From Alloalcanivorax dieselolei B5 (GTDB lineage Bacteria > Pseudomonadota > Gammaproteobacteria > Pseudomonadales > Alcanivoracaceae): 64,000 nucleotides of DNA. The stretch is taken from contig NC_018691.1 of the NCBI RefSeq assembly GCF_000300005.1, positions 1,860,001-1,924,000 of the forward strand, written 5' to 3'. A program made the position numbers and the translations under genes. The notes beneath the pieces are model-generated. The model was not told the DNA's origin. It saw only the letters and a program-made list of their open reading frames with translations, and made no database searches. Each line of letters opens with the position of its first letter. Position 1 is the first letter of the stretch. This document shows, piece after piece, positions 1-64,000 of the stretch.

Positions 1-1339
1 CGGTTTTCACCATCTGCTTGAAACGGCCCCGGTAGTAGACGTTGCCACCGGCGTCTTTCCAGCCGTAGTCGCCGGTGTGGAAGAAGCCTTCGTCGTCCAT
101 GCTCTCGGCGGTTTGCTTCGGCATCTTGTAGTAGCCGAGGAACAGCGACCAGCCGCGCACGCAGATTTCTCCGGGCTCGTCGGCGCCGCATTCCCGGCCG
201 CTTTCCGGGTTCACTATTTTCACTTCGCAGCCGGGGAAAGGGCGGCCGTTGCTGTTCTTGCGCACGACCTCGTCGCTTTCTTCCGGCGGTACCGCCACCG
301 AGGTGCCTTCGGTAAAGCCGTAGTGGTGGGTGACCGAGGTGTGGCCAAAGCCCAGCTCGCGGACTTTGTCGTACCACTCGGGGCCGCAGGCCAGCATGAT
401 GCGGTCGACCTGGCTGACGTCGGTATCGGCGAAGTCCGGGTGCGCCGACATGGCCCGGTAGTGGGTGTCGAAGCCGCCCATGCAGGTGATGCCTTCCTCG
501 CGGATCAGCTTCAGGGCGTGGCCCGCTTCGAAGTAGTCCATCAGCACCGTGGTGGCGCCGAACAAGGCGTTGCCCAGGGTGGTATAGATGCAGCCGCCGA
601 CATGATAGAAGGGCGACATGCCGAGCTGGCGGTCACCGGGTTTCATGCGGAAGGTGGATTGATAAAGGTGCCCGGCGATGGCGACGTTACTGCCGTGGCT
701 GCGCAGCGCCGGTTTCGGGAAGGCGGTGCTGCCGGAGGTGAACAGAATATAGGACGGTGCGCTGGGGGAGAGCCGGGCGAACCAGGCTTCCACTTCCCGT
801 GGCCGCACGTGGGCGCCGGAGTCCATGACATCGTTGAAGTCGAAGCAGCCGTCGTGGGTTTGGCCCGCCGGGCTCAGCGTCACCACGGTTTTCAGATGGG
901 GGAAGCGTTGGCTGTGCAGGAAGCCCGGCGCGGCAGTGGCCAGTTCCGGCAGCAGTTCGGAGAACAGGGCCAGGTAGTCCACGTCGCGGAATTCGTCCAT
1001 GGTCACCAGTGCCTTGACGTCGGCGCAGTGCAGCACGTGTTCCAGTTCCTGACGGCGGAACGTCACGTTGATCGGCACGATCACCGCGCCCAGCAGGCTG
1101 ATGGCGTAGGACAGATAGAACCATTCCGGCCGGCCGCCGATCAGGGTGGCCACGTGATCGCCGGGCCCGATACCCAGGTTGCTCAGTCCCTTGGCCAACG
1201 CGCAGGCCCGTTGGTATTGCTGTGCGAAGGTGATCGACTCTCCGTGATAACGCAGTGCGACGCCGTCCGGCCAGTGCTCGGCCGCGTCCCGGGCCGCGTC
1301 GGGAATGGTTTTGTGCAACAGAGACGGCTCGCTGGCCAT
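1..1339 (-). CDS. AMP-binding acyl-CoA synthetase (partial, C-terminus beyond window)
   Basis: The minus strand is open from an ATG at 1337-1339 to the left edge, giving 446 residues of an ANL-superfamily adenylating enzyme that activates a carboxylic (probably fatty) acid to an acyl-CoA via acyl-AMP. The phosphate-binding loop reads ILFTSGSTAFPK. An acyl-substrate region with HYGFTEGTSVAVP follows, and the late motif HTGDYGWKDAGG with GRFKQMVKT marks the hinge before the C-terminal lid, which is missing only because the window ends. There is an AGGAGA-like ribosome site just upstream of the start. Substrate chain length cannot be told from the sequence. The gene reads away from galE and the two are separated by a REP-bearing gap. 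Confidence 0.88.
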   Translation of the reverse strand, partial: MASEPSLLHKTIPDAARDAAEHWPDGVALRYHGESITFAQQYQRACALAKGLSNLGIGPGDHVATLIGGRPEWFYLSYAISLLGAVIVPINVTFRRQELEHVLHCADVKALVTMDEFRDVDYLALFSELLPELATAAPGFLHSQRFPHLKTVVTLSPAGQTHDGCFDFNDVMDSGAHVRPREVEAWFARLSPSAPSYILFTSGSTAFPKPALRSHGSNVAIAGHLYQSTFRMKPGDRQLGMSPFYHVGGCIYTTLGNALFGATTVLMDYFEAGHALKLIREEGITCMGGFDTHYRAMSAHPDFADTDVSQVDRIMLACGPEWYDKVRELGFGHTSVTHHYGFTEGTSVAVPPEESDEVVRKNSNGRPFPGCEVKIVNPESGRECGADEPGEICVRGWSLFLGYYKMPKQTAESMDDEGFFHTGDYGWKDAGGNVYYRGRFKQMVKT

Positions 1340-1446
1340 GATCGGTTCTCCTTGTTGGCGGGGGGGCAGGCTCGACTGACCGGTCAGCCTAGAACGGGCA
1401 CCACTCCTGTTCTTGCGTCAACTGGCTAGACGTATGCGGGCTTCCA

Positions 1447-1520
1447 CTGTGGGAAGCTGCCTTGGCAGCGAATGGGGTCTCGGTCTCCCAAGTACTTCGT
1501 TTGCAAGCAAGTTCCCACAG
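1447..1520. repeat. REP palindrome, diverged pair
   Basis: Two inverted half-elements, CTGTGGGAAGCTGCC near the left and its counterpart ending TTCCCACAG on the right, form an imperfect palindrome upstream of galE. This is the most diverged member of the REP family that recurs through the window. Confidence 0.75.
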
Positions 1521-1606
1521 CGGCTTCGTGGCCCTCTCCGTGGGAAACGATTAAGGTAGCAACCACTCCATGCATCCAGGACGCGTACGAAGGAGAAGGA
1601 ATCAAT

Positions 1607-2620
1607 ATGGCGATGGTATTGGTCACCGGCGGTGCCGGTTATATCGGCTCTCACACGGTATTGTTGCTGCTGGAAGCGGGCCATCGGGTGGTGGTGGTGG
1701 ATAACTTCAGCAACAGCAGTGCGGAATCGCTGCGCCGGGTGGAAGCACTGACGGGCAAGAGCGTGGCGCTGGTGGAAGGGGATATCCGTGACGGCGGGCT
1801 TATGGAGCAGGTGTTGCGGGATCACCAGGTGGAAGCGGTGGTGCATTTCGCCGGCCTGAAGGCGGTGGGGGAATCCGTGGCTCAGCCGCTGCGCTATTAC
1901 GATTGCAACGTGGTGGGCACGATTCGCTTGCTGGAGGCGATGGACAATGTGGGTGTGCGTCGTTTGGTGTTCAGCTCTTCCGCCACTGTCTATGGTGACC
2001 CGGCCACGGTGCCGATCCGTGAGGATTTTCCACTCAGTGCCACCAATCCCTATGGCGCCACCAAGCTCCACATCGAGAATATGCTGCGCGATCTTTATCG
2101 TGCCGAGCCATCCTGGGGGCTGGCGTTGCTGCGCTATTTCAACCCGGTGGGGGCGCATGAGAGCGGCCGCATCGGTGAAGATCCCAACGGCGAGCCGAAT
2201 AACCTGATGCCTTATATCGCCCAGGTAGCGGTGGGCAAGCGTGAGAAACTGCGTGTATTCGGCGGCGATTACAACACGCCGGACGGCACCGGCGTGCGGG
2301 ATTATATCCACGTCATGGATCTGGCCCAGGGCCACTTGGCGGCGCTGGAGGCGCTGACCGGCCCCGGGCTGATCACCACCAATCTGGGTACCGGCCAGGG
2401 TTACAGTGTGCTGGATATGGTGCAGGCCTTTGCCCGCGCCAGCGGTCGCGACATTCCTTACGATATCGTCGAGCGCCGGCCCGGTGACGTGGCGGTGTGC
2501 TACGCGGACCCCGCCCATGCGGAGCGGGTTCTGGGCTGGAAAGCTACCCGTGGCGTGGACGCCATGTGCGCGGATCACTGGCGCTGGCAGCAGAGTAATC
2601 CCGAGGGCTATCGCTGCTAA
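1607..2620 (+). CDS. galE: UDP-glucose 4-epimerase
   Basis: This 337-residue protein interconverts UDP-glucose and UDP-galactose in the cytoplasm using bound NAD. It is an extended short-chain dehydrogenase: the N-terminus has the NAD-binding glycine motif [10 protein letters not shown], the catalytic serine lies in SSSATVYG, and the YxxxK pair is in NPYGATK near residue 150. The length is normal for GalE. The ATG at 1607 is chosen over upstream in-frame codons because it follows AAGGAGAAGGA and leaves the Rossmann fold at the extreme N-terminus, as in the family. UDP-galactose made here is the substrate of the UDP-galactopyranose mutase encoded at 20995, so the gene plausibly feeds the polysaccharide island. 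A REP element follows the stop. Confidence 0.96.
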
Positions 2621-2652
2621 AGCAGCTTCCCACAGACCGGACCACGAAGCCG

Positions 2653-2723
2653 CTGTAGGAGCTTGCCCTGCAAGCGATTGGGCTTCACGTCAAAAGATTC
2701 GCTTGCAGGGCAAGCTCCTACAG
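2653..2723. repeat. REP/BIME palindrome
   Basis: CTGTAGGAGCTTGCCCTGC and its inverted partner ending GGGCAAGCTCCTACAG enclose a 30-base spacer. A further half-element (CAGCTTCCCACAG) lies at about 2624-2636, overlapping the end of the galE region. The whole block, flanks included, is nearly repeated at 62639-62753. Confidence 0.9.
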
Positions 2724-2829
2724 TGGCCTTGTAGCGATCTCGAGGGCAGCAGCAATGTAATCCCGCTGGCGTGTGGTGCGGGTCGGTGATACAAGGAAAG
2801 GACGCTTTGACCAGACCAAGGAGGTTGTC

Positions 2830-3444
2830 ATGACGCGTTCATTGGGGATTCTGGGAGCCGGGGGGCACGGCAAAGTCATCGCCGATACCGCCATTGCGTC
2901 CGGGTGGCGCAAGATCGCTTTTTACGATGACGCCTGGCCCAAGAAGCAGACCAACGGGCGCTGGCAGGTTTCCGGGCGCAGCGGCGAACTGCTGGAGGAA
3001 ATCGGCGCCATGGATTCGGTGACCGTCGGTATCGGACGCAATAATGTCCGCTTGCAGAAACTGTCGGAATTGCTGGAGTCGGGGGCGACCCTGGCGACCA
3101 TCGTTCATCCCCATGCGTCGGTGAGCCGGTTCGCGGAGATGGGCGCCGGCAGCGTGGTCTTCGCCAGCGCCGTGGTCAACGTGGATTGCGTGCTGGGCAT
3201 GGGCTGCATCGTCAATACCGGGGCCACGGTGGATCGGGATTGCCGGCTGGCCGCTTGTGTCCATGTCTGTCCCGGCGTGCATCTGGCCAGTGACGTGACC
3301 GTGGGGGAGGGCAGTTTCATTGGTATCGGCGCGGTGGTGAAGGAGGGGGTCACCATTGGCGCGAACGTGGTGGTGGGCGCGGGGGCCGTGGTGCTGCACG
3401 ATGTGCCCGACGGCCTCACCGTCATGGGCGTGCCGGCGCGATAA
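2830..3444 (+). CDS. NeuD/PglD-family sugar O/N-acyltransferase
   Basis: A 204-residue protein of the PglD/NeuD family, which transfers acetyl groups to sugars in surface-glycan synthesis. Residues 1-80 form the small Rossmann-like sugar-binding domain (GILGAGGHGKVIADT). The rest is a left-handed beta-helix of hexapeptide repeats ending VMGVPAR. The ATG at 2830 follows AAGGAGG with ideal spacing; an in-frame start at 2773 has no such site. In PglD the catalytic base is a histidine in the segment equivalent to VDRDC here (NTGATVDRDCRLA). In this protein that position is arginine, so activity may be lost or altered. The gene is followed 18 bases later by a DUF218 protein and is probably co-transcribed with it. 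Confidence 0.85.
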   Translation: MTRSLGILGAGGHGKVIADTAIASGWRKIAFYDDAWPKKQTNGRWQVSGRSGELLEEIGAMDSVTVGIGRNNVRLQKLSELLESGATLATIVHPHASVSRFAEMGAGSVVFASAVVNVDCVLGMGCIVNTGATVDRDCRLAACVHVCPGVHLASDVTVGEGSFIGIGAVVKEGVTIGANVVVGAGAVVLHDVPDGLTVMGVPAR

Positions 3445-3462
3445 GGAGCCCGTTTTCCCCCG

Positions 3463-4239
3463 ATGAGTCTGGATACTTTTCAATGGGCCAAGGTCGTGGC
3501 CTCATTGGCGATGCCGGTGTCGCCAGTATTGCTGCTTTTGATCTGCGGTACCGTGTTGTTGTGGTGGGGGCGGGCGCGCCGTTGGGCGCTGGCCATGATC
3601 ACCACGGGCACGGCGCTGCTGCTGCTGTTCTCCCTGCCGGGCACCGCCCGCTGGCTCGGCGGCCCTCTTGAGCATGCCTACCCGCCACTGACCACGCCGC
3701 CACCGGCGTCCTGGGTGGTGGTGCTGGGCGGCGGCGCGCTGGACGATCCTGCCTTGCCGCCACCTTCCCGATTACGAGCCCATTCCCTGGCCCGCCTGGC
3801 CGAAGGGGTACGCCAGTTCCAGCTGCAGCCCTCGGCGAAGCTGATTGTATCCGGGGGCGCCCCGGACACCACCCCGGACACCGTGACTTCGGCGGATGCC
3901 ATGGCGGTGGTGGCGACGGCCTGGGGCGTGCCGGAGGAAGCGATCTGGCGCTCCCGGGATGCGCTGAATACGGAGCAGGAGGCCCGGGCGGTGGCGCGCT
4001 GGGTGCCGCCGGAAGAGCGGGTGATCCTGGTGACGTCGGCATTACACATGCCGAGGGCGCTGGCGCAGTTTCGCCAACATGGCATTAATGCAGTGCCGGC
4101 GCCGGCCGGGCCCTACTGGACACCAGGGCTGGGGCGGGCGCACTGGGGCGATCGCTTGCCGGGGGCGGAGCCGCTCTATGTGCTGGAACTGAGCTGGTGG
4201 GAGAGGCTGGGTGCCTGGTGGCAGCGGCACTCGGGGTAG
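3463..4239 (+). CDS. DUF218/YdcF-ElyC-type membrane protein
   Basis: A 258-residue protein with two N-terminal membrane helices (about residues 15-35 and 42-60) followed by a DUF218 domain. Characteristic pieces are WVVVLGGG, a central LIVSGG and the VTSALHMPRALAQF motif near the C-terminal third. Members of this family (ElyC, SanA, YdcF) affect envelope polysaccharide and undecaprenyl-phosphate homeostasis, but the biochemical reaction is not settled. It sits directly after a glycan acyltransferase and before a nucleotide-sugar dehydratase, consistent with an envelope role. The start has a modest AAGGAG-like site overlapping the previous stop region. Confidence 0.82.
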   Translation: MSLDTFQWAKVVASLAMPVSPVLLLLICGTVLLWWGRARRWALAMITTGTALLLLFSLPGTARWLGGPLEHAYPPLTTPPPASWVVVLGGGALDDPALPPPSRLRAHSLARLAEGVRQFQLQPSAKLIVSGGAPDTTPDTVTSADAMAVVATAWGVPEEAIWRSRDALNTEQEARAVARWVPPEERVILVTSALHMPRALAQFRQHGINAVPAPAGPYWTPGLGRAHWGDRLPGAEPLYVLELSWWERLGAWWQRHSG

Positions 4240-4271
4240 TTTAAGTGGTATACGGAAATATGAAATAAAAT

Positions 4272-4290
4272 GCGCCTCTAAAAGAGGCGC
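4272..4290. terminator. hairpin, possible terminator after the DUF218 gene
   Basis: GCGCCTCT-AAA-AGAGGCGC is a perfect 8-bp stem. On the plus strand it is not followed by a U-run. On the minus strand the hairpin is followed by ATTTTATTTC. It may therefore act poorly for the plus-strand gene, and the assignment is tentative. Confidence 0.4.
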
Positions 4291-4730
4291 GGAATGCGAA
4301 ATCAAAAGGAGATAATGTCGTAAAGAAAGCTTTGATCATCACGCTCCGGCCACATCCATGTTGTTGCTCATCCATTGCGCGATAATTCGAGCATGCCGTG
4401 TCACTTCGCCGATTACAATTACCAAATGTTGCGGAGTGTTGCTCCATGAGAGGATGGTGCTCTTTCCCCTGTTACAAAAATGTCGCTTTCGAGTACTTCC
4501 CTGGGTATTAAACCTGCTATTATATCGCCCCTTCGTCAGAAGGAATTGGCCAGGCGTTGTCAATCCCCTGAATGGGGGATTTTCCTGCTCAGCCGGCTGC
4601 TGTAAAAACGTTAAATTATTGCAAAAACAGCAGGGCGTCGTGGGTGTGTCACACCGAGTGTCATGCATTCACATTTACACTCCGTTTACCTAACGCGTGA
4701 ACTATAAAACGTTACGCGCGGGCCTGGAAG

Positions 4731-4746
4731 TGTGACTTGTATCACA
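4731..4746. promoter_or_regulatory. CRP/Vfr-like binding site
   Basis: TGTGACTTGTATCACA is an exact TGTGA-N6-TCACA palindrome, the consensus of the cAMP-receptor protein family, placed 50 bases before the ATG of the WbpM-like gene. A -10-like GATAAT lies at 4748-4753. If that hexamer is used, the site would sit between the -35 and -10 regions, a position more typical of repression. Confidence 0.6.
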
Positions 4747-4795
4747 TGATAATGGCTCTCTTTCGTTGACATTGAGACGACTAAGGACAGGTCCT

Positions 4796-6772
4796 ATGCA
4801 TACCGCTTCTTCACCGCTGCACAGTGCTGTGGCTCGGGTGCTCAAATGCTCCCGTTGGCAGAAAAGAGCCATTATGCTGATGGCGGACGCGGTGGCACTG
4901 CCGGTGATGTTGTGGACCGCCTACGCCCTGCGCTTCGGCAATCTGTTCCCGCCGATCGAGGACCCCTGGTTATTCCCTCTGACCGTGCTGGTGGGGTTGC
5001 CCGCGCTCTATCTGCTTGGATTTTACCGTTCCATTGTCCGTTACCTCGGCGCGGAGGTGGCTTGGTCGGTGGTGCTTGGCATGACCGCCACGGTGGTGGT
5101 TTTAGCGAGCCTCTCCTATATGGTGCCGGCGATGGTGCCGCGGTCCGTGTTTTTGATTTTCTGGGCCCTGGGTGTGCTGTATCTGGGATCCAGCCGGTTT
5201 TTGGCACGGCGGTTCCTGTACCGGATTATGTCCGGTTATTTTACCACCGAGCCGGTGGCGGTTTATGGTGCCGGTGGCGCCGGAGGACAATTGGTGACCG
5301 CTTTACAACAAGGGCGGGAGCTGCATCCGGTTTTAGTGGTGGATGACGATCCGGGTAAACAGGGCACCTTGCTCTCCGGTGTGCCGGTGGTGGATCGCCT
5401 GACCTTGAAACAGGCGGTGTCGGAAGAACGTATTCGCACCGTGTTGCTGGCGATGCCGAACCTGTCCCGGCAGCGCCGCATGGCGGTGGTCAGCTGGCTG
5501 GAGAAGCTGGATGTGCGGGTACAGACCGTACCGGCCTTCGCCGATATCGCCAGCGGCAAGGCGCGCCTGGAAGAGATTCAGGATGTCGCCATCGAGGATC
5601 TGTTGGGTCGCGACGCGGTGCCGCCGCGGCTGGATCTGCTGAGCCGCTGTATCAGCGGTAAACATGTGATGGTGACCGGCGCCGGCGGCTCCATCGGTTC
5701 CGAGTTGTGCCGCCAGATTCTGAAGTTGAACCCAAGCCGCTTGGTGTTGCTGGAGCAGAGCGAGGTGGCGCTGTACGACATTGAGCGGGAACTGGGCGGG
5801 GTGCTGCGCGAGAGCGGTAAGGACATCGAGTTGGTGCCGATGCTGGGCTCAGTGGTGAACCGGGGTCTGGTGAAGAGCCTGTGCCAGGAACAGCGCATTG
5901 ATACCCTTTACCATGCGGCTGCCTACAAGCACGTTCCCATTGTCGAGGCCAACCCGGACGCCGGGGTGCGCAACAACATTATCGGCACCCTGGCCGCCGC
6001 CGAAGGGGCACGGGATGCCGGTGTTCGCCATTTTATTCTGATTTCCACCGACAAGGCGGTACGGCCCACCAACGTGATGGGGGCCACCAAACGCTTTGCC
6101 GAGCTGGTACTGCAGGCCCTGGCCAGCACCACTGACAACACCATTTTCTCCATGGTGCGGTTCGGTAACGTGCTGGGTTCTTCCGGGTCGGTGGTGCCGT
6201 TGTTCCGCAAGCAGATCATGCAGGGCGGCCCGGTGACGGTGACTCATCCGGACGTGATCCGTTACTTCATGACCATTCCCGAGGCGGCCCAACTGGTGAT
6301 TCAGGCCGGTGCCATGGCCAAGGGCGGCGAGGTGTTCGTGCTCGATATGGGCGAGCCGGTACGGATCATGGATCTGGCCACCACCATGATTCGCCTGATG
6401 GGGATGAGTGTTCGCGACACCACCAACCCGGACGGCGATATCGAAGTGGTGTTCTCCGGTCTGCGTCCCGGTGAAAAGCTGTATGAGGAACTGCTGATCG
6501 GTGAGTGCTCCATCGAAACCGAGCATGAGATGATCATGCAGGCCCATGAGGAGAAACTGACGCCGGCCGAGATCCAAGAGGCTTTGGATCGTTTCCGTAC
6601 CGCGCTGGAACGCGGCGATCAGGATGCCCTGCGTGCTCTGCTGCGCGCTTATGTGAACGGCTACCAGCCACGTCAGGATGATGACGATGACGCGCTGGTT
6701 CTACAGCCGACCGCCGATCAGGCTGTCCACAAGAAAGCGGCTCCCTACAAGGCGCCTTCGCCGACGCACTGA
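4796..6772 (+). CDS. membrane-anchored nucleotide-sugar 4,6-dehydratase (WbpM/CapD type)
   Basis: A 658-residue polytopic enzyme of the WbpM/FlaA1-long family, which converts UDP-GlcNAc to the 4-keto-6-deoxy intermediate used for sugars such as QuiNAc or FucNAc. Four membrane helices occupy roughly residues 20-135. A first Rossmann-like domain (VYGAGGAGGQL, near residue 155) and a second NAD-binding domain (VTGAGGSIGSEL, near 290) follow. The catalytic region contains STDKAVRPTNVMGATK, with methionine where short-chain dehydrogenases have tyrosine, as in the large dehydratases of this family. The ATG at 4796 follows AAGGACAGG. It is normal length for WbpM and stands alone between a long regulated leader and a REP element. 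Confidence 0.92.
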   Translation: MHTASSPLHSAVARVLKCSRWQKRAIMLMADAVALPVMLWTAYALRFGNLFPPIEDPWLFPLTVLVGLPALYLLGFYRSIVRYLGAEVAWSVVLGMTATVVVLASLSYMVPAMVPRSVFLIFWALGVLYLGSSRFLARRFLYRIMSGYFTTEPVAVYGAGGAGGQLVTALQQGRELHPVLVVDDDPGKQGTLLSGVPVVDRLTLKQAVSEERIRTVLLAMPNLSRQRRMAVVSWLEKLDVRVQTVPAFADIASGKARLEEIQDVAIEDLLGRDAVPPRLDLLSRCISGKHVMVTGAGGSIGSELCRQILKLNPSRLVLLEQSEVALYDIERELGGVLRESGKDIELVPMLGSVVNRGLVKSLCQEQRIDTLYHAAAYKHVPIVEANPDAGVRNNIIGTLAAAEGARDAGVRHFILISTDKAVRPTNVMGATKRFAELVLQALASTTDNTIFSMVRFGNVLGSSGSVVPLFRKQIMQGGPVTVTHPDVIRYFMTIPEAAQLVIQAGAMAKGGEVFVLDMGEPVRIMDLATTMIRLMGMSVRDTTNPDGDIEVVFSGLRPGEKLYEELLIGECSIETEHEMIMQAHEEKLTPAEIQEALDRFRTALERGDQDALRALLRAYVNGYQPRQDDDDDALVLQPTADQAVHKKAAPYKAPSPTH

Positions 6773-6800
6773 GTTCCTTCAATCTTTTCTCGAGCCGCTG

Positions 6801-6873
6801 CTGTAGGAGCCTGCCCTGCAGGCGAATCTTTTGGGCCTGAAGCCCAATTCGCCTGCAGGGCAGGCTCCTACAG
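6801..6873. repeat. REP/BIME palindrome
   Basis: CTGTAGGAGCCTGCCCTGC pairs with an inverted copy ending GGGCAGGCTCCTACAG across a short spacer. It lies between the convergent ends of the dehydratase gene and the MocR-type gene, where it may also stop transcription. Confidence 0.9.
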
Positions 6874-6903
6874 CGGCTGAGAAACAAGCCGTCGAAAGGG
6901 CGA

Positions 6904-8295
6904 TCACATTCCCAGCGGATCATTCAAAAACCGTATCGCCCGCCGGTCACGGGTATAAGCTACATTGAGCCGCAACCAGGGTGAGACCGTTTCACCGGGT
7001 AGGAACAGATGCCCCGGTGACAGACTGACGCCGGATTGCCGGGCCAGATCCACCAGTTTTTGCGAATCCGCCACGCCCGGATAGCGGGCCCAGATGAACA
7101 TGCCTCCCGCCGGTTCGGAATGAACCTCCCAGCCCGCCGACCGCACCAGGTTGAGGGCGGTGACCATTTGCGCGGAAAGCCGCGTGCGCAGCCGTTCCAC
7201 CAGCTTGCGGTAGGCGCCGTTGTGCAACATGGTCATGACCACCTGCTCGGAGAAACGGGAGGCGGAAATGCTGGTCAGCATTTTGATGTCCACCAGCGGT
7301 TTGATCCGCGCCGACGCCGCGGCGATAAATCCCACCCTCAGTGAACTGGACAGGCTTTTCGAGAAACTGCCGAGGTAGATCACCCGCCTGAGGCCATCGA
7401 GCGCCGCCAGGCGTAATGTCGGCTCATGTTGGAAGTCGGCGTAAATGTCGTCCTCGACGATCTGGAAGTCGTGCCGATCCGCCAGTTGCAGGATGCGGTG
7501 GGCAAAGGTCGGTGCCAGGGTGGTGCCGGTGGGGTTCTGGAACACACTGTTGGTGAAAAACAGTTTGGGTTTGTGGGTCTTGAGCAGATGCGCCATGCGC
7601 TCCGGGTCAGGCCCGCCGGCCAGCCGGGGGACGCCCACTACATGTACCTGCTGCAGCTTCAACAGGCCGAGCAGATTGTAGTAACCCGGCGATTCCACGA
7701 ACACGGTGTCGCCGGGTTTCAGCAACAGCCGCACCAGCAAGTCCAGAGCATGGCTGCCGCCGCCGGTAAGCAGGATCTGCTGGGTGCCGGCGTCGATACC
7801 GAGCAGCCGAAGGCGCTCCCTGATCAGTGAACGCAACTCCGGGGTGCCCAGGGGCGTGCTGTAATCGAGGATGCCGGCACTGTCCTGGCGGGTGACCTGG
7901 CGGATCGCGTAGGAGAGGTCCTCCACTTCCAGCCAACTGCCCGGCAGCCAGCCACAGCCGAGCTTCAGCGTGGAAGCGTCGCTCTGGAACAGGCTCCAGC
8001 GATCATCGGCGACTTCTTCCTCGGCGACCGGCTCGGTGCCGGTCAGCATTCTGGCGGCGCCATCCGCCACGTAGAAGCCGGAGCCGGGCTTGGAACGCAC
8101 CAGTCCCTGGGCCACCAGACGTTCATAGGCTTCAATGGCGGCGTTGCGGCTCACCTGCAGCTCACTGGACAGGCGGCGGATGGACGGCAGCCGGCTGCCG
8201 CCACCGGCGCCGTTGTGCACGATCCAGTGGCGGATCCCGTCTTCGATTTGTAGCGCTATGGGCAGCCCTGAGTCCGGGTCCATATTCAGCTTCAT
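6904..8295 (-). CDS. MocR/PdxR-type GntR regulator with aminotransferase-like domain
   Basis: A 463-residue fusion of a GntR winged helix (about residues 10-78; SRLPSIRRLSSELQVSRNAA and GSGFYVADG) to a fold-type I PLP domain (about 100-463). The domain keeps the aminotransferase landmarks NPTGTT, EDDIYADF and the PLP-binding lysine in GSFSKSLSS at residue 313. Such proteins are transcription factors that sense PLP or an amino compound rather than enzymes, in the cases studied. It is divergent from an MFS exporter whose start is 160 bases away, a common arrangement in which the regulator controls the transporter; that link is inferred. The ligand is unknown. Confidence 0.9.
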   Translation of the reverse strand: MKLNMDPDSGLPIALQIEDGIRHWIVHNGAGGGSRLPSIRRLSSELQVSRNAAIEAYERLVAQGLVRSKPGSGFYVADGAARMLTGTEPVAEEEVADDRWSLFQSDASTLKLGCGWLPGSWLEVEDLSYAIRQVTRQDSAGILDYSTPLGTPELRSLIRERLRLLGIDAGTQQILLTGGGSHALDLLVRLLLKPGDTVFVESPGYYNLLGLLKLQQVHVVGVPRLAGGPDPERMAHLLKTHKPKLFFTNSVFQNPTGTTLAPTFAHRILQLADRHDFQIVEDDIYADFQHEPTLRLAALDGLRRVIYLGSFSKSLSSSLRVGFIAAASARIKPLVDIKMLTSISASRFSEQVVMTMLHNGAYRKLVERLRTRLSAQMVTALNLVRSAGWEVHSEPAGGMFIWARYPGVADSQKLVDLARQSGVSLSPGHLFLPGETVSPWLRLNVAYTRDRRAIRFLNDPLGM

Positions 8296-8454
8296 GCCAA
8301 GTCCTTAACCCGCATAACCGTTACCGGAAAACCCGGAACAGTTCATCGATAACCAGAGCCAAGTGTACCTTACCGTCGAATCCGGCGAATACGACCATGG
8401 TGTGGTCCCGCCCGAGTGAGGCGGCCCCTGTATCCCGTTTTCTCAAGGTCCGTT

Positions 8455-9603
8455 ATGCGCCGTTTCGACGCCCTGCGTTTGGCTTTTGCCCTCTGCATTA
8501 TCACTTCCGCCTCCAACCTTCAGGCGCCGCTGTACAGCGCCCTGGCCGCCAAGGACGGTGTTGGCGTGGGGGTGACCACGGTGGCCTTCGCCTGCTATGT
8601 GTTCGGCATCATACCGGTGCTGTTGGCGCTGAACGGCTTATCGGAGCGGGTAGGGCGCAAGCCGTTGATCCTGACGGCGCTGGTATTGTGCCTGGCGGCA
8701 ACGATGCTGACCCTGGTCGCCCCGGGAATTCTGGCCCTGGGCGCGGCCCGTTTTCTGGTCGGGGTGGCCACGGCGCTGGCCTCCAGCGTGGCGCCGGGCT
8801 ACATGTATGATCTGTTCTCCGGCGGCGACCACCGGCGTGCCGCCAACTGGGTGACCGCCGCCACCTCCCTCGGGTTCGGTCTGGGCCCGGCGGTGACCAG
8901 CCTGTTTCTGCTACAGGCCAGTAGCCTGACACCACCCAGTTTCCCGCTCTATCTGCTGGCCGCGGCGGTGGCTTTCGTGCTGGTCGCCGGCTTAAGGGAT
9001 GGCGCGGCCAGATCAAAGCAGGCGCCGTTGGCCCGATTACCGTTCTTCCCGGTGGGTTCGCTGATCTTCGGATGGGCAATCCTGCTGGCCTGGGGCACGG
9101 TGGGGCTGGTCATCGCCATCCTGCCTTCGGCACTGCAAAGGCACGGCCTGAGTGAGTGGTCCGGCTTCGCGGTGCTGGCCACCTGCAGCTGCGGCGTGCT
9201 GTTCCAGCCTCTGGCGCGGCTGCTGCCATCGCGCATTTCCACCCGTATCGGACTGCTGATTCTGCCGGCGGCCTACGCCCTGATCGCCTGGGGAGCGCTG
9301 CACGGGCAATTCGCCGGTGTGCTGGCGGGCGCGGTGCTGGCGAGCAGCGCCTGCTACGGCTTCATCTACCTGGGCGGCCTCAGCGCCGTGCTGGCGCTGG
9401 GCGAAGAACGCCGCGCCGCCGCCAGCGCCGGGTTCTTCCTGATGGCCTATTTCGGTTTCATCCTGCCGGTTATAGTGACCGGGGTTCTGGTGGACCTGTG
9501 GGGGCATCAAGTGGCGCTGACGGCATACGGAGCGGTGCTGACTATCGGGGTTCTGGCGGTGATTGCTTCCCTGCATGACGAGCCCGCCACAGCGGTTTCG
9601 TAG
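8455..9603 (+). CDS. MFS transporter
   Basis: A 382-residue protein with twelve hydrophobic segments typical of the major facilitator superfamily. The loop between helices 2 and 3 carries LSERVGRKPLIL, matching the family's GxxxDRxGR(R/K) signature with a missing aspartate. The ATG at 8455 is preferred over an in-frame GTG at 8416 because hydrophobic helix 1 then begins normally after MRRFDALR; AAGG lies upstream. It is probably a drug or metabolite exporter. The only clue to substrate is the divergent MocR-type regulator. A REP half-element follows the stop. Confidence 0.88.
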   Translation: MRRFDALRLAFALCIITSASNLQAPLYSALAAKDGVGVGVTTVAFACYVFGIIPVLLALNGLSERVGRKPLILTALVLCLAATMLTLVAPGILALGAARFLVGVATALASSVAPGYMYDLFSGGDHRRAANWVTAATSLGFGLGPAVTSLFLLQASSLTPPSFPLYLLAAAVAFVLVAGLRDGAARSKQAPLARLPFFPVGSLIFGWAILLAWGTVGLVIAILPSALQRHGLSEWSGFAVLATCSCGVLFQPLARLLPSRISTRIGLLILPAAYALIAWGALHGQFAGVLAGAVLASSACYGFIYLGGLSAVLALGEERRAAASAGFFLMAYFGFILPVIVTGVLVDLWGHQVALTAYGAVLTIGVLAVIASLHDEPATAVS

Positions 9604-9609
9604 CTCCTT

Positions 9610-9636
9610 CTGTGGGAAGCTGGCTTGCCAGCGAAT
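9610..9636. repeat. REP half-element
   Basis: A single CTGTGGGAAGCTGGCTTGCC unit without its inverted partner, immediately after the MFS gene. The rest of the 9604-9894 gap shows no gene; the galU promoter should lie in its AT-richer right end. Confidence 0.7.
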
Positions 9637-9894
9637 ACAGCGCAAATTCATGTCTCCAAGGCCATGGTCTCCCCTCGGGCACTGCCTTACTGTGCAATGT
9701 CGGGTAAAACTTATGTGATACCGCTAGTGGTTCCGGTTCGCGCAAGGACAGGTCGGGACCAAGTCGGTAGAATCCGTGCCTTGCTGACTCGGCGGCTCCA
9801 GGATGGCAGGAGTTTAAGCTCCAAATATAGGGGTATGGGTCAGAGTTGGCGCAATATGTAGTATGTTGATGCCGTGCTAAAGAAGGAAGGTGCT

Positions 9895-10776
9895 GTGATT
9901 TCCAAGGCTGTGATTCCGGTGGCGGGGTTGGGCACACGAATGCTGCCTGCTTCCAAATCCATTCCCAAAGAGATGTTGCCGATCGTGGATCGGCCAGCCA
10001 TTCATTGGGTGGTGGAAGAAGCCGTTCAGGCGGGCATTACCGAAATTATTCTGGTCAACCATGCGGCCAAGGGAGCCATCGAGGATTACTTCGACATCAA
10101 TGCGGAACTGGATGCCCAACTGCAAGCCAAAGGCAAAGAGTCTTTGAGGCAGAGCCTGCGTCACATTATTCCGGAGAATGTGAGCGTTATCAGTGTGCGC
10201 CAGAGGGAGCCGCTGGGACTCGGCCATGCGGTCCTGCAAGCTGCTCCGGTGGTGGGAGCCGAGCCGTTCGTGGTGATGCTGCCAGATGTGCTGGTGGATG
10301 CGGCCGGTGGCGATGTGGATTTAAAAGCCATGATTCGCCGCTACCAGACCGCCGGCGCCGCCCAGATTATGGTGGAGCCGGTGCCAATGGATCGGGTGAA
10401 TCAGTATGGCGTTGTGTCGCTCGAAGGCGCTGCTCCCGAAGCGGGTGGGAGCGCGGCCATGACCGGTGTGGTGGAGAAGCCCGCCCCTGAAGATGCTCCT
10501 TCCAACTTATCCGTGGTGGGGCGTTACGTGTTGCCGGGCGCGATCATGGAACTTCTGAAAACCACACGTCCTGGAGCGGGCGGTGAAATTCAGCTAACCG
10601 ATGCCATTGCCGAACTGATAGGGCTGGCACCGGTGGAGGCCTACGCCATGACCGGAAAGACGTTTGATTGCGGTAATAAGGCTGGTTATCTGGAAGCGTT
10701 CATCCACTTCGCGCTTGAACACCCGGAATTGGCCGGTACCGCCCGGTCCATTCTGGAGCGGCACCATGCGCGTTGA
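9895..10776 (+). CDS. galU: UTP-glucose-1-phosphate uridylyltransferase
   Basis: A 293-residue nucleotidyltransferase making UDP-glucose from UTP and glucose-1-phosphate. The N-terminus carries the nucleotide-binding signature AGLGTRMLP followed by KSIPKEMLPIVDRPAI, and the body matches GalU through VVEKPAPEDAPSNL and GEIQLTDAI. The GTG at 9895 is favoured because AAGGAAGG precedes it and KAVIPVAGLGTR then starts at residue 4, near the usual position; an in-frame GTG at 9874 would add seven residues. The product supplies galE and the UDP-glucose dehydrogenase at 15232. The stop overlaps the start of the next gene by 11 bases, indicating translational coupling. Confidence 0.95.
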   Translation: MISKAVIPVAGLGTRMLPASKSIPKEMLPIVDRPAIHWVVEEAVQAGITEIILVNHAAKGAIEDYFDINAELDAQLQAKGKESLRQSLRHIIPENVSVISVRQREPLGLGHAVLQAAPVVGAEPFVVMLPDVLVDAAGGDVDLKAMIRRYQTAGAAQIMVEPVPMDRVNQYGVVSLEGAAPEAGGSAAMTGVVEKPAPEDAPSNLSVVGRYVLPGAIMELLKTTRPGAGGEIQLTDAIAELIGLAPVEAYAMTGKTFDCGNKAGYLEAFIHFALEHPELAGTARSILERHHAR

Positions 10777-12046
10777 TGCGATTGGGGACACGCTGTGTGC
10801 CGCGGTAACCGCGGCGGCGCTGGCGCAGACCGGCCATCAGGTTACCTGGTACTTGCCTGAAGGGCGTTATTGGCAAGGCCTGCAAAGCGGCGGGGACAGT
10901 TACCACGAGCCAGGCCTGATGGCGCTGGTGCGTGAGCAAGCGGATGCCGGCCACTTGACCATCCAGGCTATGGACGCTCTGAATGAGAAGCCGGCGCCTG
11001 TCGTGTTCATGGCGTTGTCGCCCGGTGCCAGGGAAATGGCGGAAGCGGTTCTGACGTGGCTGGTGGAACGGCCAGGGTGTGAACTGCTGGTCAATCAAAG
11101 TGTTTTCCCGGTGGGAACCACTGAGGAGTTGCAGCGGCAACTGGAACAGCGAGGGCATGTGATACCGGTGGTGTGTTTGCCGGATACATTGCAGGAAGGC
11201 CGGGCTCTGCAAGACTTTATCCGGCCGGACCATATTCTGCTGGGATGCGATGATGCGGTTGCCGAACGATTGGTTCGTGAAATCCTGCGGCCATTCAATC
11301 GCCGGCAGGATGTCATCCAGGTGATGCGGCCACGGGAAGCCGAGTTCGCCAAGCTGGCTATCAGCGGCATGCTCGCCACCCGTTTGAGTTTCATGAATGA
11401 CATGGCGCTGCTGGCGGAAGAGCTGGATGTGGACATTGACGTTATTCGGCAGGGTATGGGGTCGGATTCGCGCATTGGCGAAGCCTACTTGTATGCCGGC
11501 TGCGGATTCGGCGGCCCGGGCTTCAGCCGGGATGTGATGAGCCTGACTCACACTTTGCGCAGCCGCCGCATTAACGCCGAGCTGTTGGAACAGGTTCTGC
11601 AGATCAATGAACGCCAAAAGGAAGTGCTGTTCCGTAAATTCTGGCGCCATTATGAGGGCGAGGTCTCTCAGCGGCGCGTTGCTCTTTGGGGCGTGGCGTT
11701 TAAACCCGGCTCGGATCGGGTGGACAACGGACCGGCCCTTCGTCTGATAGAGGCATTGTGGGCTCAGGATGTGGAAGTTCACGTACACGATCCACTGGCG
11801 TTGCCGGAACTGAGCTGTTGGGCCGAAGGCCGTGGCCCTTTGGTGCTGCATGATGATGGCTACGACGCCGTCCATAACTGTGATGCTTTAATGGTGGTCA
11901 CGGAATGGAAGGAGTACTGGAGCCCGGATTGGACCGCCCTTAAAAGCCTCATGAGCACGCCTGTGATTCTGGATGGACGTAATATTTACGATCCGTCCTA
12001 TGTCAAGAGCAAGGGTTTCCAGTATTACGGTATCGGGAGGGGATGA
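10766..12046 (+). CDS. UDP-glucose/GDP-mannose dehydrogenase-like protein lacking catalytic residues
   Basis: A 426-residue homologue of UDP-glucose 6-dehydrogenase with all three domains present. The C-terminal part is clear ([29 protein letters not shown]). However, the catalytic cysteine of the usual GGSCFPKD loop is replaced: here it reads [12 protein letters not shown], glycine at residue 252. The N-terminal dinucleotide glycine motif is also degraded to [14 protein letters not shown], and the active-site asparagine after the conserved lysine ([10 protein letters not shown]) is serine. The reading frame is intact, so it looks like a maintained pseudoenzyme rather than decay. The ATG lies inside the end of galU and the stop overlaps the pgi start, so the three genes are coupled. 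An intact paralogue is at 15232. Confidence 0.85.
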
Positions 12047-13686
12047 CCGTGGTATTGCCTCTCCATGATACTTTGACGGCGCGTCAGGCCGAGCACGTTG
12101 TTCGGCAGCATGCTCGGGAGGCGGCGCAATGGCAACTCACTGATCTGTTTGGCCACGATCCCGGGCGATTCGACCATCTGAGCTTGCAGGCCTGCGGCTT
12201 ACTGGTGGATTTCAGTAAGCAACGTATCACCCAGGAAACCCTTTCCTTATTACGAGCGTTAGCGAGAGAACGCGGCCTGGATCGATGGATACAGTGTCTG
12301 TTTCAGGGTAAGGAGGTGAACTGGACGGAATCCCGCCCGGCGATGCACTGGCGTTTGCGCGAGGACGCCGAGCAGGCCCCGGAGGTGGATGCCCAGCTTG
12401 TCCTGATGGAGCGCATTGTCGAGCGATTGCATTCAGGCCAGTGGCGAGGTTGCCAAGGGGATGCGATTACCGATGTGGTCAATATCGGTGTGGGCGGTTC
12501 CGATCTGGGACCTTTGATGGCCTCGGTCGCTCTTCATGAACATTACCCGGCCGTTGGTGTGCGTCCCAGGGTGCATTTCGTCTCCTCCATGGATGGCAGT
12601 CAGATCGCGCCGTTATTGGACGAACTGAATCCCGCCACCACTCTGATGGTGGTGTCGTCGAAGTCGTTCACTACGGTGGATACCTTAAGTAACGCAGCCA
12701 CTGCCAGGGCCTGGCTGGAGCGTGCTTTCCCCGATATGAACGGTGCGGTGCCGCGATGCCATTTTATTGGTGTATCCGCACAGCCAGAGCGGATGACAAG
12801 TTGGGGTATCCATCCCGACAATCAACTGCGGCTTTGGGACTGGGTGGGTGGGCGCTATTCACTGTGGTCCGCGATTGGGTTGCCTATCGCGCTGACCACG
12901 GGTATGGACTATTTTCGTGAGCTTCTGGCCGGTGCCCATGACATGGACGTGCATTTCAGGGACACCCCTTGGGAGCGGAATGTTCCAGTGACGCATGGGT
13001 TGGTCGATGTCTGGAATCTCAACTTTCTCGATATCACGGCGCGGGCGGTATTGCCCTACGATGGTCGACTCAAGCATTTTCCCGCGTATGTGGAACAGTT
13101 GGAGATGGAATCCAATGGTAAGTCCGTTACCCGTGACGGTTCCACGGTGACTCATCACACCTGCCCGGTGATTTGGGGAGAGGTTGGCCCAAACGCTCAG
13201 CATGCCTTTTATCAACTGCTACACCAAGGCACGCAGCCCGTGGCTTGTGAATTTATTGTCGCCGCGCGCCATGGCCGTCGTAATGGTAATAGCGCGGAAT
13301 TGCAACCCTTGGAAGATCAGCATCGCCTCACTGTGGCCAACTGTCTGGCTCAATCCCGACTGTTGGCGTTGGGGGAGAGTGCCTTGCCGCCGAATGAACC
13401 TCTGCCAGCTTTCATGCACTATCGCGGCAACCAACCCAGCACCACTATCATGCTGGAGGCATTGTCACCACGGCAACTGGGGGCGCTTGTTGCGCTCTAT
13501 GAACATAAAGTGTTTGTTCAGGCGGTGCTTTGGGGCATCAACCCCTTCGATCAATGGGGTGTGGAGATGGGGAAACGTATTGCCAAGGATATGGTAAAGG
13601 TCCTTGATACTGGAGAGGGCGCGGAGGGACTGGACGTCTCCACTGCCTCCTTGGCCGACTACGTACGTCAGTTGCAAGAGAATTGA
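12043..13686 (+). CDS. pgi: glucose-6-phosphate isomerase
   Basis: A 547-residue enzyme interconverting glucose-6-phosphate and fructose-6-phosphate. It has the SIS-fold phosphosugar-binding region [16 protein letters not shown], the loop [13 protein letters not shown], the catalytic-glutamate segment EMESNGKSV and the C-terminal [12 protein letters not shown]. The length is the family norm. The ATG overlaps the stop of the preceding dehydrogenase-like gene (ATGA) and follows GGGAGGGG, so translation is coupled. Placed between galU and algC, it links central hexose phosphates to nucleotide-sugar synthesis. Confidence 0.96.
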
Positions 13687-13698
13687 AGGGATTAGTGC

Positions 13699-15075
13699 AT
13701 GGCTGCTGTTTTATCCGACACTTTGTTCCGAGCCTACGATATTCGCGGCATCTTCGAGGATACATTGACGGTATCCGCCGCGGAGCTGATCGGTCAGGCC
13801 ATCGGTTCAGAGGTTATTGAGAGAGGGGGACATTGTGTTGCCGTGGCGCGCGATGGCCGTCTTTCTTCCCCCACTTTACTGGATGCCCTTGCCAAGGGGC
13901 TGCAAGCGAGCGGCTGTAATGTGGTGGATGTGGGGCTGGTTCCCACGCCGGTACTTTACTTTGCCACCTACCATTTCGAGGATGCGGACTCCGGCGTGAT
14001 GATTACCGGCAGCCATAACCCTCCGGACTATAATGGTTTCAAAATCGTCATCAGAGGCACGACGCTTTCCGGTGACGCCATTCAGGCGCTGAAGGCCCGT
14101 ATCCAACAACGGAATTTCTCGGAAGGGCACGGGACGCGGGAGCAACGCGAAATTCTTCCCGCTTACCTGGCGGCGCTGAAGGCGCGCCACCAACTGGCGC
14201 GCCCGATGAAGGTGGTGGTGGACTGCGGCAACGGTGCCGCGGGGGTGTTGGCACCGGAAGCGATCGCCTCCCTTGGCTGCGAAGTCATACCGCTCTATGC
14301 GGAAGTCGACGGCACTTTCCCCAATCATCATCCCGATCCCGGCGATATTGAAACCCTCAAAGACCTTATTGATACTGTTCGCCGGGAAGACGCCGATTTG
14401 GGCCTGGCCTTTGACGGTGATGGCGACCGGTTGGGAGTGGTGTTGCCGGATGGAAAGGTGGTTTACCCGGACGTCCTGTTGATGGCTCTGGCCGAGGATC
14501 TGGTCAGCCGGGTGCCGGGTGCCAAGATCATCTTTGACGTCAAATGTACCGGTGCTCTGTTTGATATTATCCGCAATGCGGGCGGCGAACCGGAGATGTG
14601 GCGTACCGGCCACTCCCTGATCAAGGCACGGATGAAAGAAACAGGTGCGCTGCTCGCGGGTGAAATGAGCGGCCATATCTTCTTCGCCGAAGACTGGTAC
14701 GGCTTTGACGACGCCACCGTTGCCGCCGCCCGTATCCTCCGTATCCTAAGCCATCATGACGGCGACGCCGTCAGTTTCTTCGATCGCTACCCGAAACTTT
14801 GCACCACCCCGGAAATCACCATCCCCGTCACCGAGGAAACCAAGTTCGCCATAGTCGAATACATGCAGAAGCACGCCGACCTCGGCGAGGGCAAACGCAC
14901 GGTGATCGATGGCGTGCGTATGGATTATGAGGATGGCTGGGGGTTGTGTCGGGCCTCCAATACGTCGCCTAAGTTGGTGACTCGGTATGAGGCGGTGGAT
15001 GAAATGATATTAGCCCGTATCAGGGCCTGCTTTGAAAGAGCCATCAAAAATGCCGTCAAAATGGCTGAAATATAG
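13699..15075 (+). CDS. algC: phosphomannomutase/phosphoglucomutase
   Basis: A 458-residue alpha-D-phosphohexomutase that moves phosphate between C1 and C6 of mannose or glucose. The four expected landmarks are present: FRAYDIRG at the N-terminus, the phosphoserine loop TGSHNPPDYNG with Ser105, the magnesium loop DGDGDRLG and the sugar-specificity loop GEMSGHIFF. The C-terminal phosphate-binding segment contains RASNTSPKLVTRYE. It follows pgi by 12 bases and completes a galU/ugd-like/pgi/algC unit for glucose-1-phosphate and mannose-1-phosphate supply. The name follows the Pseudomonas AlgC family; a manB/pgm label would also fit. Confidence 0.93.
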   Translation: MAAVLSDTLFRAYDIRGIFEDTLTVSAAELIGQAIGSEVIERGGHCVAVARDGRLSSPTLLDALAKGLQASGCNVVDVGLVPTPVLYFATYHFEDADSGVMITGSHNPPDYNGFKIVIRGTTLSGDAIQALKARIQQRNFSEGHGTREQREILPAYLAALKARHQLARPMKVVVDCGNGAAGVLAPEAIASLGCEVIPLYAEVDGTFPNHHPDPGDIETLKDLIDTVRREDADLGLAFDGDGDRLGVVLPDGKVVYPDVLLMALAEDLVSRVPGAKIIFDVKCTGALFDIIRNAGGEPEMWRTGHSLIKARMKETGALLAGEMSGHIFFAEDWYGFDDATVAAARILRILSHHDGDAVSFFDRYPKLCTTPEITIPVTEETKFAIVEYMQKHADLGEGKRTVIDGVRMDYEDGWGLCRASNTSPKLVTRYEAVDEMILARIRACFERAIKNAVKMAEI

Positions 15076-15231
15076 GCCGGATGGTGGCAATAACAAGGTC
15101 AGCTGAGTGATGGTCTAAGATGTGTTCTGTTTCCGTCCAATTCCACAGGGGCATTTCTGTGGAGGGTGCTGAAAATATCAACAAGGTTGGTAATACAGCA
15201 TGGTCCCAATGAATCACGAGGTTCGCAATAA

Positions 15232-16398
15232 ATGAAAATCACGGTAGTAGGCATCGGGTATGTTGGACTTTCTATGGCTGTGCTGCTTGCCCGTCACAAT
15301 CAGGTGTGTGCACTAGACATTGATGCTGAAAAAGTGAGGATGATCGAGCAGAGACAGGCTCCTATCGCAGATGAGGAGATCCAGCGCTTTCTGGATACTG
15401 AGCAGCTTAACCTCTCCGCCACGACAAATGTAGCAGCAGCCTATGACGGTGCGGATTTCATTGTCGTGGCAACACCGACTGACTACGACAGTAATACCGA
15501 TTGCTTTGATACTCGCTCTGTGGAAGAGGTAGTGCAGGATGCCAAATCGATTAATCCGAATGCGACCATCATCATAAAGTCCACAGTGCCTGTCGGTTTT
15601 ACCCGAATGTTAAGAGAAAAGCTCGATCACGAAATGATCATTTTCTCTCCGGAGTTTCTACGTGAAGGCAAGGCTCTGCACGATAACCTTTATCCGTCCC
15701 GCATAGTGATCGGCGATAAATCTTCCGCTGCACGCCGCTTTTGTGAGTTGCTCCAGAAAGGAGCGCTAAAAGACGATGTGCCTGTCGTATTCTGCGAGTC
15801 CACGGAGGCGGAGGCCATAAAATTATTCGCGAATACGTATCTGGCTATGCGAGTTGCTTATTTTAATGAGCTGGATACCTATTCGGAAACGCATGGCCTG
15901 GATGCTGGAAAGGTTATTGAAGGGGTATGTCTGGATCAGCGAATTGGAAATTATTACAATAATCCGTCATTTGGGTACGGTGGGTATTGCTTGCCGAAAG
16001 ATACTAGGCAGCTGAGAGCGAATTATCGGGATGTGCCGAACAATATCATTGGCGCTATTGTCGATGCAAATGACACTCGAAAAGATTACATTGCGAACGC
16101 TGTTGTTGCACGAGCGCCTTCAGTAGTTGGAATTTTTCGCTTGGTTATGAAGGCTGGCTCGGACAACTATCGTTCGTCAGCCGTTCAAGGGGTCATGAGG
16201 CGAATCAAGGATAAGGGTGTCAAGGTGGTGATTTATGAGCCAATGCTAGATGGTGACGATTTCCTGGGCTGCCCCATCATCCGAGATTTGGGGGAGTTCA
16301 AGGAAATTTCTTCTATTATTCTATCTAATCGACACTCTCAATCATTGTCGGATGTAAGAGATAAAGTTTATACCCGAGACTTGTTCGATCGAGACTGA
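15232..16398 (+). CDS. ugd: UDP-glucose 6-dehydrogenase
   Basis: A 388-residue cytoplasmic enzyme oxidising UDP-glucose to UDP-glucuronate with two NAD. The Rossmann motif [10 protein letters not shown] is intact, the substrate-handling segments KSTVPVGFT and [11 protein letters not shown] are present, and the catalytic Cys253 lies in [10 protein letters not shown]. It is the short form typical of capsule loci. Base composition and codon use are visibly AT-richer than the upstream galU-algC block, so this gene probably marks the left end of an acquired polysaccharide island. UDP-glucuronate may be the uronic-acid donor for the exported glycan. The paralogue at 10766 lacks these catalytic features. 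Confidence 0.95.
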
Positions 16399-16493
16399 TC
16401 CGGCCTTGGCCTGAGGGAGATGGATGATGCAGGTGCCGGAATGGCAGCGGTCTGAGCTTGGTGTAGCCATAAAAGTAATCAGAATGGTTTCCA

Positions 16494-17969
16494 ATGAGCG
16501 AGAATAGTGCTTTTAAAATCGACCATGACCTCCTGCTCAAGCCGAATGATGCGGCTCAATGGGCGCGGGATGCAATGGCGGCTCGCCGCTGGGAGTTGGC
16601 GGCCCGCCGTTGGGCCACGTTGCGCGCAGCCTATCCCGATTATCCTCCAGTATGGATTCAAGGTGCGATCGCTCATCGTCATCGGGGACGCCACCTGGAA
16701 GCTGAGACATTGCTGGAGGAGGCGCGCCGTCGCTTTGCGGACCATCCAGGGGGTTGGGTGCAAGGTGCCAGGACGGCTCTGGCAGCGGGTGATTTGAAAA
16801 AGGCGGAAGAATTACTGGAGGTGGCGCGGGCGCGATTTCCTGACAAGGCTCCGGTATGGCTGTGCAGTTCTGACCTGGCTTGGGCCCAGGGGAACGTTGA
16901 TATCGCGCTGGAACACAACCAATATGCCCGTAGCCGTTTTCCCGATGACCCGGGTGGCCACAGTCAATACGCGGAAATGGCTATGAAAAGCGGTGATTGG
17001 GAAACGGCCCGCGAGCGCTGGACTGAAGTGCGGGCGCTTTTCCCCGATTGGCCGGCAGGCTACAGACGGGCCGCTGAGGCAGAGGAGAATCTTGGGCGAT
17101 CCCGTGAGGCACGCCGCCTGCGTTTGGCTGAAGCGCATGGTGCGGAATGGCTGGAGGAACTTGAATCCGAGGAGGCCAAGCCGATTTCTCCTCCCCAACG
17201 CCGAGATTGGCGCAACTTTGTCGATTTGGTTTGGACCAAGGCTCGCCTGAATTTGAAATCCGAGGCAAACCGTAATCACCTGCGCTATATGTGGTGGATT
17301 TTGGACCCGTTGCTGTATATGGCCGTGTTTTACGTGGTATTCGGTCTGCTCCTGCAGCGCGGCGGTGAAGGCTTTGTGGCGTACCTCCTCACCGGTTTGG
17401 TGCCGTTCCAGTGGTTTTCCAAAACGCTCAACCAGACGGCGACTTCCATTGTTGCCGGCAAGGGGCTAATGCACAAAGTGCGGATTTCCCCGCTGTTTTT
17501 CCCGCTGGTGGGAATTGTGCAGAATAGCGGCAAACAGCTGCTGGTGTTTGCCATGCTGGGGATTTTTCTGGTGTTGTATGGCCTTCCGCCAACCATTCAC
17601 TGGCTGGCGTTGCTGCCGATCGTGTTGGTACAGATACTGCTGATGGTGGTGGTGTGCTGCCTGGTGGCCATGGTGATTCCCTTCATTCGTGATTTGAGTA
17701 ATCTGGTGCCCACGGGAATTCAGTTTGTGATGTTTGCCAGTGGTATTTTTTACACCGTGGATCGCATACCGACTCAGTGGCAAACGTTGTTTTTCAGTAA
17801 TCCGGTAGCGAATCTGCTGTATCAATACCGGCAGGTTCTGGTGGAAAACCAATGGCCGGAATGGCGTATGCTCAGTTGGCTAACACTGGGTTTGTTGGTG
17901 GGTTTGGGCGTGGTGCTATGGATGTATCGCCGCCTGGAACCGGTTTTCCCCAGAGTGGTGATTGAGTGA
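16494..17969 (+). CDS. ABC-2 polysaccharide export permease with N-terminal TPR domain
   Basis: A 491-residue fusion. Residues about 20-225 are helical repeats of TPR type: successive units share W/A-A-x-R-W and A-x-x-R-F-P-D patterns (for example RRWATLRAAYPDYPP, ARARFPDKAP, ARSRFPDDPG, VRALFPDWPA). Residues about 240-491 are an ABC-2 permease of the Wzm/KpsM class, with about six helices and the cytoplasmic entry segment RNHLRYMWWILDPLL. It exports a lipid-linked glycan across the inner membrane with the ATPase encoded next, whose start overlaps this stop. Wzm/KpsM proteins normally lack a TPR domain; here it might dock glycosyltransferases or the ATPase. No strong ribosome site is visible at the ATG. 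Confidence 0.88.
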   Translation: MSENSAFKIDHDLLLKPNDAAQWARDAMAARRWELAARRWATLRAAYPDYPPVWIQGAIAHRHRGRHLEAETLLEEARRRFADHPGGWVQGARTALAAGDLKKAEELLEVARARFPDKAPVWLCSSDLAWAQGNVDIALEHNQYARSRFPDDPGGHSQYAEMAMKSGDWETARERWTEVRALFPDWPAGYRRAAEAEENLGRSREARRLRLAEAHGAEWLEELESEEAKPISPPQRRDWRNFVDLVWTKARLNLKSEANRNHLRYMWWILDPLLYMAVFYVVFGLLLQRGGEGFVAYLLTGLVPFQWFSKTLNQTATSIVAGKGLMHKVRISPLFFPLVGIVQNSGKQLLVFAMLGIFLVLYGLPPTIHWLALLPIVLVQILLMVVVCCLVAMVIPFIRDLSNLVPTGIQFVMFASGIFYTVDRIPTQWQTLFFSNPVANLLYQYRQVLVENQWPEWRMLSWLTLGLLVGLGVVLWMYRRLEPVFPRVVIE

Positions 17970-18607
17970 TGTCGGGTCAGAAAGACGACGTCATTATCTC
18001 GTTGCGTGATGTGGGTGTGCGTTTCAAGCGCAGAAAGGGCTTGTTCCGGAAACCGGACTACTATCAAGCCCTGGAGGGCATCAGTTTCGACATTTATCGG
18101 GGCGAAACCCTGGGCATCGTCGGCCGCAATGGCGCTGGTAAATCGACCCTGCTGAAAGTGATTGCGGGCATCATCCAGCCAGACAGTGGTGAAGTGATTA
18201 ACCATGGTGTCACCGCATCGCTGCTGACCTTGCAGGCGGGGTTTGATGGCGAGCTGCCAGGCACCGATAACGCTATTGTCGGCGGCATGCTGATGGGCTA
18301 CACCCGCAAGCAGGTGGAGGCTCGAATGGACGACATCCGGGAGTTTTCCGAACTGGGCGACTTTATGGAGCAGCCTGTGAAAACCTACTCCTCGGGAATG
18401 CGCTCGCGGCTGGGTTTCTCGGTGGCGATGTATCTGTCACCGGACGTGCTGCTGCTGGATGAAGTGCTGAGCGTTGGTGACAAGGAGTTCAAACAAAAAG
18501 CCGAAGCCGAAATGATGAAAAAAATTCATTCTGATCAGACGGTGTTACTGGTGTCTCACTCAGAAAGCCAGGTGGAACGGGTTTGTGAGAGAAAGATTGC
18601 TCTTTAA
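17969..18607 (+). CDS. ABC transporter ATP-binding protein, Wzt/KpsT class
   Basis: A 212-residue ATPase paired with the TPR-permease; its ATG overlaps the permease stop. It has Walker A GRNGAGKSTLLK, signature YSSGMRSRLGFS, Walker B VLLLDEVLSVGD and the switch histidine in VSHSE. It is short and ends right after the nucleotide-binding domain, so it lacks the C-terminal carbohydrate-binding module found in Wzt proteins that read a glycan's terminal cap. It therefore resembles KpsT, the capsule exporter, more than O-antigen Wzt. It is followed by glycosyltransferases in the same direction. Confidence 0.92.
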   Translation: MSGQKDDVIISLRDVGVRFKRRKGLFRKPDYYQALEGISFDIYRGETLGIVGRNGAGKSTLLKVIAGIIQPDSGEVINHGVTASLLTLQAGFDGELPGTDNAIVGGMLMGYTRKQVEARMDDIREFSELGDFMEQPVKTYSSGMRSRLGFSVAMYLSPDVLLLDEVLSVGDKEFKQKAEAEMMKKIHSDQTVLLVSHSESQVERVCERKIAL

Positions 18608-18625
18608 TTGGGGGGATGAAGGCTC

Positions 18626-19600
18626 ATGAATTGCAGAGTGGCCGTGGTCATTCCCGCCCATAATGAATGTGTGCGTCTGGTTGAAGCGGTGAAATCCATC
18701 GTCGATTTCAATCAGGCTAAGGCAAAGTTTTATATCGTTGACGATGCTTCCAGTGATGGTACGAAAGAGGCGATTGAGTCTTACCTAAAGGAAAATAATA
18801 TTCCCCACCAAGTAAGCCGTAACGAAGCGGGGAAGGGTGCGGGATTCTGTCGTAATATTGCCTTTGCCAATGTCACCGAGGAGTATGTGCTGTTTCTTGA
18901 TGCGGATGATTTCCTCTATCCCGGCATGTTGGATAAAGCCGTTGAGCGGGCTAATGAGAGTGGGGCACAGGTCGTCCTGACTGAGTATGAGCGAGTGCAT
19001 GATGCCAATGACAAAAAATTGGGCATGAATCCGCTGGATGAAGGCATTCTGTCACGGCTGACCAGCGCATTTGGACAATCCGCCTTTGCCATGAAGGATG
19101 CGGCGTATGCACTGGAAATTGCCAATTACCCCTGGAATAAGTTGCAGCGTACGGACTACTGCAAGGAAATCGGCCTGCGATTTTCGTCGACGCCAGTGCA
19201 TAATGATGTCTTTGCCCATTGGCTGATTTTGATGAATGCCACGCGGGTTGCCGTGCTGAATGCGTCATTCTGCGGCCACCGGGTTTCTTTGTACTCCAAT
19301 CAGATTACCAATATCGCCGATGAGCGACGCATGGCCATGCTTGATGTCTTTGCTGAGCTGGATGATTATTTTGTGCGGCATCCAGAACTAAAAGAGCATT
19401 TTTATCATATTTACACTTCCTTCAAGATCAGACTGTTTCATTGGGGGATGTCGAAAATTGATAATGCTCACCAGGAAATGTTCAAGGACGGCTTCTGTAG
19501 AACGCTTGAGTCGATGACGAGCCGTGATTTCTTTGATTTGTCGAAAAAAGTGCCCAATATAGCATTGGATGTGCTTCGTTATCGTATGCGCCAGATGTAA
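18626..19600 (+). CDS. family 2 glycosyltransferase
   Basis: A 324-residue GT-A enzyme. The N-terminal 110 residues are a standard GT2 core: VAVVIPAHNE, the nucleotide-binding IVDDASSDGT, and the metal-binding DxD in LFLDADDFLYPG. The remainder, to residue 324, is helical and family-specific, so donor and acceptor cannot be assigned. It probably adds a sugar to the glycan exported by the upstream ABC pair. It is 18 bases downstream of the ATPase and 22 bases upstream of a second GT2 gene, so the set looks like one transcript. Confidence 0.88.
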   Translation: MNCRVAVVIPAHNECVRLVEAVKSIVDFNQAKAKFYIVDDASSDGTKEAIESYLKENNIPHQVSRNEAGKGAGFCRNIAFANVTEEYVLFLDADDFLYPGMLDKAVERANESGAQVVLTEYERVHDANDKKLGMNPLDEGILSRLTSAFGQSAFAMKDAAYALEIANYPWNKLQRTDYCKEIGLRFSSTPVHNDVFAHWLILMNATRVAVLNASFCGHRVSLYSNQITNIADERRMAMLDVFAELDDYFVRHPELKEHFYHIYTSFKIRLFHWGMSKIDNAHQEMFKDGFCRTLESMTSRDFFDLSKKVPNIALDVLRYRMRQM

Positions 19601-19622
19601 TTCTGGTCTTTCGAGGAAGACT

Positions 19623-20960
19623 ATGATTTCCGTAATTGTTACTACCTATAATATTGAAAAATATATTGAAGAATGTCTGAATAGTGTGCTGGCGCAGACC
19701 TATCTGGATTTGGAAATTATCGTTGTTGATGACGGATCCAATGACAGCACACCAGGCTTGATCGCGTCGATAGCGAAACGAGATGCGCGTATCAAACCAG
19801 TTCTGATGCCAGAGAATACGCCCGGCGGGGTAGCGGTCGCAGCGAATGTGGGCATGAGTCATGCTACTGGCGAATACATCGGTTTTGTGGATGGGGACGA
19901 CTGGTGCGAACCTTATATGTTCGAGAAGCTGGTTACAGTATTGGAAGCCACGGATTCACAAGTGGCTATTGGGGATTTCAAGAACTACGATGAGGTGTCG
20001 GGTTCTTATTATGACCCCGCTGATAAGCGTCTTTGGCTGAAAGGGCTTCCTCTTGGAGAAGCGCTAGAGGGAGTGGCCAATAAAAAAGCACTATTGGCGT
20101 TTAATCCTGTTCCGTGGCGGAAACTCTACCGGCGTGACTTTCTTGAAGCTAACCAGATTCGTTTTCCGGAAGGGGACTATTTTTATGAAGATAACCCGTT
20201 CCACTGGTTTTGCCTGACGAAAGGCGAGCGCTTTGTCCTGATTCCAGATTGTCTTTGTTATCACCGTATGAACCGGGTTGGCCAAACCATGTCCAGCGGT
20301 GACAAGCGTTTGCTGGCAATGTACGAGCATCATCGCACTATCTTTACCTGGCTAACCGAGAATGATCTCTACGAAACCTATAAAGAAGACATTATTCTTT
20401 GGGTGGTTAACCATAGCTGCTGGATTTATGACGCGATCAGGGACGAGTTCAAGCCTGATGTGATTCGTCGTCTTGGTGAAGAGCTTGGTGAGCATGATTC
20501 CGCGTTGGCGTCCGAGCTGCTGGGTAATCCGGACAGAATGGGCAGTAAAGGGCGTAACCTGGCAGCTGAGGCGATGGGCGATAATTTTCGGCCATCGGGA
20601 GGCTGGCCTGTCTCTCGCGGTGTAGGAACTAAATTTCCACTGGCAGCTGAGGCGCTGCGCTATTGTCAAGAATTCGGCATTGGCGCGACGGTGCGTAAGG
20701 TTGTTGAATACCTTTACCGTCGTATGCCCATGCCCGTTCGCAAGGTAATCGGAAAACTACGTAGTAACTCGGAAGATACTTCTATTGGAATGAGGAGCAG
20801 TACAAAGAAAGAGCTGCGGGATATCAGAGTTCAACTGGAAACCACCAAGCTGTTAACAATGCTTGGTGATGAGAAAGTCGCGCGTGTTGAAAAAAAGGTT
20901 GATCAACTGCAAAGCGATATTGATGAGATCAAGGTTTTATTGAGTCAAAAAAGAGATTGA
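19623..20960 (+). CDS. family 2 glycosyltransferase with C-terminal coiled coil
   Basis: A 445-residue protein. The GT2 core covers about residues 1-115 (ISVIVTTYNIEKYIEEC, IIVVDDGSNDSTPG, GFVDGDDWCEP with the DxD). The last 50 residues, rich in K/E/L heptads from about KKELRDIRVQLETTK to DEIKVLLSQKRD, should form a coiled coil that may hold it in a complex with other assembly enzymes. The ATG at 19623 follows GAGGAAG; an upstream in-frame start lies within the previous gene. The sugar specificity is unknown. Confidence 0.87.
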   Translation: MISVIVTTYNIEKYIEECLNSVLAQTYLDLEIIVVDDGSNDSTPGLIASIAKRDARIKPVLMPENTPGGVAVAANVGMSHATGEYIGFVDGDDWCEPYMFEKLVTVLEATDSQVAIGDFKNYDEVSGSYYDPADKRLWLKGLPLGEALEGVANKKALLAFNPVPWRKLYRRDFLEANQIRFPEGDYFYEDNPFHWFCLTKGERFVLIPDCLCYHRMNRVGQTMSSGDKRLLAMYEHHRTIFTWLTENDLYETYKEDIILWVVNHSCWIYDAIRDEFKPDVIRRLGEELGEHDSALASELLGNPDRMGSKGRNLAAEAMGDNFRPSGGWPVSRGVGTKFPLAAEALRYCQEFGIGATVRKVVEYLYRRMPMPVRKVIGKLRSNSEDTSIGMRSSTKKELRDIRVQLETTKLLTMLGDEKVARVEKKVDQLQSDIDEIKVLLSQKRD

Positions 20961-20967
20961 TGGCTGA

Positions 20968-22143
<1,176 letters not shown>

Positions 22144-22161
22144 TTTTTTGTTGAGTTAACT

Positions 22162-23115
22162 ATGCCTTCTCTGGTTGCTGTTGTTGTTACCTACAATCGT
22201 CTTGATAAACTGAAAAAGGTGATAACGCAGTTGTTGCTCGAACCCTGTGACGCGGTGGTGGTCGTGGATAACGGTTCCCGTGATGGCTCCAGAGAATGGT
22301 TGAAAGAGCAGGGCGATTACCACACCCTCCTGGACGTGGTGCATACCGAGAGAAACCTGGGAGGCGCTGGTGGCTTTGAGTTGGGTTTTCGCCGAGCTTT
22401 TGACGTTCATCAGGCGGACTGGCTCGTCTGTATGGACGATGATGCCCGGCCAGAGCCCGGCGCTTTGGCACAGTTCCTCTCAGAAAATCTTGACGGCATT
22501 GATGGTGCGGCGGCAGCGGTGTACTACCCGGATGGAGAAGTCTGTGAGATGAACCGCCCCACGCGGAACCCGTTCTGGCATTTTTCGCTGTTTGTAAAAA
22601 CACTGTTTTCCGGAAGCCAGGCATTTCATGTCTCAAATGAAGACTATAAAAGCTCTGGCAGTCGTGGGATTGATGTGACTTCGTTTGTCGGCTTTTTCGT
22701 GCGCAGGAGCGTGGTGGAAGAGTGTGGTTACCCGGATGGCCGCTTGTTCATTTATGGTGATGATGTTTTATACACCATGACATTGTCGGCGGCAGGTAAA
22801 TCTCTGGCTTTTCTCCCTTCTGTTCGTTTTACCCACGAATGTTCTGCGCCAGACAGGAATCACGAGCTATTCAAGCCGCTTTGGAAAGGCTATTACGCTT
22901 ACCGCAACCGGATGCTGACGTACCGGAAAGCCATGGGTTTGCTGTTTTGGTTTTTGCTGCCGTTGTTTCTGATCAAGTGGTCACTGGATTCGCGCCATTA
23001 CCCATCGCCACGACAGCACTTTCGCGTGATGGTCCGTGCGGTTAGAGATGGGTTGGCAGGGCGCTTTTCCGTGTCTCATGAAGCGGTGCTTGATCTGATG
23101 GATAAGTCCGGCTAG
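22162..23115 (+). CDS. family 2 glycosyltransferase, probable galactofuranosyltransferase
   Basis: A 317-residue GT2 enzyme: VAVVVTYNRLDKL at the start, VVVDNGSRDGS for the nucleotide and a DDD metal motif in VCMDDDARPEPGAL. The layout of NLGGAGGFELGF and a hydrophobic pair near residues 255-275 is like rhamnosyl/galactofuranosyltransferases of the WbbL/GlfT kind. Its position 18 bases after glf supports galactofuranose as the donor, but this is inference. Its TAG stop overlaps the stop of the convergent minus-strand gene within a CTAG palindrome at 23112-23115, marking the meeting point of the two arms of the island. Confidence 0.85.
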   Translation: MPSLVAVVVTYNRLDKLKKVITQLLLEPCDAVVVVDNGSRDGSREWLKEQGDYHTLLDVVHTERNLGGAGGFELGFRRAFDVHQADWLVCMDDDARPEPGALAQFLSENLDGIDGAAAAVYYPDGEVCEMNRPTRNPFWHFSLFVKTLFSGSQAFHVSNEDYKSSGSRGIDVTSFVGFFVRRSVVEECGYPDGRLFIYGDDVLYTMTLSAAGKSLAFLPSVRFTHECSAPDRNHELFKPLWKGYYAYRNRMLTYRKAMGLLFWFLLPLFLIKWSLDSRHYPSPRQHFRVMVRAVRDGLAGRFSVSHEAVLDLMDKSG

Positions 23116-24203
23116 ATAACATCGTTTCGGCTGGTTCTGTATTCGGCAAGAACACGATTGCGGCGCTCGCGCTCTCTTTGGGCGCATTCATTGAATTTCT
23201 CCAATTGTCTGGCGTTCGCATCTTTTGGCAAGACATCCAGTTGAGATAACGCGATGCCTATATGGTTTTGGATAGCTTCAACATCATCGGCGCGGACGCA
23301 ATAACTGGAAAGATACCAGGCCAGAAATCGCAACCGAAATGAATGATCAACCTCGCTGGAGCCGAGTACCGCGGCTGGAATGTCATCCGGGTGAGAAATG
23401 GAGCGCGTTGCTATCTGGAAATCGGACCCTCCAAAGGTTATTACGTGAGCACCATGCACCAGTGCTTCACATAGCACTCCGGAATTACAGCCCATTACAC
23501 AGAATGCTTTTTCGATTAAGGAGTGAATGGAATGATCCACTACATGCACATTGGAGAAGTCCCGTTCGAGATGGGTGAGAGCAACTTCAACTTGCTCGGA
23601 ACGACAAAGGGGGTGTCGTTTGATTACAATGTCTTTTCCAATAGAAGCCGCGAATTCCGCTGCCGCTTGTGCCACATCCAGTTGGTCAAGTTGACTCAAA
23701 TCAGCAACGGGATCTCCAACCGTTTGTAGTGGGATAAAGATATAGTCATCCGGCAAATATCCCTGTACTGATTGTGGCTGGGAGTATTTTGACAGGTTTT
23801 TCTCAATAAGTTGTTGTTTTATTTCATTTACTAAATTTTGAGCTTGCTCTAAAGGAAATCGTTCTATTTCTTCAAGAAAAGAAGTAGGGTTCAGAGCAAG
23901 CTCGGAAAAACCAGAGAAACCCAGACGGTCAATGGTGTAGTAAGGGGGAATGTAGGATTCTTTAACCCTTAATATATTGGCGCTTGAGGGGCCGCGGGAG
24001 TGATAGCTGATAACAAGCTGCCCGTGCTCATATATCCGCTCTGCATCATCTGCACCGAATGGCACAGGAACCGGACGGACGGAAACAGAGAGCTGTGAAA
24101 GTGCAATCAAGATGGAGGAAAAAAGATGCCGATGCCTTTCCCCATCCAACGGGTTCTGCAGGCGTGAGACCGGGACTTCAAGAATGACATCGGAATCTAA
24201 CAT
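23112..24203 (-). CDS. Capsule_synth-like glycosyltransferase-type protein
   Basis: A 363-residue protein whose second half resembles the Capsule_synth (KpsC/KpsS) GT-B fold: VIKRHPLCRSE followed by VVDHSIHSLIEKAFCVMGC and NSGVLCEALVHGAHVITFG, the usual pattern around the donor site. The first half shows no recognised motif. It may add Kdo or another sugar to the glycan or its lipid anchor. The downstream neighbour on this strand is the convergent GT2 gene; upstream, 23 bases away, is a large fusion protein that also carries a KpsC-like domain. The ATG at 24203 has a GAGG site about ten bases upstream. Moderately sure of family, unsure of substrate. Confidence 0.7.
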   Translation of the reverse strand: MLDSDVILEVPVSRLQNPLDGERHRHLFSSILIALSQLSVSVRPVPVPFGADDAERIYEHGQLVISYHSRGPSSANILRVKESYIPPYYTIDRLGFSGFSELALNPTSFLEEIERFPLEQAQNLVNEIKQQLIEKNLSKYSQPQSVQGYLPDDYIFIPLQTVGDPVADLSQLDQLDVAQAAAEFAASIGKDIVIKRHPLCRSEQVEVALTHLERDFSNVHVVDHSIHSLIEKAFCVMGCNSGVLCEALVHGAHVITFGGSDFQIATRSISHPDDIPAAVLGSSEVDHSFRLRFLAWYLSSYCVRADDVEAIQNHIGIALSQLDVLPKDANARQLEKFNECAQRERERRNRVLAEYRTSRNDVI

Positions 24204-24226
24204 TGCTAAACCTCAACGGAGAGCGA

Positions 24227-27200
24227 TTACCGAAGTTCCCCACACGGGAACATTAAACGGCCAATAAAGCGTCGTACAGGGTTGTGCATGGTTCGGGCAA
24301 ATCGAATCGGGTCATCTTCAATGGCTTTGGATAAATGCGCTCGGCCAGAAAGCCGGGCCACTTTGCTCATCAATCGCACCCAAATACGGAAAACCTGAAA
24401 TGGCCCCATAGGGTCCGTGTCGGGATACAGTAATTTTGTCATTACCGGGCGGCGTTGAGACCAGTTTTTTCGTGCAAATTGAGCTGGCTCCTTCAAGAAC
24501 TCACGCTGTAGCTCTGGTGTTGCGCGTTTCGCAAAAAGCAGTGCGAGGAGGGGGGTCAAGAGCCAGTAGCGCCAGCCGAAAAGCCCATAATTGACAATCT
24601 TGAGCGATGCTAGGCTTGTTTGTGAAGACATAACGAGTCTTTCCGATTGCGATGGGGCTGTATCGAGCGGCTTGGCTCTTTCATAAGCATCTGCAATCAA
24701 CACTATTTCTTCAGGATAAATACCGGTAGTTTCAGGGCGCGGTGCTGCGGAACCGAATAGTGGGCCTTCATTGCCTTTAAAGTATGTTGTGGCCACTTCC
24801 TGGTTAATGTATCTGACGTCGTCCATGATTTCGGCAGCCAATTGATCGGATAGAACCCAGGGTTTGGGCATTGCCAATCCACGTTTAGTTCTCCACCGCT
24901 GTAGGCCTTGGGTGACTTCTTCAATGAAGTCGAAGTAGGCATTACGATCTCGGAAGGGGCGACTATTAAAAAGCCGTATCAGTTCCACATGAGCTGTCGA
25001 CAACCGAGCGGAATTGCGATCATCCTCCGGAGGCTCTGGTAGATCCAGAAGGGCAGGAAGGTTGATGGTTTTTGCAAAGTCTGCCAGAAGGTCATTATCG
25101 TGAAGGCGCTCTTTTTCGAATACTCGTACCTTCACGTTTTCCTGACCAATTGCATCTGCCCATGCGGAAAGAGGGATGCGATAATCAAGCAGACGCCTCG
25201 TTTCAGGGCGCTTCAGCCATTCGGAAAACGGGATGTCCACACGTCCCACTGCGCCACCTGCGACGAACTCGCAATACTGCGCATTGGCCCATTCATCCTG
25301 GCGTCTTAGATAAGCGACCATCTCTACCGGGTAGCCTGCAAAGTATTCTGCAATGCGGTGTGCTTTCTCATTCAGGAAGAAGGCTTCGCTAGAGAGTACA
25401 ACTGTATGGATCTTGCCTGACATCAATGTCAAACCGGCTTCGATATGCCTTAGCACGTCGGGTTGATTATTGACGGCGGCTTGGATGACGTCACTATGCC
25501 CAGCTTGCTTATGGGGGCGGGTCGGTTGCCAGAATAGGCCAACTTCAGGAAACCACACACCTGCACGAAGTAATGCGGGGCGGTTCTTTTCTAGATAATG
25601 CTGAAGATAGGTGCTACCTGTTTTGGTCGCACCTATGTGGATCACAATGCGTGCCTTCTTAGTGATTGAGCTTGCCTTATGAGTGAGTGTTGTCACCTGT
25701 TCATTGCGGGCATAAGTACTCAGTGCATTCTGGAGGTTGGCAATTCGAGCGTTTTCTGGTTCTGCAAGCTGAAAATCGTAGAGTTGATCTTGTTGTACGG
25801 GTTGGCGATTCGCGGCTATAGCAAGTAAATCAAAATGGCGAGCCAATAGGGCTGATGTGGCGAGTTGATATACCCCGAGCGATAAGAATTTCTTACTAAT
25901 ATTAATCGGTGTGCGAGAAATGTCGGTGGCTAGGAAGTCCAGGCTCTCTAATGCTTTAGCTAGTCGCTCCAGGTAGACTTCGGGGTTTTCGCATTCACGT
26001 ATAAGCGTAGAGTAAAAGAAACCAAAAAACGAGAAGTGGATGAACTGTGATATCTGAAATTTAAGATGCTCACGATATTCACTAGCAGGATCAGCTGCGC
26101 CATGCTCTTTTAGCAAAGTGGCGATTTGTTCGATATTTCGTGTGAAGTTTTCGACGTCCTTCATGTTTTTGGAACGCCGGGCTGTAGAGTTCTGTCGAAT
26201 GCGATACATCGTGCCCAAGTTGGTCGTTAGGGTAAGATGTCTTGCGCTCAGCAAAGCCTTAAGCAAAAATGCCCTCTCTTCCCACTGTGTTGTGACAAAG
26301 TGGATATTATTATCTTTAAGGAAAGTGCGGCGATAAAGCCACATCCAGAAGTGCCGATTTTGAAGAATTTCAGGGCTATTCTTGAAATTTGTCTTGCTGA
26401 TGTTAGTAGTAAAAAAAGCCTCGCTCTTATCCTCAATGACTCTAATTAATTCATCGTTCTTATCAAATACCGCTTCTCCCGCTTTTTTTGCACGAGTCAT
26501 ATCCGCATTATTTTTATCGGCAGCAGTAATTATCTTTTCAAGAAAGACTGGATCAACAAGCCAGTCATCTGCATCAATAAACCAGATGTATTCGCCTTGC
26601 GAAGCCTCTATCCCACGATTTCGGGCGAACCCCTGCCCAACATTTTCACTCAATACGATAGGGCGAATTCGAGGGTCTTGGGCCGCGAGTCTATCAATGA
26701 TTGCCTGACTGCCATCAGGGCTGCAGTCATTGACAGGGATGATTTCAATTTCGCGGAGTGATTGGTTCTGAATAGAGGTAAGGCATTCCTCAATGTAATC
26801 TTCCACACCATACACGGGTATGATGATTGAGACTCTGGGTGGAGAAGCCGCCTCTACTTCCGTCGGGGGAAGAGTATAAGGGCGATGAGCCTCGATATAG
26901 TCAAGGGCGTCCTCAATTTGGCTTGGGGCTTCACACTCTGGTACATGGTAAATCGTGTACCAGATATAAAAATAATGGAAAAGTTCTTCCAGAGAGCGCT
27001 GCCGATGACGGTGCGGAATTTTCTGGCGGTCGTCCGTCAATCCCCAGCCCGCATAGAAAGGAGCACCAAAGCAGACCACTTCCTTGCCAGCAAACAAAGC
27101 TTCGAGCCCCATTTGGCTAGTTCCAACATAAACTTTGTCTACCAAATCAAAAATGCAGTAGGGATTGACCGGCTCACGTAGCAAGCGGACCCGCCCGGAA

Positions 27201-28003
27201 GATGACAAATGCGAGTAGTATCCCGATCGCTTGCTCTTTTCCCAACTGCTATCGGGGTGAGTCTTGACCAGTATTTCCGCATCAGGGTTTTCCTGGATCG
27301 CGGCAACGAGCATCTTTTCGAATGCCGCTTCATCGGCTTTGCCGTAGATTGTCGAGGCATCGGCGAAGGCCTGGTCACATACCAATACCCGGCGTGTATA
27401 GCCTTCTGTCATTGCCGGTGCGTGCATGGGTTGAGCATTATATTTACTGATACGACGCTCAACGATACGTTGAATCAGGCCACGGGCGCGTGTCAGTTCT
27501 TCTGTACTTGGTTGCTCTTCGCTGTTAAGTTTCTGGATAATTCTGTTAGGGTAATCCGCCATAAAATAATGCGCGATGTCATCATAGACATACCCTAAGC
27601 AAGCATATTCCGGCTTGCCCTCTCTGAAGCTATGTGACCAACTATGGGTAGTAGCCAAAAAGCCTGCTTCAAATAGTATTATTTCAGCAGTCTCAGGGAT
27701 ATTATTAAAAATCTTGACAGCACCTTTGTGTGAATATTGGTCGTCTCGATATATTGTCCCTGACACAAAATGTAACGCGCAGTCTCCTACATCAGGTTCA
27801 TCGACTGCAGTTATTCTTGGGAATATCATAGGAAGATTAGACCCAAAATTTGACTCTATATTTTTTCTGACATAGCTAAAAGCCACAGGCTTTTGGGAAG
27901 CCGATAAAACGTAGTCCCGAATATCACGATCAGAATCGAACTCTTTTTGCTTTATGTCCAGGAGTTCAGCAAAACGCTGGAATGCAGTCTGGTTGTTTGT
28001 CAT
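24227..28003 (-). CDS. three-domain KpsC-like / GT2 / sulfotransferase fusion
   Basis: A 1258-residue protein with three catalytic-looking domains. Residues about 1-385 match the KpsC beta-Kdo transferase fold: LVKTHP at 245-250, then GTSQMGLEALFAGKEVVCFG and PFYAGWGLTDD around 294-325. Residues about 390-640 are a GT2 domain (VSIIIPVYGVEDYIEEC, NDCSPDGS, and the DxD in WFIDADDW near 477). Residues about 785-1090 form a sulfotransferase: a PAPS-type P-loop HIGATKTGSTYLQ at 789-801, a 3'-phosphate-like segment VVLSSEAFF and a later YLRRQDEW. The last 130 residues are basic and unassigned, with a hydrophobic patch near 1145-1157. It implies a sulfated glycan and co-localised sugar and sulfate transfer. 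It is 4 bases from the preceding minus-strand gene. Confidence 0.85.
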   Translation of the reverse strand: MTNNQTAFQRFAELLDIKQKEFDSDRDIRDYVLSASQKPVAFSYVRKNIESNFGSNLPMIFPRITAVDEPDVGDCALHFVSGTIYRDDQYSHKGAVKIFNNIPETAEIILFEAGFLATTHSWSHSFREGKPEYACLGYVYDDIAHYFMADYPNRIIQKLNSEEQPSTEELTRARGLIQRIVERRISKYNAQPMHAPAMTEGYTRRVLVCDQAFADASTIYGKADEAAFEKMLVAAIQENPDAEILVKTHPDSSWEKSKRSGYYSHLSSSGRVRLLREPVNPYCIFDLVDKVYVGTSQMGLEALFAGKEVVCFGAPFYAGWGLTDDRQKIPHRHRQRSLEELFHYFYIWYTIYHVPECEAPSQIEDALDYIEAHRPYTLPPTEVEAASPPRVSIIIPVYGVEDYIEECLTSIQNQSLREIEIIPVNDCSPDGSQAIIDRLAAQDPRIRPIVLSENVGQGFARNRGIEASQGEYIWFIDADDWLVDPVFLEKIITAADKNNADMTRAKKAGEAVFDKNDELIRVIEDKSEAFFTTNISKTNFKNSPEILQNRHFWMWLYRRTFLKDNNIHFVTTQWEERAFLLKALLSARHLTLTTNLGTMYRIRQNSTARRSKNMKDVENFTRNIEQIATLLKEHGAADPASEYREHLKFQISQFIHFSFFGFFYSTLIRECENPEVYLERLAKALESLDFLATDISRTPINISKKFLSLGVYQLATSALLARHFDLLAIAANRQPVQQDQLYDFQLAEPENARIANLQNALSTYARNEQVTTLTHKASSITKKARIVIHIGATKTGSTYLQHYLEKNRPALLRAGVWFPEVGLFWQPTRPHKQAGHSDVIQAAVNNQPDVLRHIEAGLTLMSGKIHTVVLSSEAFFLNEKAHRIAEYFAGYPVEMVAYLRRQDEWANAQYCEFVAGGAVGRVDIPFSEWLKRPETRRLLDYRIPLSAWADAIGQENVKVRVFEKERLHDNDLLADFAKTINLPALLDLPEPPEDDRNSARLSTAHVELIRLFNSRPFRDRNAYFDFIEEVTQGLQRWRTKRGLAMPKPWVLSDQLAAEIMDDVRYINQEVATTYFKGNEGPLFGSAAPRPETTGIYPEEIVLIADAYERAKPLDTAPSQSERLVMSSQTSLASLKIVNYGLFGWRYWLLTPLLALLFAKRATPELQREFLKEPAQFARKNWSQRRPVMTKLLYPDTDPMGPFQVFRIWVRLMSKVARLSGRAHLSKAIEDDPIRFARTMHNPVRRFIGRLMFPCGELR

Positions 28004-28007
28004 AACA

Positions 28008-29924
28008 TTAAGCCTTTTTGTTGCCAGCGTCGCTAAGCTGAGCCTTCCCCCATAAAAACTCTGAAAGTCGCACTTCTGCTATATCTTTTTTACTAGAATT
28101 ACAGAAAATTGGACCTATTTCATAAGCTTCAGAAAAAATCTCTTCCCACGCTGTATGAATCACTGTGTTGCTAAAGCGCGCAAGAAATGTCTCACGAGCT
28201 GCCTGCCCCATTTGCTCACGCAACTCTCGACTTGCCATTAGTTTGTGCAGCTCCACGGGTAGATTATCGGCACCGTCTCTTCCTTGTGCCAAAAGACCAT
28301 TTTCTCCATGGATGATTTGCTCGTTAACACCGTTACATACTTCATAACCAACGGCCGGTATGCCATGAGCGAGCGCCTCGCAGAGGGTCAGGGGAAATCC
28401 CTCAAAAAAAGACGGTATCACGAAGATATCTGCTTCATGATAAAAGGCGTAAGGGTCTTCCTGAGCCCCCAGAAACTCGATGGCATTGGCAACACCAAGT
28501 CTCTGCGCTTTTTCTCTGAGGGTTCTCTCCTCAGGGCCTCCCCCGACGATACGAAGCTTCCAATCTGGAAAATCGCGAGCCAGCTTAGCGAAGGCCTCTA
28601 CTAAGCGAGAGGTATTCTTGCGTGGCACAAGACGTGCAACGGTGAGCAGATATTTAACCTCTTTTTCTTTACCGGGTTTCGCCAGAACCTCAGGTTCTCG
28701 TATGGTATTCGGCACGACGCGCATCCGGGACTGAAGAAAATCAGGCAGCGTGGGCACAAAGGCATTGACGAGGGTATGTACCAACGTGGCACCGGAGAAC
28801 GCCATCACTCTCTCGTCCGCTGGAAAAGTTCCTATCCAGTCAGGAAATCTTGGATCAATATGCTCCGAAAGCACAATCGGCAACCCAACCTTCTGCGCAC
28901 AGCGTACGTAGCGCAAGAAGGTGCGGTTCATATGCAGTCCGACAAGCAGATCGAGATTGCGGCTGGCAACTTCAACTACCATCATCTGATCCGCTCTTTC
29001 ATCATCATGCTCAGAAAGGTGGACAAGCTCAATGCTATCGTCGAGCGGCCAGAGGGATGGGCCATTGTTATTGTCGAAGGTGAAGATGACTACGCTGTGG
29101 CCTCGCCCAGCCATTGCATTGGCCATCATCTGGCCGACATTTTCAGTGCCCCCGCGTCCCTGAGTGATCCAGGGTATGAAAAAACCAATTCGCATTTTGG
29201 GCACTGGGCCGGGAGAAGCTAGCATCAACCGTGATACCTCTATTGATTTGGGAGCACAGTTCCACTTCCAATTGACAGATGGTAAGTCACCATTGAAACC
29301 TTGTTTGACTTCTAACCCTTTTGGAAAGCGCCCTGCCTTGGTCAGTGTTTCCAGATCACCATTTGCGCGGCGTAGCTCTTCTTTAGGTAGAGGCCCAGGT
29401 CCCCGCTGAGCCATGCCGAAAATGTTATAGCCGTGACGCACGAAACGTCCATTTGTAAGGTCAAAGCCCGCATTGGCCAGGACATACATCAGGGTTCCGA
29501 TATTCCAGCCTGTGTTGACATGACCCCCGACTACCTCGTGTTTGAAGGGCGGCACAGCGATGAATAGCCAGCCGTCGGGCTTCAGGATTCTGCGGATTTC
29601 GGCCAGCGCTCTGCCGGTATCGGATACATGCTCAAGTACATGGGCACACCAGACTGCATCCATTGAGGCGTCGTCAATCGCGTCCATGTTGCAGATATCA
29701 AGGTCGGAGACGATATGGAGTTCTTTCGGTAGGGCTTCATCGTTTTTCTGGTAGGCATCCATATCGAAGCCGGTGGCTGTAACCACCCAGCCAACTTCCA
29801 GGAAGCGCCGGGCGGCGAGCCCCGAGCCGGTTCCAATATCAATAATGCAGCCTTTTGACGGGAGGCTTGTGAGGGCTTCCTCGATAAGATCGTCTTGGCC
29901 TGGAATGGATGTTGTGACCTGCAC
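28008..29924 (-). CDS. SAM methyltransferase / GT4 glycosyltransferase fusion
   Basis: A 638-residue bifunctional protein. Residues about 20-170 are a class I methyltransferase: IDIGTGSGLAARRFL near 28-42 binds SAM, and WCAHVLEHVSD plus LKPDGWLFIAVPP follow. Residues about 243-600 are a GT-B family 4 glycosyltransferase: MRIGFFIPWITQGRGGTE at its start, VARLVPRKN mid-way, and the donor-binding PSFFEGFPLTLCEALAHG. It probably adds a sugar and methylates the same chain. The start is a GTG at 29924 preceded by CGGAG; an ATG two bases further out is in another frame. It lies 4 bases before the 1258-residue fusion on the same transcript. Confidence 0.87.
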   Translation of the reverse strand: MQVTTSIPGQDDLIEEALTSLPSKGCIIDIGTGSGLAARRFLEVGWVVTATGFDMDAYQKNDEALPKELHIVSDLDICNMDAIDDASMDAVWCAHVLEHVSDTGRALAEIRRILKPDGWLFIAVPPFKHEVVGGHVNTGWNIGTLMYVLANAGFDLTNGRFVRHGYNIFGMAQRGPGPLPKEELRRANGDLETLTKAGRFPKGLEVKQGFNGDLPSVNWKWNCAPKSIEVSRLMLASPGPVPKMRIGFFIPWITQGRGGTENVGQMMANAMAGRGHSVVIFTFDNNNGPSLWPLDDSIELVHLSEHDDERADQMMVVEVASRNLDLLVGLHMNRTFLRYVRCAQKVGLPIVLSEHIDPRFPDWIGTFPADERVMAFSGATLVHTLVNAFVPTLPDFLQSRMRVVPNTIREPEVLAKPGKEKEVKYLLTVARLVPRKNTSRLVEAFAKLARDFPDWKLRIVGGGPEERTLREKAQRLGVANAIEFLGAQEDPYAFYHEADIFVIPSFFEGFPLTLCEALAHGIPAVGYEVCNGVNEQIIHGENGLLAQGRDGADNLPVELHKLMASRELREQMGQAARETFLARFSNTVIHTAWEEIFSEAYEIGPIFCNSSKKDIAEVRLSEFLWGKAQLSDAGNKKA

Positions 29925-29999
29925 ATGCGACTCCGCAATTTAGCCATGGACTAAATTTGAATTATGGGATTTAAGTATGTATAGGTTGTTTTGAAACCC

Positions 30000-31310
30000 T
30001 TAGCGGGCTCCGAACCCCGTCAGAATTGTCCTGATCGTCTTCATAATGATCAACAAGTCCAACGACAACGACAAATGCTTGATGTAGTAAAAGTCGTGCT
30101 CGACCTTCTTGCGAGTTTCCGCCAGCCCGGCTACATATCCTTGCTGGACCTGAGCCCAGCCTGAAATACCCGGTTTGATGATATGGCGGTAGCTGTAGAA
30201 GGGGACGTCTCGCTCGAAGGCCTCGGCAAATTCCGGCTGTTCAGGGCGAGGCCCAATCAGACTCATATCCCCCACCAGTACATTCCATAACTGAGGAAGT
30301 TCGTCCAGGCGGCTGCGCCGAATAAGGCGGCCGAAGCGGGTGATGCGGTGTTCATCATCGATCACGAAACGTGCGCCTTCCGGACGGTCGTCCATGCTCA
30401 TGGAGCGGAACTTCAGCATGCGGAAGGGACGGTTTCCGGCGCCCATCCGTTCCTGGATGAACAGGGCGGGACCTGGGGTTTCCCAACGAATCAAGCAAGC
30501 AGTGGCCAGGCACAGAGGCAGCGCGATGGGCGTGAGAAGCAGAACTCCGAGAATATCCAGTACCCGCTTTCCAAGAAGATAAAGAGGGTTAGGCTGGAAG
30601 GCCTGGAAGTCGGAGTTGTTTAAAGTATCAAGGTTCACACTGCCCGTCATCGCTTCCAGCAGGGAACGACCATTTAGTACCGGGATGCGCCGGGAGTGAT
30701 GGCGGGCGATGAAGCGGACCCAGTCGTCGTTCAATTTGGTGTCCATGTCCACCACCAGAACATCGAAACGCCGCTTATCGTTGGGGTCGGTCAGGTAGCA
30801 GAAGCGATATTGTTCGTGCTCCCGTTCGGGTTCCTCGAAACGGGTGCCGGGCACGAAGGCCAGTTTGGTGTAACGGAAGCGGGCTTTTACCGCCAATGCC
30901 AGGCCCTGGTGGGCAAGGATCAGGACGAAGCCGATGAACAAGGGTAGGCGCGAGTAACCTAACCGCAGGGCTATAACGGCGAAGATTGCCAAGCTGATGG
31001 TGATTCCCGTGACGCTCAACTGATAGGGCAAGAGGTTGCCCCCGGGATATTGGCCCAGTGCGCGGGAGAGTAGCAGATTGGTGATGAAGGTGGCGGCCAG
31101 GACAAATGAGGTCATTGTCTGGTTCGCGTCGCTGGGCAGCCATTGCCGGTATGCAAGCCAAAATGGAACAAGCAGCACCAACGCAAATGAAATAGACTGC
31201 CAGAGCGGCGCGTTCAGCAGGATACGTTCGTACCATCGCTGGTGCCGCTTGGGTTCCAACAGATGATTCTGTTGTGATTCAAGCTGATGTAGTGCATCAC
31301 CCTGACTCAT
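30000..31310 (-). CDS. undecaprenyl-phosphate sugar-1-phosphate transferase (polyprenyl initiating transferase)
   Basis: A 436-residue membrane enzyme of the WbaP/WcaJ type that starts glycan synthesis by moving a sugar-1-phosphate onto undecaprenyl phosphate. The N-terminal half has about five hydrophobic segments. The C-terminal bacterial sugar transferase domain starts at KRVLDILGVLLL and contains MLKFRSMSMD, RRSRLDELPQLWNVL and MSLIGPRP, with the KPGISGWAQVQ block near the end. It is the first gene of the minus-strand arm. Its presence beside an ABC exporter and no visible Wzx/Wzy indicates that the exported glycan may be built on undecaprenyl phosphate rather than on a Kdo-lipid. Confidence 0.93.
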   Translation of the reverse strand: MSQGDALHQLESQQNHLLEPKRHQRWYERILLNAPLWQSISFALVLLVPFWLAYRQWLPSDANQTMTSFVLAATFITNLLLSRALGQYPGGNLLPYQLSVTGITISLAIFAVIALRLGYSRLPLFIGFVLILAHQGLALAVKARFRYTKLAFVPGTRFEEPEREHEQYRFCYLTDPNDKRRFDVLVVDMDTKLNDDWVRFIARHHSRRIPVLNGRSLLEAMTGSVNLDTLNNSDFQAFQPNPLYLLGKRVLDILGVLLLTPIALPLCLATACLIRWETPGPALFIQERMGAGNRPFRMLKFRSMSMDDRPEGARFVIDDEHRITRFGRLIRRSRLDELPQLWNVLVGDMSLIGPRPEQPEFAEAFERDVPFYSYRHIIKPGISGWAQVQQGYVAGLAETRKKVEHDFYYIKHLSLSLDLLIIMKTIRTILTGFGAR

Positions 31311-31638
31311 ACCGCTCTTACCCTCGTTCCATCTCAGCGAATGACTGAAGCCTGCCCCCCCGGCGGGAGTGCCGCCAGTTCAATTTGGCCATTCTCTGGT
31401 ATTCGAGGCGTAGTCCATTGCCCCAAAAACGACAATTTTAGCATGGTTTTACGGGATGATGTCTGGCCGGTTGGTCATATCGGGCCGGCTCCTTTGCGAA
31501 TTCGGGTCAACTCCTTTGCAAAACAGGGAAAGGGGACAACAAAGGGATGGAGGAAGGGAAAGGAATTCGTCTGCAAGCAGACTTCCCACAGCAATTGGAA
31601 AGAAGGCGGGAGTCCGTTGTTGGGGAGGGGGGAGCGGG
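31311..31638. other. gene-free gap upstream of the initiating transferase
   Basis: No gene is seen. The stretch should hold the promoter of the minus-strand polysaccharide arm, but no strong -35/-10 pair could be picked. A REP half-element lies at 31563-31591. Confidence 0.5.
31563..31591. repeat. REP half-element
   Basis: GAATTCGTCTGCAAGCAG followed by ACTTCCCACAG is one inverted half of the window's REP family, without a partner. Confidence 0.6.
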
Positions 31639-31704
31639 CAAAGAAAAAGGGTCTACCCGATGGATAGACCCTTTTCTATTTGGCTCCGCCTGCTGGGCTC
31701 GAAC
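31639..31704. repeat. direct repeat copy 1: terminator plus tRNA-Asn 3' end
   Basis: This 66-base block differs from 31767-31832 by one base. It contains a terminator hairpin and the 3' end of tRNA-Asn through the T-loop (GGCTCCGCCTGCTGGGCTCG on the plus strand). The rest of the tRNA is not present next to it in normal form. Confidence 0.9.
31645..31676 (-). terminator. bidirectional terminator, duplicate copy
   Basis: AAAAGGGTCTA pairs with TAGACCCTTTT across a nine-base loop, giving an A-run on one side and a T-run on the other. It is identical to the hairpin at 31773-31804. Confidence 0.75.
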
Positions 31705-31766
31705 TAGGCGAATTCACTGGATTCGCGCGCTGATTAACAAGCGGCCTTGGCCGCTCAATCAGCGGA
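31692..31766 (-). pseudogene. degenerate tRNA-Asn remnant with inserted palindromes
   Basis: Read on the minus strand after the duplicated 3' end, the segment retains TGTTAATCAGCG, the anticodon loop and 3' anticodon stem of tRNA-Asn. It then runs into unrelated palindromes: CGCTGATT/AATCAGCG with inner AGCGGCC/GGCCGCT at about 31729-31764, and GCGAATCC/GAATTCGC-type symmetry around 31707-31727. No acceptor, D-arm and anticodon arm can be folded as in the intact gene. Confidence 0.55.
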
Positions 31767-31832
31767 CAAAGAAAAAGGGTCTACCCGATGGATAGACCCT
31801 TTTCTGTTTGGCTCCGCCTGCTGGGCTCGAAC
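31767..31832. repeat. direct repeat copy 2: terminator plus tRNA-Asn 3' end
   Basis: This is the copy that belongs to the intact tRNA-Asn gene. It starts 128 bases after copy 1 and is identical to it except for one base (CTGTTTGG against CTATTTGG). Confidence 0.9.
31773..31804 (-). terminator. terminator of tRNA-Asn
   Basis: GGGTCTA and TAGACCC form the stem with A- and T-runs outside. It starts a few bases beyond the CCA end of tRNA-Asn on the minus strand. Confidence 0.8.
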
Positions 31833-31884
31833 CAGCGACCCGCTGATTAACAGTCAGCTGCTCTACCAACTGAGCTAAGGCGGA
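31809..31884 (-). tRNA. tRNA-Asn (anticodon GTT)
   Basis: On the minus strand the cloverleaf is complete: acceptor TCCGCCT pairs with AGGCGGA, the D-arm is GCTC...GAGC, the anticodon arm GCTGA-CTGTTAA-TCAGC gives anticodon GTT, and the T-arm is GCTGG-TTCGAGC-CCAGC. Discriminator G is followed by an encoded CCA. A terminator hairpin follows, and its 3' half is duplicated 128 bases away. Confidence 0.97.
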
Positions 31885-31952
31885 ATGTCTTGAGGCCGCG
31901 TATATTAGTGGCGGCTTTCGGGGGCGTCAACACCCCCGAGTCCGTTTGTTGC

Positions 31953-33143
31953 TTATTTGTTCAATACCTTCTCGATTCGGCGCACGGCTTCCTTCAGGGT
32001 GTCGAGGCCGACGGCGAAGGACAGGCGCATGCAACCCGGGGCGCCGAAGGCGGAACCCGGTACCAGGGCAACGCCGGCGGTGTCGAGCAGCTTGGTGGCA
32101 AGCTCGGTGCAGCTGGAGACGTCGTCCATTTCGGCGATGGCGCCGGAGAAGTCCGGGAAGGCGTAGAACGTGCCGTCACCGGGAGCGCAACTGACGCCGG
32201 GCAGGGCGTTCAGGGCTTCCACCACATAGTCATGACGCTCCTTGAATGCTTTGACCATGTCCGCCACGCATTGCTGATCGCCGGCCAGGGCCGCTTCGGC
32301 GGCGGCCTGGCTGATGGAGGCCGGGTTGGAGGTGCTTTGGCTCTGCACCTTCTTCATGGCGCCGATCAGCTTCTGCGGGCCGGCGGCGTAGCCGATCCGC
32401 CAGCCGGTCATGGAGTAGGCCTTGGAGACGCCGTTCATGACCACGGTGCGGTCGTACAGGTCCGGGCAGGCGTTGACGATGTTCACGAACGGCTGGCCGG
32501 TCCACAGGATGTGCTCGTACATGTCGTCGGTGGCGACCACGATGTCCGGGTGCTGCTTGAGCACTTCACCCAGCGCCGCCAGCTCTTCCTTGGTGTAGGC
32601 CATGCCGGACGGGTTGGACGGGCTGTTGATCACGAACAGGCGGGTTTTCGGCGTGATCGCCGCGGCCAGCTGTTCCGGGGTGATCTTGAAGCGGGTTTCC
32701 AGGGTGGTTTCCAGGATCACCGGTACGCCGCCGGCCACTTTCACCATATCCGGGTAGCTGACCCAGTAGGGGGCGGGGATAATCGCTTCGTCACCGTCGT
32801 TGAACAGAGCCAGCGCCATGTTGAAGAAGCTCTGCTTGCCGCCGCTGGAGACCAGCACCTGGGCTGGTTCGTAGCTCAGGTCGTTCTCACGCTTGAACTT
32901 GTCGACGATGGCCTGTTTCAGGCCGGGAGTGCCGTCCACCGCGGTGTATTTGGTTTTGCCGGCATTGATCGCCTCGATGGCGGCCTGTTTGATATGATCC
33001 GGGGTATCGAAATCCGGCTCGCCGGCGCCCAGTCCAATAATGTCCTTGCCCTGAGCTCGCAGCTCGGCGGCCTTGGAGGTCACCGCCAGGGTCGGGGAAG
33101 GTTTGATGCGTTGGACGCGGTCGGAAAGGTTGATATCGGACAT
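31953..33143 (-). CDS. aspC: aspartate aminotransferase, class I
   Basis: A 396-residue PLP enzyme of aminotransferase subgroup I-gamma (the Thermus/Rhizobium type), transferring the amino group between aspartate and 2-oxoglutarate. Landmarks are [13 protein letters not shown] at the N-terminus, [15 protein letters not shown] and the PLP lysine in [14 protein letters not shown]. The C-terminal arginine segment is CMRLSFAV. The ATG at 33143 follows GAGGAG; a longer in-frame version from 33200 adds 19 unconserved residues. It is divergent from uvrB, 134 bases away. Some members also act on prephenate, so the exact substrate range is open. Confidence 0.93.
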
Positions 33144-33277
33144 GCACTCCTCATCTATCGGATGATGATTGGAACCCGGTTTTGGCACAGACCGGGGCAC
33201 GCAATATTACCGCATCCGGCCCGGATCTCATAGGGTGGCCGAGCCGCTCTCACCCCACAGCAGGACAGCGACACACC

Positions 33278-35293
<2,016 letters not shown>

Positions 35294-35329
35294 GCCATGG
35301 CCAGTGGCCCACGCCGTTGGTTTCGCCCC

Positions 35330-35399
35330 CTGTAGGAGCCTGCCCTGCAGGCGAATGGTTTTTCGTCGACCGCTGTGGGAAGCCAGCTCGCTGGCGAAT
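35330..35399. repeat. two REP half-elements in the same orientation
   Basis: CTGTAGGAGCCTGCCCTGC is followed 40 bases later by CTGTGGGAAGCCAGC in the same direction rather than inverted. They lie between the convergent uvrB and cysZ genes. Confidence 0.75.
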
Positions 35400-35418
35400 A
35401 ATCGCCAACGCACTCCTG

Positions 35419-36195
35419 CTACACCACCTCCGGCATCACCTCCGGGCTCAACTCCTTCACCCAGATCAGAGTCCCGGCGATCACCGCCACCGGCATAATG
35501 AACAGATTCACCAGCGGCAGCATGGTCAGCCCCATCACCAGCGAGCCGAACGTCAGCACCAGCCAGCGCTTGCGCTTGAGCCGCACCAGCATCTCCTCGA
35601 ACGACACTTGGCGGTTATCCGCGCCATAGTCGATGTACTGCATGCCCAGCAGCCAGCCGGACCACAGGAACCACACCGCCGACGCGAAGACATTGACCAC
35701 CGGAATAAAATAAAGCACCACCACCACGAACAGCACCAGTAGTGCGCGTGACAGCCAGTACAGGGTCTTGCGGATCTCCCGCTTGAAGGTCCGCCAGATC
35801 ATCGCGCCGATGGACTCATCCGGCATCGGCCGGTTGGTGACCTGGATATCCACCTTCTCCGCCAGAAAACCCATGAATGGCGCGGCGATCAGCTGTACGC
35901 CCAGGGTGAAGACGCTGGCGAACACCCCCAACAACAGAATCCACACCAGCACCACCGCGGCGTTGGCCAGAAACTGGATCAGCCCGTTGAGGAAGCTCAA
36001 TCCGCCATCCAGCGCCCAGCCCGCCGTCACCGCCGAAATCCAGCCCCCGATCCAGGTCGCGGAGAGCCAGTACAGCACCCCGAACACCAGCACGTTAAAG
36101 GCCATCGGCACCATGACATACCAACGCAGGCCCGGGCTGCGCGCCAGACTGAAGGCCTGACTCAAATAGGAAAACGCACGACTGATCTGCTGCAC
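35419..36195 (-). CDS. cysZ: CysZ-type sulfate permease (EI24 family)
   Basis: A 258-residue inner-membrane protein of the EI24/CysZ family, which takes up sulfate for cysteine synthesis. It has long hydrophobic segments at about residues 25-50, 65-100, 150-190 and 215-240. The conserved cytoplasmic-facing region includes MGFLAEKVDIQVTN and FKREIRKTLYWLSRA, followed by YFIPVVNVFASAVWFLWSGW and MQYIDYGADN, all recognisable in CysZ. It is convergent with uvrB. Sulfate uptake is also relevant to the PAPS-dependent sulfotransferase domain in the polysaccharide island, but no regulatory link is visible. Confidence 0.9.
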   Translation of the reverse strand: MQQISRAFSYLSQAFSLARSPGLRWYVMVPMAFNVLVFGVLYWLSATWIGGWISAVTAGWALDGGLSFLNGLIQFLANAAVVLVWILLLGVFASVFTLGVQLIAAPFMGFLAEKVDIQVTNRPMPDESIGAMIWRTFKREIRKTLYWLSRALLVLFVVVVLYFIPVVNVFASAVWFLWSGWLLGMQYIDYGADNRQVSFEEMLVRLKRKRWLVLTFGSLVMGLTMLPLVNLFIMPVAVIAGTLIWVKELSPEVMPEVV

Positions 36196-36467
36196 GGTCC
36201 ACCCTGTCTTCGGCTACGGAAACACCGCGGAGTCTAACGGGGTGGGGGTGGGGTGCCAATGGTGGATCTGGATGGGCGGGAAGGAAAGGCGAGGTTGTTT
36301 GTGAATGGTTGTAGGCTGAGGCTTACATGAAAAAGGGTGAATATCCTACAGGAAATGTATGAAAGGGCTTACACAAAAATATGATGAATAGTTATATAAG
36401 ATCACTTATCGGATTGAGATCTGTTTCTCGATTATCAGAACCATGGATCTAAATTGGGGAAAAAGAC
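36196..36467. other. AT-rich gap at the left edge of the Rhs accessory region
   Basis: No gene is seen. Composition changes sharply here, from GC-rich to AT-rich, at about 36300. The start of the first small secreted protein gene is preceded by GGGGAAAAAGAC. Confidence 0.5.
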
Positions 36468-36848
36468 ATGTTCAAGAAATGGGGTTTAGGGCTTGTTTTT
36501 GCGGGTGTTGCTTCTTTCGGTGGGGCACCCATGGTGGCTATGGCGACTCCAGGAGGAACCGGGGCGTTTATGCCGAAGGATATAGAAATTGCACCTGATT
36601 ATGTTTATATCCGTGTCGCACCTGATACAGCGGCCGGCCTCCAAAACATTGATGATTGCGATAAGAAGGATGTTCTTATCATCCCTAGTGATGATTCAAC
36701 ACTGAGGGCTGAGATGATTTCCGTTGTTTTATCATCTCTCTCATTTGGAAAACCTTTGTCCGTCTGGGTACCTCGTTGTGAGCCTCTACATTGGGTAGGT
36801 GCACCTACTGCACCTTATGTAGGAAGTGTGTTTATGCACCGCCAATGA
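36468..36848 (+). CDS. small secreted protein, Rhs-flanking paralogue 1
   Basis: A 126-residue protein of unknown function. Residues 1-26 are a Sec signal peptide (MFKKWGLGLVFAGVASF, likely cleavage after VAMA). The mature part contains a cysteine in IDDCDKKD and a C-terminal pattern AEMISVVLSSLSFGKPLSVWV followed by a cysteine. Three other small exported proteins around the Rhs gene share this pattern (36883, 44983, 45401): alternating hydrophobic strand, helix with an A/M-x-S-x-x-L core, strand, then cysteine. This suggests a family of compact disulfide-stabilised secreted domains. It could be an accessory or immunity factor of the toxin; no function can be assigned. It is part of an apparent operon with the next gene and Rhs. 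Confidence 0.75.
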   Translation: MFKKWGLGLVFAGVASFGGAPMVAMATPGGTGAFMPKDIEIAPDYVYIRVAPDTAAGLQNIDDCDKKDVLIIPSDDSTLRAEMISVVLSSLSFGKPLSVWVPRCEPLHWVGAPTAPYVGSVFMHRQ

Positions 36849-36882
36849 GGCTTAGTATGAAAATTAATAAAGGATATTTACT

Positions 36883-37197
36883 GTGGTTTTTTTGCTTCTC
36901 CTGGTTTGTGCTGGTGCGCGGGCCGAGTTCCTGGAAGGGACCGTCGACCGAGTAGGTTGCCATATAGATAAGGACGAGTGTTTTGTTGTTCTTGATTCTC
37001 CTGTTATGGACGTTTCTAAATGTAGTAACGATAGCTCTGCTGGGCTGCGCTGGGGATCTTCAGGAGAACATGCATATGCCGCCTTATCCATCATCATGAA
37101 TGCGAAAGTGAATAACATGAAGGTGTTGTTCGGCGGCGTGGGGGATACCTGCTTTGGCGATTTCTTAAGCTTTAGATGGGTCACTCTTAAAGACTAA
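36883..37197 (+). CDS. small secreted protein, Rhs-flanking paralogue 2
   Basis: A 104-residue protein starting at GTG 36883, preceded by AAAGGA at good spacing; the nearby ATG at 36857 is in a different frame. The N-terminus VFLLLLVCAGARAEF is a short signal peptide with an ARA cleavage site. The mature domain has four cysteines (VGCHIDKDECF, SKC, DTCFG) and the shared pattern AYAALSIIMNAKVNNMKVLF before the last cysteine. Function is unknown. It lies 34 bases after paralogue 1 and 44 bases before the Rhs gene. Confidence 0.72.
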   Translation: MVFLLLLVCAGARAEFLEGTVDRVGCHIDKDECFVVLDSPVMDVSKCSNDSSAGLRWGSSGEHAYAALSIIMNAKVNNMKVLFGGVGDTCFGDFLSFRWVTLKD

Positions 37198-37241
37198 AGT
37201 GTGATTTTTGGGGCACCAATAAAGAGAAGAAGGGATAGGGT

Positions 37242-40200
37242 ATGTCTAGATACAGGAAGGCTTTGGGGATTTTTTTTGCACTTTTAATGTGCATGGCCGG
37301 TTCGGCATCCGCATCGATTTCTCTGAATAAGCCTTTATATCACGTCTATTATGGCGATATAGACAGTGTGGAGTACGGGCTGGATGGGCATCTGGATATT
37401 CTCCTTCGAGCACGCCAGCAGTTCATCATGCTGACCGTGGGAATTTCGTTCCCCGTTCCGTTTGATTCCGGCTACCAAGATATTCTTCTCTGTGGCACCA
37501 GCAGTGGCGACTTCGTACCCTGCACCATGACACAGGGCGCGGCCATCCCTGCCCAACCTTCCAATTTGTTTGATGGATTGATCGGTGATTTGGATGGGGA
37601 CGGCATTGCCGACCTTTTCCTGCAGTCAAAAGACCCCAATATAAATAGCCTCTTTCTGAGCAATAACAGCGATGGCACGCTGTCTCTGAAAGACCAGTTC
37701 CTGAAGATTGGAGATCACTGGGTATCTGGAGGTGGTGAGGTCTCGATCAGGGACAATCCCCACGATAGCGGGAAAGTCTTGTTTCTTGATGATTCCCGTT
37801 ACTCGCAGTGGAATGGCAGCAGCTTCTCCGAACCCAGAAGCGTCGATCTTAATACTTCCCTGATCGGTTCCTCCGCATCCTCCTTCTCCGTTGATCTCGG
37901 CCAGGCTGAGTTCAGCCTGCCCATCCAGGTCCCCAAAGGCGGTGCCGGTGTCGACCCCTCGTTCTCGATCCATTACTCCAGCGGTTCCGGATACGGCCAG
38001 GCGGGCATGGGGTTCAGTATTGCCGGCGTTTCCGCCATCGAGCGCTGTGGTTATAGTTTCGAACGGGATGGTGCTGTATCGGGAGTAAAAGGAAACAATG
38101 GCGACTTGCTTTGCCTCGACGGCAATCGATTGATCCTCGTCTCCGGCCAGTACTGGGGTAACGGCTCAATCTATCAGACCGAGGCGGAATCGGATCGTAA
38201 GATCGTCTACAGCCAGGGTGGCTTTACCGTCCATGAGAAGAACGGCGATGTTCTGTATTACGGCAGCCGGGCGGATAGTCGTATCACTGGCCGTCTGTCC
38301 GGCAACGCGGTTGGCCGCTGGGCGTTGGATGGCGTGGAAGACCGCTTGGGGTATGGATATCGGGTGACGTACCAGCCCGGCTCCGCTGGCTATTTCCCCA
38401 AGAAGATCGAATATACGGTCAAGGACGGCCAGGCCGGTAGCGGCGATGCCGAGGTGGAATTCACCTATGAGCCGGATCCCTATGGCTGGCGTATCGCGGT
38501 GCTGGGCAAGGTGTATAAAGTCGGGCTTCGTCTGGCTCGTGTCACCTCTCGGAGTCATGGCTCCGTGGCGAGACAGTATCACTTCCGCTATGAAACCAGC
38601 CAGGCCACCAAACGCTCGCTATTGACGCGCTTCTTTGAATGCGATGCCTCGGTGCGTTGTTTCAAACCGATCGCCTTGAACTGGAAAAAAGAGCGTCAGC
38701 CGGACTTTTCCAAGGCGACCTATACCCGTTTCCCCGGTTCGCCCACCAATGAGCATGTCTTTGAGGAGGGGTTGCATTACCCCGGTTTTGCACGCTGGGT
38801 GGATATCAATAGGGATAAAAAGGATGACTATTGCCGTATATCGGGTCTCAACAGTACCTCCACGGCTCCGGTTGAAATTATCTGCTATCTGAATAACGGC
38901 AGCGGATCGTTTAATTCCCAGATAAAAATTGACGCGGGATTGGTGGGTACCCGTTTGGCTGTGGATACAGAATATCCCGTCAAGGACTGGAATTGGCATA
39001 ACTGGAACGTGGATCCCTCCTGGATTGACATCAACGACGATGGTTTGGTGGACCTTTGCTACTCCACACTGCAGGGCGGTAATGACCGGCTGACGTGCCG
39101 GTTGAATAAACCCAATCTTCAGAATGCCTTCAAGGAGCTTATTACCCACGATATTTCGCGCCCCGTCGAGAAGCTGTATGTTGGCCCCCGTTCCTGGATG
39201 GACTTCAACGGTAATGGCAAGATCGACTATTGCTATACCTATTTGAAAGGCGACAAGAAGTACATTCGCTGTCTGGTGCAGTCAGTCAACGGGTTCACGT
39301 TCTCGGAGGCCTTCACCAAGGAAATCACCGATATGGCCGGCTACTGGGCCGATGTCAACGGTGATGGGCTGCCGGACTACTGTATTACCACCAAAACCAA
39401 AGTCACTTGTCATACCAATCATCAAGGCCAGAGCCTGGATGGTGGAACTTGGGCCAAGACCGGAGCCCATTTTCAAACCGATGAACAGGACTGGCCCTAC
39501 AAAGGCAGCTCTACCCGGTATTTCAGCGCCCTGTTTACCGACTTCACGGGCAACGGTTTTTCCGATTTCTGCCGCATCTATTGGACCAAGGAAGGCGGAA
39601 ATGATGGTTATCGCGCGTCCTGCCTGGAATCTCTTGGAGACAGTTGGGGCAATGAAATTGTCTCCGCTTTCCTACCGGTCCATCAGAGGTTTGACGGTGA
39701 CATGGAGTCGATGCCGGAAGCCACTCAATTCATGGACGTCAACCAGGACGGCCGCATGGACTGGTGTGTGGAAAACAGCCTTCCCACCGCCTATACAGAT
39801 ACACACCTGACCTGTTTTATTTCCACGCCAGACGGATTCGGTACGTCTCCGGTGAAGTATCGTCTGCCCTATCTTGGATCAAACATTCGCGGTATGCGGG
39901 ACATCAATCGGGGCTGGGCGGACATCAATGGTGATGGCCACGATGCCTATTGCGCCCTGTATTGGAAGTCTCTAGTCCCCCGAAATCGCGGCATGGCCTG
40001 CTTCGGTCCCCAGGTGCCGGAGCAAGGAGACCTGCTCACCGGCGTCACCAACGGGTTTGGGTTGGAATACGGTGTTACCTACAAAGATATCGCTGATCCG
40101 TCGGTGTACGCCTATGGAGACCCCACCGGCAGTCACGGCCAGGTCTTCCTGACCAAAGGCATGAACGTGGTGTCGGAACTGGAGGCCTCCGACGGCATCG

Positions 40201-43200
40201 GCGGTTACAACACCCAGCAATATTTCTACCGGAACTACGGCTACTACCCTAATGAGTTCGGTGGCGTCGGCTTCGAGATGCTCAGGGTGACCTCGGAGAA
40301 CGGCAGAAAACGCCATGACATCTGGTTCAATCAAGACGTTCGCAATCATACCGTCGGTCAGGTGGATCACTCCGAGACCTATTACAAGGTCGGTGGCGGG
40401 TTTCAGTTGGTCTCCAGCGAAGAAAATGAGTGGCAGACTCAGATTTATCGGGGCCAGGGGTTCCCGTTGCAGTCCGCTTCCAATATATGGAACCGTTCCG
40501 GTATCTCCCTGCGTTACCGGTCTTTGCTCAAAGGCAGCGTCAGCAAGGAGTATGAGCTCGACGGCAGCCTGATCAAGACGGTGGCGTCCAGCAATACCTA
40601 CAAAAACACCGGCGACTTGCTGACACAGGAAGTCACTACCTCCGGGACCGGGCAGACGTTCACCAAACGACTGGTCAACCAATACCTGACCAATAACCTG
40701 ACCTACTGGATACTCGGCCGGCAGTCCCGCTCCGAAGCCACTTACTCTGGCTCTTATCAAGGGCAGGCGGCGCCCGCCATTACCAGAACGTCGGCCTGGA
40801 CCTACTATTCAGCGTCGCAGCCCGGTATCGGCGGCATGTTGAAATCCGAGATCGTCGAACCGGATCTGCCAGGACTACGTAAGGAGACCCATTATACCTA
40901 CAACGCCTATGGGCTTACGGAAACACGGGTGGAGAAGGGCGCTGGCGGCGCGGAACGAAGCACGCAATTCACCTATGATCCCACCGGCCGCTTCGTGGTG
41001 GAGACCCGCAATACGCTGGGGCACACCTCGAAAGCGACCTATGACCCGGTGCTGGGTGTCAAGCTGACGGAAAGTGACCCGAATAACGTCACCACCCGTT
41101 GGAATTACGACTCTCTCGGACGTCCGCTGACCGAAATCAGCGCGGATGGACAGAGCCGGGAGACCCGCATTAAAGCCTGCATAAGCAATTGCCCGGCCAA
41201 CGCGGTGTACTACACCGAAAGCTGGCTGGCCAGCCGTAACGGCACGCCGATCAGCGGCCCGACCCGGGAATACACGGACTTGCTGGGCCGCACCATTGAA
41301 ACCCGGGCCACCGGCTTCTCTGGCGAAACCATCGTGGCGAAGACGGAATATGACGCCAACGGCGACGTGACCCGCACCTCCGAGCCGCACGAGCAGGGCG
41401 GAGCCGTGTACTGGAATCAGGTGGTGTCCCGTGATGTGCTGGGGCGTCCTCTGGTGGAGCGGTCCGCTTCCGGTTTGACGTCCAACCATCAGTACAACGG
41501 ACTCACCACCCAACAAACGGTGTCCTGGAGCGACCCGGTGGGTGGCGGTCAGACCACCCAGGTGACCGTTCACACCAACGATGTTCAGGACCGTTTGCGC
41601 CGGGTGGTGGACGCGGCCAATCGGCAGCTTACCTACCAATACGATGCCTCCGGCAAGTTGCTGAAGGTGGTGCTTCCGGACCAGGTGGAGCTGGTTAACA
41701 CTTACGATGCCCTGGGCCGCAAAGTCGGCTCCCAGGACCCGAACATTGGTCAATGGCAGTACGCCTATGACGATTTCGACCAGATCGTTCTGCAACAGAA
41801 CGGCAGTGGCGCCCGGACCTGTTCGGCCTATGACGAGCTCGGGCGGCTGATTTCCCGCACCGATGATTATCGGCCGTCCCTGAGCTGGGTCCAGGCGTCG
41901 CAGGCGGCCTTGAACGGCTGCGCGGGGCAGACCGCGACCCATAGCTGGAGTTATGACGCCTCGGCCAAAGGAGTGGGGCGCCTGGCACTGGTGACCGCCA
42001 ACAATGGTTATCGGGAAGAGCCTTTCTACGATGGGATTGGCCGGGTGGTGCAGGTGGACACCCGCTTCGAGGGGCGCCAGTTCACCCGTTCAAACCAGTT
42101 CGACAATGACACCGGCCGCCTGATGCAGGAGACGCTGCCGCACCGGATCAACGGCCCGAGCCTGAGCGTGGAGTACCGCTACAACGCCCAGGGCGAACTC
42201 TATGAGATCGGCAAGCCCGGTGAGGAAGACTATTACTGGCGGGCCAATGCCAAGACCGTGCGGGGTCAGATCAAGGATGTGTACCAGGGTAACGGCATCA
42301 TCCGCAAACTGTACGACCATGATTCGGCGTCCGGTTTCCTGACCCAGATCCGCTCCAAGATGATGTTCGACGCCGGCTGGAATATCCAGAACGAGTTCTA
42401 CGACTTCGACGCCAAAGGGCTGATGCGCAAGCGTACCCAGCAGGCGGTGGGTAACCTGGAACAAATGGAGGAAACCTTCGCATACGATGTGGTGGACCGC
42501 CTGGTGCAAGCCACGGTGGCCAACATGACCACCCCGGGCAATTCGTTCGAGCAGTCCATCGACTATGACGTCAACGGTAACATCCTGCAGCGCAATGACG
42601 TCGGCCAGTACCAGTATGGCGAAAGCTGTGAAGTGGGTGGTACCCAGTACACCCCGGGGCCGCATGCCGTTACCAGCGTTTCCGGAGTACGCAATAGCAG
42701 CTACTGCTATGACAGTGGTGGCAACATGCTTTCTGGCGGTGGCAAGACCATCTCCTACACCGCTTTCAACAAGCCGGACCGGATTCAAGGCGCCAGTGCG
42801 ACGGTCGACTTCGTTTATGGCCCGGACCGCGCCATCCTGAAACAGGTCACCACCACCTCCGAGAAAACCACCAGCAAGATCTCTCTGGGTGGGTACGAGT
42901 ACCTGGATATCCAGAAGAACGGGCAGACCACCATCAAGGAACGCTTCCGGATCACCGGGGACGTGGTGGTGTCCTTCGAAAACGGTGACGCCACCTCGCC
43001 CAACGAAGAGCACCTGTTCATGGACGGCATGGGCTCCGTGGTGGCCGTGGCCCATGGCCTCGGCGGCGTCACCGAACGCTACCGCTACGACCCCTGGGGC
43101 CGGCCACGCAAAGACGTGGACTGGACAGCGATCAGCGACGCCGCCTGGTTCGGCATGGAACGGGCGGAAAAGGCCACCAGCAAAGGTTACACCGGCCACG

Positions 43201-44453
43201 AGATGCTCGACGACGTGGGCATCATCCACATGGGCGGCCGCATCTACGACCCCACCATCGGCCGCTTCCTCAGCGCCGACCCGGTGATCAAGGGCCTGGA
43301 CCAGGTGGAAAGCTACAACCGCTACAGCTACGCCCTCAACAACCCCATGAGCATCACCGACCCCAGCGGCTATTCCTGGCTGAGCAAGACCTGGAAGAAG
43401 CTGCGGAACTCGATTAAGAAGCGGATGGGGATTGTACTGGCGGTGTTCAACCCGCAAATGGCCATCGCGGAAGTCACGTCTCGCTATGCCGGCAAGGAAA
43501 TGGCCCGGTTTGCTGCGAGGAACAAGTTTGCGGGGGAAGTGTTTGGGATTGTTGGCATGGCGGGTTGCGGGGTATTTACTGGTGGAACCGGAGCGGCGGG
43601 CTGCCTCAGCGCCTATCAGTCCTGGGCGGCCGGGGCCGTGGCCTACGGCAGCGGCGCACCTATCGAGAAAGCCCTGCTGGCCGGCGCGAAGTCCGCCGCC
43701 TTGGCCTACGCCGATGCCGGTGTCGCCGGTGCCATCGGTGACTTGAGGCTGGGCTGGGCAGGCAGCGGCCTCGCCCACGGCGCCCGCGGCGCGGCCTTCG
43801 CCCGCCTGCGAGGTGCTGACGTCAGGTCCGGCGTTATAGGTGGTATGACTGAAGGGATGATCGGAAGCAGAATCAAGGGATGGACCGAAGGTGAACGGGG
43901 CTCTGGGACCGTGCTGGCAGGATTGGTAAGTGGCGCAGTATCCGAAGCCACGGGGGGCAAGTTCATGGTGGGGGCTGCTACCGGGGCTATGGGGTATATT
44001 TTTAATCAGATGGCTCATGAGGCCGATCCTACCGGGTTTGATAGTTGGAGTTATGATTCCGAGCTAAATAGCTCTGATGCGCTGCTGGCCGGAATATCTC
44101 TTGCGCCGTTGGCGGCTATCGAAGGGGTGTCGGCTTGGGTTGTTAATGGTATGGCAAGAGTCTTAGGGCGCCCATCAGGAAAGATTGGTGACGCTCTTGC
44201 ACAATACACAAAAAACGATATTCATCATTTATTTGGAAGGGGAGGAGGCGCTCCTACACGGTTATTGGAGAAGTACGGATCTCCTGAAGCTGCATTGAGG
44301 AAACTGCAAATGTCAGCCCAGTCAATCGCCAATAAGAACTATCAGACAGGTTCGTGGGTCACTGTAAAAGTGGCTGATACCCCAGTTAGCATAAAAGGAA
44401 GGGTTGTTGACGGGATTTTCAGGATATCCTCCATTGCGAAGAAGGAGTTCTAA
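37242..44453 (+). CDS. Sec-exported SpvB/VCBS/Rhs polymorphic toxin
   Basis: A 2403-residue protein. Residues 1-25 are a signal peptide (GIFFALLMCMAGSASA). A SpvB domain follows at about 210-400 (GQAEFSLPIQVPKGGAG, SIHYSSGSGYGQAGMGF). Seven VCBS/FG-GAP-like units lie between about 515 and 920, each with a D-x-N-x-D-G-x-x-D-x-C core, for example WADVNGDGLPDYC. YD-repeats run from about 1220 to 1950. The Rhs core ends RYDPWGRP...GRIYDPTIGRFLSADP, and the NNPMSITDPSG autocleavage-type motif is at about residues 2034-2043. The last 360 residues are the variable C-terminus: a glycine/alanine-rich segment, then a terminal toxin-like domain with NDIHHLFGRGGG. Secretion through Sec with SpvB is unlike type VI Rhs effectors. 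The toxin activity is not identified. Confidence 0.93.
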   Translation: MSRYRKALGIFFALLMCMAGSASASISLNKPLYHVYYGDIDSVEYGLDGHLDILLRARQQFIMLTVGISFPVPFDSGYQDILLCGTSSGDFVPCTMTQGAAIPAQPSNLFDGLIGDLDGDGIADLFLQSKDPNINSLFLSNNSDGTLSLKDQFLKIGDHWVSGGGEVSIRDNPHDSGKVLFLDDSRYSQWNGSSFSEPRSVDLNTSLIGSSASSFSVDLGQAEFSLPIQVPKGGAGVDPSFSIHYSSGSGYGQAGMGFSIAGVSAIERCGYSFERDGAVSGVKGNNGDLLCLDGNRLILVSGQYWGNGSIYQTEAESDRKIVYSQGGFTVHEKNGDVLYYGSRADSRITGRLSGNAVGRWALDGVEDRLGYGYRVTYQPGSAGYFPKKIEYTVKDGQAGSGDAEVEFTYEPDPYGWRIAVLGKVYKVGLRLARVTSRSHGSVARQYHFRYETSQATKRSLLTRFFECDASVRCFKPIALNWKKERQPDFSKATYTRFPGSPTNEHVFEEGLHYPGFARWVDINRDKKDDYCRISGLNSTSTAPVEIICYLNNGSGSFNSQIKIDAGLVGTRLAVDTEYPVKDWNWHNWNVDPSWIDINDDGLVDLCYSTLQGGNDRLTCRLNKPNLQNAFKELITHDISRPVEKLYVGPRSWMDFNGNGKIDYCYTYLKGDKKYIRCLVQSVNGFTFSEAFTKEITDMAGYWADVNGDGLPDYCITTKTKVTCHTNHQGQSLDGGTWAKTGAHFQTDEQDWPYKGSSTRYFSALFTDFTGNGFSDFCRIYWTKEGGNDGYRASCLESLGDSWGNEIVSAFLPVHQRFDGDMESMPEATQFMDVNQDGRMDWCVENSLPTAYTDTHLTCFISTPDGFGTSPVKYRLPYLGSNIRGMRDINRGWADINGDGHDAYCALYWKSLVPRNRGMACFGPQVPEQGDLLTGVTNGFGLEYGVTYKDIADPSVYAYGDPTGSHGQVFLTKGMNVVSELEASDGIGGYNTQQYFYRNYGYYPNEFGGVGFEMLRVTSENGRKRHDIWFNQDVRNHTVGQVDHSETYYKVGGGFQLVSSEENEWQTQIYRGQGFPLQSASNIWNRSGISLRYRSLLKGSVSKEYELDGSLIKTVASSNTYKNTGDLLTQEVTTSGTGQTFTKRLVNQYLTNNLTYWILGRQSRSEATYSGSYQGQAAPAITRTSAWTYYSASQPGIGGMLKSEIVEPDLPGLRKETHYTYNAYGLTETRVEKGAGGAERSTQFTYDPTGRFVVETRNTLGHTSKATYDPVLGVKLTESDPNNVTTRWNYDSLGRPLTEISADGQSRETRIKACISNCPANAVYYTESWLASRNGTPISGPTREYTDLLGRTIETRATGFSGETIVAKTEYDANGDVTRTSEPHEQGGAVYWNQVVSRDVLGRPLVERSASGLTSNHQYNGLTTQQTVSWSDPVGGGQTTQVTVHTNDVQDRLRRVVDAANRQLTYQYDASGKLLKVVLPDQVELVNTYDALGRKVGSQDPNIGQWQYAYDDFDQIVLQQNGSGARTCSAYDELGRLISRTDDYRPSLSWVQASQAALNGCAGQTATHSWSYDASAKGVGRLALVTANNGYREEPFYDGIGRVVQVDTRFEGRQFTRSNQFDNDTGRLMQETLPHRINGPSLSVEYRYNAQGELYEIGKPGEEDYYWRANAKTVRGQIKDVYQGNGIIRKLYDHDSASGFLTQIRSKMMFDAGWNIQNEFYDFDAKGLMRKRTQQAVGNLEQMEETFAYDVVDRLVQATVANMTTPGNSFEQSIDYDVNGNILQRNDVGQYQYGESCEVGGTQYTPGPHAVTSVSGVRNSSYCYDSGGNMLSGGGKTISYTAFNKPDRIQGASATVDFVYGPDRAILKQVTTTSEKTTSKISLGGYEYLDIQKNGQTTIKERFRITGDVVVSFENGDATSPNEEHLFMDGMGSVVAVAHGLGGVTERYRYDPWGRPRKDVDWTAISDAAWFGMERAEKATSKGYTGHEMLDDVGIIHMGGRIYDPTIGRFLSADPVIKGLDQVESYNRYSYALNNPMSITDPSGYSWLSKTWKKLRNSIKKRMGIVLAVFNPQMAIAEVTSRYAGKEMARFAARNKFAGEVFGIVGMAGCGVFTGGTGAAGCLSAYQSWAAGAVAYGSGAPIEKALLAGAKSAALAYADAGVAGAIGDLRLGWAGSGLAHGARGAAFARLRGADVRSGVIGGMTEGMIGSRIKGWTEGERGSGTVLAGLVSGAVSEATGGKFMVGAATGAMGYIFNQMAHEADPTGFDSWSYDSELNSSDALLAGISLAPLAAIEGVSAWVVNGMARVLGRPSGKIGDALAQYTKNDIHHLFGRGGGAPTRLLEKYGSPEAALRKLQMSAQSIANKNYQTGSWVTVKVADTPVSIKGRVVDGIFRISSIAKKEF

Positions 44454-44454
44454 T

Positions 44455-44793
44455 GTGTTGAGAAATCAGGAGGTTATTGCGCTTGAACTCATATTTAGAG
44501 GTGCGGATTTCTTAAGTGAGGAAATTAAAGAAAGAATTGAAGGCGCTCATAGTGTTGACTGGGAAGAAACTGGCGTTGGTTTCTATTCTAAGATAAAACT
44601 TGGGCGCCCCTTATCAAAAGTTCCTGATGTTAGGATGTGGGAATACAATTTTTCTCACCCAGATTTTCCTTACGGTGGCTCGTATATGTGTGTTGTGATC
44701 GGGGAGTATGATTTGGAGTTAGAGGGGGTGGCTTTAGGGGGGGCGGATTGGCCAAACCCTTCAGATTCCAGTTTATTCCGAGAGCTTGTGTGA
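44455..44793 (+). CDS. candidate immunity protein for the Rhs toxin
   Basis: A 112-residue cytoplasmic-looking protein with no signal peptide. It starts at GTG 44455, one base after the Rhs stop, with AAGGAG eight bases upstream. The acidic composition (EEIKERIEGAHSVDWEETG, EYDLELEGV) and tight coupling are what immunity proteins of polymorphic toxins show. No known immunity family is recognised. The frame is also open upstream into the Rhs gene, but only the GTG gives the expected spacing. Confidence 0.7.
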   Translation: MLRNQEVIALELIFRGADFLSEEIKERIEGAHSVDWEETGVGFYSKIKLGRPLSKVPDVRMWEYNFSHPDFPYGGSYMCVVIGEYDLELEGVALGGADWPNPSDSSLFRELV

Positions 44794-44854
44794 GGTTATA
44801 AGCCTGGAAGCTCTTTTTAGAGTGGGGTGGGGGTCTGGGTGCGAGTGGCTCTGG

Positions 44855-44925
44855 GGGTCAGGTCTTGCCCTGTGCCTTTCTTGACTGGAAAGAGTGGCGG
44901 TGAGGCACCGGGCAAGACCTGACCC
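44855..44925. repeat. RAYT-type REP palindrome, copy 1
   Basis: Perfect 16-base arms GGGTCAGGTCTTGCCC and GGGCAAGACCTGACCC enclose an inner pair GTGCCT/AGGCAC. The 71-base unit is nearly identical to 46828-46898 and unrelated in sequence to the CTGTAGGAGC REP family. Confidence 0.92.
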
Positions 44926-44982
44926 GAATGGCGGGCAAGATCTGCGGGGGACGTAAATCAGTATCTAACTTAGGAGCTATTG

Positions 44983-45323
44983 ATGATTAACAAAAAATGG
45001 ATTTTCGTTTTTTGGGGGGGGCTTTGATTTCCGGTCAAGCGCTTTCTCTCAGCAATGAAAATTTTAAAGTGTCACAGGTCGATGTCACTAAGGATCTTGG
45101 TATTGTTTGGATCGATGCATCCAGCAAGGAAATTACAAATCGGCCTGTATGTGATCCGAAAAACTATAACGCTGTGGCATGTGAGATAAGCGATGATTTT
45201 TGCAAGGCGATGATATCCATTGCCTTGACGGCTAAAAGCACAAGTAATGTGGTTGACTTCGAGTATGATGGGCAGTGTAAGGACGTTTTTGCTACTGGAT
45301 CTAGATTTCGTTTGTCAAATTAG
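44983..45323 (+). pseudogene. small secreted protein, Rhs-flanking paralogue 3, frame-disrupted at a G8 tract
   Basis: The natural start is ATG 44983 after TAGGAG, reading MINKKWIFVFWGG, the start of a signal peptide. Eight consecutive G at 45014-45021 put this frame out and it stops at TGA 45025-45027. The body is open in the next frame (an internal ATG at 44997 would give 108 residues) and reads GALISGQALS, the rest of the signal peptide, then a 90-residue domain ending KAMISIALTAKSTSNVVDF and a cysteine. One G more, or two fewer, restores the full precursor. It is either phase-variable, a recent mutation or a read error. Confidence 0.65.
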
Positions 45324-45400
45324 GACTTGAGGGTCAGGTCTGAAGGGGCTCAGGGGGGGCTAGTCATTTTTTTGCCTTTCAGGGAAATGCGGAGTGAATT

Positions 45401-45760
45401 ATGAGATTAGGAGCTGGGTTGTCTGTAACTAAATTTTTAATTTTCGGACTGAGTATCCTTCTTGCATTTGCCTCTTTTCCGGCTATGGGGGGAATATGTG
45501 GAAGAGGTAAGATTGTGTCGGTAATTGAAGGCGGGTGGGATACCAATGATTTTATGATAAAAATTGATTATTCAGAGGCGCAGAGCGCACATCCTGAGAC
45601 CGAGCACAAAGGGTGGATTGTTTATAAAAGCACTCTGGATCAACAACGGCTGAACGGAATTAGGGCCATGGCATTGACTGCTTATGTGTCTGAAAGGGAA
45701 GTTACTCCCTTCTCTCACAATGGTAATTGCAGTGACGCGACGGAGTTGATGTTAAGATAG
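45401..45760 (+). CDS. small secreted protein, Rhs-flanking paralogue 4
   Basis: A 119-residue protein of unknown function. A signal peptide spans about residues 1-30 (KFLIFGLSILLAFASFPAMG). The mature part begins GICGRGKIVSVIEGG and ends with RAMALTAYVSEREVTPF, then a cysteine (GNCSD), the same C-terminal layout as the small exported proteins at 36468, 36883 and 44983. The ATG follows a weak GGAGTG site. It lies alone between the G8-tract gene and the transposase gene. Confidence 0.72.
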   Translation: MRLGAGLSVTKFLIFGLSILLAFASFPAMGGICGRGKIVSVIEGGWDTNDFMIKIDYSEAQSAHPETEHKGWIVYKSTLDQQRLNGIRAMALTAYVSEREVTPFSHNGNCSDATELMLR

Positions 45761-45859
45761 CGGGCTCGGTCAACTCGGGGCAGGGTCTTGTTTGCCTTCC
45801 GAAGAAGGGATGCTGCTGGAGTTTTCGTATAGATAAAGCAATGAGTGGAGGAGCCAAGG

Positions 45860-46705
45860 ATGGCCAGACCGCTGCGCTTGGAGTTTGCAGGCGCTTTATA
45901 TCATGTGACTTCGCGTGGAAACCGGCGCGATCTGATTTATGAAGCGGACGAAGATCGACACGCCTTTCTTGCTGTTCTTGATGATGTGGACGAAACCTTT
46001 AATTGGGTGTGTCACGCCTATTGTCTGATGGGAAATCACTATCACCTTCTGATTGAAACACCGGACGGTAATCTTTCGAAGGGAATGCGTCATCTTAACG
46101 GTGTTTATACGCAGGTTTTTAACCGCCATCATCGCCGTGTGGGGCATGTGTTCCAGGGGCGTTATAAGGCGATCCTGGTGGATAGGGAGGAGTATCTTCT
46201 GGAACTGGCACGTTACATCGTGCTCAACCCGGTTCGAGCGGGCCTGGTTCGGGACGCGCTGGACTGGCCATGGAGTAGCTATCGGGCAACTCTGGGCTAT
46301 AAGTCTAAGCTGAAGACGCTCCATGCAGATGCTGTTTTGGCGGTATTTGGTGGAACCCGGCGAGCAGCAGTACGACGATATGAGCGCTTTGTATCAGAAG
46401 GCAGGAATCAGCCCTCACCTTGGGGAGAGCTGAAGAATCAGGTCTATCTTGGTAGCGAGTCGTTCGTGAATGAGATGCAGAGCCATATCGAAAGGCCGGA
46501 TGAACTGACTGAAGTGCCTGCCGCGCAGCGCCGCCCTACGGCACGTTCCTTGATGTTCTATGCTGAGACGGAAGGTTCTCGAGATGAAGCTATAGTCAGA
46601 GCGTATGCAAGCGGAGGGCATAGCATGAAGGAGATCGGTCAATTTTTCGGACTGCACTATTCCCGGATCAGTCGAATCATTGGAAAGGCAAATGGCAAGA
46701 CCTGA
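45860..46705 (+). CDS. REP-associated tyrosine transposase (RAYT, Y1_Tnp family)
   Basis: A 281-residue single-strand DNA transposase-like protein of the IS200/Y1 superfamily. It opens MARPLRLEFAGALYHVTSRGNRR, carries the metal-binding HxH as GNHYHLL, then VFQGRYKAILVD and the catalytic tyrosine region EYLLELARYIVLNPVRAGLV. A helix-turn-helix is at the C-terminus (SMKEIGQFFGLHYSRISRII). RAYTs bind and process REP palindromes. Here REP sequence (GACCTGACCC) overlaps the stop codon, and complete palindromes lie on both sides at 44855 and 46828. The ATG at 45860 follows GGAGGAG; an upstream GTG adds five residues. Confidence 0.92.
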   Translation: MARPLRLEFAGALYHVTSRGNRRDLIYEADEDRHAFLAVLDDVDETFNWVCHAYCLMGNHYHLLIETPDGNLSKGMRHLNGVYTQVFNRHHRRVGHVFQGRYKAILVDREEYLLELARYIVLNPVRAGLVRDALDWPWSSYRATLGYKSKLKTLHADAVLAVFGGTRRAAVRRYERFVSEGRNQPSPWGELKNQVYLGSESFVNEMQSHIERPDELTEVPAAQRRPTARSLMFYAETEGSRDEAIVRAYASGGHSMKEIGQFFGLHYSRISRIIGKANGKT

Positions 46706-46716
46706 CCCCCAGAGCC

Positions 46717-46812
46717 GTGATCAGGACGGTACTCACTGTAATCCTGGCGATAGCCATAATGGTCTTGCTGGCGTTCGTGGCCATGTTGGCGGTCGGCAGC
46801 CTGGGCGTGTAA
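46717..46812 (+). CDS. possible 31-residue membrane peptide
   Basis: A GTG-initiated frame encodes a single hydrophobic helix (TVLTVILAIAIMVLLAF onward) ending LGV. No ribosome site is visible and the frame is open upstream, so it may be the remnant of a gene cut by the transposase-REP unit rather than a gene. Confidence 0.25.
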   Translation: MIRTVLTVILAIAIMVLLAFVAMLAVGSLGV

Positions 46813-46827
46813 CACCCTTTTCCGTGG

Positions 46828-46898
46828 GGGTCAGGTCTTGCCCTTTGCCTTTCTTGGCTGGAAAGAGTGACTGCGAGGCACCGGGCAAGACCTGACCC
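46828..46898. repeat. RAYT-type REP palindrome, copy 2
   Basis: This has the same 71-base structure and arms as 44855-44925. Its right end is interrupted by the insertion sequence, whose target duplication begins within the arm at 46888. Confidence 0.92.
46888..46898. repeat. left target-site duplication of the IS
   Basis: AGACCTGACCC abuts the left inverted repeat and is repeated at 48446-48456. Confidence 0.88.
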
Positions 46899-48445
46899 GA
46901 ATGGCACTTACTTAACCCCCGCCTTTTGCCCGCCGGAGCCTGCTTTATTCCATGGGCGTTGCTTTGGTGGATGCCCATGCCGACGTATCCACGCCTGCGC
47001 CTCATGCCGGGGACGCGTTAACAGCGGGAGCGGTTTCGGTCGTCGCTTGACCGCTCTGGGTTCAATACGTCCTGGGCGGTTCCCCACCCGCTGCTGGCCA
47101 ATCAGACGAAAGAGTTCCGTTAAATCGTCACTGGTATGGCAAGCGAGCAGTTGTTGGTACCAAGCCTGCCAGCATTGCAGAGCATGTTTGAAGCTCAGCG
47201 TACGAGGCAATACCTTCGCCAACACGGCGGACGGCACCATCAGAAGCCGGACCAGATTATAGGCCAGAAGGTACACCCACAGTTCCTTTTCCGCCATCTC
47301 CGGTGTTTTACAGCTCAAGGCTTCCATCCCCAGAGTGGTTTTGATGTGCCGGATATCCAGCTCTACCTGCCAGCGGCTTCGATATAACGCTTTCAGCGCC
47401 TGACGTGGCGCCCGCGCCGGATCATACAAGGTGGTGATCAGCACTTTTCCACCCAGCGCCACTTCACGCAAGGCGATATCGTCGGGCAGTGCCTGATAGT
47501 GCGCCAGACTCATCCAGTCCGGACGCTGGCAAGGTTTGCTAATTCGGATCAGATGATCCTTGTGGCCCAGGCGCTTTCCCTTACGGAAGTCCGTTGTCAG
47601 CTTACGAGCACCATTTTGTGCGAACACGACATCCACACCACGAGCCAGACAGTCCGCCAGAATCACGTAGCTGCCATACAGTCCATCCCCCAGGAGGATA
47701 TCGCCAGCGTTGAAGCCAGGCAGCAACGAACGGAACAGGGTGTGTTCGCTGGCGCCTTTACCCGCATAAGGCCCCATTGCCGCATTCAGTACGGCACCGC
47801 TGGCCAGACAGGTGACGGCGACAATGCGGCAGAGAGGGAAGCCCAGACCGGGCTTCTGCGAGCGCTGCTGGGGATAAACCGCTTGATTGGCGGGTGTATC
47901 CGGCAGAGTCACGGTGGTGCCGTCAACGATGCGAACAGGTCGCCCCTGCCAGTGCCAGCTGTCAGGTACTTTCTCGTTGCTCAACGATCCTGTAGCGCGT
48001 GCCAGAGATGAGACCAGCTCCAGTGGTAAACGCTGCCGAGCTTTGCAATAGCCGCCTGTAGACGTACTGCACGCCTTGCGCCCTCCCAGCCAGCGTGCCA
48101 CCGCAGCCTCATTGACCACTCGCTGACAGGAGCGATCCGCTTGCATCACCTGGCTCAGAAACATCGCCAGGGTTTCCGTTGGCGGGAAGAGGCGCTCGCG
48201 GTGCTCGGGCAATGAGGATTCCAGTACATCAAAGAGTTCTGCAGAGGTGAGCAGATTGAAAAAACGGATGGCATCCTGGCGGGACAACTGTCGTTTGATC
48301 GCTTGCTGCTGAAATCGATTCTGTTTAGCATCCATAGGAGCTGATCCTTGGCGGGGTGCGATTCTTTGGCGAGATAAACACGCCGCCATTGGATCAGCTT
48401 TTTTGTTTCTGGATCAAGGCCTTATCGACTAAGTAAGTGCCATTC
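46899..48445. mobile_element. IS4-family insertion sequence, complete
   Basis: A 1547-base element with perfect 16-base terminal inverted repeats, GAATGGCACTTACTTA at 46899-46914 and its complement at 48430-48445. It is flanked by 11-base direct repeats. It contains one transposase gene on the minus strand, whose stop codon lies in the left inverted repeat. Perfect ends and an exact duplication point to a recent insertion. The outer bases GAATGG also occur after copy 1 of the REP, so the exact border could shift by a few bases. Confidence 0.92.
46908..48335 (-). CDS. IS4-family DDE transposase
   Basis: A 475-residue transposase from ATG 48335; a longer start at 48389 adds 18 residues that look like leader sequence. 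The DDE residues are visible: first aspartate in RIVDGTTV, second in LLGDGLYGS, and the glutamate in the IS4 signature Y-(2)-R-(3)-E-(6)-K, read as YRSRWQVELDIRHIK. An N-terminal helical region (QLSRQDAIRFFNLL) precedes the core. The basic C-terminus (KRRPKPLPLLTRPRH) may bind DNA. The frame is intact, so the element may still be mobile. Confidence 0.93.
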   Translation of the reverse strand: MDAKQNRFQQQAIKRQLSRQDAIRFFNLLTSAELFDVLESSLPEHRERLFPPTETLAMFLSQVMQADRSCQRVVNEAAVARWLGGRKACSTSTGGYCKARQRLPLELVSSLARATGSLSNEKVPDSWHWQGRPVRIVDGTTVTLPDTPANQAVYPQQRSQKPGLGFPLCRIVAVTCLASGAVLNAAMGPYAGKGASEHTLFRSLLPGFNAGDILLGDGLYGSYVILADCLARGVDVVFAQNGARKLTTDFRKGKRLGHKDHLIRISKPCQRPDWMSLAHYQALPDDIALREVALGGKVLITTLYDPARAPRQALKALYRSRWQVELDIRHIKTTLGMEALSCKTPEMAEKELWVYLLAYNLVRLLMVPSAVLAKVLPRTLSFKHALQCWQAWYQQLLACHTSDDLTELFRLIGQQRVGNRPGRIEPRAVKRRPKPLPLLTRPRHEAQAWIRRHGHPPKQRPWNKAGSGGQKAGVK

Positions 48446-48456
48446 AGACCTGACCC
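48446..48456. repeat. right target-site duplication of the IS
   Basis: AGACCTGACCC lies directly after the right inverted repeat. The following GGGCGGGCAA matches the sequence that follows REP copy 1, showing where the interrupted palindrome continues. Confidence 0.88.
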
Positions 48457-48498
48457 CGGGGCGGGCAACTCTGCCACTACCACTTTTCAGGATAGAAG

Positions 48499-48975
48499 AT
48501 GCTTATGGAATGGATCGCCTTGATTTTAGCAATGGTCTTGATTTTAGCTCTAGTCTTTTTCACCAACTGGATAATCATGCTGTTCCGCAAAAAGGCCAAG
48601 AAAATTTACCATGAAGCCCAGATCAGAGCGGGCGGAGAATTTGACATTGATGTAGTTGGGGAGTCTCACTACCAAGACAATCTGGAAATAGTGGCCTCTG
48701 AGAGCGGTCGTGGACGGGATGATGACCTGCAAGCCTGGGTCGTGCCCGAGCCTGACAATCCACATGACAAAAATGCCTGCGCGATCTACATACATGATCT
48801 CAAGGTAGGGTACCTACGACGCCAGAACGCAAAGGAATTCAAGGAACTGATCAAACTGCTAGACCTGGACAAATACTCCAAAGTCGGCGTCAAAGCCAGG
48901 CTTGTCGGGGGGACCAATAACAAGCCCAGCTTTGGTGTCATTCTGGATATGCCAGCGCTGGATAGTCTGGATTAG
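48499..48975 (+). CDS. membrane-anchored HIRAN-domain protein
   Basis: A 158-residue protein. Residues about 4-30 form one membrane helix (ALILAMVLILALVFF), followed by basic residues RKKAKK, so the rest should be cytoplasmic. Residues about 50-150 resemble a HIRAN domain: VVGESHYQDNLE at its start and EPDNPHDKNACAIYIHDLKV with GYLRRQNAKEF later, the usual arrangement. HIRAN domains bind DNA ends or stalled-fork DNA in SNF2-type proteins; a stand-alone membrane-tethered form has no established role. It lies just outside the IS, and its stop is at the convergent GFA gene. It probably belongs to the accessory region. Confidence 0.8.
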   Translation: MLMEWIALILAMVLILALVFFTNWIIMLFRKKAKKIYHEAQIRAGGEFDIDVVGESHYQDNLEIVASESGRGRDDDLQAWVVPEPDNPHDKNACAIYIHDLKVGYLRRQNAKEFKELIKLLDLDKYSKVGVKARLVGGTNNKPSFGVILDMPALDSLD

Positions 48976-49469
48976 AGGCGCTGGGGGGCAGGGCCCTCCT
49001 TATCCGCCAACCCCAACCTCCGATGCCACTCGGCAATACTCTCCTCCGGATAGCCGTCAAAGCATTTGTCGTTCTTTCCGGCTTCCACTTCCACCCAGTT
49101 GGCTTTGCTGTCCAGTAGCAGATGCACCCGTTCGGGCGGGATCGGCAGGTCGGTGTCGATGGCCGAGGCGAACGGGTGGACCAGTTCCGGCCAGCGCGGA
49201 TCGAATACCCACAGGGCGCTGGCGCAATGCCGGCAGAAGTGCCGTTCGCCAGGACTGGGTTCACCATCGATGACGGCATGGTAGATGCTCTTATGCTCGG
49301 CGCCTTCCACGGAGAGCGTTTCGGCGCGACCGCTGAGGTTGATGGCATAGCCGCCGCCGCCGGCGGTTTTGCGGCAGATGGAACAATAGCAGCGTTGATA
49401 GGGATAGGGGTGTGGTGACTCGACGCTGAAATGTACCGCGCCGCAGTGGCAGGAACCGTGAAGCAACAT
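48972..49469 (-). CDS. GFA-family zinc-binding protein
   Basis: A 165-residue protein of the glutathione-dependent formaldehyde-activating (GFA) family. The cysteine pattern is complete: SCHCGAVHF, CYCSICRKTAGG and HFCRHCASAL, which bind zinc. Such proteins are often mis-annotated as enzymes. The family is broad and the reaction here is unknown. ATG 49469 follows GGGAGGG; a longer in-frame start lacks a site. Its stop overlaps the end of the HIRAN gene by four bases. Confidence 0.88.
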   Translation of the reverse strand: MLLHGSCHCGAVHFSVESPHPYPYQRCYCSICRKTAGGGGYAINLSGRAETLSVEGAEHKSIYHAVIDGEPSPGERHFCRHCASALWVFDPRWPELVHPFASAIDTDLPIPPERVHLLLDSKANWVEVEAGKNDKCFDGYPEESIAEWHRRLGLADKEGPAPQRL

Positions 49470-49679
49470 GACTTTCCCTCCCGAGGTCCGGGCCGTCACT
49501 GACGATGGTGTCAGCGCGGCAGGGGGTAATGCCGATGGCTATGGCACGAGGGTAAGTCGATCAATCTGGACAGGCAATGAGAGAGCACGGAACTCCCGGC
49601 AAAGGAACGCCTCCAACGAGGTGAGGAAGGAAATGCCGTGTTTACCTTCTATACATTTTTCATCTGGGAGGAGAGTGTC

Positions 49680-50711
49680 ATGTCCATGGGGGCCCGATTC
49701 GTAGCCACGGGATTCGCTATGTTCGCTTCGATTTTGTCCACTGCCGGCGCCTGGGCGTCGGAAGGGCAGCCGGAAAAGGCCGTTTATGACGGTGAGCTGT
49801 CCGGTTTTGACTACGCTTATCCGGTGAACCGGTTCGAATTTACTTCTCAAGGTGTGCCGGTGCGGATGGCTTATCTGGATGTCGCGCCGGAGACGCCGAA
49901 CGGGCGCACGGTGGTGCTGATGCACGGCAAGAATTTCTGCGCGGGCACGTGGGAGGGCACCATTGAAGCGCTCTCCGAGGCTGGGTACCGGGTGGTGGCG
50001 CCGGATCAGATCGGCTTTTGCAAATCCACCAAGCCCGAGAATTATCATTTCAGCTTTCATCAGTTGGCGGCCAACACTCACTCCTTGCTCGCGAATCTCG
50101 ATATCCACAAGGTTACGGTGATGGGGCATTCCATGGGCGGCATGCTGGCCACCCGTTATGCGCTGATGTACCCGGATGGGGTGGAGCAGTTGGTGCTGGC
50201 CAATCCTATCGGGTTGGAGGATTGGAAAGCCAAAGGCGTGCCGTATCAGGGCATCGACCAGGCCTACCAGTCGGAATTGAAGAAGAGCGCGGAGGGCATC
50301 CGGGCGTATCAGCAATCCACTTATTACGCCGGCCATTGGGAGCCACGTTATGACCGTTGGGTGGAGATGCAGGCCGGGATGTATCGCGGCAAGGACCGGG
50401 AACGGGTGGCGTGGAATCAGGCGCTGACCTCCGACATGGTGTTCACGCAGCCGGTGGTTTATGAGTTCAGTCAGTTGCGGGTTCCGACTCTGCTGTTGAT
50501 CGGCGAGCAGGACAACACGGCGATCGGCAAAGGGCTGGCCAGCGAAGAAGTTAAAAAGGAACTGGGCCGCTATGAGGTGCTGGGGGAGCAGGCCGCCGAG
50601 CGGATTCCCGATGCCACTTTGGTGGAGTTCCCGGAGCTGGGCCATTCTCCGCAGATTCAGGCGCCGGAGACGTTTCACAAGGCTCTGTTGGACGGGCTGA
50701 GCGAGCTGTAG
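49680..50711 (+). CDS. exported alpha/beta hydrolase
   Basis: A 343-residue protein with a signal peptide (residues 1-24, ending GAWASE) and an alpha/beta-hydrolase fold. The oxyanion region is VVLMHGKNFCAGTW, the nucleophile elbow VMGHSMGGMLA carries the serine, the acid is in LLIGEQDNTA and the histidine in ELGHSPQIQ. The catalytic triad is therefore complete. It should act in the periplasm or outside; the substrate is unknown. ATG 49680 follows GGGAGGAGAG. An in-frame earlier start would hide the signal peptide. Confidence 0.9.
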   Translation: MSMGARFVATGFAMFASILSTAGAWASEGQPEKAVYDGELSGFDYAYPVNRFEFTSQGVPVRMAYLDVAPETPNGRTVVLMHGKNFCAGTWEGTIEALSEAGYRVVAPDQIGFCKSTKPENYHFSFHQLAANTHSLLANLDIHKVTVMGHSMGGMLATRYALMYPDGVEQLVLANPIGLEDWKAKGVPYQGIDQAYQSELKKSAEGIRAYQQSTYYAGHWEPRYDRWVEMQAGMYRGKDRERVAWNQALTSDMVFTQPVVYEFSQLRVPTLLLIGEQDNTAIGKGLASEEVKKELGRYEVLGEQAAERIPDATLVEFPELGHSPQIQAPETFHKALLDGLSEL

Positions 50712-50822
50712 CGGATTCTGCTCGGGACCGGGGCGTCGGCCAGCGATACGGTGCCGGCGGTCCCCAATCCGGTGGCGCGATGTTAGGATGCGCGCCTTGC
50801 CGATTGTATCGATGGAGCGCTG

Positions 50823-51440
50823 ATGTTATCGAAACGGACCTTCCTGCTTCCGCTTGCCTGCCTGATCTCGCTTGCCCCGCTTGGTGCCAAGGCCGCTCCT
50901 GAATGGGCGGATCCGGATTACCCGGAGATCGATTACGGCGGTACCTACGGCATGCTGGCCAGCGAAAACGGGTTCAAGGAAATGATGGGCTGGTGGGCCT
51001 ACGGCGATAGCGGGGCGGCATACAGCAACATCGACTCCCTGAAGAGCGCCGCTAATAAATCCCTGCTCATGCGCGAGCATGATCACACTCGGTTCGAGGC
51101 CGAGTGCACGGACGGGAAACTGGCCTTCGTGGTGACCCACGCATCAGGTATGGGAAAAGGGCCGAGTGCCTTCGCGGTGAGCGACAGTGGCGATATCGAG
51201 GTGGCCTACAGCTTCGATGGTGGTGAGGCCCATAAAGCCGCCTGGCCGGACCTGTTCGAGGGGAGATCCACGGGGTTGCGTCAGGATCAGGCGTATCGGT
51301 TCATGAAAGCTCTGGAAAAGGCGGATGACGTGGCCTTGCGGATGCACAGCTCCGACGGCTCACCAATGGAACTGAATTTCGCCCTGGCCGGCGCGGAAGA
51401 GGCGTTTGCTCCGGTGCTGGAGGCTTGCGGTTACCAATAG
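50823..51440 (+). CDS. secreted protein of unknown function
   Basis: A 205-residue protein with a signal peptide (RTFLLPLACLISLAPLGAKA, cleavage near residue 25). The mature part starts PEWADPDYPEIDYGGTYG and has two cysteines (AECTDGK, LEACGYQ) that may form a disulfide. No family is recognised. It follows the hydrolase by 112 bases in the same direction but with a gap that could hold its own promoter. Confidence 0.8.
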   Translation: MLSKRTFLLPLACLISLAPLGAKAAPEWADPDYPEIDYGGTYGMLASENGFKEMMGWWAYGDSGAAYSNIDSLKSAANKSLLMREHDHTRFEAECTDGKLAFVVTHASGMGKGPSAFAVSDSGDIEVAYSFDGGEAHKAAWPDLFEGRSTGLRQDQAYRFMKALEKADDVALRMHSSDGSPMELNFALAGAEEAFAPVLEACGYQ

Positions 51441-51462
51441 GCAGGGGCCTTGTAAGACTCCC

Positions 51463-51768
51463 TCACACGGAAATCTTCAACTCCACTCCCAGCGCTTTTA
51501 ATACCCGCACCACAGTGTCGAACCGCGGCTTGGCGCCGGGGCTGAGGGCCTTGTACAGGCTCTCCCGGCCCAGTCCCGAGGCGCGGGCGATTTCACTCAT
51601 GCCCTTGGCACGGGCCACGTGGCCGATGGCATCAATCAATTCATTGTGGTCGCCACTGGCCAGGACCTGGGACAGGTATTCGGCAATGGTGGCCTCGCTG
51701 TCCAGATGGCGAGCGAGGTCAAAAGGTTGGATGCCGAGGTCTTTCAGTGTGTTGTCAGGGCGGTTCAT
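51463..51768 (-). CDS. HI1420-type addiction-module antitoxin
   Basis: A 101-residue antidote protein. The C-terminal two thirds is a helix-turn-helix of the HI1420/HigA-like group: LASGDHNELIDAIGHVARAKG, SEIARASGLGRESLYKAL and RVLKALGVELK. It normally neutralises and represses a RelE/ParE-like toxin encoded just upstream. ATG 51768 follows GAGGTGA at good spacing. Its partner at 51774-52013 is truncated, so this is probably an orphan antitoxin. Confidence 0.88.
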   Translation of the reverse strand: MNRPDNTLKDLGIQPFDLARHLDSEATIAEYLSQVLASGDHNELIDAIGHVARAKGMSEIARASGLGRESLYKALSPGAKPRFDTVVRVLKALGVELKISV

Positions 51769-51773
51769 GGTGG

Positions 51774-52013
51774 TCACCTCGCTATGGTGTTGTGATCGCC
51801 GATCTGCCCGTTGCGCAAGCGGTCCAGCCGGCGGAGCAACGCGGCCTTGCCAACGGGGTCCCTCACTCTGGACAGCCAGAGGCGAAACGCCTGAGTGTCC
51901 AGTACGGTATAAGTCCGAATTGTATCCTTTTGGATACGGCTGTCAAGGCTGGAAGGTTCGGAATCGGAAGAGGGTTTCCCACCAGGGGAACCGGAGGAGT
52001 GGGGGCCGTTCAT
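51774..52013 (-). pseudogene. truncated HI1419/RelE-like toxin
   Basis: A 79-residue frame. Residues about 34-79 match the N-terminal half of HI1419-type RelE/ParE toxins (DTQAFRLWLSRVRDPVGKA and LDRLRNGQIGD), but the frame ends right there. The C-terminal half of the family, normally with GVSELR and GPGYRIY-type strands that carry the catalytic residues, is absent. The first 33 residues are proline/serine-rich and unlike the family. The stop is 5 bases before the antitoxin start. The toxin should be inactive. Confidence 0.72.
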
Positions 52014-52311
52014 GGCAAATGCTCGCTGACGTGGTCCAGCTTTCAGTATCGAAGAGTGGGGGCCGGCGGGTCTGTCGGCTAAATCGGAAAGGTCTGTAGG
52101 TCAGGCACGCGAGAAGGGGTAAGCCATACCTTTATGGATATGTGTTTTTGTGCACAAAGAGAGACTTGGGAGCTCATCCCGTCCCCTACGCCCTTTGTGT
52201 GATGAATTCAGGGCGGCATGTCGCTAGACTAACCGGTTTAAACGGTTTGTCCGTGGCCGGCGATGGCGTGGCCGGGCAGGGACGGTTCGCGGGAAGCGAG
52301 TAGCGCACTCT
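52014..52311. other. gap upstream of smc
   Basis: No gene is visible. The stretch should carry the divergent promoters of the toxin-antitoxin remnant and of smc. No strong ribosome site or operator was recognised. Confidence 0.45.
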
Positions 52312-55300
52312 ATGAGACTGAAAAGCATCAAGCTGGCGGGGTTCAAGTCGTTCGTGGATCCCACGACGGCCCTGTTCCCGGATAACCTCACCGCCGTGGT
52401 GGGGCCCAATGGCTGTGGCAAGTCCAATATCATCGACGCCGTGCGCTGGGTGATGGGGGAATCCTCCGCCAAGCATTTGCGCGGCGAGTCCATGGCGGAC
52501 GTGATCTTCAACGGCTCCAACTCCCGCAAACCGGTGGCGCAGGCCTCTATCGAGCTGGTGTTCGATAACGCCGAGGGCAAGATCCAGGGCGAGTACGGCA
52601 AGTTCAGTGAAATCTCGGTGCGGCGCCTGGTGACCCGGGACGGCCAGTCCAATTACTTCCTCAACGGCGCCAAGTGCCGCCGCAAGGACATCTCCGATAT
52701 CTTCATGGGCACCGGTCTCGGCCCCCGCAGTTACGCCATTATCGAGCAGGGCATGATCTCCCGGTTGATCGAGGCGAAGCCGGAAGAGTTGCGGGTGTAC
52801 ATCGAGGAGGCCGCCGGCATCTCCAAGTACAAGGCCCGTCGCCGTGAGACCGAGAACCGCATGCGCCGTACCCGGGAGAACCTGGAGCGCCTGACCGACA
52901 TTCGCGAGGAACTGGAACGGCAACTGGAGCGCCTCAGCCGCCAGGCCGCCGCGGCGGAGAAATACAAGCAGTACAAGGAAGAGGAGCGCCACAAGAGCGC
53001 TCAGCTCAAAGCCTTGCGCTGGCAGGGCCTGGATCACCAGGTCAAGCAGTTGGACCACGTGATCGGCGAGCTGGACGTGAGCATGGAGGCCAAGGTGGCC
53101 GAGCAGCGCCACGTGGACGCCGAGATCGAGCGGCTGCGCGAAGGGCATAACGAAGCGCAGGAGCATTTCAATCAGGTCCAGCAGCACTTTTACGCGCTCG
53201 GCGCCGAGGTGGCGCGGCTGGAGCAGAGCATCCAGCACCAGCGCGAGCGTCATCAGCAGTTGCACGAAGAGTTCGAGCAGGTCCGGGCCAGCTGGAAAGA
53301 GGCCGATGAGCACCAGCGGCTGGACGGCGAAAAGCTGGCCATGCTGGAGGAGCAGTTGGCGGAGTTGGAGCCGCGGCTGGAAGAAAGCAGCGAGCTGCAG
53401 GATAGTGCCACCGAGACGCTGACCCTGGCCGAGGAGGCCATGCAGGAGTGGCAGCAGGAGTGGGAGACCTTCAATAACCGGGCCGGCGAGTCACGCCGCC
53501 AGGCGGAGGTGGAACAGTCCCGCATCCAGCATCTGGAAAAATCCATCGAGCGCCTGCGTGATCGCATGGGACGGCTCGACAAGGAGCAGGAGTCCCTGGA
53601 CTCCGGCCCGCTGGCCACCGAGATGCGTGAGTTTCAGGAGCAGGTGGCCGAGCTGCAGATGCAGCGTGAAGAGAGCGAGATGAGCAGCGAACGGCTGCAG
53701 GATGAGATCAACCAGCTGCGCCGCCAGAACGGCGATCGTGGCCGTGAGCTGGATGACGCCCGCGAGCGGCTGCAAACCCTGCGCGGCCGCCATACCTCCC
53801 TGGAGGCGCTGCAGAAGGCGGCCATGGGCGATGACGGCGCGGTGAGCGAATGGCTCACCCGCCACGAACTGGACGACCATCCGCGCCTGGCGGACCGTAT
53901 CAACGTGGCCGAGGGCTGGGAAAAAGCGGTGGAAGCGGTGCTCGGCGATGCCCTGCAGGCGGTGGCCGTGGAGGGGTTGGACCAGGTCGGCGACTGGCTG
54001 GCGGACCTGACCCACGGCCGTGTCGCCATGGTCCAGCCGGGTTCGGACGGTGCCGGCGGCCATAGCGGAAAAACAGGCACGCCGTTACGGGACAAGGTCT
54101 CCGGCAAGGCTCCGGAAGGGCTGCTGGCCGGGGTTTACGCGGTGGAAGATCTGCCTGGGGCGCTGTCCCTGCGGGGTCAGTTGAGCCCCGGTGAGTCGGT
54201 GGTCACCCGCGACGGCATCTGGCTGGGGCCGGATTGGCTGCGTGTGGTGCGGGAACAGGATCAGGAAGCGGGCATCCTGGAACGCCGCCGGCAGTTGGAA
54301 GCGCTGGAAGAGCAGATCGAAACCCTGACCGCCACGGTGGAAGACCTCAAGGCGCGGCTGGAAGAAAACCGCGAGCAGGTGGCGGCGTTGGAGGAAGAAC
54401 GCGAGGAAACCCAGCGCCAGGGCAGCCGGCTGAGCCGGGAGCTGGGGGAGGTCAACGCCCAGGTCAGTGCCCGCCAGGTGCGCCTGGAGCAGATCACCAT
54501 GCGCCAGGAACGGCTCGGCCGCGAGCTGGAGGAAACCCGCGGTCAGCTCGAGCAGGAACAGGAACAAATCAAGGAAGCGCGGACGGTGCTGGCGGAAGCC
54601 CTGGACGCCATGGAGCAGGACTCCGGCGAGCGCGAGGCGCTGCTGTCGCGGCGTGACGATTACCGCCTGCGTCTGGACGAAGCGCGGCAACAGGCGCGGC
54701 AGCATCGTGATCAGGCCCATCAACTGGCCATGGAGGCCCAGGGGGCCCGTACCCAGGCGGATGCCCTGCGTCAGAACCTGGCCCGTCTGGAAGGCCAGGT
54801 GGCCAGCCTGGCCGAGCGCAAGGCACTGCTGGAAAGCCAGCTCAGTGAGGGCGGCGACGACCTCGGCCTGGAGCTGCAACAGCAGCTGGACGAAAAACTG
54901 GAGCTGCGCCTGGAGGCGGAGCAGAAGCTGGCCGACGCCCGCCGGAAGCTGGAAGACGTGGAACACCAGATGCGCGATCTGGAAGGCCGCCGTGGCCAGT
55001 TCGAGCGTCAGGCCCAGGAAGTGCGTGACGCCATCGGCCAGAAGCGCATGCTATGGCAGGAGTTGAGCACCCGCCGGCAGACCGTGGCCGAACAACTCAG
55101 CGAGCAGCACTTCGATCTGGAAACGGTGCTCGCCAATCTGCCGGAGGACGCCGACGAGCAGGCCTGGAACCAGGACCTGGAGCAGATCGCCCAGCGCATC
55201 GCCCGGCTCGGTCAGATCAACCTGGCCGCCATCGACGAATATCAGCAACAGTCCGAGCGCAAGCAGTATCTGGATCGGCAGAACGAGGATCTGGAAGACG

Positions 55301-55821
55301 CGCTGCGTACCCTGGACAATGCCATTCGCAAGATCGATCGCGAGACCCGGACCCGCTTCAAGGAGTACTTCGATCGCATCAACAAAGGGCTGCAGGCGCT
55401 GTTCCCGAAGGTGTTCGGCGGCGGGCACGCTTACCTGGAGCTGACCGGCGAGGATCTGCTGGATACCGGCGTGGCGATCATGGCGCGGCCACCGGGCAAG
55501 CGCAACAGCACCATTCACCTGCTGTCCGGGGGCGAAAAGGCCCTCACCGCCTTGTCGCTGGTGTTCAGTATTTTTGAACTCAACCCGGCACCGTTCTGTC
55601 TGTTGGATGAGGTGGACGCGCCTCTGGACGATGCCAATGTGGGCCGTTTCTGTAATCTGGTGCAGGAGATGTCGTCCCGGGTGCAGTTCATTTATATCAC
55701 CCACAACAAGATCGCCATGGAAATGGCCCACGCTCTGATGGGCGTGACCATGCACGAACCCGGCACCTCGCGTCTGGTCTCCGTGGACGTGGAAGAGGCC
55801 GCTGAAATGGCGGCCATGTAA
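52312..55821 (+). CDS. smc: chromosome segregation SMC ATPase
   Basis: A 1169-residue condensin that organises chromosomes. The N-terminal ATPase half has Walker A VGPNGCGKSNIIDAV. Two long coiled coils (about 165-500 and 670-1000, E/Q/R-rich heptads) flank a hinge at about 510-660 containing GDALQAVAVEGL. The C-terminal half has the signature LLSGGEKALTALSL and Walker B CLLDEVDAPLDD. Length is normal for the Pseudomonas type. It is followed by zipA and ligA, an order conserved in this bacterial group. Confidence 0.97.
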   Translation: MRLKSIKLAGFKSFVDPTTALFPDNLTAVVGPNGCGKSNIIDAVRWVMGESSAKHLRGESMADVIFNGSNSRKPVAQASIELVFDNAEGKIQGEYGKFSEISVRRLVTRDGQSNYFLNGAKCRRKDISDIFMGTGLGPRSYAIIEQGMISRLIEAKPEELRVYIEEAAGISKYKARRRETENRMRRTRENLERLTDIREELERQLERLSRQAAAAEKYKQYKEEERHKSAQLKALRWQGLDHQVKQLDHVIGELDVSMEAKVAEQRHVDAEIERLREGHNEAQEHFNQVQQHFYALGAEVARLEQSIQHQRERHQQLHEEFEQVRASWKEADEHQRLDGEKLAMLEEQLAELEPRLEESSELQDSATETLTLAEEAMQEWQQEWETFNNRAGESRRQAEVEQSRIQHLEKSIERLRDRMGRLDKEQESLDSGPLATEMREFQEQVAELQMQREESEMSSERLQDEINQLRRQNGDRGRELDDARERLQTLRGRHTSLEALQKAAMGDDGAVSEWLTRHELDDHPRLADRINVAEGWEKAVEAVLGDALQAVAVEGLDQVGDWLADLTHGRVAMVQPGSDGAGGHSGKTGTPLRDKVSGKAPEGLLAGVYAVEDLPGALSLRGQLSPGESVVTRDGIWLGPDWLRVVREQDQEAGILERRRQLEALEEQIETLTATVEDLKARLEENREQVAALEEEREETQRQGSRLSRELGEVNAQVSARQVRLEQITMRQERLGRELEETRGQLEQEQEQIKEARTVLAEALDAMEQDSGEREALLSRRDDYRLRLDEARQQARQHRDQAHQLAMEAQGARTQADALRQNLARLEGQVASLAERKALLESQLSEGGDDLGLELQQQLDEKLELRLEAEQKLADARRKLEDVEHQMRDLEGRRGQFERQAQEVRDAIGQKRMLWQELSTRRQTVAEQLSEQHFDLETVLANLPEDADEQAWNQDLEQIAQRIARLGQINLAAIDEYQQQSERKQYLDRQNEDLEDALRTLDNAIRKIDRETRTRFKEYFDRINKGLQALFPKVFGGGHAYLELTGEDLLDTGVAIMARPPGKRNSTIHLLSGGEKALTALSLVFSIFELNPAPFCLLDEVDAPLDDANVGRFCNLVQEMSSRVQFIYITHNKIAMEMAHALMGVTMHEPGTSRLVSVDVEEAAEMAAM

Positions 55822-56055
55822 CCGCGATGATGTAACAAGAGACAAACAGGCCCGGGGCCGCCGGGCCGTTAAACTGCTTATAGTTTTATGTAACCAGGAC
55901 ACGCTCTTAAGAAGTTTTACCTTATCAGCGTGAATCGCCCGGCTTCCATGCGGATAGCGCTTTGACAGCGGCGGGCGTGTAGCGAATGATTATCTGAACT
56001 GACGTATAACCCTAATGTGGTGTCCGCTTGGGGGCACACGCTAAGGAAGGGGCAA

Positions 56056-56979
56056 ATGGGCCTGAATTTGGAAACACTGATCGGCATTCTGGTTATTCTG
56101 ATTCTGCTGATTCTGGCCGACGGTGTGCGAAGAATGATCCGCGAACGGCACGGGCGCTTGCGTATGCGCATCGATCGCCGTTTCCGTCGTGCCACCGGTG
56201 GCGATGATGAAGAAGATGACTTTCTTGACAGCAACCCGGAAGTGATCGGTCGCCCCCGGGTGATCCGTCGCGGCGCCGACGGCGAACCGTTGCCGGAGGA
56301 CCGTGAGGATCCGCCGATCATGATGGAAGAAGATGAATCGCCGGACGACATGGCCGGACGGCGGGCGGAACAGCAGAATCTGTTCGATGATGAGGCCGAG
56401 CCGGAGTCGGAGCCGGAAGAGTCACTGCCGTCCATGCGCGCCAGCCGGGATTTGCCGGAGGACGAGCTGGAACCGCAACCGGCTCGTGAGGCCCCCCGGC
56501 CCCGCGCCGAAGCCCGCCAGCCCCGTCGCGATGCGCCACCGCCGGAACGGCAGGTGCAGGAAGTGATCGTGTTCCATCTGATCGCGCGCCGCCCGGACCG
56601 TTTCGACGGCGAGGCGATGCTCCGTTATCTGCTGGAATGCGGCCTGCGCTTCGGCGAGATGAACATCTTCCATTGTCATCGGCAAGGCGACGAGTATCCG
56701 GAATTCTCCGTGGCCAACGCGGTGGAACCGGGCACCTTCGATATCCAGACCATGGAAGAGCAGGAATTCGCCGGCATTACGTTCTTCATGCAGTTGCCGG
56801 GGCCGCAGGATCCGCTGGCGGCGCTGGATCGCATGCTCACCACCGGCCGGCGCATGGCCGAAGGGCTGTACGGCGACCTGCGTGACGAGCAGCACAGCGT
56901 TTTGACGCCGCAGACCATGGAACACCTGCGCCAGCGCGTGCAGGAGTTCGAACGGCGCCAGCGCGTATCTCATAGCTGA
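56056..56979 (+). CDS. zipA: cell division protein ZipA
   Basis: A 307-residue inner-membrane protein that ties FtsZ to the membrane. Residues about 5-24 form the N-terminal membrane helix (LETLIGILVILILLILAD). A basic patch follows, then an acidic, arginine- and proline-rich linker at about 60-165, and the globular FtsZ-binding domain from about 175 (VIVFHLIARRPDRFDG to the end, with CGLRFGEMNIFHCH and GITFFMQLPGP). ATG 56056 follows AAGGAAGGGG; an in-frame upstream start adds 13 residues. It sits between smc and ligA as expected. Confidence 0.94.
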   Translation: MGLNLETLIGILVILILLILADGVRRMIRERHGRLRMRIDRRFRRATGGDDEEDDFLDSNPEVIGRPRVIRRGADGEPLPEDREDPPIMMEEDESPDDMAGRRAEQQNLFDDEAEPESEPEESLPSMRASRDLPEDELEPQPAREAPRPRAEARQPRRDAPPPERQVQEVIVFHLIARRPDRFDGEAMLRYLLECGLRFGEMNIFHCHRQGDEYPEFSVANAVEPGTFDIQTMEEQEFAGITFFMQLPGPQDPLAALDRMLTTGRRMAEGLYGDLRDEQHSVLTPQTMEHLRQRVQEFERRQRVSHS

Positions 56980-56999
56980 GCTCGGAGGCCTCAAGACCA

Positions 57000-57115
57000 C
57001 TGTAGGAGCTTGCCTTGCAAGCGAATCTGTTGCGCAGAGGCCGATTCGCTTGCAAGGCAAGCTCCCACAGCGGCTCCGTAGCAAAATCTGTAGGAGCCAG
57101 CCTTGCTGGCGAATT
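57000..57115. repeat. REP cluster, inverted pair plus a third half-element
   Basis: CTGTAGGAGCTTGCCTTGC at 57000 pairs with an inverted copy ending GGCAAGCTCCCACAG at 57070. A third unit, CTGTAGGAGCCAGCCTTGC, follows at 57089. It lies between zipA and ligA. Confidence 0.9.
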
Positions 57116-57145
57116 CGGGTTAAAACCGCCCCCCAGCGCCTGTAG

Positions 57146-59581
<2,436 letters not shown>

Positions 59582-59609
59582 AGTGACTCCAGAGACCACA
59601 ACAAGGCCG

Positions 59610-59676
59610 CTGTGGGAGCCAGCCCTGCTGGCGAATCTTGGCCAGGAACCCATTCGCCAGCAAGGCTGGCTCCTAC
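59610..59676. repeat. REP/BIME palindrome
   Basis: CTGTGGGAGCCAGCCCTGC pairs with an inverted copy ending AGGCTGGCTCCTACGG, between ligA and the lipoprotein gene. Confidence 0.88.
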
Positions 59677-59777
59677 GGCGGTTTCATGGCTCGGCCTGGG
59701 GGGCACTCTCGATTCCCGTTTTCCCTTTCCGGAGGCCAGCCGCTACCATGTCGCAAACCAGAATTCCGAGGTTACCC

Positions 59778-60356
59778 ATGCGAGCCCTGTTGTTGGCGCT
59801 GTTGCTGGTCGGACTGGCGGGCTGCGCGTCCACCCCGACCCAGACCGAAAACGTTTGCGCCGTGTTCGATCAGAAAGGGGGGTGGTTCAATAACTGGTAC
59901 AAGGCCGCCAAGCGTACCGAGAAGGAATTCGGTGTGCCGGTACCGATCCTGATGGCGACGATCTACAAGGAATCCGGCTTCCAGGCCCGGATCAAACCGC
60001 CGCGCACCAAATTGTTGTGGATCATCCCCTGGAAACGCCCTTCCAGCGCCTATGGCTATCCGCAGGCGCTGGACGGCACCTGGGCCTGGTATCAGAAGGA
60101 AACCGGCCGCCGGGGGGCCAAGCGCTCCGATTTCGCCGACGCGGTGCACTTCGTCGGCTGGTACCACTACCAGAGCCACGTGCGTAACGGCATCGCGTTG
60201 AACGACGCCTACCACCTGTACCTGGCTTATTACGCCGGCCATGGCGGTTACTCACGAGGTGTATGGAAAAACAAACCCTACATGCAGCGATCCGCCCGCC
60301 GGGCCGCGGCCATGGCCGATCAGTACCGGGCGCAAATGGCCCGTTGCGGGCGTTGA
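59778..60356 (+). CDS. transglycosylase-SLT-like lipoprotein
   Basis: A 192-residue outer-envelope lipoprotein. Residues 1-16 are a lipoprotein signal with lipobox LAGC. The body resembles a lytic transglycosylase domain: ILMATIYKESGFQAR has the glutamate expected as the catalytic acid, and SSAYGYPQALDGTWAWYQKE and LAYYAGHGGY match later motifs of the fold. It may cleave or bind peptidoglycan. ATG 59778 follows CCGAGG; a longer in-frame start runs through the REP element and is rejected. Confidence 0.85.
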   Translation: MRALLLALLLVGLAGCASTPTQTENVCAVFDQKGGWFNNWYKAAKRTEKEFGVPVPILMATIYKESGFQARIKPPRTKLLWIIPWKRPSSAYGYPQALDGTWAWYQKETGRRGAKRSDFADAVHFVGWYHYQSHVRNGIALNDAYHLYLAYYAGHGGYSRGVWKNKPYMQRSARRAAAMADQYRAQMARCGR

Positions 60357-60365
60357 GGAGGGGAA

Positions 60366-60575
60366 ATGCCGATCGAAGTGCCCTGGCGGGAAGTGAGTGC
60401 CGAGACCCTCACCAATCTGATCGAGGAATACGTGACCCGTGACGGCACCGACTACGGTGAGCAGGAAGTGTCGCTGGTCACCAAGGTGGAGCAGGTGCGC
60501 CGCATGCTGGAGCGCGGCGAGTGCCGACTGATGTTCGATGAAGCCACCGAGTCCGTGGACCTGGTGATGGTGTAA
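60366..60575 (+). CDS. YheU-family (UPF0270) protein
   Basis: A 69-residue protein matching UPF0270: it opens IEVPWREVSAETLTNLIEEY, keeps TRDGTDYGEQEVSL and ends in a short acidic strand. Function is unknown. The start follows GAGGAGGGGAA, and the gene comes 9 bases after the lipoprotein gene, so they probably share a transcript. Confidence 0.9.
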   Translation: MPIEVPWREVSAETLTNLIEEYVTRDGTDYGEQEVSLVTKVEQVRRMLERGECRLMFDEATESVDLVMV

Positions 60576-60579
60576 TCCA

Positions 60580-60657
60580 CTGTAGGAGCCAGCCCTGCTG
60601 GCGAATTCTTCCACTGTTGGGAAACGATCCATTCGCCAGCAGGGCTGGCTCCTACAG
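60580..60657. repeat. REP/BIME palindrome
   Basis: CTGTAGGAGCCAGCCCTGC pairs with an inverted copy ending AGGGCTGGCTCCTACAG, between the convergent YheU-family gene and mnmC. Confidence 0.9.
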
Positions 60658-60669
60658 CGGTGTTATAGC

Positions 60670-62538
60670 TCACCGTGGCCGTTTCTTGCGTCGCTGACGG
60701 TGCAGAAACCGCACCGGCGCCAACGCTTTCGCCAGCATGTCGTCCACCGGCAGCGGCAGATCGCTGAGCCGGTCCGCCAGCAGATCCGCGCACAGGGGCG
60801 TGCCGGTGATGCCCCGGCTGCCGTGGGCCAGATTCAGCCAGACGCCGGGCGCTTCATCCAGAATCGGTCCCAGCACCCGCGGCTGCGGGCCGCACAGTGG
60901 CAGGAAGTCGTTGCTCTGGCAGCGGAACGCCACCCGCCGATCCACCACCTCGATGTGCTCGCCGCCCAGTTCCCGCCACGCTTCCGGCAGATACTGCTTC
61001 AACTGCAAGAGATTCACCTGATCGTGATGGTCACTGGGCTGAGGGTTGTCATCGTGCAGATGGAAGGTGGCGCCGACGCAATGCAGGCCGTCCACCGCCG
61101 GTGTTAGATAGCCGCCATGACAGCGGGCCTGTTGCCACTTGGCGCTGGCCTCGGTGGCCCGGCAGTAGCTGACCTGCCCGCGAATGATTTTGAGCGGCAG
61201 CCAGTGCAGATCGTCGAAGCGGCGGGCCTGGGCGGCGGTGGCCAGTATCAGCGTGTCGCCTTCCAGTTCATCGCCGCTCTGCAGGGACACGCGCACCGGG
61301 TCGCCGGCCACATAACCGGTGACCTTGTCCCGGCGCACTTCGATGGCCGGGTGATCCAGCAGTGTCTCGCACCAGGCACCCGGGCGCAGATAGCCGCCGC
61401 CGGCGAGCAGCATGCCGCCATCGTCCCGGGGCAGCAGCAGGGTATCGGGCCAGGCTCCGCTTTCCAGGGCCCCGTCCAATTTGTCCTGCTGACGTTGATC
61501 CACCGGATACTGCACCACGCCGTTCAAGCGGCCCTGTTCCGGCCCGGGAAACTCAAACCGGGTCAGCCAGCGCAGCGCGTGCACGTAACTCATCTGGTAG
61601 AAGCGGTTCTGCGGTGTCGGATGAGCACTGGGCGTTGAGTAGACCACGCCGGCCAGATTGCCGGAAGCGCCCTGGGCGATGCCGGCCGGGTCCAGCACCG
61701 TTACCCGCCAGCCCCGTTCGGCCAGTGCCCGGGCGCTGCTGGCGCCGGCCAGGCCGGCCCCGGCGATCACCGCGTGGCCACGCTGCCAATGCCGGGCGGT
61801 CCAGTTGTGGTCGCCGAATTCGCCCACCGCCATGTGGCGTTTATGGCCGAAGCCGTCGATGCGGCGTACCCGAAAGCCCGCTTCCTGCAAACCGCGACGC
61901 ACCTCACCGGCGGCGGTGAAGGTGGCGAAAGTGGCGCCGGGGCGGCTCAGCCGGGCCAATTGCCGGAACAGCTCCGGCTGCCACATATCCGGATTGCGGG
62001 ACGGCGCGAAGCCGTCCAGGAACCAGGCGTCCACGGCACTGTGGCAATGCCGCCACTGAGCGGTGGCCTCGCCGTACATCAGCGTGAGGCGCACCCGCGG
62101 ATGCAGTTGCAGGCGATGATAGCCGGGGCAGGGTGGTGGGTACTGCCGCTGCAAGGGCGCCGCCAGATCGGCCAGCTCCGGCCAGTGGGCCAGGGCGCGA
62201 GCCAGATCCTCAGCGTGCAGGGGATGCTTTTCCACCGACAGCAGATCCAGCAGGGTGTCTTCCGGCGCCAGCCGCAGGAACTGGCGCGTCGCCAACAGCA
62301 TGTTCAGGCCGGTACCGAAACCGGTTTCACCGATGACGAAATGCTGCCCGGGACGCAGCGCCCGGAAGCGCTCCTGCAGGCGGTTGCCTTGCAGGAACAC
62401 ATAGTCGCTTTCCGCCATGCCGTCCTGACGGGAGAAGTACGGATCATCGAAATCCGTCGCCACCGGCGTGTCCGCCTGCCAATCCAGCCGGGCTGGTTGC
62501 AGGGGTTCGAAGTCACGGTCGGATTCGCCGTTGGACAT
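60670..62538 (-). CDS. mnmC: bifunctional tRNA 5-methylaminomethyl-2-thiouridine synthesis protein
   Basis: A 622-residue bifunctional enzyme completing mnm5s2U in the tRNA wobble position. The N-terminal half is the SAM methyltransferase (IGETGFGTGLNML), with a later DAWFLDGFAPSRNPDMW. The C-terminal half is the FAD oxidoreductase with AVIAGAGLAGASSARALAERG near residue 255, followed by a long substrate domain containing LNLAHGSRGITGTPLCADLL. The fusion is standard for gammaproteobacteria. It is transcribed away from the AEC transporter, and a REP pair separates them. Confidence 0.94.
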   Translation of the reverse strand: MSNGESDRDFEPLQPARLDWQADTPVATDFDDPYFSRQDGMAESDYVFLQGNRLQERFRALRPGQHFVIGETGFGTGLNMLLATRQFLRLAPEDTLLDLLSVEKHPLHAEDLARALAHWPELADLAAPLQRQYPPPCPGYHRLQLHPRVRLTLMYGEATAQWRHCHSAVDAWFLDGFAPSRNPDMWQPELFRQLARLSRPGATFATFTAAGEVRRGLQEAGFRVRRIDGFGHKRHMAVGEFGDHNWTARHWQRGHAVIAGAGLAGASSARALAERGWRVTVLDPAGIAQGASGNLAGVVYSTPSAHPTPQNRFYQMSYVHALRWLTRFEFPGPEQGRLNGVVQYPVDQRQQDKLDGALESGAWPDTLLLPRDDGGMLLAGGGYLRPGAWCETLLDHPAIEVRRDKVTGYVAGDPVRVSLQSGDELEGDTLILATAAQARRFDDLHWLPLKIIRGQVSYCRATEASAKWQQARCHGGYLTPAVDGLHCVGATFHLHDDNPQPSDHHDQVNLLQLKQYLPEAWRELGGEHIEVVDRRVAFRCQSNDFLPLCGPQPRVLGPILDEAPGVWLNLAHGSRGITGTPLCADLLADRLSDLPLPVDDMLAKALAPVRFLHRQRRKKRPR

Positions 62539-62679
62539 GGGCGGAGGCTCTCCTCAGAATTGGGCTTTCGATGGCGCCGGCGAGTTTATCACGATGCGGG
62601 TCTGGCGTTTGCCGTGTACGGGGCGCTAGTACGTCATTCGCTGCTAAAGCCGCTTCCCACGGACCGGACTACGAAGCCG

Positions 62680-62750
62680 CTGTAGGAGCTTGCCCTGCAA
62701 GCGAATGGGCTCTCCGCCAAAAGATTCGCTTGCAGGGCAAGCTCCTACAG
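62680..62750. repeat. REP/BIME palindrome
   Basis: CTGTAGGAGCTTGCCCTGC pairs with its inverted copy ending GGGCAAGCTCCTACAG. The surrounding bases from about 62639 (GCTGCTAAAGCCGCTTCCCA) match those of the element after galE at 2610. Confidence 0.9.
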
Positions 62751-62799
62751 TGACTGCGTAACGCGTTTTTTCGCTGATTTTTGAACTCGGGAGATAGCT

Positions 62800-63669
62800 T
62801 TGATCTGGTCAGTAATGGCACCGGTGGTGGCCTGTGCCGGCGTCGGTTATTTCTGGGGGCGTAGCGGACGTCCCTACGACATTGCCATGGTCAGCACGCT
62901 GGTGACCACCGTGGCCACGCCGTGCTTGATCGTCGCTACGTTGGGTAAAACCGGACTGTCGCTGACGGCGCTGATGGAAATGGCCGGGCTCTACGCGGCG
63001 GTGTTCATCGGTACCGCGCTGATCGCCCTGGCGGTGATTCGTATCAGTGGCCGCTCGCCACGGGTGTTCCTGCCGGCAATGTTATTTCCCAACACTGGCA
63101 ATATGGGGCTGCCGCTGTGTTTGCTGGCTTTTGGTGACCATGGTCTGGCCCTGGCGCTGGCCTGGATGATGCTGTCGTCGGTACTGCAATTCTCTTTCGG
63201 GCTGGCGGTGGTCAGCGGCCAGGGGATATCGCGCAAGCTGTTCATGCACCCGATTCTGATATCAGTGGTGATCGCTCTGATCATGGTGATTTTTCGCATC
63301 CACTTACCGGAGTGGCTGTTCAACAGCGTCAGTCTGATTGGCGATCTGGTGATTCCGATGATGTTGATCACGCTGGGCGTGTCCCTGTCGCAACTGCGAG
63401 TCAACGACCTTGGCCCCGGCGCCGCTTTTGCCGTATTACGACTGGGAACAGGATTTGCGCTGGGCTGGCTGATCTGTGAAGTGACTGGCACCGAAGGCAT
63501 GGTGCGCGGCGTCGTGTTGATCCAATCCACCATGCCGGTGGCGGTGTTCAATTACCTATTGGCGCAGACGTACCGCCAGGGCCCGGAACAGGTGGCGGCC
63601 ATGGTCATGTGTTCCACTGCGTTATCATTCGTGACTCTGCCGTTGTTATTGATGGTGGCGATGGGTTAA
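62800..63669 (+). CDS. AEC-family transporter
   Basis: A 289-residue membrane protein of the auxin-efflux-carrier family. About ten hydrophobic helices are visible, with the family's paired motifs LFPNTGNMGLPL in the first half and VLIQSTMPVAVFNYLLA in the second. Substrate is unknown; bacterial members carry organic acids. The start is TTG at 62800, with GGGAGAT about ten bases upstream. The stop overlaps the convergent small gene at 63666. Confidence 0.85.
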   Translation: MIWSVMAPVVACAGVGYFWGRSGRPYDIAMVSTLVTTVATPCLIVATLGKTGLSLTALMEMAGLYAAVFIGTALIALAVIRISGRSPRVFLPAMLFPNTGNMGLPLCLLAFGDHGLALALAWMMLSSVLQFSFGLAVVSGQGISRKLFMHPILISVVIALIMVIFRIHLPEWLFNSVSLIGDLVIPMMLITLGVSLSQLRVNDLGPGAAFAVLRLGTGFALGWLICEVTGTEGMVRGVVLIQSTMPVAVFNYLLAQTYRQGPEQVAAMVMCSTALSFVTLPLLLMVAMG

Positions 63670-63992
63670 TCCCGTTCGCTGCTCTGCGCGGCGCGAAATT
63701 CCGCCTGAGCCCGCTTCAGCAATAACAACAGCCAGCGGCTGTTCTGGTCCCGCGAATAGCCCTCGAACAGCAAAAAGTGGTCGCCCATGTGCATCAGCAG
63801 CAGCGCCTGGTCACGACGGTTGCCGTTGTTGTCCAGCCAATGCCAGCGGCTGCTGGCGGTGGCATGGCCTTCCAGATCGAACAGCCGTTCCTCATCCACG
63901 GTGAGCGACAGATCCGGGCGTTGCATCAGGTGGTCCAGGCGCCGTTGCCGCAGTTGACCGTAGCGGCCGGACACTGCCCGTTGTGGCGACAT
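63666..63992 (-). CDS. hypothetical protein at the right edge
   Basis: A 108-residue protein with no recognised family. It is basic at the start (MSPQRAVSGRYGQLRQRR), with GRYGQLRQRR, then a strand-rich middle (WHWLDNNGNRRDQALLLMH) and a helical end. The ATG at 63992 has GGGAG just upstream, so this may be complete, but the true start could lie beyond the window. Its stop overlaps the stop of the AEC gene. Confidence 0.6.
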   Translation of the reverse strand: MSPQRAVSGRYGQLRQRRLDHLMQRPDLSLTVDEERLFDLEGHATASSRWHWLDNNGNRRDQALLLMHMGDHFLLFEGYSRDQNSRWLLLLLKRAQAEFRAAQSSERD

Positions 63993-64000
63993 CCGCTCCC

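Follow-up and report, generated by a model that had tools for sequence, protein, structure and literature searches.

A conserved protein joining KpsC-like, GT2 and sulfotransferase-fold modules as a candidate enzyme for a sulfated glycan segment

In two published accounts of sulfated-capsule clusters, glycosyltransferases and sulfotransferases appear as separate genes, as far as the accessible texts go (PMC11766843, PMC11641403). A single frame of 1258 codons in Alloalcanivorax dieselolei B5 (the host) raises the question of what a protein could make that seems to carry both activities. The window analyzed here is a 64,000-nucleotide stretch of this genome, and an earlier note on it had read the frame as a KpsC-like transferase, a GT2 transferase and a sulfotransferase in one chain, suggesting an undescribed route to a sulfated capsule. 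From sequence, predicted structure and analogy we consider it fairly probable that the protein is a three-site enzyme which assembles a sulfated, probably Kdo-containing glycan segment, similar to the K13 polymerase KrkA with sulfation added.

Three modules in a single chain

The modules, their motifs and the neighboring genes are listed in Table 1. Conservation was read from an alignment of 18 copies, the one in the window and those of 17 further loci (L011, a second Yoonia maritima strain, and the broken L021 are omitted; L019 and L023 stop at residue 941). Folds were taken from predicted structures, with VIA used for the whole-model comparison of residues 1-1110. Hallmark residues of all three parts are kept and the predicted folds agree with them, which confirms three distinct modules in one chain.

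Table 1. Features of the fusion gene and its surroundings (positions in the window)
Feature	Position	Strand
Three-module fusion protein, 1258 aa	24227..28003	-
KpsC-N-like (GT107-type) module, residues 39-378	26870..27889	-
QAFAD, a QxxxD motif with predicted nucleophile D215 (Asp160 of E. coli KpsC, by alignment)	27359..27373	-
KTHP, HP motif (H249)	27254..27265	-
PFYAGWGLTDD block, residues 315-325	27029..27061	-
GT2 module with helical extension, about residues 389-735, TarS/TarP-like	25799..26839	-
DADD, residues 477-480	26564..26575	-
Sulfotransferase-fold module, residues about 778-1087	24743..25672	-
P-loop GATKTGST, residues 791-798, 5'-phosphosulfate-binding type	25610..25633	-
RRQDEWANA, residues 900-908	25280..25306	-
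C-terminal tail, residues 1111-1258, repeats KEPAQFARKN and EDDPIRFARTM	24230..24673	-
Downstream gene, 363 aa, weak Capsule_synth, with QTVGD and KRHP	23112..24203	-
Upstream gene, 638 aa, methyltransferase and GT4; stop 4 bp before the fusion ATG	28008..29924	-
Polyprenyl-phosphate sugar-1-phosphate transferase type protein, 436 aa	30000..31310	-
ABC exporter: 491-aa permease with fused TPR repeats, and 213-aa ATPase	16494..18607	+
Genes in the facing operon: two GT2, UDP-galactopyranose mutase and a GlfT1-like GT2	18626..23115	+

The first module has a modified GT-B fold in the predicted structure, and Q211 and D215 of the QxxxD motif as well as H249-P250 of the HP motif are present in 18 of 18 copies. 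According to the accessible part of the KpsC study, variants of Asp160 showed that this residue forms the Kdo adduct, and a role is assigned to QxxxD (PMC10148158). The pLDDT of our model is below 50 at residues 212-221, including D215, and at 252-261. The sequence profile match leaves the acceptor half of the module uncovered, and the acceptor-site residues Trp42, Glu66 and Asp67 of KpsC fall outside it; at the candidate position Glu112, 16 of the 18 copies have Glu and 2 have Asp. KpsC, which acts in capsule linker synthesis, consists of two GT107 modules, whereas the fusion has one, together with the GT2 and the sulfotransferase part: a tandem second KpsC module was not found in the chain, which has one Capsule_synth match followed by GT2.

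The second module combines a predicted GT-A fold with a DxD motif, and D477, D479, D480, E575 and E576 are invariant (18/18). Its identity to TarS and TarP, GT2 glycosyltransferases of Staphylococcus aureus, is 18-21%, and these differ from the fusion in cell envelope and partners.

For the third module, sequence searches of Pfam, NCBIfam and the PDB returned nothing useful, and the sulfotransferase fold was found by fold comparison of the predicted structure alone, in line with what the note had read from the P-loop. Pfam Sulfotransfer_1 and Sulfotransfer_3 gave 0 matches at E<=10 with the window copy; Sulfotransfer_3 matched 2 of 18 members below the curated cut-off (best E 0.019). The invariant residues are K794, T795, G796, E873, R900 and R901, and GxxKTG of the P-loop is likewise kept in all 18 copies. 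R-x7-S is the 3'-phosphate motif of PAPS-dependent sulfotransferases, in which Ser is usual and not known to be indispensable. By spacing, we take R900 to be the Arg of this motif and position 908 its Ser site; the latter, placed by this spacing, is Ser in 10 copies and Ala in 8, the window's own included. NDST1 and 3-OST (heparan sulfate sulfotransferases) and the Alicyclobacillus protein 3rnl share 10-16% identity with the third module, which alone among them is fused to glycosyltransferases and lacks a Pfam sulfotransferase match.

Standalone relatives of this module exist: its profile matched in 23 of 145 genomes of the host's order, the host included, and HIGxxKTGS/T, LSSE and YLRRQD-like blocks are common to most aligned relatives. 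No relative was found in the viral contigs searched with it. Among 10 of these only L051 passed a Pfam sulfotransferase cut-off. As a bridge to Pfam it worked only in part: the match lies in a second domain (residues 389-618), and the fusion-related part is at residues 6-330. The 662-aa frame itself (L051:505-2490, in another genome) thus has two sulfotransferase-like parts, a third-module-like domain and then Pfam Sulfotransfer_3.

The tail is a possible membrane anchor, by analogy to the C-terminal amphipathic helices of KrkA, which are thought to bind the membrane (PMC12887879, accessible part). A short (E/D)P..FAR motif occurs in it twice, and some relatives have a similar (R/N/K)P..FF.D.

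Recurrence and exchange of acceptor halves

The fusion recurs in many bacteria from sea and soil. Six short peptide patterns, run once against genome contigs, picked out at least 19 loci, of which 16 are whole single frames, two are cut and one is broken. Carriers belong to Paracoccus, Pseudooceanicola, Maritimibacter, Celeribacter, Ferirhizobium, Yoonia, Loktanella, Palleronia, Bauldia, Sinorhizobium, Microbulbifer and Halomonas. The gene also lies on plasmids of Qingshengfaniella and Cereibacter, where the two public records label it 'glycosyltransferase' only. The Qingshengfaniella plasmid has two fusion genes 3.7 kb apart (L079:14992-18795 and 22471-26175), and Paracoccus litorisediminis has two on two contigs (L006 and L082). 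On the Cereibacter azotoformans plasmid (L080), glf, a KpsF/GutQ-type gene, the fusion and an ABC exporter lie within about 27 kb, with many IS elements between them.

Three observations point to horizontal spread of the gene. Among the matches listed for the host's kin (12 same-genus, 23 same-family and 21 same-order genomes), none covers more than 290 of the 1258 residues. With a G+C content of 0.476, the fusion lies below both the window (0.574) and uvrB (0.626). Its KpsC donor half shares 90% identity with the Microbulbifer copy and 74% with that of Palleronia, where UvrB reaches 74% and 60%.

Close copies differ in a patchy manner. We divided the modules into halves at boundaries chosen by the usual layout of GT-A and GT-B folds. 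Between L019 and L023 (8001-10826 in each), both from one Maritimibacter MAG, the donor halves are 94% (KpsC) and 85% (GT2) identical, and the first half of the sulfotransferase, beyond which the sequence ends, 93%; the acceptor halves reach 45% (KpsC) and 35% (GT2), and the helices that follow 37%. The window copy and that of Microbulbifer (L018) share 90% in the KpsC donor and 75% in its acceptor half, 82% in the GT2 donor and 35% in its acceptor half, 30% in the helices, 74% and 64% in the sulfotransferase halves and 63% in the tail. Two similarly close pairs lack the dip, with 81% (L013/L014) and 77% (L016/L017) in the GT2 acceptor half. Over the identity matrices of the 16 full-length copies, the sulfotransferase correlates with the KpsC part at r 0.82 and with the GT2 part at r 0.49. 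Judging by the sharp dips between close copies, the acceptor-facing stretches are therefore replaced, while the donor and sulfotransferase parts are kept, and this mosaic points to recombination.

Neighboring genes and sulfate supply

On the minus strand, the order is sugar-phosphate transferase, methyltransferase-GT4, fusion and second Capsule_synth protein; the facing run also holds two UDP-sugar-dehydrogenase-type proteins. Relatives of the methyltransferase-GT4 gene lie directly upstream on the same strand at 14 of 19 loci, and downstream on the opposite strand at 2 more; in L020, 0.65 kb and a small frame separate the GT4 relative from the fusion. The second Capsule_synth protein, for which no solved structure was matched by sequence, has relatives downstream of the fusion at 5 of 19 loci. 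The permease at 16494-17969 belongs to an ABC-2 exporter and has a TPR array at its N terminus within the same frame, a build that, to our knowledge, seems unusual for a Wzm/KpsM-type permease. Farther along the window, a 2403-aa frame (37242-44453) with FG-GAP, SpvB, TcdB-middle and RHS repeat matches resembles an RHS/toxin-complex type protein, and IS200-like and DDE transposase genes (45845-46705 and 46908-48389) lie just past it.

A Capsule_synth search of the host genome matched only the fusion and its neighbor, and no separate KpsC or KpsS was found. The fusion therefore appears to be no add-on to the usual phospholipid/Kdo pathway in this organism. Of the 18 other genomes, 14 have frames of KpsC size (660-904 aa, by our reading of open-frame lengths) with repeated Capsule_synth matches, on a different contig or 2.8 Mb from the fusion (G179). 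The same frames rule out the fusion as a general replacement of KpsC.

All 18 genomes from which the loci come encode an APS kinase, the host has one, and the two plasmid records have none. The gene is widespread among bacteria, 11 of 14 control genomes having it, and its presence alone says little. Its position is more telling in some carriers. Sinorhizobium terangae (L020) has the kinase within a run of Capsule_synth, PF01507, CysNC-like, inositol-phosphatase family, GT4, small frame and fusion, in which the Capsule_synth protein is KpsC-like (E 2.8e-48 to 6mgb) and, by position, the PF01507 protein is CysD-like and the inositol-phosphatase family protein CysQ-like. The distance from APS kinase to fusion is about 9 kb (a Halomonas MAG), 13 kb (Microbulbifer), 41 kb (Pseudooceanicola) or 59 kb (the host, with a CitMHS/Na-sulphate-type permease beside the kinase). 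Against random placement, 3 kinases were seen within 15 kb (0.16 expected) and 5 within 62 kb (0.64 expected), values that are indicative only because the limits were picked after the positions had been seen. Counting the host, just 5 of 19 genomes have sulfate-activation genes close to the fusion; in the other 14, APS kinase is more than 62 kb away or on another contig. The host's single APS kinase could serve assimilation or a Pfam sulfotransferase elsewhere: one further such gene lies about 120 kb from the fusion, and Sulfotransfer_1 has no match in the genome.

Proposed function, alternatives and meaning

In the proposed mechanism, the KpsC-N-type retaining module would have CMP-Kdo as its most likely donor and pass the ulosonic acid on through a covalent intermediate at Asp215, as fold and motif suggest. 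The TarS/TarP-like GT2 module may then add a second sugar from a nucleotide sugar, and the heparan-sulfate-sulfotransferase-like module would move sulfate from PAPS onto the growing segment, a role to which fold, motifs and neighboring genes point. The tail may keep the enzyme at the membrane, the site of lipid-linked glycan synthesis, before export by the ABC transporter. Donors, acceptor, order of steps and the action of all three sites on one glycan are what we infer. Against this reading weigh Ala908 in 8 of 18 copies, the low pLDDT around D215, the acceptor half left uncovered by the profile, the 14 of 19 genomes with a distant APS kinase, the other possible uses of the host's own kinase and the use of other ulosonic acids by KpsC-like enzymes. 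The product may be a capsule or an O-polysaccharide; the host cluster holds a gene of the polyprenyl-phosphate sugar transferase type and no separate KpsS or KpsC that we could find. The note's reading of a sulfated-capsule route is supported in part, by the three modules and by the sulfate-activation genes near some copies; a capsule as product and Kdo as sugar are presumed.

The closest analog is KrkA, which joins a GT140 Kdo transferase and a ribosyltransferase in one chain of 1113 aa and makes the K13 repeat (PMC12887879, accessible part). Like the fusion, it is a long chain with an N-terminal Kdo-type transferase module joined to further transfer modules; unlike it, the Kdo module is GT140 and not GT107-like, the second activity is ribosyl transfer, and the accessible main text of that paper has no word beginning with 'sulf'. 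We judge synthesis of a repeat unit, as by KrkA in the E. coli K13 capsule, somewhat more likely than that of a one-off linker or cap. Tentatively, one may go further to a polymerase with its own sulfotransferase, adding Kdo, second sugar and sulfate in turn, so that every repeat would be sulfated during synthesis; with three donor-using parts fixed and acceptor-facing halves swapped, such an enzyme could yield many sulfated surface glycans while moving between alpha- and gammaproteobacteria.

The best surviving alternative, though a less likely one, is that the sulfated Kdo-sugar unit is made only once, as a linker, cap or side branch with which different glycans start or terminate. Between L019 and L023 the donor halves and the first sulfotransferase half are conserved and the acceptor halves exchanged, a pattern that would fit a constant unit transferred to varying acceptors, but changed linkages within a repeat could explain this exchange equally well. 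The accessible text on WbbB, which adds one terminal beta-Kdo (PMC12887879), would fit a cap, and the host cluster has several other glycosyltransferases that could make the repeat. We regard it as improbable that the first module moves another CMP-activated acid sugar such as pseudaminic acid instead of Kdo, even though Acinetobacter baumannii KpsS1, a relative of KpsC, uses Pse (PMC12887879, accessible part). Still harder to credit is a third module that keeps its fold without sulfotransferase activity and binds a nucleotide or merely holds the protein together: Ala908 in 8 of 18 copies, the position outside the Pfam families and the distant APS kinases would suit it, but the P-loop Lys and Thr, E873 and R900 are kept in 18 of 18, CysD/CysNC/CysQ-like genes lie beside the fusion in L020, and residues 766-941 remain 93% identical between L019 and L023 although their acceptor parts differ. 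An assembly error joining separate genes, which the note had itself raised, is refuted by the 16 whole single frames (L011 and L012 being strains of one species), the two plasmids and the one-contig host genome, and nothing in its support was found.

Returning to the three-site enzyme, its parts have precedents outside the fusion. Cobetia marina KMM 1449 has a sulfated polysaccharide, ABC export, PAPS genes and a sulfotransferase near kps genes; there, sulfotransferase and kpsSC are genes of their own, and the accessible text mentions no fusion (PMC11766843). E. coli group 3 clusters have separate sulfotransferase genes beside kps genes (PMC10433991, accessible part), and another source, as far as accessible, gives the K5 gene kfiB as a putative sulfotransferase and describes E. 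coli capsule chains of more than 1,100 aa with GT99-like and ribofuranosyltransferase parts (PMC13171606). On a Leisingera aquaemixtae plasmid, a 782-aa gene near glf (WP_259966063, L081:7983-10331) matches query residues 391-974 at about 27% identity; like the fusion it unites GT2 and sulfotransferase parts, and it has no KpsC-like match. Searches of open-access literature, a scope that leaves out most subscription journals, turned up no report of a fusion between a KpsC-type module and a sulfotransferase. The architecture thus has no description in the literature searched, although sulfotransferase genes beside kps genes, as the published clusters show, are not new. Each module is of a known kind; the architecture is new and well conserved, and the exchange pattern is unusual.

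A conserved chain with both activities would give direct access to the coordination of sulfation with chain growth, and would be a natural enzyme with which to make defined sulfated glycans. Its architecture would also allow genome screens for sulfated Kdo-type glycans overlooked by annotation with Pfam. With this one protein, the carriers may both assemble and sulfate a glycan of their surface.
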